In this document: piece after piece, positions 1 through 64,000 of the stretch
How the letters are laid out: each line of letters begins with the position of its first letter
Position numbering within the stretch: the stretch's first letter is position 1
Source: Geosiphon pyriformis
Taxonomy: Eukaryota > Glomeromycota > Glomeromycetes > Archaeosporales > Geosiphonaceae
DNA length: 64,000 nt
Assembly (NCBI GenBank): GCA_016748015.1
Contig: JAAOMT010000175.1
Coordinates: 575,498 to 639,497, forward strand
Reading direction: 5' to 3'
The notes under the pieces: model-generated
Told to the model about the DNA's origin: nothing
What the model saw: the letters and a program-made list of their open reading frames with translations, nothing else
The model's database searches: none
Position numbers and translations under genes: made by a program

Positions 1-28
1 CGACGAGAAACTTGCCTATGATTCCATC

Positions 29-1840
29 ATGTCACATTCTTACACTTTACTTCTAACCCTCTCATTCTTGGCTGCAATATTAATATCTGTGAATAGCGGT
101 ACTCAATACTTGTTCTCGGTATATGGTCCTGCCGTGGGAAAAAAACTAAAATTTTCATCAGTGCAATTAAATACAATCTCAAGTGCTGCGAATTATGGCA
201 TGTTTCTTTCAAATCCACTCTTTGGCTGGATTGTAGATAACCATGGTCCAAGAAAGTTAGTTTAGGTTTCTTATATTAATTTTTACGATTTAATTGTCAC
301 GAAGAATCTAATCAATTAATATTTTTTTCGTCAATGAAATTATCAAAAATTCTAGATCCACACTCATTGGTGCTGTGGGTTTATTTAGTGGCTTCTTTGG
401 TCTTGCACTAAGTTATAATAAAATATTTCCACCTTTCTTTGGGCTTTGTGTGTTTTATCTCTTCTTGACTGGGGTTGGATCCTCAGCAGGTACTTTCTTC
501 ACCATCTAAAACTTTCTTTTATACGACATTTTAATTTTCAAATTTATCGAGCTCGTACTTTCCGAACCATTTTTCCAAGGCTTCATCGCAGCTCTTACCA
601 CTCAAGCTAAGAATTTCAAGCATCGAGGAACCGCGATTGGTGTTCCAATGGCTTTTTTCGCCATCTCTGCATTCATTTTTTCCGTAACACAAATGATCTT
701 CTTTCAAGATGATATATTTCATTTCCTCGTGTTTCTCGCTTTGTCTACTGGAATTGGAGAACTTGTTGCAAGTTATATTTTGCGAGTCATACCTGCTGAT
801 ATCGCGGAAATCGAAACTGAAATGGGAACCGAAAGTGAAATTGGGAGCATTTTCGAAGTTAATATCGAAGAGGCAATGATTAGTGAATCATCATCACCAT
901 CATCTTTACAAGGAACATCAACAGCCCCAATTCCGAGTGAACATCGTCATAATGAACAAACACCATTGCTTCATCGTAAGCAAATTCATAGCCAAGATGA
1001 GGATATTGGAGGATGGGAATTCTTCAGGAATAAAGATGCACGTTTTTTATTTCTAATCATCTTCCTTTTGGGTGGATCAGGACTGATGTATATAAACAAT
1101 GTCTCGTCCATTATAAAATTTCTTTATAAAAGCACCTCAGCACAACCATTTAGAGATAAGATGGAAGGATTCAGAGCTGAAAATAATTTACAAATATTTC
1201 AGAATTTCCATGTATCATTGCTTTCGATCTTTTCTTGCTTTGGGAGAATGTCGGTTGGATTCATCTCTGATCTCACAAAAAAAACCTTTCAACTCGACCG
1301 TCTTTGGTTCTTGATCCTCGCAAGCGTTAGTTTGTTGTCAGGTCAAGTGTTTGCTGGGTTTTTGGTTGAGAAATTAGAAACACTAGGATTAGCTACGGCA
1401 TTGATTGGATTTGGTTATGGCAATATGTTTGGAATAGTTCCTACGATCACCAGTGAATGGTTTGGCTTGCGTCGATTTGGCTCAAATTGGTGAGTGGTAT
1501 TAAAGTCAGGGTGAGCTGGACAAAAATTGAGACTTGAGAAAACCAAAATTTTCACACATTTGAAAACTTTGTAGGGGTTTTCTTTCATATGTAGGTTAAT
1601 TCAATCTATCGATCTAGTATTTTTCCCGAAATATTTTCACGTAAATTTTAAAATTTTTAGGCGATCCCGATTGGAGGTCAAATGCTATCCCTTTTATTCG
1701 CGCTGAACAAAGATTTTCAGAACCCACATTGTGCCGGACCGAAATGCTATAATCGTGTATTCTGGGTAAGCGGATTAGGATGTATTCTTAGTATGTTTGC
1801 AACATGTTATTTGCTTTTCAGAAGAGTCACGCGAGATTAA
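29..1840 (+). CDS. MFS transporter, nodulin-like / MCH1-like (five exons)
   Basis: Exons: 29-255, 356-489, 592-1489, 1575-1590, 1661-1840 (484 aa). All junctions are GT-AG and the phases agree. The N-terminus has the GTQYLFSVYGP stretch and the GWIVDNHGPRK loop typical of the nodulin-like/MCH1 branch of the major facilitator superfamily; GSSAALTTQAKNF and NWGFLSY follow at the next junctions. The large third exon carries a hydrophilic, acidic and Ser-rich central loop (about residues 190-230), then further membrane segments. The family is a set of putative monocarboxylate or solute transporters; the substrate is unknown. The fourth exon is a 16-base microexon encoding GFLSY; without it the reading frame is lost. 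The frame is open upstream to the window edge, so Met 29 may be internal and the gene partial at its 5' end. Confidence 0.85.
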
Positions 1841-2371
1841 AGAAAAGAATGTTCTGATGAAAATTAATTTAATGAATAATCTGATGTAATGATAATAATA
1901 ATAATAATAATAATAATAGAGAACTGATGAGTCTTGTCATTGACTTTTGTACTGTAAACTTCATCAATTAGTGAGTTGAAAGCTTGAATTATTTAAAGTG
2001 AAAAAAAAAAGATAACCTTTACAGTAACGTTCTTTTAAAGATCTAACAAGAATTTTTGTCGGAACGTGAAAGCAGTATGGTTTATAAAATTAAAATGAGT
2101 GCAACTAATAAGTTTCATTAAAAATATCAGGATTTAAACTTCATAACCTATTTCCCTCTTAATTATAAAGCTACCTCACTTTTAATTCGCCTAGCCAAGA
2201 TGAATTGGAATTTAAAGCGTAGATTGTAAAAGTGAGTAATTTATTTAATTTATACTAATACAGGTTGAACAATTATCTCGTATTTTCTAAAACACTCATG
2301 TATCAATTGAAAATTGAAGCAAGAAACATAATATTGGTACAGCTGAACGTGAATTAGTTCGATTTGACCCA
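1841..2371. other. Intergenic, convergent, with (AAT)n microsatellite
   Basis: This interval lies between the 3' ends of the MFS gene and the promethin-like gene. It holds a short (AAT)n tract at about 1891-1919 and nothing else recognisable. Confidence 0.6.
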
Positions 2372-3034
2372 TTATCTTCTGGTAAAAACATGATTTCCAT
2401 TTCTACGTCCATTACCTAAACGATATTGTTCGGCTGTAGCACTTGCGGTATCATTCGATGATAATCCGCTCAGTACTTCACCCCGTTCTCCGATAAATCC
2501 AACAGCCCATAACAAACCTCTAACCAATCTGAATATTCCATATCCCAAGACCGCAAATAGGAATGCAATGAAAGCAGCGAAAAGAGCAAATCCAATTACA
2601 GGTAATACGACACCACACCCGAGTAAAACAAAGAATCCTTCGACGAAAAAGATAAAACCCCCTGCAATTGCGAAACAAATCAATGTCGTAATGGCCAAAT
2701 AGCCGAGCATTAGTACCACAGGAACTGCGTTTAACGCCGCAGCACCATAAAGGAACCATGCCAATGGTGGGAAATAAGATGATAGAGCTTTGTAGATATC
2801 AATTACTGGGTAAGTCATATGGTATAAAGTGCCGATGAATCCTTTATATTGATCTCCACCATCGTAACCTGTCGTACTCTTGAAAGTTTCCGCTGCTTTC
2901 TCAGTAAATCTTGATGCTGTTTCGGATACTTTAGCTCTAGCTTCTCGGGCTTTCTCCATAGTGCTTTCGATTAAACCTTGACCATCTTCCCCAATAATGT
3001 ATGGAGTTCCTTTTGTAGCATCATCGTCACTCAT
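2372..3034 (-). CDS. Promethin/LDAF1-like lipid-droplet protein (candidate)
   Basis: Single-exon 220-aa protein. A soluble N-terminus (residues about 1-75) with an amphipathic, Ala/Lys/Glu-rich helix is followed by roughly 90 nearly uninterrupted hydrophobic residues (about 88-180) containing AVPV, FFVEGFFVLLG and LLWAVG, and then a short polar, basic tail ending NHVFTRR. The AVP...EG...LG pattern inside one long hydrophobic hairpin region resembles promethin (LDAF1/TMEM159; yeast Ldo proteins), which work with seipin in lipid-droplet formation at the ER. There is no intron in the frame. The assignment rests on pattern and hydropathy only; an unrelated four-helix membrane protein remains possible. 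Confidence 0.6.
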   Translation of the reverse strand: MSDDDATKGTPYIIGEDGQGLIESTMEKAREARAKVSETASRFTEKAAETFKSTTGYDGGDQYKGFIGTLYHMTYPVIDIYKALSSYFPPLAWFLYGAAALNAVPVVLMLGYLAITTLICFAIAGGFIFFVEGFFVLLGCGVVLPVIGFALFAAFIAFLFAVLGYGIFRLVRGLLWAVGFIGERGEVLSGLSSNDTASATAEQYRLGNGRRNGNHVFTRR

Positions 3035-4355
3035 GATCTCGAGAGGATTGGAAGATAGGAATCAGGGCGTCCTTTGTTAATTGATTTCCTTTAAATTTTT
3101 TTTAGAGTATATAGGAATAGAAGGAGAAAATGACTTGTTTCATTCGATATTGAAATATTGAATAATTTGTGCCGTATTTTATAAGTTTTTTTAATCATGA
3201 TAGCTATCAATGCTGATTTGATTTTACTAAGTTTCATGCGAAATGTATTTTGGAATGACGGAAATTACGAATTATGATAAAACCATCAAATTATGAGATG
3301 ATATAATGTCGCCCTCATGTTCAGGAACCCTAAAAATTATGATCATATAACAGTTTTGTTGCCCCAAGATTTCATGATTAGGAGTTAGCAAAATTAAGCG
3401 ACCTTAAATCTTGATTTCTTGGCAATTATAAATTGTAATTTTGTGATCTTTGACGAAACAATAGCAAGGAATATCAAGCTGATGATGCGACAGTTTTGAC
3501 CGAAGAGATAATTGAAAATCTTGTTTAAAAATTTAGAAATAATTTTTAAGTGAAGTTATAGGTTTATATTAGAATTTTAAGGTAAAATATTGTTTGATCA
3601 CCCATCATCAAATCATTATTTTTTACTTAATCACCTTTCAAATATTGTGTATATGATTGAGTTTTTTTAGATGAGTTTAAAAATTTTTAAAAATACATGA
3701 AACTGATTTCAAATTTAATTAATTGATTCAAATCAACTACAATGACTAAAAAAATGTTTTTTTTTTAACTTTCTTATTGTAGATAAAAAAAAAATCAAAA
3801 GAATTTTCTAGGAGATTCTCAACATAAAGATATCTAAATTGGTTGAAAAATTCTTTACTAGGAATTCTAATAACAATTCATGATTTTTTGAATGATATTT
3901 AACTTAAAATTAAGTTTGTGTAATTTTTTTGATCATTAATTATTAAATCAGTTGTTTATTATTTATATATTTGTAAAATAAAATTTATTCAACCGTGAAT
4001 GTGAGACTTTAAAAGTTTTATTATGAGTTGTTTTTAAGAAGGTTTTGTACATTTATTGAGTAAGTTTTAGACGAAAGTATTTTAAATTTCAAAGAATCGT
4101 ACAACAAAGAAAACGCATATTGCATATAAAATTAAAAATTCAACGTTATTTATCTTTCCAAAGAATCAAAATCTTCAATTTTAATGAATAAGGCTAAACT
4201 GGCGATAGCTGAAGATATTAATCCTCATCAAATTCAAAGAGAATCTAAAAAGATAGAAGGGAAAAGATATTAGCAACTGGTAGATTATTAAAAATTCGAT
4301 CGAATTAATTCCTTGATTTTTTCTTTTTACCTTCAGGGAGGTACAAAAATTCTTT

Positions 4356-4398
<43 letters not shown>

Positions 4399-4476
4399 GG
4401 ATTGAGAAAAATGGTTGTTAAATTCGTAAAAAATAAATAAATAAATAAATAAATAATCTAACATAGAAACAAAAAA
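3035..4476. other. Intergenic, AT-rich, with (AAT)n and (AAAT)n tracts
   Basis: No gene is recognisable. (AAT)n runs at about 4357-4398 and (AAAT)n at about 4428-4456, just downstream of the kinase stop codon. Confidence 0.6.
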
Positions 4477-5843
4477 TTACGAAAGAAAACCTGTTGATAA
4501 TCCACTCGTTTGAAGTGATAAAGGACGACTTGAATAGATTGCTTCGGAATGAATTGGTTCAGAAATGAATGATTCGTCGATTTCACAAATATCTTCTACA
4601 TGGTTTTCTGCTTCTAAAAACTGTGCAACTTCGGGTGTAGACTCATTATACTCAAGGGCATTCATTAATCTTATAAGCGTAAACTCTGCTTCCTTAGCGG
4701 TAGGTCGATTTGATGGGTTGGGGTCCCAACATTTTTTAATTAGTTCAGCATAGCAAGATGGAATTGTATTAGGAATCTGAGGTCTGACACAATTCAAAAT
4801 ATCCATTATGAGACTGATGTTATGAGGACGATTATGAAAGGGAGGCTTTAACGTTGCCAGTTCCCACAATAACATGCCAAAACTGTAAATATCACCGGCT
4901 GTCGAGTACTCTTCACCTCGAAAAACTTCTGATGGAATGTATGGAACCACTCCAAATATTTTTTTTTCAGCCAACTTTTTATTTGCAGGTTGACATAATC
5001 CAAGGTCACAAATTATTGCGCTGCCAGGATAATATTGTAAAATATTGCCCGAGTGAAGGTCACGATGAACCATACCCGATTCATGAATTTCAACTAATCC
5101 CTCGGCAATACTTTGGGCTATTTTTAATTTAACATGCCAATTAGTAGAATTTGTCGACAAAAATTTCCTCATATCTCCGTATTCGGCAAAGCAGGTTACG
5201 AAACCGAAATCAAGGGTTTTTGGATTTTGAGTGATGCCAATTACTTGAGAAATCTTATCAATGTATCTATTGGAACTCACTATAGATCTTTCAATATTTA
5301 TCTATTATAATGGGGAAAATTAATTAAAAATTGAGCGGTTTGAATAGTATTAAATTTTATCGATAACTGAGTAAAATAGAAATATTTGATTGCCTCTTTA
5401 AAGATCTCTTCACTCAATTCTGGATTATTCATGAATTTTATAGCCACATCTTGGGGTCCGCATCTCTTATGATCTAATTCACCATGGTGTTTTATACTAT
5501 AGGCATTAAGCTTTCCATCAATCCAGGTTGCTTTATGAATTGTACCAAATCCTCCCTTTGCAATAAAAGAAATATTCTTGAAGCGGTCATAAGGAATCCA
5601 TTCATAATAAAAAAATTTCGCAGAATCATTTTCATTCATGGGTGGTATATAGATTGGATTTTTGACGATATCGTCAACAGTTGCGTTTCCGCTCGAGAAA
5701 TCTTTATGAAGCTTTTCAAAAAATAAGAAACGACATGTTTCACACACATTTTTTCCATTATTTCGGGCACTTAATTTGCACTTTGGACATTCGTTGCAAT
5801 CATGATGATCGGGTCGAATTCTATTAATTTGAGGTTGTTCCAT
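4477..5843 (-). CDS. Protein kinase with Cys-rich N-terminus (two exons)
   Basis: Exons 5843-5368 and 5287-4477 (428 aa); the inferred 80-base intron (GTTATC...AAAG) preserves phase 2 and runs from YFYFTQ to SIVSSNRYI. The N-terminus (about 16-37) has CNECPKC and CETC pairs, a possible zinc site common in Glomeromycotina kinases. The kinase domain follows: glycine loop KGGFGTIHKA (96-104), VAIK lysine 136, HRDLHSGN (233-240, Asp235 as catalytic base), DLG in place of DFG (Asp253), PSE for APE, GDIYSFGMLLWEL and CWDPNPSNRP. All residues needed for catalysis are present; the HRD+2 Lys is His, as in several TKL/Tyr-kinase-like groups. Substrate unknown. The donor site is weak, so the exact junction is less certain than the frame. 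Confidence 0.85.
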
Positions 5844-7179
5844 TGGTTCAATTGAGAATATGAATAATTATGAATAATAGGCTAATTTTACGGGTCTTTG
5901 TCAATAAATTTGTTTTTGAACCGCTAATAATGTGCGTTTAAACTTGGGGATCTTTTATATATTGTTTTTATTCTGTATCCGCTAAACCAATTTTGTTTAA
6001 TAGACATTCTAGCTTCACATTTAGTTTTTTTCTTGAAGATTAATTTGAAACGGCTGAAAACTTTTTTCTGCATCAAAAATGTATATAGAATTTTCTATAG
6101 AAGTTCTTTGTTCCAAAGATAATCTAACCTAGTCAAATTAAAAACATCCTATTCTTAAGCTTTTGATTGTGATCAAAGATGGTGTAATAGCATTCAAAAC
6201 TGCAAGCGACTGAAATAAGGAAAGAAAAACGCCATAGTACATATTGTACAATAAGAAATCAAATCAAAATTTTTTCATTAAATGTAGTTTATTGTTTTTC
6301 TTGATGCAACATTGAATCGAGAAAAAACCTATATTTTCTCAAGTTTTTAAAATGTCGAGTAATGCGTGTTTTGAAATTCTTTTTAAGTGAAAGATATCTT
6401 GTGAATTTGAAATAAAAAAATATAAGCAATTAAAAATTTTGAAAAAGTTTTATCAATGAGATATCTATCAAAAAAAAAAACTTTGTGTCATGTGATGATT
6501 AAGAATAATCAAATAAATTATATCTCCAAAAAGTTTTTTCTATCCAATTTTATTAATAATGAAAAAATGCATATTATTTTTAACCTTTACTTTATTAATA
6601 AAGAAATTACAGATCCAAGTTATTAAGAAAAATAGATATTTTGAGGGATTAAAAATTCAAACTTGAATTGAACTCTTTACAAAAATGTTATGAACTATAT
6701 AAATCCAATATTTAACTCTGATTAAAAAATTACAATGGGATTTATGCATCCAAAACAATGTATATAATGAATTCTAGTCAAGTTTCAAATTTTTGTAATG
6801 GCATCCATCATCCATCCATCCATAGATATCATAATCTAAAAAAAAGTTTTAAATTCGAATGATAGGTTTGTTATTGACAAAATATTGAAACTATCATAAA
6901 TTGAAAAATAACAGATAAGAATTAATCACTTATCAGTTATCATTTATTTTGATTTATTTCGTATTAGGATCAAAATATAAATGATCATTGATTGATTAAT
7001 TTTTTTGAGGAAAAAAAAATATTCTCTCGTTTTTGTTTAAAGAGGTTAGCTAATAGACTAGCTAAAAAAAGTCATAGACTTTTGAACCACTTGACGAAAG
7101 AAAATTTTATAAACATAATATATATATATATATATAATCTTTATAGAAAATAGTGATAAAAAAATTATTTAGGACAAAA
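5844..7179. other. Divergent intergenic region
   Basis: This holds the upstream regions of the kinase (-) and of the first GDSL gene (+). It is AT-rich with a short (TCCA)n tract near 6808-6824 and an (AT)n tract at about 7119-7136, about 45 bases before the GDSL start codon. No other gene was seen. Confidence 0.6.
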
Positions 7180-8606
7180 ATGTATTCCCAATTAATCTTG
7201 ACTATTTTTATTTTCTTGGGATTTGTTCAAGTGGTTCGATGTCAAAATAAAGATAACAGCACTGATAAATTTGACAAGTTTGTAGTTTTTGGTGACTCTT
7301 GGTCTGGTAAGTCTGTTTTCATATCTATGAAAAGTTGATTCAAAAGTTCTTCGAAAAAGATTTATATAATCATATTTTTCATTCCTTCATAAATTTTTAT
7401 TTTAGATAATGGAAATACATTTCGTTTGACAGGTGGGAACTTTCCATCACCTACAGAATTTTATTATAGTGGTCGATATTCAGATGGCCCTTTATGGTCC
7501 GAATTCTTATCAAATGTGCTGGGTACCACATTTTTTGATTTTGCATATGCTGGGGCTTCGACAGAGTAGGTGATAATTAAAAATTTGTAGTCAATTTTGT
7601 AATGGTGAATTGATTCAGACAATGAAAAATTGAAAATTTGAAAATTTTGTAATTCTTCTAATTTTATTTTATAGCAATAATCAAATTCAAGGTAAATTTA
7701 GTCAAACATGTGTTGTTAAATATATAAATTTTTTTTGGTTCTAAATTCCAAGATTTAAATCTTAAAAGCTAAAACATATTTTATTTCTAATCAAAGGATA
7801 CGTACCAGGAGGTGGTCTAGAAAATAATGTTCCATTAATTTCTGTTCCAGGATTGATTCAACAAATTGAAAAGTTTAATGAATTTCAGGCGAGTAAAAAT
7901 GGGACATTGGATTTAAGTCGTACTTTGGTTTCGGTAAGTTATTTTTCGATAAAGTTTTTGAATATATAAATTGATAAAATCAAGAATAAAATTTTTAAAA
8001 TAAACCTACGAATTAATTTTTTATTAGACCTGGCTTAAGGGAAAACAATATTTTACATTTTCTTACACCAACAGTAGTACTGGTATCACCGTTGCCACCC
8101 CTCCTGAATTAGTTATTCAATCTTTTCTAGAAGCTTGGAAAAAGCTTTATTCATTCGGTATTCGATTTTTCTTGGTTTTAACCCTTCCTTCTATCACCTC
8201 TTTTCCATTCTATTCCAAACTTCCTTCTTCTCTCTCAAGTTTACTTCAAAATATAACCCAACAACATAACGCTCTTTTAAGTAGCGCGATCGTCAATTTT
8301 CAAACAACATATCAAGGGGTGAAATTTTTCTTTTTTGACTTTGAAAAGTTTAAAATGCAATACGTAGAAAATAGACGAGGTTTCAATAACTTGTTTGATG
8401 AAATCGGGGTTTGTGTTAGAGAGGTTACGAAATATGATACCGAAGAAGTTGAAGGGGAAATAAGGGAAAAACAAGGGGTTGAAAAATGTGGAGATGAAGG
8501 ACAAGTTTTTTGGTATGATTTATGGAATTTTGGACGAGATATTCATAAAGCTTTAGCTGAAAGAATTGGAGGGACGTTCAAAGGAGGCTGGAGGGAACAG
8601 TTATGA
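7180..8606 (+). CDS. SGNH/GDSL esterase-like secreted protein 1 (five exons)
   Basis: Exons: 7180-7306, 7406-7565, 7675-7691, 7797-7933, 8028-8606 (339 aa); all introns GT-AG with consistent phases. Signal peptide at residues 1-21 (cleavage near VVRC/Q). Block I FVVFGDSWSDNGNTF keeps the nucleophile Ser40; block II FAYAGAS is present. Block III reads TWLKGKQY, with Lys153 where GxND enzymes have the oxyanion Asn. In block V, YDLWNFGRDIH keeps Asp311, but Asn314 stands where DxxH has the catalytic His; the later His320 matches a conserved non-catalytic His. It is therefore a secreted SGNH fold that may be inactive or altered. It shares intron positions with the copy at 14982-16268 and converges on a class-3 lipase-like gene. 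The third exon is only 17 bases. Confidence 0.85.
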
Positions 8607-9214
8607 ACGAGATGTTTGTATTCAAAGGAGAGAGTGATAATTAATAATTTATTCGGGAAAATGAGATTTGAAATCTTGAAAATTTAAAAGAGTTGAAAGT
8701 TTAATAAGAATTTTAACCGTTTTCCCTATATCTATATATATATCTATATATGGTAACTAAAATATTTTCAAAGAGTTTTTTACCGTTACGAATTTAATAA
8801 AAGAATATAAAGTAAATTTTTTAAAATGTGTATTCTATAATCTAAAAAATCATTAAAAAATTCAAAAAGAAAAAAAAATGAGAATTTATATCTGAGGAAT
8901 ATATTCAATAGACAATAAAGTTTCATGGTATTTCAATTTTAAATAGAATACGTTTTCTTTATCGAACTTGGTGAAAGTGGGGATAAATTTAAATGACAAA
9001 TCAGAAAAAGAAAATTTATTATTAAAACAATTTTCAACTTTTTCGAAGATGAAACGTAAAATATTTTGAGAATTTGAAAAGTCAAAGATTAATACTTAAA
9101 AAAATTAGTAAAAAAAAAAAATTCTTTGTAAAAAAAAAAAAAAAAAAAATGAAATCCAATTATTAAATCTGCTGAAATTGATACAATATACATGTGACAT
9201 GTAAATTTAAAAAT
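8607..9214. other. Convergent intergenic spacer
   Basis: AT-rich spacer between the stops of GDSL copy 1 and class-3 lipase-like gene A. It contains poly(A) runs around 9111-9149 and no recognisable gene. Confidence 0.6.
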
Positions 9215-10819
9215 TCAGACGCTTGGAATCTTGTCCAATTCTTTACAATGACCCATTGTTGTCCCAAAATATGGACCAACGTGTGATTTGTTTTCATTAT
9301 CAATAGAATGATCACCGATTCCAGAATTACACTCCTAATAAATTAAATTATTTCAATTTTCAATTTCAATTTAAAGTAACACATCACATCAAAGATCTTA
9401 CGGTACCGGGTGTTCGCCACTAGTTAACCCTTTCCATGGTCTATAACCAGCACATTCCCAAAGTGCTAATCCATTAGTTGTTTCATCAACCGGTAGATCA
9501 CAATTACAATCCGGCTCAGCTAGCCAATATTCTAATTCATGATGGCGATATTCCTCGGGAGAATTATATAATCTTGGAATGAAATCATTAGTATGTGTCA
9601 CACGAAAGACGCTAATTAGTTGATTGGTTAAAGCGGCAAATGAAGGAGGTCCAATCCTTGGTTGTCCAAATGTGGTAACATGAATTTTTAGTCCCTGTGG
9701 TGGCCATTGGTTGACATTTCCACGAAGATCAATTTCAAGTGCTAAGGCTGTTAATACTGCGTATGCTATAAAATTTCAGAATTGCGCGATTCCGATTAAA
9801 AGTGGAATATTTTAATAATATATAGTAAAGAAATATTTACCCCCACCGATACCATGGCCGGTAAAAAATATTTTAGGATTTTTCCATTCACCCAGTACAC
9901 CTGTTTTATTTAAGAGGCCTTTCATCAATTCCAAAAACTCTGGAATAAAAATTCCAACGGTAATCTGCAATTCATCGTCAACAAACGTATCGGTCGGTTG
10001 AGGAAATGGACTATGATATGGTGCAAGTCTTTGCTGTCGTCTTTTCCATCTTTTAAAAGACATTAGTTTATTCTTGAAAAATCCAACAATACTTTTAGTA
10101 TCATGATCTATATATATATTCACTAAATCTGAATAAGAGAAAAAAAAGAAAAAGAAATTTGAATTTGAATTTGAATTTTTTGGAAGTTTTTTTTTAGTGT
10201 AATTTTCAAATTTAAAAGATTTAACTATTAAAAATAAACTTAAAAAACCTCGCCGATCTTTAGGGTCCTCTCCGAATCCTTTTGGAGGTCTAGTTTTAAA
10301 AGGACAATAACCAAAATTAGCAAAAACTGCTAAATGGCTCAAAAACTTGATTGTCCTTTCATCGGTTATTCGATGTCGTTTATAATAGGAAGGAATTTTT
10401 TCACGTTTTTCGTTTTTATTTTTCGATTGAAGATTTGGTGGTGAGTAATAATGATTGAATTTATCAAGATTTTTAGGGAATGAAAACGAAGGTTCTTGAT
10501 TAAACTTTTCAAGCTCCAATTTCACGGAACCATCCAAAAGTGATTCAAGTGGAATCAAATGATCAGGAATACGGTAAAGTGTCTTATTATTTAAATTTTT
10601 TTGATATTTGGAGGAGTAAGAGGAGGAGGAGGAGGAGGAGGAGGAGGAGGAGGAGGAGGAGGAGTAGTTGTAGTAGTAGTTGTAAGAGGAGGTTAATATG
10701 ATTGAAGTGATTTTAGATAAATAAATGATTGAAAGGAACAGAAAAATGATAAAGAAATATTTCAAATTATTCAGTCGTTTGAATGAGTTTACAATAAACC
10801 ATTTATTTATTTCGTACAT
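9215..10819 (-). CDS. Class-3 lipase-like protein A, nucleophile Ser replaced by Gly
   Basis: Exons: 10819-10249, 10128-9841, 9765-9407, 9334-9215 (445 aa); the first intron has a weak donor but the phase fits. A membrane segment at about 21-43 suggests a type II anchor or uncleaved signal, followed by a run of about 15 Ser (52-67) encoded by a (TCC)n microsatellite. The C-terminal half is a Rhizomucor/Thermomyces-type lipase: FFTGHGIGGAYAVLTAL is the nucleophile elbow, with Gly283 where the Ser of GHSxGG belongs. Downstream are TFGQPRIG, THTNDFIP (Asp347), YRHHELEYW, a CNC pair and SHVGPYFGTTMGHC (His424, probable triad His). Asp and His are therefore kept and the nucleophile is lost. The frame is otherwise intact, which argues for a selected pseudoenzyme rather than decay. 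Confidence 0.8.
10620..10680. repeat. Coding (TCC)n/(GGA)n microsatellite
   Basis: Trinucleotide tract inside exon 1 of lipase-like gene A. Read on the minus strand it encodes the poly-Ser linker that separates the membrane segment from the rest of the protein. Length is likely to vary between alleles. Confidence 0.85.
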
Positions 10820-11786
10820 TTTTTTTTCTAGAAAAAGAGGAAAAATATTTCCTTAAAACATATTTTCTCATTTAATGGTTTTTTTATTTTTTTTTGGATT
10901 TAGTACCAAAATATTTTTTTACTTAAAAAAAAGATCTTCTTCTCCTACTCGTCCATTTATGATCCTCCTCCATTTCCCGATATGTAAATTCTAGTAAAAA
11001 TTTTTTTTTTTTTTTTTTCGCAAAAATGTTCGGAGACAATACAAATGTTAATTATTTTTATGACTAAATTAGGGGGAAAATCTATCAAATTATTAATATG
11101 TTTAAAAATATATATATATAAATGTGTGTAAAAGTAATTTTCTAAAATTGGAATTGAGAAAAATAATTTGTCAATTTTTTGAGTGTAAATTTGTTTTTTG
11201 CTAAATATGCGTTAAAATTTTTACTTTTAATTATAATTAATTATAATGGTAATTTTTTGAATAAATAAATAAATAAATAAAATAATAAAAATTATATATA
11301 GAGAAAAATTAAAATGAAAAATAAAAATTTTATACTACAAGTCAGAAACAGTATCCCAATTAATAAATTGTATGAATTTAATTACTTTTTCTAAAAATTC
11401 ATCTCTTTTAGAAATTATGTATGGTTAAAATTTTAGACGACGATAATAAACTTTATGAAACGTGATAAACTCAAGAGTATAAGAAAATTTTTTTTTAACC
11501 TTTAAATGATAAAATCATCTTTTATTTGAAAATACGAATATTTCATTATTTAAATTAATGTCTTATCAAGTAGTCAATAATCATTTAATGACTGTAAAAC
11601 ATATTCATTAATATTTTATTTCTTTAAAAAGGTAAAATACCAGAAAAAAATGATAATTAAATTATTTGCAAAAAAAAATCCAAAAAAGTATTTTTAACAT
11701 TTTTCTTTTTGAAATTTCGCAATACGCTAATCATTTTTAATATATAATGATTAAATGGGTCGTCATTATTTCAAGCTAATCCGTAT
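10820..11786. other. Intergenic between lipase-like genes A and B
   Basis: AT-rich interval holding the upstream region of gene A and the 3' side of gene B. A poly(T) run lies at about 11000-11019 and short (AAAT)n near 11263-11280. No gene seen. Confidence 0.6.
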
Positions 11787-13570
11787 TTATATTGGACACA
11801 CACCCATTACGTATCCAAAATATGGACCTTTATGAGTCTCGATCGGATCTATTGATCGTTTCAAACCGTAGTGGTTTATGCAATGCTGATATACAAAAAA
11901 AGTTGAAGATTAAAGTTTGGTTATTAATAATATTTTTTTGGTGGGATTTTAACTCTTAATTTCTGCAACTCAAGTAGAAAATTATTAAAAATTTACCGGA
12001 TTCTCAAGCTCATATCCGTGAGGTAATACATCGGTTCTTTTTCCAAAGCATTCGTACACAATCCATGAATTTGAATTTTTTTCCACACACTCACAATCCT
12101 TTTCATTTGATATCCAAATTTCTCTTTGTGAATGCAAGTAACCAACATCTGTATGCGGGTATCGCGGGATATCGTCATCCTGATATGTGACACGATAAAC
12201 TAAAGGAAAATTCGGAGTCCAGATTCGATTAATGTATTCCACTTGTGGTGCTGCCGCAAACCGGGGTTGACCGAACGTTACGATTTGAACATTTGAAGAT
12301 GGATTTAAGCGTTTCCACATTAGCCCTGTTAGAACTGCGTACACTGTAGGGTATCAAAAAGAGGGGAAAAATCTGAATACGAAAAAATTTATCAAAAAAA
12401 CCACAATCAGAAACTTTTTTTCAATCACAGCAACATACCACCACCAGAGCCCCATCCAGTAATTCTTAATTTGTATTGTGTAACCCACATGTTATCCACA
12501 AGGTCCTCAATCACTTTGATTAAATTTTTTTTAGCCTTTCTGAAATTTATTTGAAATACTTCATCAATGCCATCTGAATCTGGGCCGTAATATTTTTTAT
12601 TTCCGATTTCCTCGTCGGTGTTGTTGATGATATTATTCTTACGATTTTCCCATTGTTTAATTGATAATTCTGTCCCACGAACGTATATTATTATTTCTTT
12701 AGGGTTTGAGTTCGGTTTCGTTATGCCCTCCGCTGCAGGATGAATGAATGGATGAATGGATGGATGGATGAATGGATGGATGGATGAATGGATGAATGGA
12801 TGAATGGATGAATGGATGAATGGATGAATGGATGAATGGATGAATGGAAATGAAGAAAATAAGAGGGAGGCAATAAAGTTCAATCCTTCGTGTTGATATT
12901 TATTGATTAATTTTGAAAATTAAAAATTATACTGAAAAGCGAGAACAAATATGAAATAGGTAACCGGTAGTATACAAGTTTTTCTAACCTAATAAACAGC
13001 ACTAAAATTATCGTTGACTGACTTATCTCTTTCTAAAAAAACAAAACACTCACCATAAATTCCTTCCCACATTCTACCACCCATCCCTCCACCGCTAAGC
13101 CAATTCATACAAGAACTTTTTTGAGCATACTGGGCCATCTCTTTAATAAAATCCAAAAATTTCGGATCGTTTATCCTGTTTTTTTCAAAATTATTGTCAT
13201 TAGTACTATAATGTCCATGATCAAATACGTTACTACTGATTACAATTTGTTTTTGACTTTTCAAATTTATTTCATTTGAAGAGATTTGTGGGATATTTGA
13301 ACGAGGTTTATGAGTAAAGATCGAATTGAAATGATTTGATTGGTGGGTTGTGTTTAAAGTGAATGGTGGTGGTGGAAAGTTAATTGGTGAAGTGATTGAT
13401 TTCAAACCAAAAGTGAGTTCGGAATCTTGATTTGATTTATCATTAATATCATTATTATTTAGTTGAAAATTTTCGTTATAATTGTAATTTTTTACAAAAG
13501 GTTTCGGTTTAGCCTCAACGAGAAATAATAAATAGTAAAAAATAAATAAAATTCCTAGAAATATCTTCAT
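11787..13570 (-). CDS. Class-3 lipase-like protein B, GWGSGG elbow
   Basis: Exons: 13570-13054, 12732-12439, 12343-11997, 11885-11787 (418 aa). I chose Met 13570 because it opens a clean signal peptide (MKIFLGILFIFYYLLFLVEA), although the frame also has an ATG at 13633. The N-terminal third is low-complexity and Asn-rich. The lipase core has IIIYVRGTELSIKQWENRK (RGTE matches the oxyanion region), then RITGWGSGGVYAVLTGL. The nucleophile position is Gly267, His266 is also replaced by Trp, and a Ser sits one residue later (268). TFGQPRF, QDDDIPRYP (Asp327), YLHSQREIW and THKGPYFGYVMGVC (His404) follow. Exon order and phases match copies A, C and D. The first intron contains the long TGAATGGA repeat. 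Predicted secreted pseudo-lipase; whether the displaced Ser could act is unknown. Confidence 0.8.
12737..12848. repeat. (TGAATGGA)n minisatellite inside an intron
   Basis: About 110 bases of alternating TGAA/TGGA units lie in the first intron of lipase-like gene B and abut the acceptor AG at 12733-12734. On the transcribed strand the repeat reads CATTCATC, so it forms the pyrimidine-rich tract of the acceptor. An apparent open frame across it (FIHSSIHP repeats) is an artefact of the repeat. Confidence 0.85.
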
Positions 13571-14981
13571 TTCTCTTCTATTATCAAATTTCCAAAAATT
13601 TTGTGAAAATATTTTTATTTCTTTTTGAATCATTTACGTCAACGAATTTTTCAAAAAAGATTGGTAAGAATCGAAATCAGATGTCAATCAAAAAGTGTAT
13701 TAAATATGTGTGTGTGTACATTTACTTGTTTATATTTTTTTTTCATTCCTTTATAATAATATGGAAATCAGAGGTCATCTAACGATCACTAGAGCTTTTT
13801 AATAATTTTTGAGATGAAATTTTTTTCAAAATATTTAGCATTTAATCCAAATGTTACTTATTTCTTCTTATTTTAGATGGGTATCAATATTGGGGGAACC
13901 CTTTTTTTTTTGTTAAATATCTTTAAAGTTTGAAACATTTTCAAAGTAGAGTAGCAGTAACATGATTTGAGAATAATTAAAAAAATTTAAATTCGTGAAT
14001 ATTAAAATTCAGTTACGATAGGAGCCGAGATAACTCGTTTTAATATTTTTTTGAAAGATTTTTCAAAAAATAAATAAATCACATGTTATATATATATAGA
14101 AAAGATCCTGCTTTAAATAGAAATTTTCAATTTGTAATTCTTTTAAATAATAGAACATAATACATTAAAATTATCACTAATCAAACTCTTTAATTTTAGA
14201 TCAGATCTCAAGATAACTAGACTTTTAAGCCTTTATTTGGGAATTAATTTCTTTTTTTCAAAGCGAAAAAATTATTGTTATTCTAAAAAGAAGAAGCTTT
14301 ATCTTTAATAATTGTTAACTTTATTCAGGATAGTCCCAATCTATTTTCTAATTATTCAACTATATATTTTTATTGGTACTCATTATTAGGAAGTTCTTTT
14401 AGTTATTATTTTACCACCATCATTACCAACACCAACACCAACACCAACACCAACACCAACACCAACACCAACACCAACCACCACCACCACTACCACATTC
14501 ATCCAAATAATAAACTTGTCAATGAATTAACTTTGAAATGGCTAAGCTTTGTAACATCTTCAAATATGGATGGTTTACGAACATTTCCTTTCTCGGCTAA
14601 AGACTATTTTATCCGTAGTACTGATTGTCTCAACAAACGGAAGATGTTTGTCATATTTGAACGAATTTATTCAGGGCGAATGCTACCAGAAATTCCAAAA
14701 ACTACTCATCATACTGTTTGTAATACTGATCGAAGATTCGAAATTGAGGGGCATCAGTTTTGATAGATTAAATTGAGAATAGGCTAATAGTAACTGATAA
14801 CAATGATGAATAATGATGGCTAAAAAAAAAATAACTGCCACGCTAATTTAAAAAAAAAGTTTCAGTTGAAAAAAGTTTTTTAAAACCCAATTTTATTCTT
14901 ACATTCCCAAAGATTGAAACATCCTATTTTTTTTATATTTTTTTTTTTTTTTGATAATAAAAAAATTTAAAAGTTAACAAT
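13571..14981. other. Divergent intergenic region with (ACCAAC)n tract
   Basis: Shared upstream region of lipase-like gene B (-) and GDSL copy 2 (+). An (ACCAAC)n minisatellite runs at about 14422-14494. A 76-codon frame at 14533-14763 resembles nothing I recognise. A poly(T) stretch lies just upstream of the GDSL start. Confidence 0.55.
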
Positions 14982-16268
14982 ATGTTTTGTAAATTTTGGG
15001 TCTGCTTCGTTTTCATATGTTTACCTTGTACTATCACCTGCCTGACCATTAACGTAAAACGTGATTTAAACCCAAAAACAAAATATAATAAATTGATTGT
15101 ATTTGGAGACATTTATTCCGGTAGATTTGAAATGGAAAGAATGAAAAATCTTTTATCGTCTTATATTATTTCTCAAAAATTAATCTTTATTAGATAATGG
15201 AAATACATTTAAATTATCTGGTGGAAAATACCCGAATCCACCCTCACGTTACTATAAAGGCCGATACACTAATGGTCTTTTATGGCCAGACTACATACAG
15301 AAAATTTTGGATATTGAGTTATTAAATTTCTCATATGGTGGTGCCACGGCAGAGTATGTATCTTTTCAATATTTAAAGTTTTCAATTGGATTTTTGAATT
15401 CAGTGAAAATTAAAAAAATTTTCAAATATTTTTATTCAAAGCAATGATTATTTTCAAGGTAAATTGATTGATTGATTTTTTTTTTTAAAAAAAAAAACTT
15501 TTGGTCTTTGAAAAATTTTATTTATTGCCATTTTCTATTTTAAAAAATTTCATCTAAAGGAAAAGCAGGACATTATTTAATACCCGACTTTCCGGTTCCT
15601 GGATTCATACAACAAGTAAAAACTTTTAATGAAACTTATTCAGAAATTACTGATTTCAGCAAATCTTTAGCAGTGGTAAGTGAAAAATATTTAGTTTTCA
15701 TATCATTTGAACGAATCAAAAAATTTTTTTTGTTCAGAAATTTTTTATAATCTTTTTAAATAAATTGAAATTCCGAATATTTAACTAGACTTTTTTAACG
15801 GGAGCTGATTACGCCTACAATTTCAACAACCCTGATCCTAAATCTATCATCTCGGTCTTCCCGGAAGCTTGGAAAATTCTCTATAATAGAGGGATCACTT
15901 CTTTTCTCGTACCTTTACTACCCCGAATCTGGGAAGCACCATTCTTTGGTTCTTTAGACCCTATCGCTCGAGGAAATTTGATCGAGAAAGCTAATACACA
16001 TAACCAACTTCTTCAGGATGCTATTGAAAATTTCAAAAAGAGCAATCAAGATGTTGACATGAAGCTTTTTGATACGCCAAATTTTCTCGATAAAAATAAT
16101 TTTCCTGCAATTTTAAATTTCACCAATCCTTGTATAAATTATGAAATTGTACCACCAGTTGTATGTCAGGAGCCTACAGATTATTTCTATTATGATTTAT
16201 ACTGTTTATCTAACAAAGTTCACTCAGATTTGGGCTGGGAAATTGCAGGTAGAATTGGGGAGTTATAA
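14982..16268 (+). CDS. SGNH/GDSL esterase-like secreted protein 2, catalytic Ser lost
   Basis: Exons: 14982-15120, 15194-15353, 15442-15458, 15560-15675, 15789-16268 (303 aa); intron phases equal those of the copy at 7180-8606, and exons 2 and 3 have the same lengths (160 and 17 bases). Signal peptide at residues 1-20 (MFCKFWVCFVFICLPCTITC). Block I reads LIVFGDIYSDNGNTF: Ile44 replaces the nucleophile Ser. Block II FSYGGAT keeps its Gly. Block III is TFLTGADY, with Ala150 for Asn. Block V is YDLYCLSNKVH, with Asp280 kept and Cys283 where the DxxH His belongs. Three of the four SGNH hallmark residues are therefore missing while the frame and splicing are intact. Predicted secreted pseudo-esterase or binding protein. 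Confidence 0.82.
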
Positions 16269-16277
16269 TTATAGTAA

Positions 16278-16310
<33 letters not shown>

Positions 16311-17170
16311 CAGTTATAGTAGTTATATTAGTTATAGTAGTTATAGTAGTTATAGTAGTTAGAGTAGTTATAGTAGTTAGAGTAGTTGTAGTAGTAGTTA
16401 TAGTAGTAGTAGTAGTAGTAGAATCTTGTAAAGAAAATCTTTTTTTAAAAAGATTTTCTTGAACTGTTTATTTTTATTTTTTTTAGATTTGATTTGTATT
16501 TTAAATTTTTGTTTTTTAGAAGCTGTTTACTTGAAAACTCTATCATTTCATGAACATCATTATTTTTTAAGAAAGAAAACAAAATAAATTATATATTAAA
16601 AACAATCCAAATATTTTGATGTAAAGCGTATTGGGATGTAGTGGTAGTTATAGTTACGAAAGCAATCAAATATTTTTTACCGATGCAACATGCTCTTCTC
16701 TCTTTTTAGTTACATTAATTATCTTTATGAAACGATTACAAAATCAAAAACAAAAATTTATAACAAACATTCCATCGAATTTTATCCTAATATATCCTAA
16801 TATATCCTAATATATCCTAATATATATATAAATTTAGTTTATTTTAGCTTTAATAGTAAATTTAAGAATGGATATTTTTGCAAAAAAATATCCATTTTTA
16901 TTATATTTCTTGAAATCGTATAAATGAGTAATAAATTTCAGTTATTCATTTATTCATTTGGTTGTTTATTTATTTATATATAATGAGTAAGTGAAAAAAA
17001 AATTTCAAAAATTTCAAACTAAATATAAATTTAAAGGTTTGACAAAAAAATCATTTTTCAAATTATTATATATATATTTTCTAAATTGAAGGAGTTTCTT
17101 TTTTTTTGAAAGTTAATTTTTTTTTTCTTGTTCGATTTTGCAAAAATTTTTTCTAGATATATATTAAAAT
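16269..17170. other. Convergent spacer with (AGT)n tract
   Basis: An (AGT)n microsatellite with interruptions begins immediately after the GDSL copy 2 stop codon (about 16271-16420). A tandem CCTAATATAT tract is near 16790-16823. No gene is recognisable. Confidence 0.65.
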
Positions 17171-18821
17171 TTATTGATTCGAACTTTTTAACATAAAATT
17201 TCGATTGGGAGGATCAGAATGTTGACAAACTCCCATTTTGTATTGAAAATATGGACCATCGTGAGAAAAAATCCCGGATAAGTATCTTGTTTCATGAAAT
17301 TGAGCATTGCAATCCTATTTTGGAATTTAAGGATGTAGATTTTAAAAAGAAAATAAAAAGTATAATTTTAAACCGAAATTTTAATAATTCTTTACCGGAT
17401 GTTCATCACCAGTCTCCACATTACATTCCCATACAATTTCAGGGGGCTTACTACAATCACATGGGCTCTCTGGAATCCAGTACTCTGTTCCTGAATGGGC
17501 AAAACGTACACCTGACACCTGATTTGGATACGATGGGATAACATCATCACTATTCGTGACTCGGTTGACCGTGAATTTTTGATTAATATACCGAGCCAAT
17601 TTAATATCTCCCAATCTTGGGGAGCCAAATGTTGTTACAATGACTCGTCGTGTTGAGAATATCTTTTGAAAAGATAATGCCGCTAAAAGTGCCCAAACTG
17701 AATCAATTAGATTCAGTCAGTAAAATACGTACGGTGAGGAAAAGAGATTAGACTAAAGGTAGAAATTTTAATACTGGGTTTATTCTAAAAAAAACTTGTG
17801 GGAAATACAAGATCTTAATATCAATAAAACTCACCACCACCTTCACCATGTCCAGTAAAGTGGAAAGGATAGGCTCGATAAGTTGAATTTCTTATGAACC
17901 GGTCAAAAACTTTAATCAATTGATCCTCTGCACTTGTATACTCTTGTCCTGTTGTAATCAAATTTTTCCAAACATCAAAACCATTCGGGTCATTTTTCTC
18001 AAAATTGTTCGTTGTAAATTTGGTATAAAACCCTTTTTCGATTAATGGAGGTACATTCATTTCCGGTACTGGATATTGTTGGAATGTATTTTTCTGTTTA
18101 AGCAAATTGAGCTGGGTTAAGTCTTGACCTTTAAAAAAAAAGATAATTTTTCCTTCGATTTCCGTTGAAGGTGATTGTACGCGTGAATCAGCTAATTCAA
18201 GAATTTAGGAGCAAAAAGTTTTTCAATGCTTGAAATCTTTATTTTCTCAATATTTTTTTAAAATACAAGATGTGATTAAGTTCAAATTTTCTTACCATAA
18301 ATTCCATCTCCAATTTTTCCATTCTCATTATTTAGACAGTATGCTTCTTGTGAATAATAAGCCATTTCTAATAGTAATCTTAGTATTCTTGACGAGCTAA
18401 TAGGTTTTTTCGTCATACCAGATGTATTATCTAATTGGTTTCTTTTTACTATTCGCGTCGTCCTTTTAAAATTTAAAGAAGGATCTTTTAATTTATTTTT
18501 CCTTCGCATTTCTCGATAGAAACTATTTTTGAAATTTGATAAATGTGTTTTTGTATCATTTTTAGCGAAAGAGTAATTTTTAGGAAAATTACGTCCAATT
18601 CTAAAATTTTCATCAAGATTTGATGATGATGATGATGATGATGTTGTTGTTGTTATTGTTGTTGATTTTGATGTTGATATTGATGTAGAAAGTATCTTTG
18701 GAAATGTGTCCATTGACCATTTCTCGGCAGTGTATATAAAAATCTTGAAGAGTGTATAAAAAGATAAAACAAATATTATCCAAAAAACCTTTGAAGAGAG
18801 GAAATTTAGTTTTTGTTGCAT
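17171..18821 (-). CDS. Class-3 lipase-like protein C, nucleophile Ser replaced by Gly
   Basis: Exons: 18821-18296, 18191-17835, 17697-17396, 17314-17171 (442 aa); canonical splice sites, phases 1-1-0 as in copies B and D. A hydrophobic segment at about 13-33 (VFWIIFVLSFYTLFKIFIYTA) suggests a signal anchor, followed by a Ser/Thr-rich stretch encoded by a (GAT)n/(GTT)n tract. The region before the core ends in GDGIYG as in B and D. The elbow is FHFTGHGEGGVWALLAAL, with Gly291 at the nucleophile site. TFGSPRLGD, NSDDVIPSYP (Asp346), RFAHSGTEYWIPE, a CDC pair and SHDGPYFQYKMGVC (His413) follow. The oxyanion-side strand is FFFKGQDL and lacks the Trp seen in A, B and D. Open frame throughout; predicted catalytically dead. 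Confidence 0.82.
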
Positions 18822-19337
18822 TGGTTCAAAAATTTATTAAAATTTATTTCATTGCTTTTAAGGAATTAAATCAAGGTTGAAAAATTTTCTAATAAAACCA
18901 CAGGCACAACCATAGAGTTAATAAAGTTTTTCGATAAGCAAATTGTTTTTATGAAGTCATTGTAACAAAAAATCAATATTAGCAATCATAAAATCAAAAC
19001 AAATTTATTTTCTTTAGAATATGGGTTTTTTTTTTACTTTTGAGGAAATGAAAATGAATCATCTAGATTGTGAAGGAAGGTTACCCGGCAATTAAGTTTT
19101 GAAAGGAATTTTAGTTGAATAGGAATAATTTTTAACATATAATTCATTTTTGAATAAAAAATAAATCCGTTTTTCCTACTCAAAAACTTTCCCAGATTGC
19201 TGATTTTCATGATAAATATTTTCAATTTGTTTCTTAAACTTTTATCATCGGGGTTTTAACCCCCGAAAATAACTAAAATAACTCCATTTTGTTGACCGAG
19301 ATCTCGCGAAATGTTATTAATTTCATTGTCATCATTG

Positions 19338-19377
<40 letters not shown>

Positions 19378-20115
19378 TTACCGATGATCAATAGTATGAT
19401 AAAATTGAAACTGTTTGTGAGGAGCCTCCTACATCTTTTGAATACGGTAATTTCTTTACTAGATTATTTTATTTTCTTCGATTTAGATATAAGGGAGCAA
19501 GGAATAGACTAATCGAGTTGAGTTCGAGTTAAAAACTTGATGATTTTTAACAAATAAAAATCAAGAATAAAGTTGACATAATAAATTTTATCATTTTTAT
19601 AAAATAAATTCAGGGTTAGAAATATTTCATACAAAAAGATAATCAATTGATTTGAAGTAGAATCAATTAAAATATAAACCTATTGTTATTCAATATTTTT
19701 AATTTAGACTATCGAATGACAAAATTTAATTGATGTAAAATTCAAAATCTTTTTTTATCATAAAGTTTATTTTCATTTATAATAGATTCAGTAAGTTTTT
19801 ACAAGTTTTATTTCGATCTCAAAATTCGAAATATTTCCTTTCAAGATTCATTTGAATAATTCATTTCTTGAATATTTGACCTGATGAGTTATTAAGTATA
19901 CATAAATCAGTTAAAACATTTTTAATCAAATAAATAAATAAGTTAACAAAGAACCTTTTTCAGGTTTTAAACATTAATGGATTTTTTTGGAATACAAAAA
20001 TTTTCAACATAATCTCTTTTCCAATGATTTTTTTTTCATTTAATTCATTGTAACAAATGAATGTTTTTGGCTTTTTCTTCTCAATAAATTTTAAAATGAA
20101 GTCCAGTTATAGTAT
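18822..20115. other. Intergenic with (CAT)n microsatellite
   Basis: Upstream region of lipase-like gene C and downstream of gene D. A (CAT)n tract lies at about 19329-19377. A 63-codon frame near 19034-19225 looks random. No gene assigned. Confidence 0.55.
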
Positions 20116-20326
20116 TCAATTAAGTTCAGGGGAAATAGGCCATGTTTTACTTGATGATCCTTCATAGGGACATCTGCCCATGATGTAACCAAAATAGGGA
20201 CCATAATGTGAAAACCTTCCTTGTAAGTTTCTCGTCTCATGAAACTGTGCATTGCATTCCTATTATAATTAATATTTCAAGAAAAAAATCAAAAAAATTT
20301 TTGAGCTCAATAGTTTAAACTCTTTT

Positions 20327-20367
<41 letters not shown>

Positions 20368-21721
20368 AACTAATATTATTTTCTTGTGTTCAATTCTACT
20401 CACTGGATTTTCTTGGCCAGACTCGGAATAACATTCAAATGCCACTACCCGAAATTTACATTCACACTCATCTAAGGGAATCCAATATTCTTCACGATGA
20501 TGTCGATATTTCTCTCCACGATACTCTTTCGGGAATGAAGGAATAGTATCGTCAGCATGGGTAACTCTGTATGAAATCAACCATTCATCAACAAATCGAG
20601 CAAACTGGTAATTGCCAATACGTGGCTGACCAAAAGTTATCACTTCCACATTTATATGAGGGTATTTCCTTTTGAAAGAAATAGCAGTGAGGAGGGCCCA
20701 AACTTTTTAAAATATTATAAAAGAAAATTTTGTGAGGTTTTTTAGAATCTGTTTTACATGTGAAACCTTTATGAAAAAAATTTTATACTCACTACCGCCT
20801 TCATCATGACCAGTAAAACAGTAAATCCATCCTTTATATTCCGAATTTTTTACAAACACACTCAATTTGTCTAAAAGAATTTCCTCTGGGCTCTTCAAAT
20901 TCTGTTCCACCATTTCTAGTTTAGTCGTAAATTTTTTGTACCACCAACGATCAACGAACGCCCCCTCAGCTAGTAAATAAGGAATGAGAACATCTTGACG
21001 TTTCTTCCAGCTATCAAACTGAATCTCGCGGCCTTTAAAATACGTACTAATCTGGTGAGTTTGAGATGAATCTGGGAATGTATATGCTGAAAAAAAGATT
21101 AAAAATTTGAAGTTCAGATAAAAGAATAAATGAATTGAATCGAATTTGATTGATTTAACAGAAAAGAAAGATACCATAAATTCCATCAACAATTCTGCCT
21201 AATTTATCATGTAAACAATATGCTTCTTGAGCGTATAAAGCCATATAAAATAATTTATTGAGTAAAAGTTTACGTTTTACAGGTCGTTTGTAAAATTGAT
21301 TGCGTCTTTTGAGCCGCCTCAATTTCGATGGGATAATTTGTGAATGATGATTTTGATGTTTTGCTAGTTTTCGATTTTCAGAATTGTGGCTATATAATGT
21401 GAAATTTCTTGTTTGAAAATAGGTTCGACTATCGGTCAAATTTAAATGGTATTTACAATGTGTAGGGTATATATCTTTTTCTGGTTTAAACAAATTTGTT
21501 TGATGAAAAATTGAAGGCTTCTCTACTAAATATTTTGTAGAAATAGAGTTTTCCTCTACTAATGAAACATCATCCCAATTTATGTTACCCCTCATCTTTT
21601 GTGACCCTAAAATACATAATAAACCCAGAAAACAGAATAATAGGCTCCAAAAAGTAGCTTGAAATTTAGAAAAAATATATATAATTGATATTGAGTAAGT
21701 TGAAATTTTAGCCATAAGCAT
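20116..21721 (-). CDS. Class-3 lipase-like protein D, nucleophile Ser replaced by Asp
   Basis: Exons: 21721-21175, 21086-20793, 20702-20404, 20259-20116 (427 aa). A hydrophobic segment at about 24-41 (FWSLLFCFLGLLCILGSQ) suggests a signal anchor; a basic, charged stem follows. The core has STYFKGREIQFDSWKKR, then FTGHDEGGIWALLTAI, where Asp277 replaces the nucleophile Ser. TFGQPRIGNYQFARF, HADDTIPSFP (Asp332), YRHHREEYWIP, a CEC pair and SHYGPYFGYIMGRC (His398) follow. Splice phases equal those of copies B and C. Intron 3 carries a (CAT)n tract (about 20328-20367). The Ser-to-Asp change differs from the Gly found in the other copies, so loss of the Ser either happened more than once or changed further after a single loss. 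Confidence 0.82.
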
Positions 21722-22187
21722 ATTTTTGTTGGTCTAAGGGTTAAAGGTGACCATGTTTGTTATTTAGAGGATAAACTTTTTATCTGAATTTTGGGCTTCA
21801 AATCTTTAATCTGAACGTGTTTGATAGCCTATTTTTATTGGTTTTGTTTGTCAATTTTAATCAGAATCGAAATTGAAGATTCGAGATTGGTAGTAGTACA
21901 TTGGGAATTCTTTGGTTTAATTTAAATTATTCGAAAAACCCATATCAAGGTTAAAAACATACTAGAATTTACTAGAATTTAGCGATAACAGTAATTTGAA
22001 TAACGAAATTACGGCAATATCCAACCAATATTTCGTTAACATTTCATCCTTTTGTTTGCTTTTAGATATATAAGACTTGATAGCTGATTGCTATATACAA
22101 AAAAAGATCATGATAACAGATAACTTAGAATAGATTAGATTTTTAGGGAAAAATTGGGAAAATTGAAATATTTTAATATTGAATGTA
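21722..22187. other. Intergenic, upstream of lipase-like gene D
   Basis: AT-rich, no gene seen; it ends at a decayed Tc1-like element. Confidence 0.5.
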
Positions 22188-23252
22188 TAGTACCCCAAAA
22201 ATTAACGCCCAATTTGCATGTGTAACCACTTTTAAAAAATCAAGATATCAAGTTTTCTCACTTTTTTAACAAATAAATTTGACATTTTGTTTCCTTTAAC
22301 GACTCTTTAACATTATAATATTGTTGTGTTAAAAAATTACACCCACTCGTACACAATTAAATGAAATTAACAAAGAAAAGATTTTGGCCTACATGGAAAC
22401 CATAAATCCCGCTAAAATTATAAAAATGCTTGACAAGTACCAAAGTAAAGGAAAAAATGAAAACTTACTACGTTCTGGAAAACCATAAATTCTTAGCAAC
22501 CACGAAAAGTTTTACTAATGTGTAAAGCCAAAGAAAAACGACATATCGCAAAAACACATGCTTATACTCCCATTAGGTGGTGTGAGAAGAAAATCGCCTA
22601 CGATTGGACAAATTTATATTCTCTGATAAGACGAGTGTGGAAATCACAACAGTCAAGAGTTTAGCTGCAAATTAGAGAAAGGTTTAGTAATTCTTACTTT
22701 CAAAAGTGGGCAAAAAATCCATAATGGTTTGGATGTGTTTTGCAGTAGGATTAAAAGGACTATTAGTATTTTTTGATGAATAAAAAAAATGGCGAAAAAT
22801 AAATGCAAATATTTAACTTGAAATCTTAAAAGCCATCTCAAAACGCAATTAAGCTGTTAACTGGAACCTGCACAAGATAAAGCGCCGATCTATACTGCGA
22901 GAAGTATCAAGAAATGTTTAACAGAAAATAAAATTATGACTATCAACTGACCGGCGAATTTGCCAAACCTGAATCCCACTGAGAACATTTGGAAGCTATT
23001 GGAGGACAATATCCAAAAACATAAAGTCTTTCCGAAGAACTTAAAATTGCGCTAAAGTAGGAATTGAGAAATTTGATACCTCTGTTTTCAAAGAAGTTAT
23101 TGCTTCAATGCCATGGAAGATTAAGTATTAATTAGATGTATTTTTTTATTTAGTACATAGATTGTAAAAAATTAAGAAGTTTTGTGTTTAATTTTGAATC
23201 AGGCTTTACTTTCTGGGGGTCAAACTTCAGTGTTGAAAAGCAAAAGTGACTG
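22188..23252 (+). mobile_element. Decayed Tc1/mariner-like element
   Basis: The left end (TATAGTACCCCAAAAATTAACG) is a diverged copy of the left terminal repeat of the element at 26406; the right end keeps GTGACTG before TA. Between them are translated fragments matching that transposase: NPAKIIKMLDKYQSKGKNENL, FSDKTSVEI (first catalytic Asp of the DDE triad) and LNPTENIWKLLED (around the Glu). Frames are interrupted many times, so it cannot encode an active enzyme. It is an older insertion than the 26406 copy. Confidence 0.75.
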
Positions 23253-24148
23253 TACATGTAGTAATTAGATAATATTTTTTTGACAGCAAAAACTAAGATT
23301 TTCAGCAAACCATTCAGCAAGAACCATGTAGAAAAATAAATGAGGTATGAAATATGTATAACAACTTTTATAATTTCTAAAAATTAGAAAGACCAAAGTT
23401 TAAGAAGTTCAAAAAGGATAAATGAATCTAAATACATGTATCTATATTTTTAGAAACCTCTAATTATATTTGTAAGAGTTTTTTGTATTACCAATTATGT
23501 AGACTATTTATTATAGCTCTTGAATACTTATTTATTCATTTTTGGGTGGGTGGAATATAAATTAATTTTGACAAAGGATCATACAAAATCACAATGTCAT
23601 AGAATGCTAAACTTATCCATTTATAAAAATACTTATTCAGTGCGTGGCTATCTTTTTATTGCATCACATACATTAGTGTGTGTGTTACATATGATCCATT
23701 TTACTGTGCGCTTAAATGCCTGAAATGTAGGTAATGAGATAAATGAAGTTAAATAGAGTCGGATATGGAGTAGCAATAATTGTTTACGTTACAAGCAGTT
23801 AAAAGCCGCTGGTAACGTCACATGTTCACTTCACAGTCAATAGCCTTCACACTCAAAATAGAGGAAAACTTCTTTTAAAAATAAACCTATATATGATAGG
23901 GTATACTATATTTTAAACATAAATTAAGAGCTAATTCCTTCTTCAAACTCTTTCATTTTTTTCAAGCTAAATATTAATACAAATACTTGATATCATTATT
24001 AAAGTGCCTACTGATGTCGTCGTAGATTTAATCAGAACTTGCATTCATCGATTATGTACATACCATTCATTAATCCATTATTATTAGCTACCAAATGCCA
24101 AATTTGCCTCTGGAAAAAGTTGGTTAAACCACATATTTTTTAAAGATA
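23253..24148. other. Intergenic, nothing recognised
   Basis: AT-rich; a 67-codon frame at 23520-23723 has no recognisable features. Confidence 0.5.
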
Positions 24149-24358
24149 TTAAATATAACAAATGAAAGGCTTACCATTTTGAGAAATTGTAGGGCTTAAT
24201 ATTTTTTGACTCTTATCATGGTTAGCAACTTGTATGGTTTTGTAATTAAGTCTTTTTCTACTGATAAATTCATTTAAGTTACAGTCGTCGCGAGCAGCAA
24301 TCACTCTTTTTTGAAGTTCTTCTGCACTATCACGGCAATGGGGTTTATCCTCCCAATT
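24149..24358 (-). pseudogene. Possible kinase C-terminal fragment abutting the gap
   Basis: Reading out of the N run on the minus strand, the frame gives WEDKPHCRDSAEELQKR and runs to a stop at 24149. The WEDKPxxR pattern resembles the end of the kinase domain (CWxxxPxxRP region) of Glomeromycotina kinases, which often sit near Sel1 repeats. Most of the gene would lie in the unsequenced 674 bases. Weak evidence. Confidence 0.3.
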
Positions 24359-25032
24359 NNNNNNNNNNNNNNNNNNNNNNNNNNNNNNNNNNNNNNNNNN
24401 NNNNNNNNNNNNNNNNNNNNNNNNNNNNNNNNNNNNNNNNNNNNNNNNNNNNNNNNNNNNNNNNNNNNNNNNNNNNNNNNNNNNNNNNNNNNNNNNNNNN
24501 NNNNNNNNNNNNNNNNNNNNNNNNNNNNNNNNNNNNNNNNNNNNNNNNNNNNNNNNNNNNNNNNNNNNNNNNNNNNNNNNNNNNNNNNNNNNNNNNNNNN
24601 NNNNNNNNNNNNNNNNNNNNNNNNNNNNNNNNNNNNNNNNNNNNNNNNNNNNNNNNNNNNNNNNNNNNNNNNNNNNNNNNNNNNNNNNNNNNNNNNNNNN
24701 NNNNNNNNNNNNNNNNNNNNNNNNNNNNNNNNNNNNNNNNNNNNNNNNNNNNNNNNNNNNNNNNNNNNNNNNNNNNNNNNNNNNNNNNNNNNNNNNNNNN
24801 NNNNNNNNNNNNNNNNNNNNNNNNNNNNNNNNNNNNNNNNNNNNNNNNNNNNNNNNNNNNNNNNNNNNNNNNNNNNNNNNNNNNNNNNNNNNNNNNNNNN
24901 NNNNNNNNNNNNNNNNNNNNNNNNNNNNNNNNNNNNNNNNNNNNNNNNNNNNNNNNNNNNNNNNNNNNNNNNNNNNNNNNNNNNNNNNNNNNNNNNNNNN
25001 NNNNNNNNNNNNNNNNNNNNNNNNNNNNNNNN
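24359..25032. other. Assembly gap (674 N)
   Basis: Run of undetermined bases. Open frames drawn across it carry no information. Confidence 0.99.
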
Positions 25033-25039
25033 AAATTGC

Positions 25040-25930
25040 AAAATGAAACGTTCAAGGTCATTTTGATCGTGTAAAGTGAGATAAAGGGCATTCAAATCAG
25101 GAAAATCATTTCGATAACTTGAGTAATTTGTCTGCTGCTTTCGAATAGATTTCAAATGCTTTTTCTAAGTTTTTATGTTTCCCCATCCATTTTGATAGCA
25201 CATTCCAAGGTTGTACTGTGCAATTTAATTTCCTATCTATACTGCTTTTAAATAAAACTCAAACTTTTCTTCTAAACTTTTCGCTATTCCCCATCCATTT
25301 CGATAATACATTTCAATATTGGTTTGAGGACTCGGATTTTCCACCTTTTCCATATATTTTATTGTTTGCAGTCCATTTGGATAATATTTTCTAAGGCTGA
25401 TTTGTGCAATTATATATCCCGCCTTTGCTGCTTTTGAATAGAGTTCAAATGCTTTTTCCAAGTTTTTCGTCGTTCCTTCTCCCTTATCATAACAAAGTGC
25501 AAGATTGTATTGCGCATTTGTATTACCCGCCTCTGTTGCTTTTGAAAAGAGTTTAAATGCTTTTTCGTCATTTTTTGTTGTTCCAAATCCATTATTATAA
25601 CAAAGTGCAAGATTGTATTGTGCATTTGTATTACCCGCCTTTGCTGCTTTTGAATACAGTTTAAATGCTTTTTCGTTATTTCTCGTTGTCCCCCATCCAT
25701 TTAAATAACAAAGTGCAAGATTGTATTGTGCTTTGGTATGTCCCGCCTCTACTGCTTTCGAATAGAGTTCAAATGCTTTATCCTCCTACTTCGTTGTTCC
25801 CCATCCATTTAGATAACATGCTGCAAGATTAGTTTGTGCATTTTTATCTCTAACCTCTGCTGCTTTTGAATAGAGTTCAAATGCTTTTTTGTCATTTTTC
25901 GTTGTTTCCTATACATCTTTGCTTTAAGAT
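25040..25930 (-). pseudogene. Sel1-like repeat gene, disrupted
   Basis: The minus strand encodes at least six consecutive Sel1-type repeats of about 36 aa with the motif KAFxLYSKAAxAGNTNAQYNLALCYxNGxGT. One frame stays open from 25785 down to 25240 (about 180 codons). It is interrupted by a TAG at 25786-25788 and by two stops after FEFYLKAV near 25227-25239. It continues in degenerate form to the gap. Sel1 repeats form alpha-alpha solenoids for protein binding and are greatly expanded in Glomeromycotina, often joined to kinases. No start codon is visible in the open part. Confidence 0.75.
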
Positions 25931-26405
25931 AATGTATTTTTTATGATCAATTTAAAACTTTGTGTAAAATTTGATGTACTTGGCAAAATAAAAAACATTT
26001 TAGCTTTAATAAAACAATCATTTAAAGAAAAATATTTTTATCGTGTATTAATATTCAAATTTTGGAATATTAATAAAGCTTGGTTCAAAAATTATACCTT
26101 AAAATTTACAAATTTTATCACTATTCATTTTCATTTAAAACAATAATTTCTGTTACCTCTTCCGTGAGCCTAAATTTTTATCAAAGATTTTATAAATTTA
26201 AGTCAAAGCATTCTTAATAAAAAACTCTTTACCTCATTGTGTTATTTTAGGTTTCATAAATAAATTGATCTTTGCCAGTCAAACTCGAAAATGAGATTAA
26301 TCATTTACAAAACGAATTAATATGAAACAAATTTATGCAAGACTGAGATAAATTGAAGGATTCGGGTGTCACATGATGTCCAATCAGGTAAGTGCGGTAT
26401 ATGTA
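25931..26405. other. Intergenic flank of Tc1-like element
   Basis: AT-rich, no gene recognised; ends with the TA target duplication at 26404-26405. Confidence 0.5.
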
Positions 26406-27724
26406 CAGTCGCCCCAGAAATTAACGCCCGATTTTGGTGTAACAAAGTACCCCAACATATACATTTCGTTTACCCCCTTGTTATTACTTTTTTGGGCCAA
26501 AATTTATTTGTTTACTTCTCCATTACCTACTCAAACATTACGCGAAAAAATATCGGGATAAATATGCCTCGTACTCGCTCTTTATTAACTGCTGAAGATA
26601 AAGTAAAAATTCTCGCGTATCTCGAAGAAATGAATGCTGAGCAAATCGCAAAAAAATGGAGCGTGATCCCACAACAATACGACGTTTCATTAACAAGTAT
26701 CAAAAGACCGGGAAAATCGAAAATTTACCACGATCTGGACGCCCACCAGCTCTCAATAACCAAACAAAAAGTGCTCTCCTACGAAAAGTTAAAAATGAAC
26801 GACGTAAACCACTACAAGAGATTGTTGATGATTTGAAGCTTAATTGCAGTTTAACAACAGCCCGTCAAGTACTTCATAACCATGGCATTCGAAATTATAT
26901 TGCAGCAAAAAAGCCTTTTATTTCAGAAAAACAAGCAAAGGCATGGATTCTTTGGTGCAAAAAAAAAATCAAAAATCAAAATAAAGACCTTTATTTTTGG
27001 AGACGGGTAATTTTTTCAGATGAAACCAGTGTAGAAATCGGCAAACAATCTCGACAAGTTAAAGTATGGCGTCATATAGGAGAAAGATATAATATTGAAT
27101 GCTTAACACCTAGCTTCAAAAGTGGTCAACAATCAATAATGGCTTGGGGATGCTTTGTTGGAGAACTTAGAGGTCCATTGACATTTGTGATTAATACAAG
27201 GAAAAAACGGAAAATATTACAGCAAAAACATATTTTAAGATTATAGAAACTAATTTTTTACCATTTCTTACTGTTACTCATGATTTAGTAGCAAGAAATT
27301 TAATATTTCAAAAAGACAATTCTCCTATTCATAATGCTGGAATTACGAAAAAATGGTTCAAAGACAAAAACATTGAGATTATGGATTGGCCAGCCAGTTC
27401 TCCTGATCTAAATCTCATAGAAAATGTGTGGAAAATAATGAAGGACAATATTCAAAAACATGAAAACTTTCCAAGAACTATAGAGGAACTTTAAAGTGCT
27501 CTAAAGAAGGAATGGTCAAATTTTAATATGTCAGTTTTGAAATGGGTTGTAGACTCAATGCCACAAAGAATTGAAGCAGTATTGGAAGCAAATGGAGGGC
27601 CAACACACTATTAATTATATATATAAAAAAAGTTATATGTATATAAGTTAGGTTTAGAATAAATCAAATAAAAATTTAAAATTGTATAAAAAATAAATTC
27701 GGGCGTTAATTTCGGAGGTGACTG
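26406..27724 (+). mobile_element. Tc1/mariner-like DNA transposon, nearly complete
   Basis: A 1319-bp element bounded by TA on both sides (26404-26405 and 27725-27726). Terminal inverted repeats of about 29 bp start CAGTC and share GAAATTAACGCCCGA, with only a few mismatches. It carries one transposase frame in three pieces. Terminal repeats this well preserved point to a recent insertion. Non-autonomous or decayed relatives may be the 22188-23252 relic and possibly the short element near 30714. Confidence 0.9.
26563..27613 (+). pseudogene. Tc1/mariner-type transposase, frameshifted
   Basis: Begins MPRTRSLLTAEDKVKILAYL (helix-turn-helix), passes the RSGRPP linker, then the DDE domain: VIFSDETSVEIG (first Asp), IMAWGCF, IFQKDNSPIHNA (second Asp) and SSPDLNLIENVWK (Glu, DD34E spacing by eye). 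Three lesions break it: a frameshift in the A-run at about 26648-26654 (seven A where eight would keep the frame), a second frameshift in the A-run near 27202-27208, and a TAA near 27492. The end is NGGPTHY at 27613. All catalytic residues survive, so inactivation is recent. Confidence 0.85.
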
Positions 27725-27975
27725 TACATGGGATGTGTAATGGTGTTTGAGCTTTTGCTTCCGCTTGATAAGATTTTTAATTGATTAATGTTTAAATAAA
27801 GTCAAAGTCAATTATTAGAACAGATTTTCTTTCAACCCACTTGAATTCTTAAAAACAAGCCTCTTGTTGGCAATAACGTTAAAGAGAATTTATAATTTTT
27901 ATTGCTAGTTCTCTATCTCTTCCTTGTCTTTCATATTCACCCTTTACATCTTACACTATATTTACGAATCAATCA

Positions 27976-28215
27976 TTAATTAAGGTTGCTTTATAAATTA
28001 CACCAAACCCTCCTTTAGCAATTTCGTTGAGATTCATTCACAGTAATTCGATCTATATCTATTATAAATTGGATTCTTAATTATTTCATCAACTACTTTA
28101 TTGTAGCTTGAAAAGTCGTAGTAAAGTTTTTCTAAGAATGTGAGCACACGAATTCATAATATTTTTTCGAATGCTTCTCACACTCATTGCAATCATGAGG
28201 ATATGGAGAGAATGT
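27976..28215 (-). pseudogene. Kinase gene N-terminal fragment
   Basis: The minus strand resembles the start of the kinase at 4477-5843: PHDCNECEKH (Cys-rich start), then in another frame KGGFGVIYKATL (glycine loop). Stops and frameshifts separate the pieces, and no downstream kinase domain follows. A decayed partial copy. Confidence 0.65.
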
Positions 28216-30713
28216 TTTTAATTTCTTTGTTTTCCATGATGTGTATAAAGGATAAAGGGTAAATCTGTATAAAGGATAAAAAATGAATTGGTTAATATCC
28301 AAAGAAGAGTTTTTAAAAGCTTTTATTAATAGTAGATTTAAAAAGTAATTTTAACTGAGGAAAGTTCATATTTATTTTATTTTTCTATATTCACATAGTT
28401 TAACAAATCAACTAAAACTTTACAAGATTTAGATAAAAAAAAATAATACCCAAATTCGTTTTTTTGAAAATTCCAAATTAGAATATACCTTAACAAATGA
28501 TCACCTATATTTCAAAAAATTAATTATTTGGCTGATAAACATTCTTTCATAAAAATAAAACATTGTTGACTTTATAAATTTTAAGCCTAAAGGCTTTTTT
28601 TAAATTTAGATTCAATTTTGTTATTACATATTCTTAAAAAGGAATATGTAATAAATTAATTGATAAATATTACTAAGCTAATTTTAAAAAGAAATCCTAT
28701 AGAAATTAAATTTAAAGATTTGCATAAAATCTATTTTAACTTTTTAGATTTGAGGGAGATATACGAAAGTTGTCGAAAAGTTTATCAATATTGAGAATAT
28801 TAATAAAATCAATAAAGATGATTCTAATTCAATAAACGAATCGTCAGATATATCATTTATCTACAAAATTAAAACATAATTTTAATAAACTGTACCTGGA
28901 CCCATTTATTTTTCCATCGGTTTTTAACGCTTCTTTTAAGTTTTTTTTCCAATTACCATTATAAGGATAGTACCATGTGAATAATCATTAAAGGAAGGCA
29001 CTCCCTTTGAAACCAGTATGAAATTCTTCCAATTATATTTTTAGTTTTGAGCTTGCGAATCCAATTAATCTAAAATATTTAATAATTGCATACAATAAAC
29101 CATTTCACTAAAATAAATTATATTTAATCTATATGCAATAACATATGCAATTTTCAATTTATGCAAAATAATTGATAAATTTTAAATTCTCTAAATTTAA
29201 TTACCTTTTAGCCCGAATTTATGTCTTAGACTATCAAAAATAATTATTTTCTTCAATAGAAAATAAGCAAGATTTTGATTACATTATAGTTATAAATGTG
29301 AAGATAGAAAATATAAAATTTCTTATAAAAAATCCTTTAAAAATTCATTTTGCATAGAATTAAATATCAATTTAAAGATCTAGAATAAAATATATTACTA
29401 AAAAATTAATAAATTTAAAGAGAAATCCATGTTATGAATTTGTAAAGAAAAGATCTTTAAATCCTAAAAGAACAGATTTCCAAATAAAGTAATAAGATAT
29501 TCATAAAGCTGATTATTTTTCGCAAACTTTGGCTATCACCAACAAATTAATTAATTTTCATAAAAAATCCAAGTTGGGTTATCAATAAAAATTTAGATTT
29601 GGTATCAAAAAAGTATGAACCAGAGGTAAAAGCAATAAATTTTGGTCAATGATAAGTTAGTGGCGGTGATAGTTAAGAGAGTAAATTATTAATGTCAATA
29701 AGATTCAACTTTACATAATCGAGCATTGACTGGTGTTACTATCATCATCTGGATCACTGGTTGGTCCTTTAATATTATTTGCAATATTTTATTTTTTAAA
29801 TTATATTTACTTTTATTCTAATTTTCAATTTGATAAGATCTTATTTATCATGTTTTATATTTATTAGACAAAGTAGCTTTTTCACTTTTTCTTTGGCTTC
29901 AAATTTTATCATTGAAATAATTTGTTTAAAAACATAATTAAATTATTAAAAGCTAATTATATTATATGTTTTTTTTTGAAAAAAATTTTATTTAGTTAAT
30001 AATATTATTACAAATGATACTTACAAGTTGAAAAAAAAACAAAAAGTAAAATAACTAACAATAAAATTAAATAATTAACTATTAATATTTAATTTTACAT
30101 AAAACAGTTGAAAGTATACAAATAATATCTGATTATTAATAATAAAAAATAACAAAATTAATATAAATTTCTGTTTTAGTTAACATTTTTAACCCTTAAT
30201 AACAAGTATTATTTATTTATAAATAAATTATAAAAGCAGGTTTCTTATTTTTTTTAAGTTAATTAGAATAAATGCAAACTAGAAATGTTTTTTTTCAAAT
30301 TTTAAAGATGGCTTTTTTAATGAAAATTAATTCCAATTTCATGGTGTAAAAAAAAATCAAGTAAAGTATAATGAGTTCAATGCTTTTAAATTAAACAGTA
30401 AAAAAAAAATTTTCTTTTAATTGTACTTCATATTTTTTTCACCTGTGCAGTTGTTTTTAAAAAATAACTGTTTAGCTTGCTAAATGAAAATGAATGTTTT
30501 TTAAAATAGTTTAAAAGTAAACTTAAGAATAAATTCTTTAACATTTGAATTAAAATATCTTACCAAAAATTATGAAATTAATTCAACTCAAAAATTTTAA
30601 TAAAAAACCCAAAATGAAGATGTTCATTATGTAAAAAATAATTGAAAACTAGTTTCAATTTTTTTGCCTGCGAAATTTAAATGAAAAATTTAGCATTTCC
30701 GAAATAAAATATA
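28216..30713. other. AT-rich repeat region without recognised gene
   Basis: No coding signal. Part of it (about 30.1-30.65 kb) resembles 43.5-43.9 kb in the same orientation (shared stretches around CTAAATGAAAATGAAT and ACCCAAAATGAAGATG), so it appears to be a partial fifth copy of the intergenic sequence inside the palindrome arms. Confidence 0.5.
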
Positions 30714-31156
30714 CAGTAGGCACCAAAAGAAACGCTTAATTTACATGTATAACAATATAAAAAATCGTGAGTACTTGCCAGAAATTATGTTCAGTCTTGT
30801 TATTCAAAAGCTTTTTATCATAAATATGTAAGAAACCTTATTTGGTACTTTGGAGTCACCAAAAGTTATTAGATGCTCAAGTGAGGACTTTGACATATAT
30901 TAGGATATTATTGTCAAAACCTATAAAATTATGAGCACACTATATTGCCTGGATCAAATAATAGATGAGAGTTTCATTGTAATATATAATTCAAACTAGA
31001 TTTTATTCTTGAAATATAAAATCTAATATATACATCTTTAAAATTAATTTTATTTCAATTGATTAAATTTCACGTTATTTTCTTTATCGAAAATAATGTT
31101 ATTTCTGGAATTCTTTTTTCTCTTTTCGAATGCTCAAATTATTTTGGTGCCTTCTA
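30714..31156. mobile_element. Possible short non-autonomous Tc1-like element
   Basis: Ends are imperfect inverted repeats (CAGTAGGCACCAAAAG on the left; TAGAAGGCACCAAAAT on the reverse of the right), each beside TA or a near match. About 443 bp and no coding capacity. The TIR match is only about 13 bases, so this is tentative. Confidence 0.35.
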
Positions 31157-32814
31157 AATTCAATGAAAGAAATTTACTCAAGATTTTAGGAAACAAAATT
31201 TCCTCTTTGAGGTATAAAAATTCATGGATTAATATAATAAACACGTGATCTAGTAATTTTTCCCATCAATATTTAAAATATTTAAATTTTTGAATTCAAA
31301 ATAAATAATTTTTATTTATCAGATTATTTTGGTTTGACCCATTTATCTTAATTTTTTAGTAGAAGTTAAATAATCACAAACTTAATATATATTTATAATT
31401 TGTCATTTTAATTTCTATTATAAGCTTTTTCAGTAAACGGTTAACAGAAATCGACAGGCTCTCATATTATGATTTTAAAATCTAAATTCTGTTTGTATTC
31501 AAAGACCAATTATTATTTTAAAAGTACTTTGTTGGTTTTCATTATTTGATCACTTTTGGTCTAAAAGATGTTTTAATTCAAAGTTGTCTAAAGTAGCTTG
31601 TAAATTTGCTTCAATGCTAGATATATAAAAGAATATTAAAGTGAAAACCTTTTTAAAATAAGCTTTATATTAGAAAACAGACAAATTTCAGTGTTCAAAA
31701 ATCTAATATAATCTTAGCTCTAAGTTTTCCATCAAAATAATTCAATATTAATTTTCAGATTATTTTTCAACCACGATAATTCATAGATTAAATACTTTTT
31801 TTTATTACATTTACATATTGCAAACAGTCATGAATAAACATGATAGCTGTGTCCATATCTTCATGAGGATTTGAATCACAATTCTTTAAAGCAGAAATTT
31901 GATTTTTCAATATTTAATTCAACTTCTAGAATAAAGAATTCTACCAGTGATTCTAGCCTATACCCTTCAGTTATCAAAGGTTCTGAACACTCATAAACAT
32001 TTGGCCGTGGCTCCCTTTGACGACCTAATCACATAATGCTCGGTCACTCGAAGTGAATGAATTACTGAGCAAAAAATTCTTTTCTTTCTTGAAAACGTGG
32101 ACACTCAAACAAAAAATTAGAGGGCTATTCATCAGAATACACAGTTTGATATGTTGTTGTTGTTTTGTACGGCTAAAAAGGAAACCGAAAATGGGGAGGG
32201 AAAGTAGAGTTTTTGCAAGAAAATCGAAATGCTTTATATGAACAGAAATCATATTTGGCCAATCTAAATGGTATTGGTAACGGTCATTACGAAAAAATTA
32301 GTTTTAGAATCTTTGTAACGATGATCCAAGTTCTGAGCCACAAATATTGCTCTTATAATAGCCAGAACACTTGAACTTTAAAATAAAATTACCGAAAGAA
32401 AGTAGCCTCAATGTTTCCAAAAAAGCTTCGACTAAATAATTCTGATTTCGAATTAAAATTAAATTTATAATACCAAATACATTATAATATGATTGTATAT
32501 TTTTAACTTTTGAGATTAACTTTCTTCTACTAATTAATTTACGATAAAAATTTCATATCATTTAATCATAAAATCCCTCATTATTGTTTATATAACCTTT
32601 ATTAATCAATTGTGCCTTACTATCGATAAAAGCATAAAACTGTTTCTTAAATTTTACTTCAGATGCTGTATTAAGACTTTAGTTTATTTTAAATTTTCTA
32701 AAATTAAAAAGGCATATCTTCTAAAATAAAATATTTTTAAAATTATACTTTAATATGTAACTATATTAAAAAAATTTATCAAAATTTTCATTTTTAAATT
32801 ATCCATCATATTAA
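31157..32814. other. AT-rich with a less AT-rich island at 31.95-32.35 kb
   Basis: Mostly featureless. The island at about 31950-32350 has clearly more G and C than its surroundings and a 75-codon minus-strand frame (32025-32252) that I cannot assign. It may be the remnant of an exon or mobile element. Confidence 0.4.
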
Positions 32815-32816
32815 GG

Positions 32817-33113
32817 AGCGTCAAACAACCGACAAATTTCACTATCACACCAGCTTCTTGATAATTTGTAAATCAGGCTCAAGTAGGATTATTTTTTCAA
32901 ATGTTTAAAGTGTTTCATCTTAGCCATTTTGATCAGGAGATATAACTTTTTGGTCGCTAATTGGCGGAATGTATGGCCGTGCTCTTGGGCGAGAAAAATA
33001 TTCATTTTCTGGCTTATACTTGTAGTCTGGAAAACCGTTTTTATGCACAATTTAACCAATTCAGCCCTGTGGTTGGGGGAATTTTTAATGGTAAAATTCT
33101 CTTGATTTAACAT
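32817..33113 (-). pseudogene. HMG-family gene remnant lacking most of the HMG box
   Basis: Starts MLNQENFTIKNSPNHRAELVK and ends with the CRLF-type tail (minus-strand EICRLFDAP) shared with the intact gene at 40689-41432. Compared with that gene the N-terminus and most of the HMG box are deleted. A frameshift after AELVK breaks the frame, while the inverted counterpart at 45181-45516 is still open. Confidence 0.7.
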
Positions 33114-35763
33114 TTTACTGGTGAAAATTTGAGAATAAAGTGAGGTGTCGAATAAAGATTTGAGTTCAAGGAGTATTTTCAATTTTGAAGAAAAAGTGAC
33201 TAAATGTTTTGAAATATTTTTTGGGATTGTCGAAAAAGCTTTTCTTTTATAGCGAGAAAATGATATAGAAGCTATTAAAATTAGTATTAGAGCCAGGTTT
33301 AACTAATTTCAATACAATATCTGCACAAAGTTAAATCGTATTGCCTTTCACAAGGGTTTTCCTATGACTTAAATTGTAGTTTTTTGTGTCATAAACAATT
33401 TCTTATAGGGGATTTGTGAAAGGTCAAAGTATTAATTTAAGAGAACATTGATAATTTTTGTCCTTTTTGAAAAAAGAGGATGTCAATAAATAGGTGAAGG
33501 GAATTTGTGAAATGTGGTGAAGGAAAATCTTTAAAATGAAAAATTTTGTAGAGCTTTACTTTTAAACTGATTCGATTATCTTTAGATAAAGAGAAATTGA
33601 GTTTAGGCAGTTTGAGCTTTGATGCAATTAATTGAAAATGATATGAATTTTTGTGATAAACAAAAGCTGCTTAGGTTTAAATAAAATTCCAATGTTTTTT
33701 GAATGAAAGTATCCTTTTAAATTGCTCCAATAAGGCACCTTTTAATCTTTGCATTAAATTAATGGCTACAAATAAACATTGATGAGAATGATAAGGATGA
33801 TACAGAATAGTAAGGCAAAAAACGAGTTTCATTGGAAGTACAGATATTCATAAATAGAGTTATTAAAAATTTCAGATCATTTTATTGACAAAGGATTAAT
33901 CAAAAGTGGTTAAAACTTTAATTTGTGCAAATTTTTTAAGTTTACATGTTATTTTTATTACTCTAATTGATAGAATGACTGCTTTGCTTTTACAAAGAAA
34001 ACATTGGTTAAAACTTTTATTTGAATTCTTAAAAATAAAAAAGAAATATTGGCAATGGTAAAACTAGTTTTTTTTCGAGGAGAAAAATTTTAAATAATCT
34101 TAAAAGTTCTAATAAAAGAGATAAAATCCAGTAAAAATTTGAAAATAATTAAAAACTGTTTTAGAACTTTCAATAAATTTTGCAAAATTTGAAACTTTAA
34201 TGACTAATTACTTTACTCCTTATGGTATATTACTTTTTTTAATTTCAAATGCCCTGAAACTTTATCTTCTATAATATTACAATTAATTCATTATTATTTT
34301 TTTTGAAATATCTTATATTTATTATCATTTTCAATTAGATTATTTACCATTAAAACCTCTTTTGGAATTAGTAATTTGAAATTAATATTATGAATAAATT
34401 GAGTTTTGTTTAATAAATCTGCATTTTTTTTATAATTTCAGCTTTGAATTTAATCAAAATAAATAAGATTATAGATACATTATAAATATATCTTTGTTAA
34501 TTAAAATTCAAAATTATTTAGTATTGATATTTTTTTTAGGATCTAATACAAACAATTAATTTAAATTTGGCAGGGCTAAAAATCAAAACTAGTTTTCAAT
34601 ATTAATTCTCAATTAGAGTCTAAATATTCAAGTTTCCAAAGAGCAGAAGTTATTAGTTTTTTTCTAGGTTAAAACTGGCAATGATATTGATCTTAATAAT
34701 CACTATAATTTTTTTCGCATAATGAAAATAATTTTATCATCTTCATTTTGAGTTTGTCATTAAAATTTTAAAGTTGAATTAATTTAAGATATTGAAAAAA
34801 TTTTTCTTAAATTTATTGTTAACTATTTTTAAAAAGTTTTCATTTTTTATTTAAGAAGTTAAACAATTATTTTTTTGAAAACAACTGACAAAGTGAAAAA
34901 ATATTATAGTGTAATTAAAAAAAATAATTTTTTTTTTCACTTGTTTGATTTAAAATAATTGAATCCACTATGCTTTGCTTAATTTTTTTATGGTGTGAAA
35001 TTAGAATTGTTTTCATTAACGGGACCAATTAATAAAATTCTAATTTGCATTTCTTAAAATTAACTTGAATTGCTTTTATAACTTTATTTAAAAATAAATA
35101 ATACTTGTCAGTAAGTTTTAAAAATGCTAACTAAAACATAAAATTAGACTCGTTGTGTTATTTTTTGTTAAAAACACATATTATTTGTATACTTCCAAAT
35201 TTCTTTTGTAAAGTTAAAGATTAAATACTTACATATTTAATTTTATTGTTTTTAGTCAAATGTTTACGAATAACAAAATTATGCTCTGATAATCTTATTT
35301 ATAGACCTTAACGATATTTTAAGGTAATCAAAAATTATTTTATTTAAATTTGTATAAGAATTTGGAAAATTTTTAAGCTCCTGAGATTCTTTACTATCAG
35401 ATGAAGATTTGCATTGATTTTCAACAATTAATCCAAAAAATAAGTCATTCCTCAATCAAGCAAGAACGAAAGACGCTGATCTTTATTCTTAAAGGTCTTG
35501 TTCATATGCAATTGACAAATGCAGGTTACTACGTACAACCTGTAAGTAATGAACATTGAAAAGTACATTTTATAAGCCTTGGTCTAGATAGTATGTCATG
35601 TAAACAGATTTCTAATCTTAAGTTGCAGTATATTTTTACAGTGATTTCTAAATTTACTTTAGCTTCTCTAATTGTTTTTTAAAAATTTTGTAATACGCCT
35701 TGCCTTAGAAGTGAAGGAGTACTCAGTAAAAAATATATTACATGAAAAAATCGGATAAAAACT

Positions 35764-35835
35764 ATATGCTTTTGGCAATCCAAGAATCGGTAATTGGTTT
35801 TTCGCTGCTGATCAATTGAAAAGTCCTATTCATAT
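35764..35835 (+). pseudogene. Class-3 lipase-like sequence fragment
   Basis: The frame reads YAFGNPRIGNWFFAADQLKS, which matches the TFGxPRxGN strand-turn of class-3 lipases (compare TFGQPRIGNYQFARF in gene D). The same motif survives, more decayed, on the minus strand of the other palindrome arm at about 42940-42985. No other lipase motif is evident nearby. A short match, so tentative. Confidence 0.35.
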
Positions 35836-37010
35836 GGTATTTCTATGTTGAATTTATATTAACTCAAATACAAGTAAATTGACTCAATTTCTTAATATTT
35901 AAATATGAAATTGTTTATTATATAAATTGATTAAACAAAGAATTTAGTTTTTGCGAAATTGGTTTTAATTGGTCTAAATAAATCATAGGAAACTTATTAC
36001 TTGTAAATTTATCTAAAATAATATAAACAAAGTTTATTATTAAATCTATGAAAAAATTTATATATCATAACATCTTAGCATAAAAATGTATGATTAATTA
36101 TTTCTATTAATCAAGTAGTTTGAGTTTTTAATCTTATCTATTTACAAGTTCATCGCTATTAAGGCATTTCAAAAATTATACTTTTTTTTCTTATCACAAA
36201 AGAAAACACACTTGGTTCAACATCGAGACTGCAAGCTTTAACCACTTTTGATTAATCTTTTATCAATCTACTGATCTAGAATTTTAGATAACTCTATTTT
36301 TGAAATTATGTACTTTCAAAATGAAACTCGTTTTTTGCTTTACTATTCTGCATCCTTATCATCATAATCACTGTTCATTTGTAGCCATTAAATTTAATTC
36401 GAGGACTAAAAGGTATCTTATTGGAGCAATTTAAAAGGAAACTTTCATTCAAAAAACCCAAACTCTATTTACCCTTATTTAGGATAATTGAGTCAGTTTA
36501 AAATTAAAGTTTTGTCACAGTCTGGATTGTACGCTTTCCATTCAAATGTACTGAATTTTTAAAATTAAAAATTTAAGAAAAACAAGAAGTTATCTTGGAA
36601 ATATATTCGAAATTAAGTTATTCAATAATTGAATGAGTGATATAAATAATGATAATAATAACAAAGTTCTGATTATTTAAATTAACGGCTTCATCCTTTT
36701 TGAAAGATAGCAAAAATTACCAGCGTTTCCTTAAATTAGTACCTTAACCTTTCACAAATTCCCTTTATTAACCTATAACACATTATTGAATGACACAAGA
36801 ACTACAAATTAAGTCACAGGAGAACTTTTGTAAAACGCATTACAGTTTAACTTTGTGTAGATACCGCATAAAAATCAGTCAAATCTAGCTTTTCATAGCT
36901 TACGTATCATTTTGTCGCTATAAAAAAGAAAATTTTTGACAATCCAAAAAAATTTTCACCTTTTCTGAAGAAAAAGCTAATTACCTTTTCTTCAAATATC
37001 CACAAGTAAA

Positions 37011-37470
37011 ATGCTCAATGATAACGATTTTGAATTCAACAATTAATCATTTGGAGAAATCCAAGCCACCAATAATAAATTTTTAGATGAAAATTTACCA
37101 AACGACAGAGCAATTGTGGATAAAATTTTCATGAAAACCTTAATCGAAAACATTGATATTATAACGCTTAAAAAAAATACAAGATATTTTAAACATACCA
37201 CTAATAAACTTAATAAAACCAAATGGAGATCCAGTAAAGGGCAAACCCCACGTCCTCAGAATTCATTCGTCCTTTATAGACGTAATATTCAAGCCACATT
37301 GCTAAAAAAATTTGAGAATAAAACCAAAGGTTTCAAAAATTTCATCAATTCGATGGGCCACAAAATGCATGGAAACCAAGGGAATTTTTTAATACTTAGC
37401 TCGATTGTCTAAAATTGTGCATGAAAAGGTTTTTCTGGACTTACACGTATCAGCCACCCGTAAAACCTAT
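37011..37470 (+). pseudogene. MATA-HMG-like gene, disrupted
   Basis: Copy of the HMG gene at 40689-41432, in the opposite arm. The start MLNDNDFEFNN is followed by a TAA at codon 12; frameshifts occur in the A-run after TLKK and within the box. RPQNSFVLYRRNIQATL, the first helix of the box, is intact. The sequence ends shortly after the box and lacks the C-terminal tail. Confidence 0.8.
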
Positions 37471-39967
37471 TAATAAATAAATAAAAACTCAATTATTATT
37501 TAAAAAAAGTCAAAAAACAAACAATAATTTGTCAATAAAAACAATGAGAAATAGTAAAAGTATTCATAAGCTATATTTATTTTGTAAATTAATTTGAACT
37601 TTTTATATCTTATTATTATTGTTCATCAAAAACCTTTAACAAAAAAACACATATGAACCAATTATCTTTGCTTTTTTAAATTTTCAGATTTTAAAAAATT
37701 TCAAAGTTGAAAATTATTTACCTTAGTAAATATAAAAATTGCATTTTTTATAGTGAATATGATGTTAGTTATAACCTCGACTAGAACTAATGTGATAGAA
37801 ACAACTGAAAACTTTTACCATAAATGAATAGAAATTGTTAAATATTCATTCCATTTTAAATATTAAAACAATAATTTCCACAACAAAATATAAGATAACA
37901 ACAATCAAAATTTTCCAAAAAAAAACAAAAAACAAACCTTTTTACCTGCATGAATTTTTTCTTTCCCTTTTAAAGCATATAAACAAAATAAATGAATAAA
38001 ATACATAAAATCCAAAAAATAAGTACCTGTTTTAAATTGCTATATATTTATATGAATTTCCTTAATGGGTTCATTATATTGTGCATTTTGTACAAAATTA
38101 TTATCGATGACAATAAAATAATCTTTGTCTTGTTGATTAAAATATGTTTTTAAAAACATCTACTACAATATTTCTATTATCCAGTTTCACATGACAATTC
38201 TTTCATAAAAACTTTGCCTTAGAATTGGTTCAGTTTCATTGCTCTTATTGATTTGATAAATAGAAATATCATTATTTGACAATAAAATTTTGTCTGAATA
38301 TGTGATATTATTTGTTTAATTTAAATTGAAGCTAGCTGCCACGAAAAGGGGAATTAGTTTAGATAAAGTTGTTGAAATTAACCAATAATGAAAATATAAC
38401 GAAACACAATCCACTCCATTCAATCTTATTGTTTTTTACAAAATATGGTAAATTTTTAGTATATGTATATTCTCTTTCTTAATTTAACAGCCAGAAAATA
38501 TTATTTGGTAAGATAATAAAATCATCATCTCAATTCCAAATCGAATATTTCATGAGTAATTTCAGATTCCATTTTAAATATACAGGTTTATAATGAATAC
38601 GTTTTCTTGTTTTATGGGGTTCCAGTTAATTATCTACCATAAGGCAGTTTAATATTAATATTCTTTTAAAAATTAATAGGATAAAATTAATATTTCTCAC
38701 TCTTGTTTGTATAATTTTATTCTTTCATTTAGAAAAACTGTCTTATTAAAAATATTGATCAAATGAAAGTATAATTATTGCATCTTGCTGTGCCATAGCT
38801 ATTTTGTTCTTCCTAATTTTCAATTTTTTAAGCTTTGAAATTTCAGGTATACAAACAAATTTATTGTTATTATTATTATTGTTTTTGTTGTTATTATCAT
38901 TGTTGTTGTTGTTGTTGTTGTTATTATCAATGTTGCTGTTAATATTATTATTGTTATTGTCGTGTTTAATTAAAAAAAAGCATGAAATTTTTTTAAAACC
39001 AAATAAATCGTATTAATGAAGCCTGGTCCTAAATTTTTAACCTTCAGAGATGATAAATGTAATATTAAATTTTATTATCATAAAATAAAAGCTTTGAATT
39101 TATCAAATGTTAACCATGTTCAATGATATTTTCAAGTGGTCAAATAAAGTTTTGCAATTCAATTAACCACAATAAATTATTAAAAATTTGTTCATTTGAA
39201 TCTTAGGCTTTAAATAAAAACATAAAAAAATTTAAATGCGCATTATTAATGTAAATATTTTCAAAATATTTTTAGATAAAAAATTAAATCATAAAATTCT
39301 GATTGAATAATTTTCTGGTGATTTAAATTTTTATCAGGTTAAAATTAAACCATTTAATTTAGGAGGCTAACTGTTTTCATTTATGATATAATCATATTGA
39401 TTGATTGATATGATATCATATGGCGGTTCAAGATTTTTTTAGGTTCATTTTTATGATAATAAAAAAAAGATTCGAGTTTAATATACAGAAATTTTTTATT
39501 TTACTCTTTCCTTATCTCAGTATTCAAAGCAAGAAGGAGAATTAAATAAAATTTTGCAATATTGTAATGGTAATTCTAAGTGAATTATTTGAATAGTGGT
39601 TACCTCAATATCAGGGTATCATCATAATACTAATTAATACTAGAGACGCAATATTTTCTCATTATGGGATGAGGGTTTTAAATAATATAAACAATAAATG
39701 ATGAACATGTTTTTTAGCATGCTATTATTATCTCTTATATTATAATATGAAGAATACAAAAGGGACAGTTTTTTTTTTGATGTAAAGAACTTTTGAGACC
39801 AAAAGTTTTACTCGATTATAGTTCAGTTTGGATAATAAAATAATTTATATACAAAACCGAAAATTCGACTGTCTAGATATTTTATGGTTTTCGAATAGAG
39901 GGATCTCAGATAATATGTAATTCATAAAGTGCGGATTAACGTGGGAAAAGACCTCACTCAGATTCTC
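37471..39967. other. Palindrome spacer, left part, with (TTR)n tract
   Basis: AT-rich. A (TTG/TTA)n tract at about 38858-38960 explains a 70-codon Leu-rich frame. No gene recognised. Confidence 0.55.
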
Positions 39968-40397
39968 ATGGCACCCGAACAATTCTTTCACGCTTTATCT
40001 AATGATTTTGTGAATTTACTTGATATTTAGAAATTTTCTGATGTTAAGATTGTTGTTGGAGAAGCGCCTAGTATCAGAACTTTTCATGCTCATTCGCGAA
40101 TTTTAGCAGCAAGATCACCATATTTTGCCGTAGCACTCTCTAATAATTGGGCTAAAAGGGAAAAGAATGCCATCATCTTTGCTAAACCTAATATTTCACT
40201 TAAAATTTCTGAAATAATTCCCAGGTAAGGGTTTTATTTAATAATAGTTTGGCCAACGTAAATTGATTTTTCTATTTTTCTGTCCAGATATATTTATAAC
40301 AGCGAGATCTCCCTTGATAAATATGGAGTGTCTACTATTTTAGAATTGCTTGTTACCGCTGATGAAGCTATTCTAGTGGTTTTTGGCCTTTTTTAAA
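39968..40397 (+). pseudogene. BTB/POZ domain gene fragment (BTB-TLDc family)
   Basis: Encodes MAPEQFFHALSNDFVNLLDI, then a TAG (40028-40030), then KFSDVKIVVGEAPSIRTFHAH and the core BTB region ARSPYFAVALSNNW. An intron with good GT-AG borders (about 40226-40288) leads to YIYNSEISLDKYGVSTILEL, and the frame stops at about 40397 before any BACK or TLDc domain. It is homologous to the two BTB-BACK-TLDc pseudogenes at 55.8-60.9 kb but keeps the splice sites they have lost. It lies in the spacer of the HMG palindrome. Confidence 0.75.
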
Positions 40398-40688
40398 ATA
40401 TATTAATTATAAGATTTCATGTAATCTTTTAAAATGTAATTGATTGCAAGATTATTTTTTGTTATAAATTATAAATAAAAATATATATATAATAGATTTA
40501 AAACTTGGATCAAAAAAATAATTAATGAAAATTAGTAATTAACTAAAAAAAGGATCTTGAATAAAAAACCTACAGGATTTGTGTTTAAAAAAATTATGCG
40601 ATCCTAAAAATTGTTGCCCACTATACTTGTCGGCAGAACTGTATTTAATGAAAACATTTAAATCTTAATTTTTAATTTGTTTATCAAA

Positions 40689-41432
40689 TTAAGGAGCGCC
40701 AAACAACCGACAAATTTCGCGATCATGCGAGCTTCTAATTGATTTGTTAAATGCTTGGAAATCAGGAGTTGAGTTTGGTCCCAAATTTGATAATGGCTCA
40801 AGTATGATTATTTTTTTGAATTCAGTAAACGTTTTTAAAAGTGTAGAAAGCACTTCATCTTGGCCATTTTGATCAAGGTGTTTAGATATTAGTTTTTCGT
40901 AGCTGCTTGTTTGGGATCTTTGGCGAGAAAAATCCTTATTTTCTGAAAAAGTTACTAAATTTTGTTGCTTTTTTTTCGGCTGATACGTGTAGCCCGGAAA
41001 AACTTGTCCATGCACAATTTTAGCCAATCGAGCCAAGTAATTAAAAATTCCCTTGGTTTCAATGCATTCAGTGGCCCATCGAATTGATGAAATTCTTGAA
41101 ATTTCATTAAAACTTTTCGCTTGATTTTCGAATTCTTTTCTCAATGTGGCTTGAATATTAAGTCTATAAAGGACGAATGAATTCTGAGGACGTGGGATTT
41201 TCCCTTTACGGGATTTCAATTTTGGTGTTATTAAGTTTATTATTGGTATGTTTAAAATACCTTGTATTTTTTTAAGCGTTATAATATCAATGTTTTCGAT
41301 TAAGGTTTTCATGAAAATTTCATCCACAATTGCTCTGTCGTTTGGTAAATTTTCATCTGAAAATTTATTATTGGTGGCTTGGATTTCTCCAAATGATTGA
41401 TTGTTGAATTTGAAATGATTATTAGTGAACAT
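40689..41432 (-). CDS. MATA-HMG-like HMG-box protein
   Basis: Single-exon 247-aa protein. The HMG box spans about residues 83-155: it starts KIPRPQNSFVLYRLNIQATL, continues through NEISRISSIRWATE and ends with GQVFPGYTYQPKKK. This is the MATA/sex-type arrangement (RPxNxFxLYR first helix, ISxxxxxRW second helix, YxYxP exit). The C-terminal part (160-247) is low-complexity with a short ILEPLSNLG segment and ends REICRLFGAP. HMG boxes bend DNA at the minor groove; this type includes fungal mating-type regulators, and many dispersed copies are known in Rhizophagus irregularis. It is the only complete one of four copies in this palindrome. A role in mating is not shown by the sequence. Confidence 0.82.
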   Translation of the reverse strand: MFTNNHFKFNNQSFGEIQATNNKFSDENLPNDRAIVDEIFMKTLIENIDIITLKKIQGILNIPIINLITPKLKSRKGKIPRPQNSFVLYRLNIQATLRKEFENQAKSFNEISRISSIRWATECIETKGIFNYLARLAKIVHGQVFPGYTYQPKKKQQNLVTFSENKDFSRQRSQTSSYEKLISKHLDQNGQDEVLSTLLKTFTEFKKIIILEPLSNLGPNSTPDFQAFNKSIRSSHDREICRLFGAP

Positions 41433-41718
41433 TTTACTTGAAATGTATTGTGAGTGTTGAATAAGAATTTGAGTTTAAAGAGTTTCTTTAATTCTAAGAA
41501 AAGGTAATTAGCATTTTCTTCAGGAAAGTTAATATTTTTTTTGGATTGTCAAAAACCTTCTCTTTTATAGCGACAAACTGATATATAAGCAATAAAAATC
41601 AGTATTAGAGCTAGGTTTGACTGATTTCGTGAAATGTCAAGGTACTTATTTAAGGGAACACCGGTGATTTTTGCCATCCCTCAAAAAAGATGATGCTATT
41701 AATTTGAATAATCAAAAC

Positions 41719-41756
<38 letters not shown>

Positions 41757-44700
41757 CACTCATTCAATCAAATAATATCCTTTGAAGGAAACCAACTTAA
41801 TTTTGAAAATATTTCTAAAATAATTTCTTGTTTTTTTTCCTAATTCTATCTTATTTTAGGTTAAAAACTAGCATGTTTTATCAGCTTTTAATCTTGTTAT
41901 TTTGATATCAATCGGATGAATATGAAAAAAACTGGATTTTCCTTTGTGTAAATGAGGTGATAAAGAAGGTAAATTTTTAAAATTAAAAACTCGGTAGATT
42001 TGGACGGAAAATATAAAATTCAAACTGTTTCAAAACTTTAATTTAAACTGCCTAAATAAAGGGAAATTAAGTTTAGGTTTTTTCAATGAAAGTATCCTTT
42101 TAAATTGCTCCAATAAGGCGCCTTAATCCTTGCATTAAATTAATAGCTACAAATAGACAGTAATAATAAGGATGCACAATAGTAAGGCAAAAAGCGAGTT
42201 TCATTCTGGAAATACAGATTTTAAAAAATAGAGTTATCGAAAATTCTAGATCAGTTGATTGACAAAAGATTAATCAAAAAGTGATTAAAGCTTGCAATCT
42301 CGACGTTGAACCAAGTGTATATTTTTTTGTAATAAGAATAAAAAGCTTAATTTTTGAAATGCCTTAATAGCTATGAACTTGTAAATAGATATGATTAAAA
42401 ACTCAAACTACTTTATTGCTAGAAATAATAGATCACATATTTTTATGGTACGTTATGATAAATAAATTTTTATTTTAAACCAATTTCAAATTTAAATATT
42501 ATATATTTTTATGAAACTTTCAAGAATTACTTGTATTTGAGTAACTATAAATTTAACATAGAATATTCTTAGTCTTGATGTTTTCAATAGTCGTTATCTT
42601 ATTCAATTTGCAAATTAACCAAAATTGAAGTTTTCACTGAATTAAATAAGTACAATTTTGAAAACTCATGTCATAGAAATATCCAAAATATTTGTAATTT
42701 TGAATTCAGTTGCTCTCATATTGATTGAAGCCTTGAAATTAGCTTGACTGTTGCACATTAAAAAAAATTTTTCACAGTGACTCATTCAGATTTGTTTTCT
42801 CAATGAAATTTGACATCTTCAATCCCAATATGTTTGCAAATGATGAATGTATTTATTTTTTCTCCTTTAGAAAAAAGGATAGTTGAACCACAAAATCATC
42901 AAAATGAGTCACATGAAATACTATATGAACAGGATCTTTCAATTGATCAGCAGGTATTTTAAGCGAAAAACCAATCACCGATTCTTGATTTCTTTATCTA
43001 TTAATCTTTTACAGAGTATCTTTCACTTCTAATGCAAGACCTATTACGACAATTTTAAATAACATTTGGAGAATCTAAAGCAAATTTAGAAATTATTATA
43101 AAAACATACCACCACCTAAGACTAGAAATCTGTTTATATGATATACTACCTAGACCAAGGCTTATAAGATGTATTTTTCAATGTTCTTTAATTATGAGTT
43201 GTGTGTAGTAACCTGCATTTGTCAATTGCATATGAACAAGATCTTTAAGAATAAGATTAGCATTTTTCATTCTTGCTTGATTGAGGAATGACTTATTTTT
43301 TGGATTAATCAATGCAAATCTTGATCTGCTAGTAAAGAATCTCAGGAGCTTAAAAATTTTCTAAATTCTTATAGAAATTTAAATAGATAATTTTTGATCA
43401 CCCTAAAATATTGTTAAAGTCTGTAAATAAGATTATCAGAGCATAATATTGTTACTCATAAACATTTGACTAAAAATAATAAAATTAAGATGTACAAATA
43501 ATATCTGAATATTAACAAAAAAATAACACAACTAATCTAATCTTATATTTTAGTTAGCAAAGGATGGTGGGCTCAATTATTTTAAATCAAACAAGTAATT
43601 TTTTTAATTACACTTTAATAATTTCTCACCTGGTCAGTTATTAAAAATAATTGTTTAGCCTCCTAAATGAAAATGAATACTTTTTTAAAATAGTTTAGAA
43701 AACAAATTTAAGAATAAAACTTTAAATATTATGAATTAAATTTCTTACCAAAAAGTATGGAATTAATTCAACCTTAGAATTTTAATAATAAATCCAAAAT
43801 GAAGATGATAAAATTATTTTCATTTTGCAAAAAAAGTTTAAACGTAATTGTCAAGATCCAAAAAAGTAATCATATTTCTCAATAGTATTGCTATTTTTAA
43901 CCTAGATAAATTCTGGACTTTGGAAATTACAAACCTAAACTCTAATTGAGAACTAATATTATAAACTAGTTTCGATATTATTGTCCGCCAAATTTAGATT
44001 AATTGTTTGCATCCGATCCTAAAAAAATTCCAATATTAAGCTAAGCAGTCATTCTCTCAATTAGAGTAATAAACATTACATTTAAATTTAAAAAATTTCC
44101 ACAAATTAAAGTTTTAACCACTTTTGATTAATCCTTTGTCAATAAAATGATCTGAAATTTTTAATAACTCTATTTATGAATATCTGTACTTCCAATGAAA
44201 CTCGTTTTTTGCCTTACTATTCTGTATCATCCTTATCATCCTCATCAATGTTTATTTGTAACCATTAATTTAATGCAAAGATTAAAAGGTGCCTTATTAG
44301 AGCAATTTAAAAGGATACTTTCATTCAAAAAACATTGGAATTTTATTTCAACCTAAGCAGCTTTTGTTTATCACAAAAATTCATATCATTTTCAATTAAT
44401 TGCATGAAAGCTCAACCTGCCTAAACTCAATTTCTCTTTATCTAAAGATAATCGAATCAGTTTAAAAGTAAAGCTCTACAAAATTTTTCATTTTAAAGAT
44501 TTACCTCCTTCATCACCTCTCACCACCTCATGTACACAAAAGAAAAACCAGTTTTTCTTCATATTCGTCCAATCAATATTAAAATCAACTAGATTTAAAG
44601 CTGAAAGTTATGTTGGAAAAATACATTTGAAATCTAGTTGGTTTCCTGCCAAGGATATTCAATAATTCAATGAGTGATATAAAATAAAAAATAAAGTTCT

Positions 44701-45180
44701 GATTATTCAAATTTAATGACATCATCCTTTTTGAACGATGCCAAAAATTACCAGTACTTTCTTAAATTGGTCTCTTAACCTTTCACAAATTCCCTTCACC
44801 TATTTATTGACATCCTCTTTTTTCAAAAAGGACAAAAATTATCAATGTTCTCTTAAATTGGTACTTTGACCTTTCACAAATTCTCTATAATAAATTGTTT
44901 TATGACACAAAAAACTACAATTTAAGTCGTAGGAAAACCTTTGTGAAAAGCAATACGATTTAACTTTGTGCAGATATTGTATTGAAATTAGTTAAACCTG
45001 GCCCTAATACTAATTTTAATAGCTTCTATATCATTTTCTCGCTATAAAAGAAAAGCTTTTTCGACAATCCCAAAAAATATTTCAAAACATTTAGTCACTT
45101 TTTCTTCAAAATTAAACATACTCCTTGAACTCAAATCTTTATTCGACACCTCACTTTTTTCTCAAATTTTCACCGGTAAA

Positions 45181-45516
45181 ATGTTGAATCAAGAAAATTT
45201 TACCATTAAAAATTCCCCCAACCATAGGGCTGAATTGGTTAAAATTGGGCATAAAAACGGTTTTCCGGACTACAAGCATAAGCCAGAAAATGAATATTTT
45301 TCTCCCCCAAGAGCACAGCCATACATTCCGCCAATTAGCGACCAAAAAGTTATATCTCCTGATCAAAATGGCCAAGATCAAACACTTTCAAAATATAAAA
45401 AAATAATCCTACTTGAGCCTGATTTACAAATTATCAACCAATCAAACAGTAATTTTTATGATCGTGAAATTTGTCAATTGTTTGGCCCCTCCTTAATAGA
45501 TTTATTTAATAGTTAA
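45181..45516 (+). CDS. HMG-family derivative lacking most of the HMG box
   Basis: Open 111-codon frame, mirror image of the remnant at 32817-33113. Starts MLNQENFTIKNSPNHRAELVK, keeps the box exit (PDYKHKPENE for GYTYQPKKK), a short ISPDQNGQDQTL segment shared with the intact gene, and ends REICQLFGPSLIDLFNS. The DNA-contacting first helix RPQNSFVLYR is deleted. It may be a non-coding relic that is still open by chance, or a short protein without DNA binding. Confidence 0.45.
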   Translation: MLNQENFTIKNSPNHRAELVKIGHKNGFPDYKHKPENEYFSPPRAQPYIPPISDQKVISPDQNGQDQTLSKYKKIILLEPDLQIINQSNSNFYDREICQLFGPSLIDLFNS

Positions 45517-46802
45517 GATGAATTTTGAATAGTTTATTGTATTTCCCAATAATAAAATTTATTAAATTTAATGATTTATATAAATCATTCTTGTACAAGA
45601 AGTATTATTTTTTGAATTAAATAGGATTGAAATGTTAAAGAATATACTCGATTATAAATTGGATAAATTAAAGATATATTTTTATATGATGATCTTTTAT
45701 GCGAAAAGTCCAAAACCCACTGTAGATAAATATAGAATATATTGTATTATGAATGAATTACATATCTTTAGAGTCTTCTAAATGTAAACTCTTTAATAGT
45801 TCCGGAAGGCAAATAAATTCTGTATTGAAAATATTATTTGAAAGATTTAGCAACTTGAATTAATATATAATATAATCTTTAGCTACCACAAATTTGTTAT
45901 TCACAATTAAACTTCACTCCTTATATTTTATTTTTAACCTAAAATTGGGAAACTATATTTTATCTCTGTAATGAATTATTAAGTCATGTACAAAACAAAC
46001 AAGATTATAATATGCCTTCTTAACTAATCCAAATTTTATTAGTGATTTTTTAAACCAAATCTTATAAACAAACCCATTTATAACAGCCATGTAAGCTAAC
46101 TTATTAAACGAAATATTATGCAGTATTTGTAGAATTCTTAATTTGACAACAAAAATTCTAATTAAAAACATTCAAATATTCACTTTTTAGCAATAAGTTT
46201 TTTTAATAGCATTAGAATTGTAAACAAAAATATTTTCTTCGAATGTAAAGTATATTTGGATGCTTGTAATTATATAACTTTTATGTACAACAACAGACGA
46301 TCTCTTATATAAAGTCTTTTTAAAATTTGTGTAAAAATTAACAGTTTATCTGCCAATTAAACCAGTTTTAAAGTGTCTATTTAAAAACCAAACTTTAATT
46401 ATTTTATTCAATTTATATTCATAAGCAAAATTCTATTAATATACTTAATAGTACATTCAAACTTTTACAAAGCACAATTGGTAATTTTTTGTCTTTCTAT
46501 TTAACAATTGTTATTAAAAATAAAATCAATGTAAATAACTTAAAGACAAAAACATTTAATAATGCTTAATTATTAAACAAAATAATAATACATCTTGAAA
46601 ACTGAATACATTGCAAAACTAAAATAATTGTCTAAAGCTTAAACAGTATAAAAAATATTGTATCATGAATATCAATTTTAATATTAAGACTGAAATTAAC
46701 AAATAAAGTGGTAGTAGTACCCAATATATTAAAACCACCAAAATTTTTAACCAACTTATTAATAAAAACAGACAATTTAGACAAATTAAAACTATTTAAA
46801 TA
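45517..46802. other. AT-rich, no gene recognised
   Basis: Short frames at 45953-46171 and 46632-46850 look random. The interval ends at the TA duplication of a Tc1-like element. Confidence 0.5.
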
Positions 46803-47406
46803 CAGAGGGTGTCCAAAAGTTTCCGAACAAACTTTGGAGTAACATTCCACATGCTTGAATAATTAGAAAAGCACGAGTTTATTACTAAATTAAGTTAGTT
46901 AATTATTTAATTACGCGTTTTTTTTTTAAAACACGCGTGTATAATGTTTTTTCGCGACGCGCATAATCGATTTTATTCATACTCGTTTTTTTATAAAAAT
47001 GAAATGTAACGCGCATATAAGATTTTTTCGTCGTTTTTATTAAAACGAAATGGGAGAAAAAAAAGAATTAACGATTGCTCAACGTAATACTATATGCTTA
47101 TTACAACAGCATGGCAAGAAATATCGTGATATTGCCAACATAGTCAATTGCAGCTTGACAACAGTTTCGGATACAATAAAACGATTTAAAGAAACTGGTT
47201 CAATTGATTCAAGACCTCGTTCAGGACGTCCACGTTTATTTACTCACCAAAAATATTGCCGACTTAAACGTTTAGTAACACTTAATGAAAAAATTTAGAA
47301 AATTACTATAAAATTATAAATATGTTGTTAATTTTGTTTTATTTTATAAAAAAATAAATATTATTGTTAAATAAAATCTTGTTCGGAAACTTTTGGACAC
47401 CCTCTG
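46803..47406 (+). mobile_element. 604-bp Tc1-like element with perfect 28-bp TIRs
   Basis: Begins CAGAGGGTGTCCAAAAG and ends with its exact inverse; 28 bases match without a mismatch, flanked by TA (46801-46802 and 47407-47408). Internally it is shorter than a full Tc1-like element and carries only the transposase N-terminal region. It is an internal-deletion derivative that keeps both ends needed for mobilisation in trans. The TIRs differ from those of the 26406 family, so this is a separate family. Confidence 0.9.
47050..47298 (+). CDS. HTH-only transposase fragment (82 aa)
   Basis: MGEKKELTIAQRNTICLLQQ opens a helix-turn-helix domain of Tc1 transposase type; IANIVNCSLTTVSDTIKRF is the recognition region and SRPRSGRPR the GRPR linker. 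The frame then stops at 47298 after TLNEKI. No DDE catalytic domain follows within the element. The frame is intact from ATG to stop. If expressed it could bind the terminal repeats without cutting. Confidence 0.7.
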   Translation: MGEKKELTIAQRNTICLLQQHGKKYRDIANIVNCSLTTVSDTIKRFKETGSIDSRPRSGRPRLFTHQKYCRLKRLVTLNEKI

Positions 47407-50400
47407 TATTTTGCAATAGAACCAAAAACAGTAGTAATATAAAAATTACTTATTTACAAACTCAAAGATAACATGTGTTCAAATAACAAGAGTTCTTTTA
47501 ACGTTTAAAAAAATTTATATAAATTTAAATACATTAGATTATTATTATTATTTTGTTTAATATATTTTTATAAAATAATTAATTTGTTTAATTAAATATT
47601 TGTGCATATTTTTTTCACAATTATTTAAAAATATAAAATTGTATATAAAATTATAAAAAAATTATTGTAAAAAATATTTATAATAGAAAATTTTAGATAA
47701 TATTAATATTTTCAAATTGTTTATCATAACATTTTAAAATCTTGGTTATTTATTTATAATTAAAACTATAAAATTTATTTGTACATCCATCATATAAAAT
47801 GCTAACAAAAACTTGAAAAAAATTATCTTTTGTAAAGAGTTTTACAAAATAATATAACTTTTTTTCAACAATAAATTAATCAATTGATTAACATAATTTT
47901 TGGCAAAAATTCTATTCATTAACCATATATTGCGGCATTTAATTTTAACTAATATTTTGAGGTTTATCAAATTGTCTGTTTTTTTATTAATATTGAATTG
48001 TGTTTGAAAACAGCATTTTATCTGTTTTATAAAAAATAAGGGTTTTTTAATTATTATTAAGATAAATTTGGTTTATTTAACATGTTTATGCTTTTGAATT
48101 TGTATAAGCATTAATAATTAGTAGACTTTTTATATTCTTATGATTTGTTTCCTTTTATTTTTTTATTTTCCTTATTTTCAAAGTGTTAGCAAAAATATTG
48201 TTGAATTATAATTTGTAATAAGTTAATATCAAACACAATTATAAATTTAATAATTTTATTTTTAAAAAAATTAGCCAGTAAACTATTTTGTAAATTTACT
48301 ATATAATTATTAAAAATCTTTGTAAAAGTGCAAGAGCTTTTAACAAAACACAAATATTACATTATATTTTAAAAAATATTTGAAAGTTTTATATGTTATA
48401 AATAAATATTTGTTTCAATTTAACTTTGTATTATTGCTTTTTAAAATAATGAATATCCTGAAAATATTGAAGAATAATATTTTTATTAAAGACAAAACTG
48501 TTAATTGTTTAAAAAAAATATTGATTTTGAAAAATTATTTAATTAGAAGAATAAAACAAAATAAAAATAAGAATAGTAATTAAAAACAATTACAAAAAAA
48601 GATAATAATACTAATGATTAATTAATATACTAATCATATCAAAGGAATATTTTATTTATTAATAAATTAGTTTTTGTCTGATTTTTTATTTATATTTATT
48701 ATTAGTTTATTTAAACTTGACATGAATAAGAAAATATACTTATATATTTTTTGCTAATTTTTCGGTTAAAATTTATAAAAACTAAAAAAGAAAATCTTTA
48801 ATAAAACAATAATTTAGTATATTTTATATATTGTTTATAAATATTTATGTAATGTTTTTGAAATCTGATTTTTAATTGTTTATAATAAGTTAATTAAATT
48901 AATTAAAAAAACCCAAGTTAACGAATGAAAATTATGTTATCCATTAATAAAAACATTTAAACAAATAATAACTTTATAATTTGAGTTTTAAAAACATAAA
49001 AAAAATTTTTATTTATTTATTTTACTATATTAAATGTTTTATAAAAACAAGTCAAATAAAATTAATTTATATTAATGAGAATTAGACTTTAATATATATT
49101 AAAAACAGGATTTTTCTTAATAATATTTTGTTTTTAATGATCGTATAGTTGAAATAAAAACTTTTTTAATATCCAGAATTTTATCTTTTGTATAAGTTAA
49201 TTTTAATATAAATTTAAACAGATTTAAGTATCTAAGAGATTAAAAATTAAAAAGAATAAATATCAATTTTTGTAAAGATTTCACACATAGTTTGTTATAA
49301 TAAATTTTATTTTTAATCATAATAATGCAAAAATAAATTCTGTTTATAATGTAAATAAATCTGCTGCATGAAATTGTCTCCAAAAAACATTAAATTGATG
49401 TTACAAAAACAATCTTTGAATAAGTTTAACAAAAAAATATATGTTTTATATTTAAACCTTTAATTCATTTTAAATTGTCACATTTGAAAAATAAATAAGG
49501 TTTGATTATTTGCAGTGGTTTTGTCATTGCTCAATTTAGAGGTATTGTTTCTTTGTTCAAAGTTTCTAAGTTGCTCCATATAGGTTTTGCTTGTGATGTT
49601 GCTGTTTGGAAATAACTTTGGTTGATATGTCACGTGCCGGTAGTGGTGGCCAATCACATGTTGAAAACGCATGAGCCACACTTATTTTAAAGCTCGTCAC
49701 GCGAAAATAAAATTTGAAAAAAATATATTTTATTTTTAAGATTAATAAATCTTATAATTTCAAAATTAAAATAAATAAAAAAAATTATTATTAATCCATG
49801 GCCAAAAATATTGTATTTAAAATCAATTTAAGCGTATAGCAGACAAAAACGTTAAGTACAAAATTTTAAACATGGTTTAAAATTTTATTTTTAACAATAA
49901 TAATTTTAAAATATCGAGAATTGATTGTTCTTAAAGTTTATTATATACATCCATAACTTTTTTTACTTAGAAAATTTTAAGCAATTAATAAAAACATTAT
50001 TTATTTTTTAATAATAATAATTAGTATTCTGTATAAAATTTTATTAATTAATAATTTATATAATGTTAAATTAAATTATTGTATAAAGAATTAGTATGAT
50101 GTATATTATTAATTTTTTTTATTTTTTACAATATTATATTAATTTCATTTATTTATTTTTATTTGTTAAAAATTTATATTTTTAATTTTTATTAAATGTT
50201 TTTTCAAATTTAAGACATTTTAAGAATTTTGTTTATTGTCAATTGAATAAGAACATGATTTTTTCATGATAGATTTAAAATATATAACCAACACAAATAA
50301 AAATAATATTATGATGAGCTTTTTTTTATCTTTTTTTATCTATATAATTAATAATATAGATGTTTACAAATGGCAAAATAATAAACGTAAACAGTTGGAA

Positions 50401-53400
50401 AGTTAGTATAACATGTTTTTTAAAGCATAAAATAGAAAACCTTTCTTTTTGTTTTATAATTAAATTTAACTAAATTATACTTATTCTTTTTTTTTCTAAC
50501 TATAATTATTAAAAATTCAAATTTAATGAAAAGATTTTAAGCAGATACCATACAAAAATAATTTTGATGTATTGTAATACTTTGAAAAACATATTAATAA
50601 TTATTTAAAAAAATAGACAAAAGTTTTAAATAATATATATTAAGTATTATATATTATTATCTTTTAAGAGTCTAATACTGAAAAGTTTAGACTTTTTTAT
50701 CAGCTTGCTCAAAACTATTTTGTTTTATACCTATGCTTTTACGAAAATTATAGCTCAAAATTTCCATTCAGAACAGATTATATTTAAGATTTGTTTAGTT
50801 ATTAACATAAAAATATAATATTTAATATACTAGTATTTTTTTTTAGTTGCTTAATAAAAAAACCATTGAAAATTTTAATTAATTATCAAACAGATTTAAA
50901 AACAATATTACGAAAAGTACTTTCTACTTAAAAGATAAAATAAATAATTTAAATCAATAAAATTTAAAAGTAATAGAATAATTTACATAGAAAAATTACA
51001 TATTAATTATTAAAATAAATTTTTTTTGTTATTTAATTTTAAAACTATGTTTGATTTATTTAAAAAACCAAACTTAAATCCAAATAAACTATTAAAATTA
51101 TATATTAAAATAATTTTTGTAAAGTATAACTTTGAACAATAATGTTAATATTTTAAAATTAAGAGAACAAAAACTTTTAAACAGATATAATACTATGTAT
51201 TATTGACTTAAAAACTTAATTTTTGCTGCTTTTATTGTTTTGTCTTTTTATATCTTTTTTAATATTATAATTAAGTCTTAAATTACTTTAAAACTAATTT
51301 TTACTATCATAAAAATATGTATTCATATTTTAAAAAATTGGTATTAATTATTTATATTCTATTTATTTAAACTAATATTTGTTAAGACTATAATATTATT
51401 TATATAAAATCACAAAATATTAAGAAAACTACTTTGTTTTTTATTATATATATTTATATAGATTTTATAAAAAATTAATTGTCTATCTTCTTTTAATAAT
51501 CAAACTAAAAAATTATTTAAAAGAGTTTGTTTTATAGTAATTAATCAAAGTAAAAAAGTTTTTAATATTATTTTTTAGATAAAAAACTATAATAATAATA
51601 TTTGAAATTTTTTTGATAAGTTAGTTAATAGTTTATTTATGTTTGCATATTTTATTTTGTTTAATTACACTTTAAATCAGACATAATTAAAGAGTTTATT
51701 TATTTTCTTTAAAGTTATTATATATAAATATAATCAAATAAAAGCTAATTTAATATTTTTAGTTTTGTTAAATTAAGATAAATTTTTGTTTTATATTACT
51801 TAATTTAATATTTTATTTTTTAATTTTAATTAAAATTAGAATAAGTTTTATATTAAAAATTGCCTTGTATTAACCATATATAAATTTTTTTAAAAAATAT
51901 TTTTAAAAACAGAATTACAAAAAAAACTTAATTTTTACTTATATTATATTTTTAATTAAATATTCTAATATTAATATTGTAATTGTTTTATATTAACTGT
52001 TTGAAAAAAAACACAACTTGAAATATATAAAAAATAATATTATTTATATGTATTTAGATTAAATAAATCTGTATATTATTGTTATTGTATTAAAATAATA
52101 TTTGTGTATATATCTTAATCTAATAAAATAAATAATACATAAAAATAAGTTATTATTATATTTAATAATGCTATTTGTGTATTAAAAAATAAATTTAAAG
52201 CCAAAAAAAGTTTTTTAAATAAAAATTTAATTTTCTAAATTTGTTAAATAAAATATATATATATAGAATTTAAAATTTACTTTTTAACATAGATAATATA
52301 AATTTTATTGAAGTATTTTAATGTAACAAAATAAAAATAATTATTTTTATTTTTGTAAATTATTGAATATATTAAAAAAAGAGCTTTTTTTCTAAATTTA
52401 TTTAAATATAATTTAAGAATTTATTTTAATTTTAATTTTATTTCTGAAAATTTTTTTAATTCTGTTTTTTTTTCAAATTTTAAGAATTCAAGTTATTGAA
52501 AATAATAATATAATTTAGTTTTTTTTAAAAATATTTTAAAAATAAAAACATTTTATTATTATTGCTTTAATAAAATAAAATATTTTTACTACTTATATAT
52601 ATATATTATATATGTTGTATAATAGTTGTAAATTATGCCTTTTTTACATATAATCAATTATTTAGACTTATATTTAAACTAAATTAAATTAAAAAAGATA
52701 AAAGTTAATCTAATTTATTAAGTCTATTAAAAAACTATTCAAATTTTAAATATCAAAAATAAACTTATTTAAAAACAGTTTAGTTTTTTTATATTATTTT
52801 TAATATTAAAATAACCTATTTATTATAATATTAACAAATATTTATTAGTTAAATCACTTAAAAAAGATTTTAAAACAGCATTTATTTTATTATTATTTAT
52901 TTGATTAAAATTTACTTTAGTCTTAAGATTAATAAAATTCTTAGACAAATTAGCCAAAATATAAATAAAATATTTAATAACACAATTTATTATTACCAGA
53001 TTAGCTTCTACTTTGAATTTTTTATACATATTTATAATTAAAAATAATTTAAATAAAACAACCAAAAAACCAATTAGTTTAACAACAAATTTTATTAATA
53101 CAGTTAAATCTAAGATATAAAATTTTAAAAAATTTAACTTAGACTTGGTTTTAGCATTAAAAACTATAGAAAAAAATGTAATTACTTTAAAAATAACTTG
53201 TAATATATAACAAAAAACCAATAATATATTTAATAACAACTTTTTTTTAATTAAAACTTAATAGAATTTTTATTAAAATTAAAAAAACAACTATATAATT
53301 AAAAGCCAAGCCATTAAAAGCTTGATATTTGTAATAATAATAATACTTTAAAATTTCTTACCAAATACAATATTCGTATAAAATACTAGTTTTTAAAACA

Positions 53401-55448
53401 AAAATATTTACAATCTTTAAAATTTAAAAATTAGATTAGCAAATTATTAATAACAACAAGATTTAGAAAATTGAAAAATAAAACAGATTTAATTACTAAT
53501 TTGAGAAATTATATTCCTAATTTTAAAAATTATACAGCCAAAAAAATTGATCAATTTGGTTTTAAAATATTTCTTGAAATAAAAACGTTTTTTTATTAAT
53601 TAAAAGAAAAATTTTAATATTCTTTTTATTAATACAAATAAGCAAACAAAAATAATATTAGCAAAAGATAAGTTTTTAAAACAAATAACAACATATTACT
53701 ATATTTTAATTTAACAGAAATAATTTAATGAAAACTACTTAGAACAAATTTAATATTATTAAAAAAGATACCAAAAAGAACATTATATAATACAATAACA
53801 AAAAAGCAACAAATACTACAAAAAAAACTTTGTAATCTTAAAAGTAGTTAAAACAACCAAATTATTAAAGACAATTTTAATAGCAATACTTAAAAGTAAA
53901 CTTTATATAAAACAGTTTTATATTATTCTTAAATACCAATTTTATATTAATAAAAACATATATAAATTAAAAGACAGTCTTAATAAAAGCTAATTTAATC
54001 TTGAATATAGTATCAAATATTAAAATAAAAGTTAACTACTTAGCAAATTTTTAATAATTAAAAATGGTTTTTTAAACACTACTAAAAGTAACACTATTTT
54101 TCTGTATTTTGTTTAAAAAGTAAAGTGAATAAGATTTTATTTAGGCTAAAAGTTTAAAATATAAATTTTTACATTTTTAATAGGTTTATGTGGGGTTTTT
54201 TAATACATTTTCATTCTAAGAAATGAAAATAAATAAAAAGTTTAAATCTGTTCATTCTTAAAGAATATTCAGATTCATTGAAAAATTTTGGATCTAAAAT
54301 TTTTCTTTTTAAGTAATAAAAACAATTTTAAATTTCTTTTTTTAGTAAGAAAGCTTCGCGTCTTTAATATTATTAATGAAATTCATAATTTGTAGCACAT
54401 ATAATTATTAAAATCTGCGAATACATCAAAGCTTTTAAATAGATTTGTACTCGATACGTAGATTAATTTTTAAAAAAAGTTAATCGAAATATTAGCTTTG
54501 ATTTCAACATTTTGAAAATGCTTTTTCATAAAATTAAATAGAAACAAAATTAATTAATATCAAATTTTAGTTATCATAAGATTTAATTAACTACATATTA
54601 AATTTAAAATAAATAAATATTTATTATATTTAGTTACACCTGCAAAATTTAAAAATATATTAAAAGTTTTTAACAAATAAACTATTTTTAATTGTATGTG
54701 GTTGTTAATTTTTAGACATATAAAAATATTTAAAAACTAAAAATTAAATTAAATAAAAACAATATAAAAAAATGGATTGTTACAAAATAAAGATTTATTA
54801 TATTAATTTCATAAATTTCACTTAAAAAATAAAAATAAAACCTCAATAAATTACAATCAGTATAATTTTTAATTATTGTATTTATAATTTTAACTTGGTC
54901 ATTAAAATAAAGGTTTTCTTCTTTTTGAGTGCAATTTGCAATAAATGATAAAACTGATTGTTTTAATTAAACAATCTCCAGGTTTTGAGAACTTTTATCA
55001 TTTAAATTGGATGAAAATATTTAATTTTTTAAAATGCGAACTGAAAATCTTGAGGAAACAAAAAAAATATAATATTTAAAATATAGTTTGATTGCTTTTT
55101 TTTGAATATCTGGAATTTTAATTTCGATTAAAAAAGCTTTTCGATTTTGAAATAAAATAAGAAGGAAGTAAAATTAGACATTTCGAATTTATTAGAAAAC
55201 AACTCCATCTTAAAAAATATATTTTAGAAGAAACTATTTATTAAAGAGTTAGTGTTTCAAAATTGAGTTATATTTTTATTTAATGCCTTCACGCTTTCAA
55301 AGTTTTTTTATTGAATATTTATTTTTTTATTTCATTGCCAGTAAAAAACTGAAACACCATCTAAAAATTATAATTATAATTAGTGGGTAAAAGCAAGTAT
55401 GCATTTAAAAGTTATATCTCTAATGCCACTAAAATTCATTTTATAGTT
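47407..55448. other. Extremely AT-rich region without recognised genes
   Basis: About 8 kb with almost no G or C in long stretches. A slightly richer island at about 49470-49700 carries a 67-codon minus-strand frame I cannot assign. A 138-codon minus-strand frame at 52823-53239 is Leu/Ile/Phe/Lys/Asn-rich, as expected from composition. From about 52.85 to 54.05 kb the plus strand is visibly A-rich and G-poor. The last part (about 54.9-55.4 kb) resembles 58.7-59.1 kb. Probably decayed mobile DNA. Confidence 0.5.
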
Positions 55449-55811
55449 TTAGCCTGTGACAAAACAACTTATAAAATAAAAGGGAGTATTATGGGATCGT
55501 GGTGAAGCCAATAATTTTTGATGAATTATCATAAAAGAGTATAAAATGCTATTTATTTGAAGAAATGACATATTTTCACATGTCTTATTTGTGCACACGA
55601 GTTTATTTTGCCAATTTTCCCACAAAACTCTATTTGCCATTAAACCTCCTTTTACCTTAAGTTCTAAAGTTTTTTTGATGTTTAAATCGATAAAATGTCA
55701 TTCCTTTAAATTTGTAAATAGTAGGCTATAGAATATTTTGCCAGTGAAAATATCTAAGATAGGGAGTATAGCTTTCAGAAATCTATAATTAAGTTAAATT
55801 TATCTTTTTAT
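55449..55811. other. Flank duplicated with 59.1-59.37 kb
   Basis: The 3' flank of the first BTB-BACK-TLDc pseudogene, part of the tandem segmental duplication. No gene of its own. Confidence 0.5.
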
Positions 55812-57045
55812 GATTTGAAAAACTTCATACTCGTCAACAAAGAAATTCATTGCTTGTTTTCTGACCCAGGCAAAAAGAGGCTCCATAATTTAGTCTACCA
55901 TAAAGTCCATATTTGCCAACGAATTTGCTAAGATTAGCATTTTCAACATTGTCGTCTCCAAGGGGAAAGATAAAACTTTCTTTTCCATTTAAATATTGAT
56001 GGTGAGAATGCCAAGATTGTGGGGTATAGCTGCTTATTAGCTGAACAGTTCCTTTTACTTTGATCACAATGACTGTCGCTTCTTTATTGTCACATAATCG
56101 ATGAAAATCGGCTGGAGTGACTGCCTTGGAATAACAATTTAAAATTATTTCTACATTGATTTTCAAAAGGAGAATTTTGTCTTTGCCTTGAACCCAATAA
56201 TCAAACTGTTTTATATTGTGCCATTGAAGAAGCAAGAACAACGCAATGGCTGAGCGTCTACAGACTTTTGATGACTACCTGGTACGGGATAATGATGTAA
56301 AAGATCTTCAAATAAAGTTCCAGGTAAGATTCTCGCAAATGGTTTTACTTTGTGATAGAAGTCAACTGAAGATATGTTAAAGAAGCGAATTAAAGGTAAA
56401 AGTCTTTCAATAGATTCCTTAAAAGCGTTAAAGTTTTCATCTGTCCAGTAAAGAACGTTCTTCATCTGAATATTGTTATCCAATTTAGCAACTCCCCATT
56501 CCACAATTTTTTCCCAGATTTCAGATTCATTTATATTTAGGTCATTTCGAGTTAAAATTGAGGAAAGAACGTTTTCACTGAGGGAGGTGAAATCTTGGGA
56601 ATTGAAGACTATAGCCGGATTGTTAGCAGCTATTTCGGTGCAGAATTCTTGTAACTTTTTGAAAGAATCATGCATAAATAAGATGTTCTGCAAAGTGATG
56701 AAATTTTTTTCTAGCTCTTTTGCATAGTGTTGAATCAAATAATCTTCAAGGAGATCAATAAGATTCTCTAGAATAAGTTCGTTAGCGGTTACAAGCAATT
56801 TTAACATGGTAAGAACTCCATGTTTATTAAGAGAGATCTTGCCGTTATAAATATATCTGTACAAAAAAATAAAAGATATGAATTGATATTGGTCAAAATA
56901 CTTTGAAGCAAACAAAAATCCTTATCTGAGAATTATTTCAAAAATTTTAGGTGAAATATTAGGTTTAGTAAAGATAATAGCATTGTTTTCCTTTTCAACC
57001 GAGTGCTATGGCAAAATATGGTGATCTGGCTATGGATAAAACGTG
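55812..57045 (-). pseudogene. BTB-BACK-TLDc gene copy 1, disrupted
   Basis: From 57045 downwards: a truncated and frameshifted BTB piece (ARSPYFAIALG; NNAIIFTKPNISPKIFE), a former intron whose donor is AT instead of GT (CAG/ATAAGG), then an open frame from YIYNGKISLNKHGVLTML through the BACK domain (NELILENLIDLLEDYLIQHY, IWEKIVEWGVAKLD, ESIERLLPLIRF, VKPFARILP) to 56211. A frameshift leads to a TLDc domain (TPADFHRLCDNKEATV, SYTPQSWHS, KESFIF, FVGKYGLYG) that lacks about 30 residues near its end and stops early at 55834. TLDc proteins of this type are greatly expanded in Glomeromycotina; their role there is unknown. Confidence 0.8.
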
Positions 57046-59377
57046 AAAGTATTGTTGAAGTGACAAAATAAATTTATTTTAAAAAAGTTCTGGTTTTTTA
57101 ATTTAAAAGTAACTTATTTTTTTGAATTTTTTGCTGATAAAATATATAAATTATTGTTGTTGATTATAAAAGGTTTTTCTTAATAACTAAATGATTTATT
57201 ACCCAAAATAGTATTTTAATTAAATTATTAATACTTAAGAAAATGGTTTATAAATCTTCTTTCTTTAAGTTTTTTTTTGAAACTGTCTTATCTTTTATAA
57301 GCAATTATTTATATTTTCATTAAAAATTAAAGTAATTATTGCAAAATGTTTTTGTAGTTATATCTGTTATTTTTTAAAAAAAATTAGCTTAATATTAGTT
57401 TTATTAGTAATATTTTTATGTATTTATAAAAATTTATAATAAATAATTAAAGTTAACTATTTAGTAAGGAAAATGAAACTTTGTTTTACAATTATGTTTT
57501 TGTACTGGCTTTATTAAAGTTATACAAAATATTTTATTGAAATAATTTATTGGTTTAATGTTTAGAAGATAATGAAAAAAGAAAAATAAAGTTAACTAAA
57601 TTTACTTCTTTTATAAATTATGTTATCTATGTCTTTGTTTTTATCAAACTATGTTTAAATGAGTTTAATAATAAAAGTACAAAGATACAGTATTTTGACA
57701 TAAATTAAAAGAATTTTTTTCTTTTTTATTTAAGTTTTGCAAAAAATAATTCTTTTTATAATTTTTATAAAGCAAAGATATAATTGCTCTCTTATTAACT
57801 ATTGTTCATAACGAATTTTTTAGCTATTAAAAAACTCATGCTTAATGATTTATTTGGTTATCTATTTTAGCTAATAAAGATTTTAAACTACGAACTGAAT
57901 ATAATTTACAAACAAATAATCTTATTAATAACATAATTGTAAAAAACTAAAGAAAATATTTTATAGAGTAATATTTGTTTTAATTTATTATTGAATTTTT
58001 GGGTAGGCTTTTTGAAAAACCAAGATTCAAAATAAATCTAATAATAATTAAAAAATATTATTATTAAAAACACTTTATAACCAAATTAGAAAGAAACAAT
58101 ATTTTAGGTAATCCTGTTATAATCAAAATATTGGGTCTTTTTATATATATCAAAAATATTTCAAATGCTATCTTTAAATATTATAGTACATTTAATTTTT
58201 ATTTTATTAATTAGCTAAATTGGATTGAATAAGATTTATTAATATATTGAAAGCATATTGGTTAAATTATTAAAGAAAATATATATTTTCTAAAATGTAA
58301 ATATACCAAAAAGTTGTTTTACATTAATATCAACTTTTAAATTATGGCATAAAAATTTTCATTATGATAAAATATTTTTAAATATTTTGAATAAATCATA
58401 ATAAAACAATGTATTAAATACCATAATTAAAAATTTAATGAAAGACTTTCATATGATTTTTATTAATGAAAATAAAAAGATTTAAATTGCCCATTATTTA
58501 ATTAAAAATACTAATATAATTATCAATTATTTTAATTATTTATTATCAATATTGCCAATTAATTTTTAATTATTTTAGTAAAAGTTAGTAATATCATAAT
58601 TTTTTTTCATATCTCAGAATATAATATATAAAGAAATATTTTGTTTTAGCCATAAAAATGGAAAATTTCTTTTTTTCAAGTGTAATATTAAAATAAAATA
58701 TAAAATTGATTGTTTTAATTAAACATATTTTAAATACCCTCCGATTTTGAGAACTCATTACTTAATTTCTATTAAATTTTTTTTAAAATGCAACTCAAAA
58801 TTTTGTAAAAACATAGCAAAAAGTACTCTCAGTTGTGCTTTTTGAATTGAAATTGAAATTCCTTTACCCAAAAAACAAGAAGAAAGTTTTCCATTCTAAA
58901 TAAATAAGAAAAAGGAAGTACAATTACCTCTATTTTAAAAAATAATATTTAGAAGAAATCTATTTACTTAAAAAGTTGGGGTCTTAAAGGTGAGATTATA
59001 TTTTGAAACTTTTTTTCTTTTCAAATCTTTCAGATTTACTTATCGGCATATTTATTGATGCCCTGTAAAAAACTATAACACCATCTAAAACTTATAACTT
59101 TAATTCGCGGGAAAAAGCAACTATGTATTTAAAAGTTATATTTCTAAAGCTATTCAGCTAAAAGCGTTTTATGGTTCTATTCTGTGATAAAAACCTAAAA
59201 TTCAGAGATCTCTTTATTAAAACGACTTTGAAGTTCTAAAGTATTTTGATATTAAAATAAATCAAATGATATTCTTTTAACTTTATTGTGAAGCTCAAAA
59301 TAGTAGCTATTAGCATATTCTGTCAATGAAAATTTCTTAGATAAGAAGATATATAATCAAATTAAATAAAAGCAAAT
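57046..59377. other. AT-rich spacer between BTB-TLDc copies
   Basis: No gene seen. The part from about 58.7 kb onward is similar to 54.9-55.8 kb, at an offset of about 3.7 kb. Confidence 0.55.
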
Positions 59378-60874
59378 TTATTTTTTTATAATTTGAAAAA
59401 CTTCATATTCCTCCAAAGAAAATAATATCATGTTATTTTCTGATCCAGACATTATTGCATGCTCATAATCTGTTGTATTTTTACAATAGCAGCCTAAACC
59501 ACTTTTAAAGTCATCGCCAAACAAATGAATATTACTAGTTCCAAAAGAGGATCCATAATTTGATGCACCATAAGATCCATATGTGCCAACAAACTTGCTA
59601 AGTTTATCATTTCCAACTTTGCCATCTTTAAGAGAAAAAATAAAACTTTCTTTTCCCTCTAAAAATTTATTCCTAGAATGCCACAATTGTGGATTATAGC
59701 CACCAATTAGCTGACCAGTTTCTTTTACTTTGAATACACTTATTGTTGCTCCTTTATTATCACATAATTGATGAAAATCGGCTGGAGTGAATCCATCTCG
59801 ACTGCCTCGAAATAACAATTTAAAATCATTTTCACGTTGATCTTCAAAAGGAGTATTTTCTTCTTTCCCTTGAATCCAATGATCAAGCTGTTTTATATTA
59901 TGCGGTTGAAAAAGCACTGAATTAAGATTTGATCATAATGGCTGAGTGTCTACAGATTTTTGATGACTACCCGGTACGAGATAATGATGTAAAAGGTTTT
60001 CATATAAAGTTCCAGGTAAAATTCTCGCAAATGGTTTTACTTTGTGATAGAAGTCAACTGAAGATATGTGAAAGAACCGGATTAAAGGTAAAAGTCTTTC
60101 AATTGATTCCTTAAAAGCATTAAGGTTGTTATCTGCCCAGTCAAAAACTTTTTCTACCTGAGTATTTTTATCTAATTTAGCAACTCCTTATTCTACAATT
60201 TTTTCCCATAGTTCAGATTCTTCCATATTTAGGTCATCCCGGCTTAAAATTGAGAAAAGTGCATTTTCATTAAGGAATGTGAAATCTTGCGAGTTGAAAA
60301 CTATAGCTGGAATGTTAGCAGCTATTTTGGTGCAGAATTTTTTTAACTTTTTGAAAGAATCATGCATAAATGAAGTTTTCTGCAAAGTAGCAAAATTTTC
60401 TTCAAGATTTTTTTCATGGTGTTCAATCAAATAGTCTTCAAGGGGTTCAATAAAGTTTTCTAGAATAAGCTCGTCAGCGGTAGCAAGCAATTCTAAAATG
60501 GTAAGTACTTCATGTTTATTAAAAGAGATCTCGCCATTATAAATATATTTGTGCAGAAAAATAAAACATATAAATTTATGTTGGCAAAAATACTTTAAAG
60601 CAAATGAAAATCTTTATCTGAGAATTATCTCAAAAATTTTGGGTGAAATATTAGGTTTAGCAAAGATAATGGCATTATTTTTTCTTTTAAGCTCATTACT
60701 AGAGAGTGCTACAGCAAAATATGGAGATCTTGCTGCTAAAATTGGTGAATGAGCATGAAAAGTTCTAATATTAGACACTTCTCCAATAACAATCCTAACA
60801 TCAGAAAAATTCTGGCTATCCAGTAAATTTCCAAAATCATCAGATTAAGCCTGAAAGAATTGCTAAGGTGCCAT
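59378..60874 (-). pseudogene. BTB-BACK-TLDc gene copy 2, disrupted
   Basis: Starts MAP then TAG, and a second stop follows within the first ten codons. The BTB core (NFSDVRIVIGEVSNIRTFHAH, AARSPYFAVALSSNE) is otherwise complete. The intron has lost both borders: donor CAG/ATAAAG (AT for GT) and acceptor CACAA (AA for AG). The BACK domain is open from MLATADELILENFIEPL to WEKIVE, where TAA (60188-60190) replaces the Trp codon of copy 1. The TLDc domain (59917-59378) is intact: DHWIQGKEEN, TPADFHQLCDNKGATISV, GGYNPQLWHS, GTYGSYGASNYGSSFG, and the end EYEVFQIIKK. Confidence 0.82.
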
Positions 60875-62640
60875 TGATAAAAGGTATAAAAACTTTGAAA
60901 TATTGTTCCAAGTTTTAAATTATTATTAATTATGTGAGTAATCAAGTTAAATTTTTAGATCAACCCTATTTGATCAGAGTTTAATTGTACTTTTTCTTTG
61001 CTTTTTGATTTTATTATGTTTAATAGCAAAAAGCATGCTATTTTTTTAGCTTGTATTCTGCAAAGTTATAAAAATATTACACTTTATAATAAGTTTATAG
61101 TGCTTAATTAGTATTATACAAATAATAAAAACCAATTAAAAACTACAAAGTACTTTTAAAAAAATGGTTTTTTATACATGAAACAGCCTTTAGTTTTGGC
61201 TTGGATTAAAAATAAACCAAATTTTTGTGCATAAACAAATACAATACATGACTTAATTAGCAAATATATAGATATAATATGTAATTTTAACTTTGATAAA
61301 GTACTTGTTATTTTTGTTTAAGAAATAAAATTATATGAAATAATACTTACTAGAGATATAATTTGAGCTGCTGACATAAAGTTCTATAATTAATTAGATA
61401 TTTTAGAAAATAAGCACCAAAAACTATCCAATGATTGGCTTGAAAGTTTTAAAAATCATGTTAAATTGTATTTACTTTGCTTTTATAATAATATATTATC
61501 AATCAATATTGAATATATTAAAGATAAGTAAGTGTATATAATAACACTTTTTGCTAATTGAAAATTATACAATATTTTTAACATAAATGAAACTGCACTA
61601 TTTTATATTATATTACCAAATCAAGATCTTACTACAATACTATGTTATGGTACCAAACAATCAAAAGTGTAACTGATACTTAATTTATTCTTAAACCTAT
61701 AATAATACAATCAAATGAACAATTTTCTATTTAAAATACTTTAATTTAAGAGAGAAAAGTTCACAAAAAACAATAACAAAATGAGTTATTTTCAGATTTT
61801 ATCTATTTTTAGAATTTACATTTGGTGAAATTACATTATAAATACTCAAATTTTTTTTTTGAGCAAATTTTATTAATTGTTTTATTAAAGCCAAATAATT
61901 TTTTATTTAATAAAATTATGTTAAATACATCAAATTTTATACTAGACTCTAAGATATAGCTTTTTTAAGTAGATTTATGTAATATATTTATCAAGTAAAA
62001 GATGTCCAAAACAGATAAAAATTTTAAAATTTTAATGATTTTAAACTTAATATCAAGATAAATACTAAGTTTTAGCATTTTTTTATAATAATTTATTAAC
62101 AAAAGCCATAAAATAAAATCTGAATAATTATGGTTTTATTGATTTATTAAAATTCAAGATAAATTTTATGCAAGTAAAAACTAAGAAAATTATATTAAAC
62201 TTGTTATTAAACCTATTACTAAAATTAAAAAAGTGATTAAAGTGAACAAAAACTGTTATAACCATAGAACTAAATTATATATTCAAAAAATTTATCAATT
62301 AGCTATTGAAACCAATAAACTATAACCTAACTTTAGGTTTTCATTTAAAAATAGCAATAAGACAATAACAACAATAGTTATTTTTTTATGCTTTATGTGA
62401 TTATTTAAGTTCCAAACAATCTCTATTTGTTTAAACTATTTAAATAAGAAAATAAAATAAGGATCTATTTTCAGAACTTTTTAATGTTTCAAATTTAGCT
62501 TTTTTGAAAATTTGAAATCCTTATTTATTAGCAAAACTTTATTCATATAAAACATTCAAAATTTAATAATTTATTTGTGTTGCTTAAAAATTATGTTTTT
62601 AAAATTATTAATTGAAAACCCAATTTCACTCTTTAACTGA
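60875..62640. other. AT-rich, no gene recognised
   Basis: Nothing beyond AT-rich sequence with short random frames. Confidence 0.5.
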
Positions 62641-63400
62641 CTTAAAAGAATATTTATAGTTATCAATAAAAGTTTGCCTATTTTTTTAGCTAGTAAATAT
62701 TCAAAAGTTGTCAACATAGTTAAAAATTATCTTGTAAATAATCAGAAAATTTTTAAAAACTTATTTAATTACTTGAATAATAAAAGTCCAAAGTGTTTAA
62801 TAGACAATATCTTGCTTAGTTTTTGTTTAGAACATAGAATTAAAACTATTCCTAATTTAACAAAAGCAGCAAATACAAAAATTTTTTTGGACAATTTTTC
62901 TTAGGTTATTGTTATAATAATGAAATTGGTACTTTAAAAGATCAAAGAAAAGCATTTGAATTTTATTTAAAAACTGCAAAAAAAAGACATTTAGATACAC
63001 AATACAACTTTGCATTTTGTTGTAATAATAGAGAAAGAATGACAAAAAACGAGAAAAAAGCATTTGAACTTTATTCAAAAGTTGTAAAGATAGGATATTT
63101 ACTTGGACTAATTATTCTTAAAGCATATTATCAAAAATAATTAGAAACAGAAAGATTTAGAAAAAGTAAAAAATCTGAATTCACAAATTAGTATTAGAAC
63201 ATATTATTGAAATGGATAAAAAATAGTAAAAAATTATGAAGAAACATTTTAATTTTATTTAAAAACAACAGAAACATGAAATTAAAATATATAATATAAT
63301 CTTGAATAGTATTATTAAAATGGATGAGAAATTATAAAAAGTCTTCAAAAAGCATTTAAACTTTATTTAAAAACAGCAAAAGCAAATAACTTATGTTATT
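62641..63400 (+). pseudogene. Sel1-like repeat gene, disrupted
   Basis: An open stretch 62674-62904 contains the region that usually precedes Sel1 repeats in Glomeromycotina proteins. After a frameshift near 62850-62900 come repeats GYCYNNEIGTLKDQRKAFEF, TQYNFAFCCNNRERMTKNEK and KAFELYSKVVKIGYLLG. From 63138 onward stops accumulate, though KAFKLYLKTAKA-type echoes persist to about 63400. Same family as the minus-strand copy at 25.0-25.9 kb, and more decayed. Confidence 0.65.
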
Positions 63401-64000
63401 AAGTAATTTTATTAATTTGAATATTTATAATCTTATCTTTAAAAACTAAAACAATTTTAAATATATTATTTTACAATTTCAAAATTAAGGCTTTAAATAC
63501 TTCCAATAATTTTAATAGAGAATTTTTAGATTTTGAAGTTTTCTTTAATTAGTTTTTATATGAATTCAATTATTTTAAATATAGTAACTTAAGTATAATT
63601 ATTAATAAATCTTTTATATGTTTATTTTGTAATATTAATAATAATAATGATAATGTTTTTGAAGCAGATTTGCTAAAATGTCTAAAATATTATATTGTAT
63701 TAAAAGATCTAATTTGATATAATTTTTGTGAATCATTAAGATTTTTAAATATTTGGGGAACATAAAATACTGAAAATAATAATATTAATCAGTATATATT
63801 ATATATACAGAATAATTTTAAAAACTGCAGAGGCTGTCTGAAATAGATTTTTCTTAATAATATTATATATTTAAATCAAGTAGAAGTGGAAAGATTTGGT
63901 ATTATAAAAAAAATAGATAAAAAAATAGTAGAATTCTATTTTAGAACAAAAAATTCAAAAGTATGAACAAACTGGAATTACAAAAATTGCTTTAAAATAT
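63401..64000. other. AT-rich window end, nothing assigned
   Basis: Interrupted frames only; any gene continuing past the window edge could not be recognised. Confidence 0.45.

Follow-up and report, generated by a model that had tools for sequence, protein, structure and literature searches.

The window (the whole stretch of 64,000 nucleotides that was analysed) holds six gene models between positions 7180 and 21721, namely two SGNH genes on the forward strand and four lipase genes on the reverse strand (Table 1). The models contain no internal stops, all 20 introns are bounded by GT-AG (one GTTTTT and one GTACCG being among the donors), and hydropathy indicates an N-terminal hydrophobic segment in each of the six products, SGNH_A included. 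Gene models, Pfam, and alignments agree with the sequence-only reading, which described six interleaved genes from two unrelated families, with intact spliced frames and missing key catalytic residues. As the altered codons sit within exons, alternative exon joins cannot bring these residues back.

Table 1. Gene models and elbow exon ends between positions 7180 and 21721 of the window
Feature	Position	Strand	Product	Exons	Remarks
SGNH_A	7180..8606	+	339 aa	5: 7180-7306, 7406-7565, 7675-7691, 7797-7933, 8028-8606	gene model
LIP_C	9215..10819	-	445 aa	4: 10819-10249, 10128-9841, 9765-9407, 9334-9215	PF01764 E 2e-15; elbow GHGIGG
LIP_C nucleophile-elbow exon end, GHGIGG-G/GT	9841..9859	-			anchor for the genome-wide pattern
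LIP_D	11787..13570	-	418 aa	4: 13570-13054, 12732-12439, 12343-11997, 11885-11787	PF01764 E 1e-13; elbow GWGSGG
SGNH_B	14982..16268	+	303 aa	5: 14982-15120, 15194-15353, 15442-15458, 15560-15675, 15789-16268	gene model
LIP_E	17171..18821	-	442 aa	4: 18821-18296, 18191-17835, 17697-17396, 17314-17171	PF01764 E 7e-18; elbow GHGEGG
LIP_E nucleophile-elbow exon end, GHGEGG-G/GT	17835..17853	-			
LIP_F	20116..21721	-	427 aa	4: 21721-21175, 21086-20793, 20702-20404, 20259-20116	PF01764 E 1e-16; elbow GHDEGG

All four lipase models match PF01764 (52-65 bits, for a cut-off of 22); above the cut-off, Lipase_3 is the only domain that Pfam finds in them, and none has an EP domain. They have three introns in common, and by alignment the other three are 25-27% identical to LIP_C. 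The elbow Ser (GxSxG) is present in none of them: at the place that aligns with the nucleophile Ser of FaeA, where GHS is expected, they read GHG, GWG, GHG, and GHD, so that the nucleophile place of LIP_F is occupied by Asp. All four, LIP_F among them, nevertheless have the other two triad residues, Asp and His, the His lying in exon 4 (H-x-GPYFG). The oxyanion Ser/Thr following FRG is missing in three of the four, and is found, as VRGT, in LIP_D. According to hydropathy, the N-terminal segments of LIP_C, LIP_E, and LIP_F are anchor-like and that of LIP_D is signal-peptide-like; intron 1 of LIP_D includes a short tandem repeat.

SGNH_A (E 2e-13, 51 bits) and SGNH_B (E 6e-11, 43 bits) match PF00657, for which the cut-off is 23.6 bits. 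They share four introns of identical positions and phases, and align at 36% identity. The Ser/Asn/His triad of active SGNH hydrolases, which presumably corresponds to blocks I, III, and V, is incomplete in both. The models and alignments indicate that SGNH_A has the Ser (GDSWSDNGN), with GKQ replacing GND and Asn replacing the catalytic His (YDLWN), and that SGNH_B has lost all three residues (GDS to GDI, GND to GAD, and His to Cys in YDLYC). The closest solved relatives are 8a24, an SGNH lysophospholipase A, and 8h09, an SGNH/GDSL hydrolase (E 8e-20 and 8e-17), from which the window copies differ in lacking Asn and His and, in one copy, also Ser. SGNH_A and SGNH_B are probably dead, separate paralogues of a small family that also has active-looking members. 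Multi-exon frames that stay intact at 25-27% identity for the lipases, and at 36% for the SGNH genes, would hardly be a product of chance.

The lipases of the window belong to a family spread through the whole genome, of which they are a local sample. The GHxxGG exon-end pattern, anchored on LIP_C, matches 402 places in the same genome (pattern places rather than verified genes), compared with seven for the reversed pattern used as a control. The elbow residue is Gly at 287 of these places, Ser at 42 (37 + 5), and another residue at 73; the elbow is thus non-Ser at 360 places, Gly accounting for 287 of them, and about 90% of the places lack the nucleophile. These frequencies rest on the genome pattern counts and on 18 loci fetched via the exon that follows the elbow, of which 14 were read by eye as non-Ser. 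The view that two dead families are specially paired in the cluster is, therefore, not borne out, and it is the genome-wide lipase-like family, rather than the cluster itself, that is unusual. In viral and prokaryote collections, the pattern gave 16 and 53 matches, with no confirmed relatives.

Rule-based gene models were obtained for 53 of 66 loci (those without a model being L006, L010, L014, L020, L021, L022, L026, L075, L078, L080, L081, L089, and L092). Loci L063-L088 were chosen because they match the Gly pattern and probably belong to paralogue sets, and L089-L094 because they match the Ser pattern, so that proportions among the models are not frequencies. Three features were compulsory under the model rules, namely the elbow glycines, the F/Y-G-x-P motif, and the GP motif of exon 4 whenever that exon was modelled, and an acidic residue close to the end of exon 3 was favoured; these columns are, therefore, conserved partly by construction. 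The triad Asp and His played no part in model building. Signs of decay, judged by eye, comprise a frame break in exon 3 of L075, an in-frame stop that the doubtful copies L063-L066 share immediately before their modelled exon 2, and one stop in the exon-4 match between L084 and L085.

Every one of the 43 non-Ser models keeps the triad Asp, and 32 keep the triad His, out of 34 in which this residue could be assigned (the other nine giving no assignment). A comparison taking in 33 of the 53 models and based on the 66 columns that do not vary among five Rhizomucor-like true lipases gave, for the non-Ser models, 26/26 for Asp, 24/26 for His, 0/26 for Ser, and 1/26 for the oxyanion Thr, with a median column retention of 0.60; a looser alignment puts Ser at the oxyanion position of two non-Ser models out of 38. 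As far as can be judged from alignment, residue loss in the lipase-like family is thus selective, Ser being gone, the oxyanion Thr nearly so, and the Asp-His pair kept; in line with the loss of activity proposed for the window genes, ordinary acyl-enzyme chemistry is unlikely. Four loop residues are invariant across the 43 non-Ser models, R and T in an R-x-T-xxx-D motif, H and E in an H-xxx-E-x-W motif. The His of this second motif (H-xxx-EYW) was considered as the catalytic His and discarded, as full-length alignment to the Rhizomucor lipase places the latter in exon 4. A CxC pair is present in 37 of the 43 non-Ser models and in four of five other Ser models, but in none of the five true lipases. 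A Ser elbow recurs in the CxC members L030, L091, L093, and L094, some of which may consequently be active; together with a tree of 53 rows needing several changes (Ser 6, Gly 8), this recurrence speaks against a single origin of Ser loss. Exon 1 was modelled for 37 non-Ser genes, of which 25 have an N-terminal hydrophobic segment and 12 have no strong one.

Recent Gly-type paralogues are under purifying selection, with a pooled dN/dS of 0.59 (p=6e-11) and values of 0.48-0.68 in all eight pairs, chosen one per local family from 37 pairs computed. These pairs are relatives of the window genes, which have no close paralogue themselves. The argument that the genes are maintained, rather than randomly decaying, is upheld by these relatives sharing the same feature, although a dN/dS around 0.6 is mild and could reflect relaxed constraint, and the 37 pairs include no close Ser-type pair that could serve as a control. 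Diversifying selection on exon 2 was suggested by the five pairs with exon-2 data examined first (dN/dS 0.85-1.5), and was dropped, as exons 2 and 3 do not differ significantly over the eight pairs (p=0.19).

The closest known systems share parts of this picture. Fungal class-3 lipases (4tgl, 1lgy, and 1dt3, which we take to be those of Rhizomucor miehei, Rhizopus, and Thermomyces) and FaeA (feruloyl esterase A, 1usw) have the same fold family, the N-terminal AYC helix, and the positions of the elbow, Asp, and His loops. Five Ser-type members of the genome align to 4tgl along almost its whole chain (E 2e-58), and the window lipase profile has FaeA as its top match (E 1e-20); the window-type family differs by its Ser to Gly elbow, the loss of the oxyanion Thr, the usual presence of CxC, and an often anchor-like N terminus. 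Plant EDS1, PAD4, and SAG101 are lipase-like immune proteins of the class-3 fold, which works there without needed catalysis; they are intracellular, carry an added EP domain, and are encoded by few genes per plant, whereas the window lipases have no EP domain. The analogy with EDS1 put forward from the sequence holds insofar as the window lipase profile detects EDS1 and PAD4 as remote relatives (E 5e-6 to 4e-5), and no closer relationship emerges. Neuroligins and insect yolk proteins are also alpha/beta hydrolase folds that act in binding without an active Ser, but belong to other hydrolase families and to animals. In the scabies mite, two unrelated hydrolase families are described, SMIPP-S and SMIPP-C, in which many triad-mutated members stand beside a few active ones, some of the inactivated protease paralogues inhibiting host complement (PMC4930577). 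The resemblance lies in two such families in a host-associated organism; SMIPPs are, however, proteases encoded by tens of genes, compared with lipases at about 400 places and a kept Asp-His pair here.

With about nine tenths of some 400 places devoid of the catalytic Ser, the lipase-shaped set seems to be kept for a job beyond ordinary fat-cutting. The likeliest explanation, to which we give a probability of about one half, is that secreted or anchored, non-acylating lipase folds have been retained as ligand-binding or recognition proteins whose pocket holds the ligand. The large class-3 lipase-fold family would then consist mostly of secreted or membrane-anchored members that no longer form an acyl-enzyme, and that would have retained the fold together with the Asp-His pair and its two loops, most modelled members adding the CxC. 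Such proteins would act as binders outside the cell. Their former acyl pocket might accommodate a ligand of lipid, acyl, or wall origin, for which the Asp-His pair would be the polar anchor, and so many divergent copies might between them cover many ligands or partners. A bolder version is unlikely, namely that several hundred nucleophile-less proteins, multiplied by local duplication, form a hypervariable extracellular recognition repertoire in which the pocket with its Asp-His pair would bind lipids or ligands derived from the host or from the organism itself, as a receptor or effector system of a plant root symbiont.

The strict retention of Asp and His could alternatively reflect residual chemistry or a mere structural need. 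If Asp-His activated water or a substrate hydroxyl directly, with no acyl-enzyme, the Gly-elbow proteins would be enzymes of another mechanism, which would account for both residues outlasting Ser and for the invariant R, T, H, and E of the two loops; this is nevertheless quite improbable, as the rarity of the oxyanion Thr makes a stabilised tetrahedral intermediate unlikely, Ser is absent from the 36 most conserved columns of the non-Ser models (a nucleophile check covering Ser only), and both Asp and His may be needed for structure. Purely structural retention, in which non-catalytic modules or effectors bind partners via their surfaces, like EDS1/SAG101 or SMIPPs, the pocket and Asp-His being passive, is rather unlikely. 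The large and divergent repertoire, the remote relationship to EDS1 and PAD4, and an exon-2 dN/dS of 1.4-1.5 in two of the eight families are in its favour, as are the inactive hydrolase paralogues acting on the host described for scabies mites (PMC4930577). A passive scaffold would, however, seem to need less than the retention of Asp and His among the better-kept of the 66 columns, and the exon-2 acceleration is not general, its order being reversed in L074/L075.

A lipase family that was duplicated to excess and is slowly decaying, its recent duplicates dropping Ser first and lingering, would fit the decayed look of L075, and perhaps of L063-L066, as well as the mild dN/dS. Such decay is very unlikely given that all eight chosen pairs lie below 1, that Asp and His stay intact, that Gly-type members at 25-27% identity to LIP_C retain their frames and intron positions, and that one single replacement, Gly, prevails among the non-Ser places. 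Hardly probable, finally, is a functional unit in which the SGNH and lipase genes, as two families of pseudo-hydrolases, would do the same job. Three of six other SGNH sites (the C399 cluster counting as one) have a listed lipase no more than 25 kb away, as does 6.7% of the genome (p=0.005, in a post hoc test with an incomplete list of 301 lipase places), and contig C264 has a GHGSGG lipase about 8 kb from a GDGWS SGNH gene. Two of these three SGNH copies, on C118 and C366, look catalytically complete, so that nearness does not demonstrate a shared job; the C399 cluster has no lipase of the 301-place list, and expanded families may simply gather in one genome compartment. The losses also differ in pattern, Ser, Asn, and His tending to be lost together in the SGNH family, whereas the lipases lose Ser and nearly always retain Asp and His. 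Of the shared non-catalytic job suggested for both families, the proximity offers a weak hint, and SGNH_A and SGNH_B need not share the job of the lipase-like proteins.

In the open-licence literature, including that on inactive lipases in general, no published account of a serine-less lipase-like family was found. The genes for fatty-acid synthesis have been lost in arbuscular mycorrhizal fungi, which import lipids that the plant exports (PMC11426481). If the organism is such a fungus, as its gene content, judged by eye, suggests, its lipase count needs a new reading, since most of the roughly 400 places could not be ordinary lipases. Domain-based annotation would label the whole family as lipases, when the ability to cut lipids would appear to be confined to a small clade. 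The loss of Ser with the Asp-His pair kept would point to binding or unusual chemistry, rather than to plain decay.

In spliced models, the two SGNH/GDSL genes on the plus strand (SGNH_A and SGNH_B) have five exons each, with four intron positions common to both, and the four class-3 lipase-like genes on the minus strand (LIP_C to LIP_F) have four exons each, with three intron positions common to all. All 20 introns are GT-AG, no frame contains an internal stop, and the coordinates given for the six genes in the sequence-only reading are correct. The SGNH genes match Pfam PF00657 and the lipases PF01764, well over the curated cut-offs. When profile-aligned with solved structures, the residue at the nucleophile elbow (GHxxGG) of the four lipases (Gly, Gly, Gly, and Asp) falls on the catalytic Ser of FaeA, and the triad Asp and the exon-4 triad His are present in all four. 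The residue losses reported earlier were borne out, with one refinement: SGNH_A has its GDS Ser intact, and the defect lies at its Asn and His positions. As the changed codons are exon-internal, alternative exon joins do not bring the catalytic residues back. At 321 nt, intron 1 of LIP_D (window 12733-13053) greatly exceeds the cluster's remaining introns, lipase and SGNH alike, which span 72-144 nt; it contains a short ATGG-rich tandem repeat.

The cluster's surroundings were read by eye (table below). The features within 22333-63137 sit in AT-rich sequence extending to the contig end, and kinase-like pieces also occur in the window. Together with the HMG-box, Sel1, and BTB/TLDc sequences, these are in keeping with a glomeromycete.

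Features flanking the cluster, read by eye
Feature	Window position	Location
MFS-type transporter, small multi-pass membrane protein, protein kinase	1-5867	upstream of cluster
Tc1/mariner-type transposase pieces	22.3 and 26.4-27.5 kb	
Sel1 repeats	within 22333-63137	
Repeated HMG-box fragments	~37.0 and 40.7 kb	
BTB/TLDc genes	55.8-60.6 kb	

The genome searched (124.7 Mb, 406 contigs, the window being the final 64 kb of contig C393) holds at least 163 Lipase_3 exon matches, with 150 of 748 candidates scored. The elbow-bearing exon ends at a conserved point (GHxxGG-G/GT, slash at the exon end), and this pattern gave 402 matches in the whole genome, versus 7 for the reversed control. Gly occupies the nucleophile position in 287 (control 1) and Ser in 37+5 (control 0); the 73 remaining carry other residues, which comprise Ala, Phe, Tyr, Asp, Ile, Cys, Asn, and Glu among the 100 pattern matches listed. 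Non-Ser elbows make up 360 of the 402 (~90%), these being pattern places rather than verified genes; any member whose second residue is not His, LIP_D for example, escapes the pattern. A less biased sample, fetched through the exon downstream of the elbow and read by eye, was non-Ser at 14 of 18 loci. Loci L006 and L020 form a distinct Lipase_3 pair with a contiguous GHSLGAA and long C-terminal parts, judged by eye to be perhaps a conserved housekeeping lipase.

For modelling, 66 loci were taken (30 Pfam hits, 32 chosen pattern hits, and the 4 window genes), of which 53 yielded models: 10 Ser, 40 Gly, and one each of Ala, Asp, and Cys. Five Ser-type loci (L004, L005, L007, L008, and L009) look fully catalytic, L009 having Gln at the His of H-xxx-EYW, and are probably the organism's true secreted lipases of class-3 type. 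Their alignment with Rhizomucor miehei lipase (E 2e-58) spans almost the full chain and assigns the catalytic His to exon 4 (H-x-GPYFG). All 43 non-Ser models carry the triad Asp. At the triad His, 34 of them are readable (9 are not): 32 have His, and L011 and L023 have Asn instead. Among Ser models, each of the two residues is found in 9/10. Across the 66 columns invariant in the five true lipases, assessed with 33 of the 53 models, the 26 non-Ser members showed a median retention of 0.60, whereas Asp was kept in 26/26, His in 24/26, Ser in none, and the oxyanion Thr in one. Since Asp and His are kept while Ser and the oxyanion Thr are lost, the active site has, on this evidence, not simply eroded as a whole: what is needed to make and stabilise an acyl-enzyme has been lost, and the Asp-His pair stays. 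A Cys pair (CxC) after the EYW motif marks 37/43 non-Ser models, none of the five true lipases, and 4/5 other Ser models. These four (L030, L091, L093, and L094) combine the elbow Ser with the signature of the Ser-less family; their Ser may be regained, retained, or non-functional.

Ser and Gly members are intermingled in the tree (8 changes for Gly, 6 for Ser), and the true-lipase clade is well supported (100/97). Adjoining it with weak support (96/29) are L018, L025, and L028 on contig C235, with elbows GDGLGG, GVGLGG, and GEGIGG. Their lack of the CxC pair, also seen in L015, L070, and L071, suggests that they likely represent a separate loss of Ser, which also altered the conserved His ahead of the nucleophile. 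LIP_E has LIP_F as its sister (98/80), LIP_D falls in a group with L074 (99/91), and LIP_C is weakly placed elsewhere, so the window lipases are not one simple tandem array.

Selection was estimated as NG86 dN/dS per exon in 37 recent Gly-type paralogue pairs, and eight local families contributed one pair each to the pooled estimate; the four exons were not complete in every pair, and exon 1 was represented by its last 110 codons only. The pooled value was 0.59 (p=6e-11, fewer changes per nonsynonymous site), with the eight single pairs at 0.48-0.68. Exon 2, which ends at the elbow and carries the lid region by homology, reached 1.4-1.5 in two of the families and stood at 0.18 in a third, and its contrast with exon 3 was not significant in the eight pairs (p=0.19). 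As no close paralogue of the window genes was among the matches listed, these values apply to their Gly-type relatives.

About 17 SGNH genes occur in the genome, ten on contig C399, and the 15 beyond the window pair were read at three blocks (C399 at 225 and 374 kb and C370 partly). Five read as complete (C118, C366, and C399 at 290, 370, and 528 kb), and three have Asn alone changed (C136, and C399 at 285 and 310 kb). On C399, the genes at 245 and 258 kb resemble SGNH_B in the joint loss of Ser, Asn, and His, and the copy at 280 kb, read for Ser and His, has lost both. The C264 gene has Gly for Ser and a last block, WFTST, without Asp or His, and keeps Asn (GQND). Between 225 and 528 kb on C399 (many of L038-L062), active-looking copies stand beside copies without Ser, Asn, and His. 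The SGNH loss signature differs from that of the lipases. The sequence-only reading had proposed a shared job for the two families. Three of six SGNH sites outside the window lie within 25 kb of a listed lipase (p=0.005, post hoc, with the C399 cluster taken as a single site), a distance covering 6.7% of the genome around 301 listed lipase places, an incomplete list. Because the test is post hoc, the list incomplete, and two of the three lipase-near SGNH genes active-looking, this proximity is suggestive and was not accepted as evidence for a shared job; a joint SGNH-lipase unit, although compatible with the other readings, is highly improbable.

Slow decay of the lipase-like family is improbable as well, beside the selective residue loss; by eye, L075 and perhaps L063-L066 look decayed, and one stop falls where exon 4 of L084 is matched to L085. 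Enzymes with another mechanism, working through the retained Asp-His pair, seem quite unlikely. Cys and Asp act as nucleophiles in other hydrolases, and activity is conceivable for L003 (GHCVGG) and LIP_F (GHDEGG, window 20793-20811) through these elbow residues. Surface-acting non-catalytic modules or effectors are a tentative alternative, on the unlikely side. The nearest characterised families are the fungal class-3 lipases and FaeA, EDS1 and PAD4 being remote relatives, and searches of the open-licence literature turned up no description of such a lipase family, devoid of its nucleophile, in these fungi. The best evolutionary parallel is the scabies mite: in each of two of its protease families, serine and cysteine, paralogues mutated in the triad coexist with active ones (PMC4930577). 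The preferred reading, with a probability of about 0.5, is that the lipase-like genes encode extracellular or membrane-anchored, non-acylating folds, kept as a large divergent set, in which the old acyl pocket would hold a ligand.
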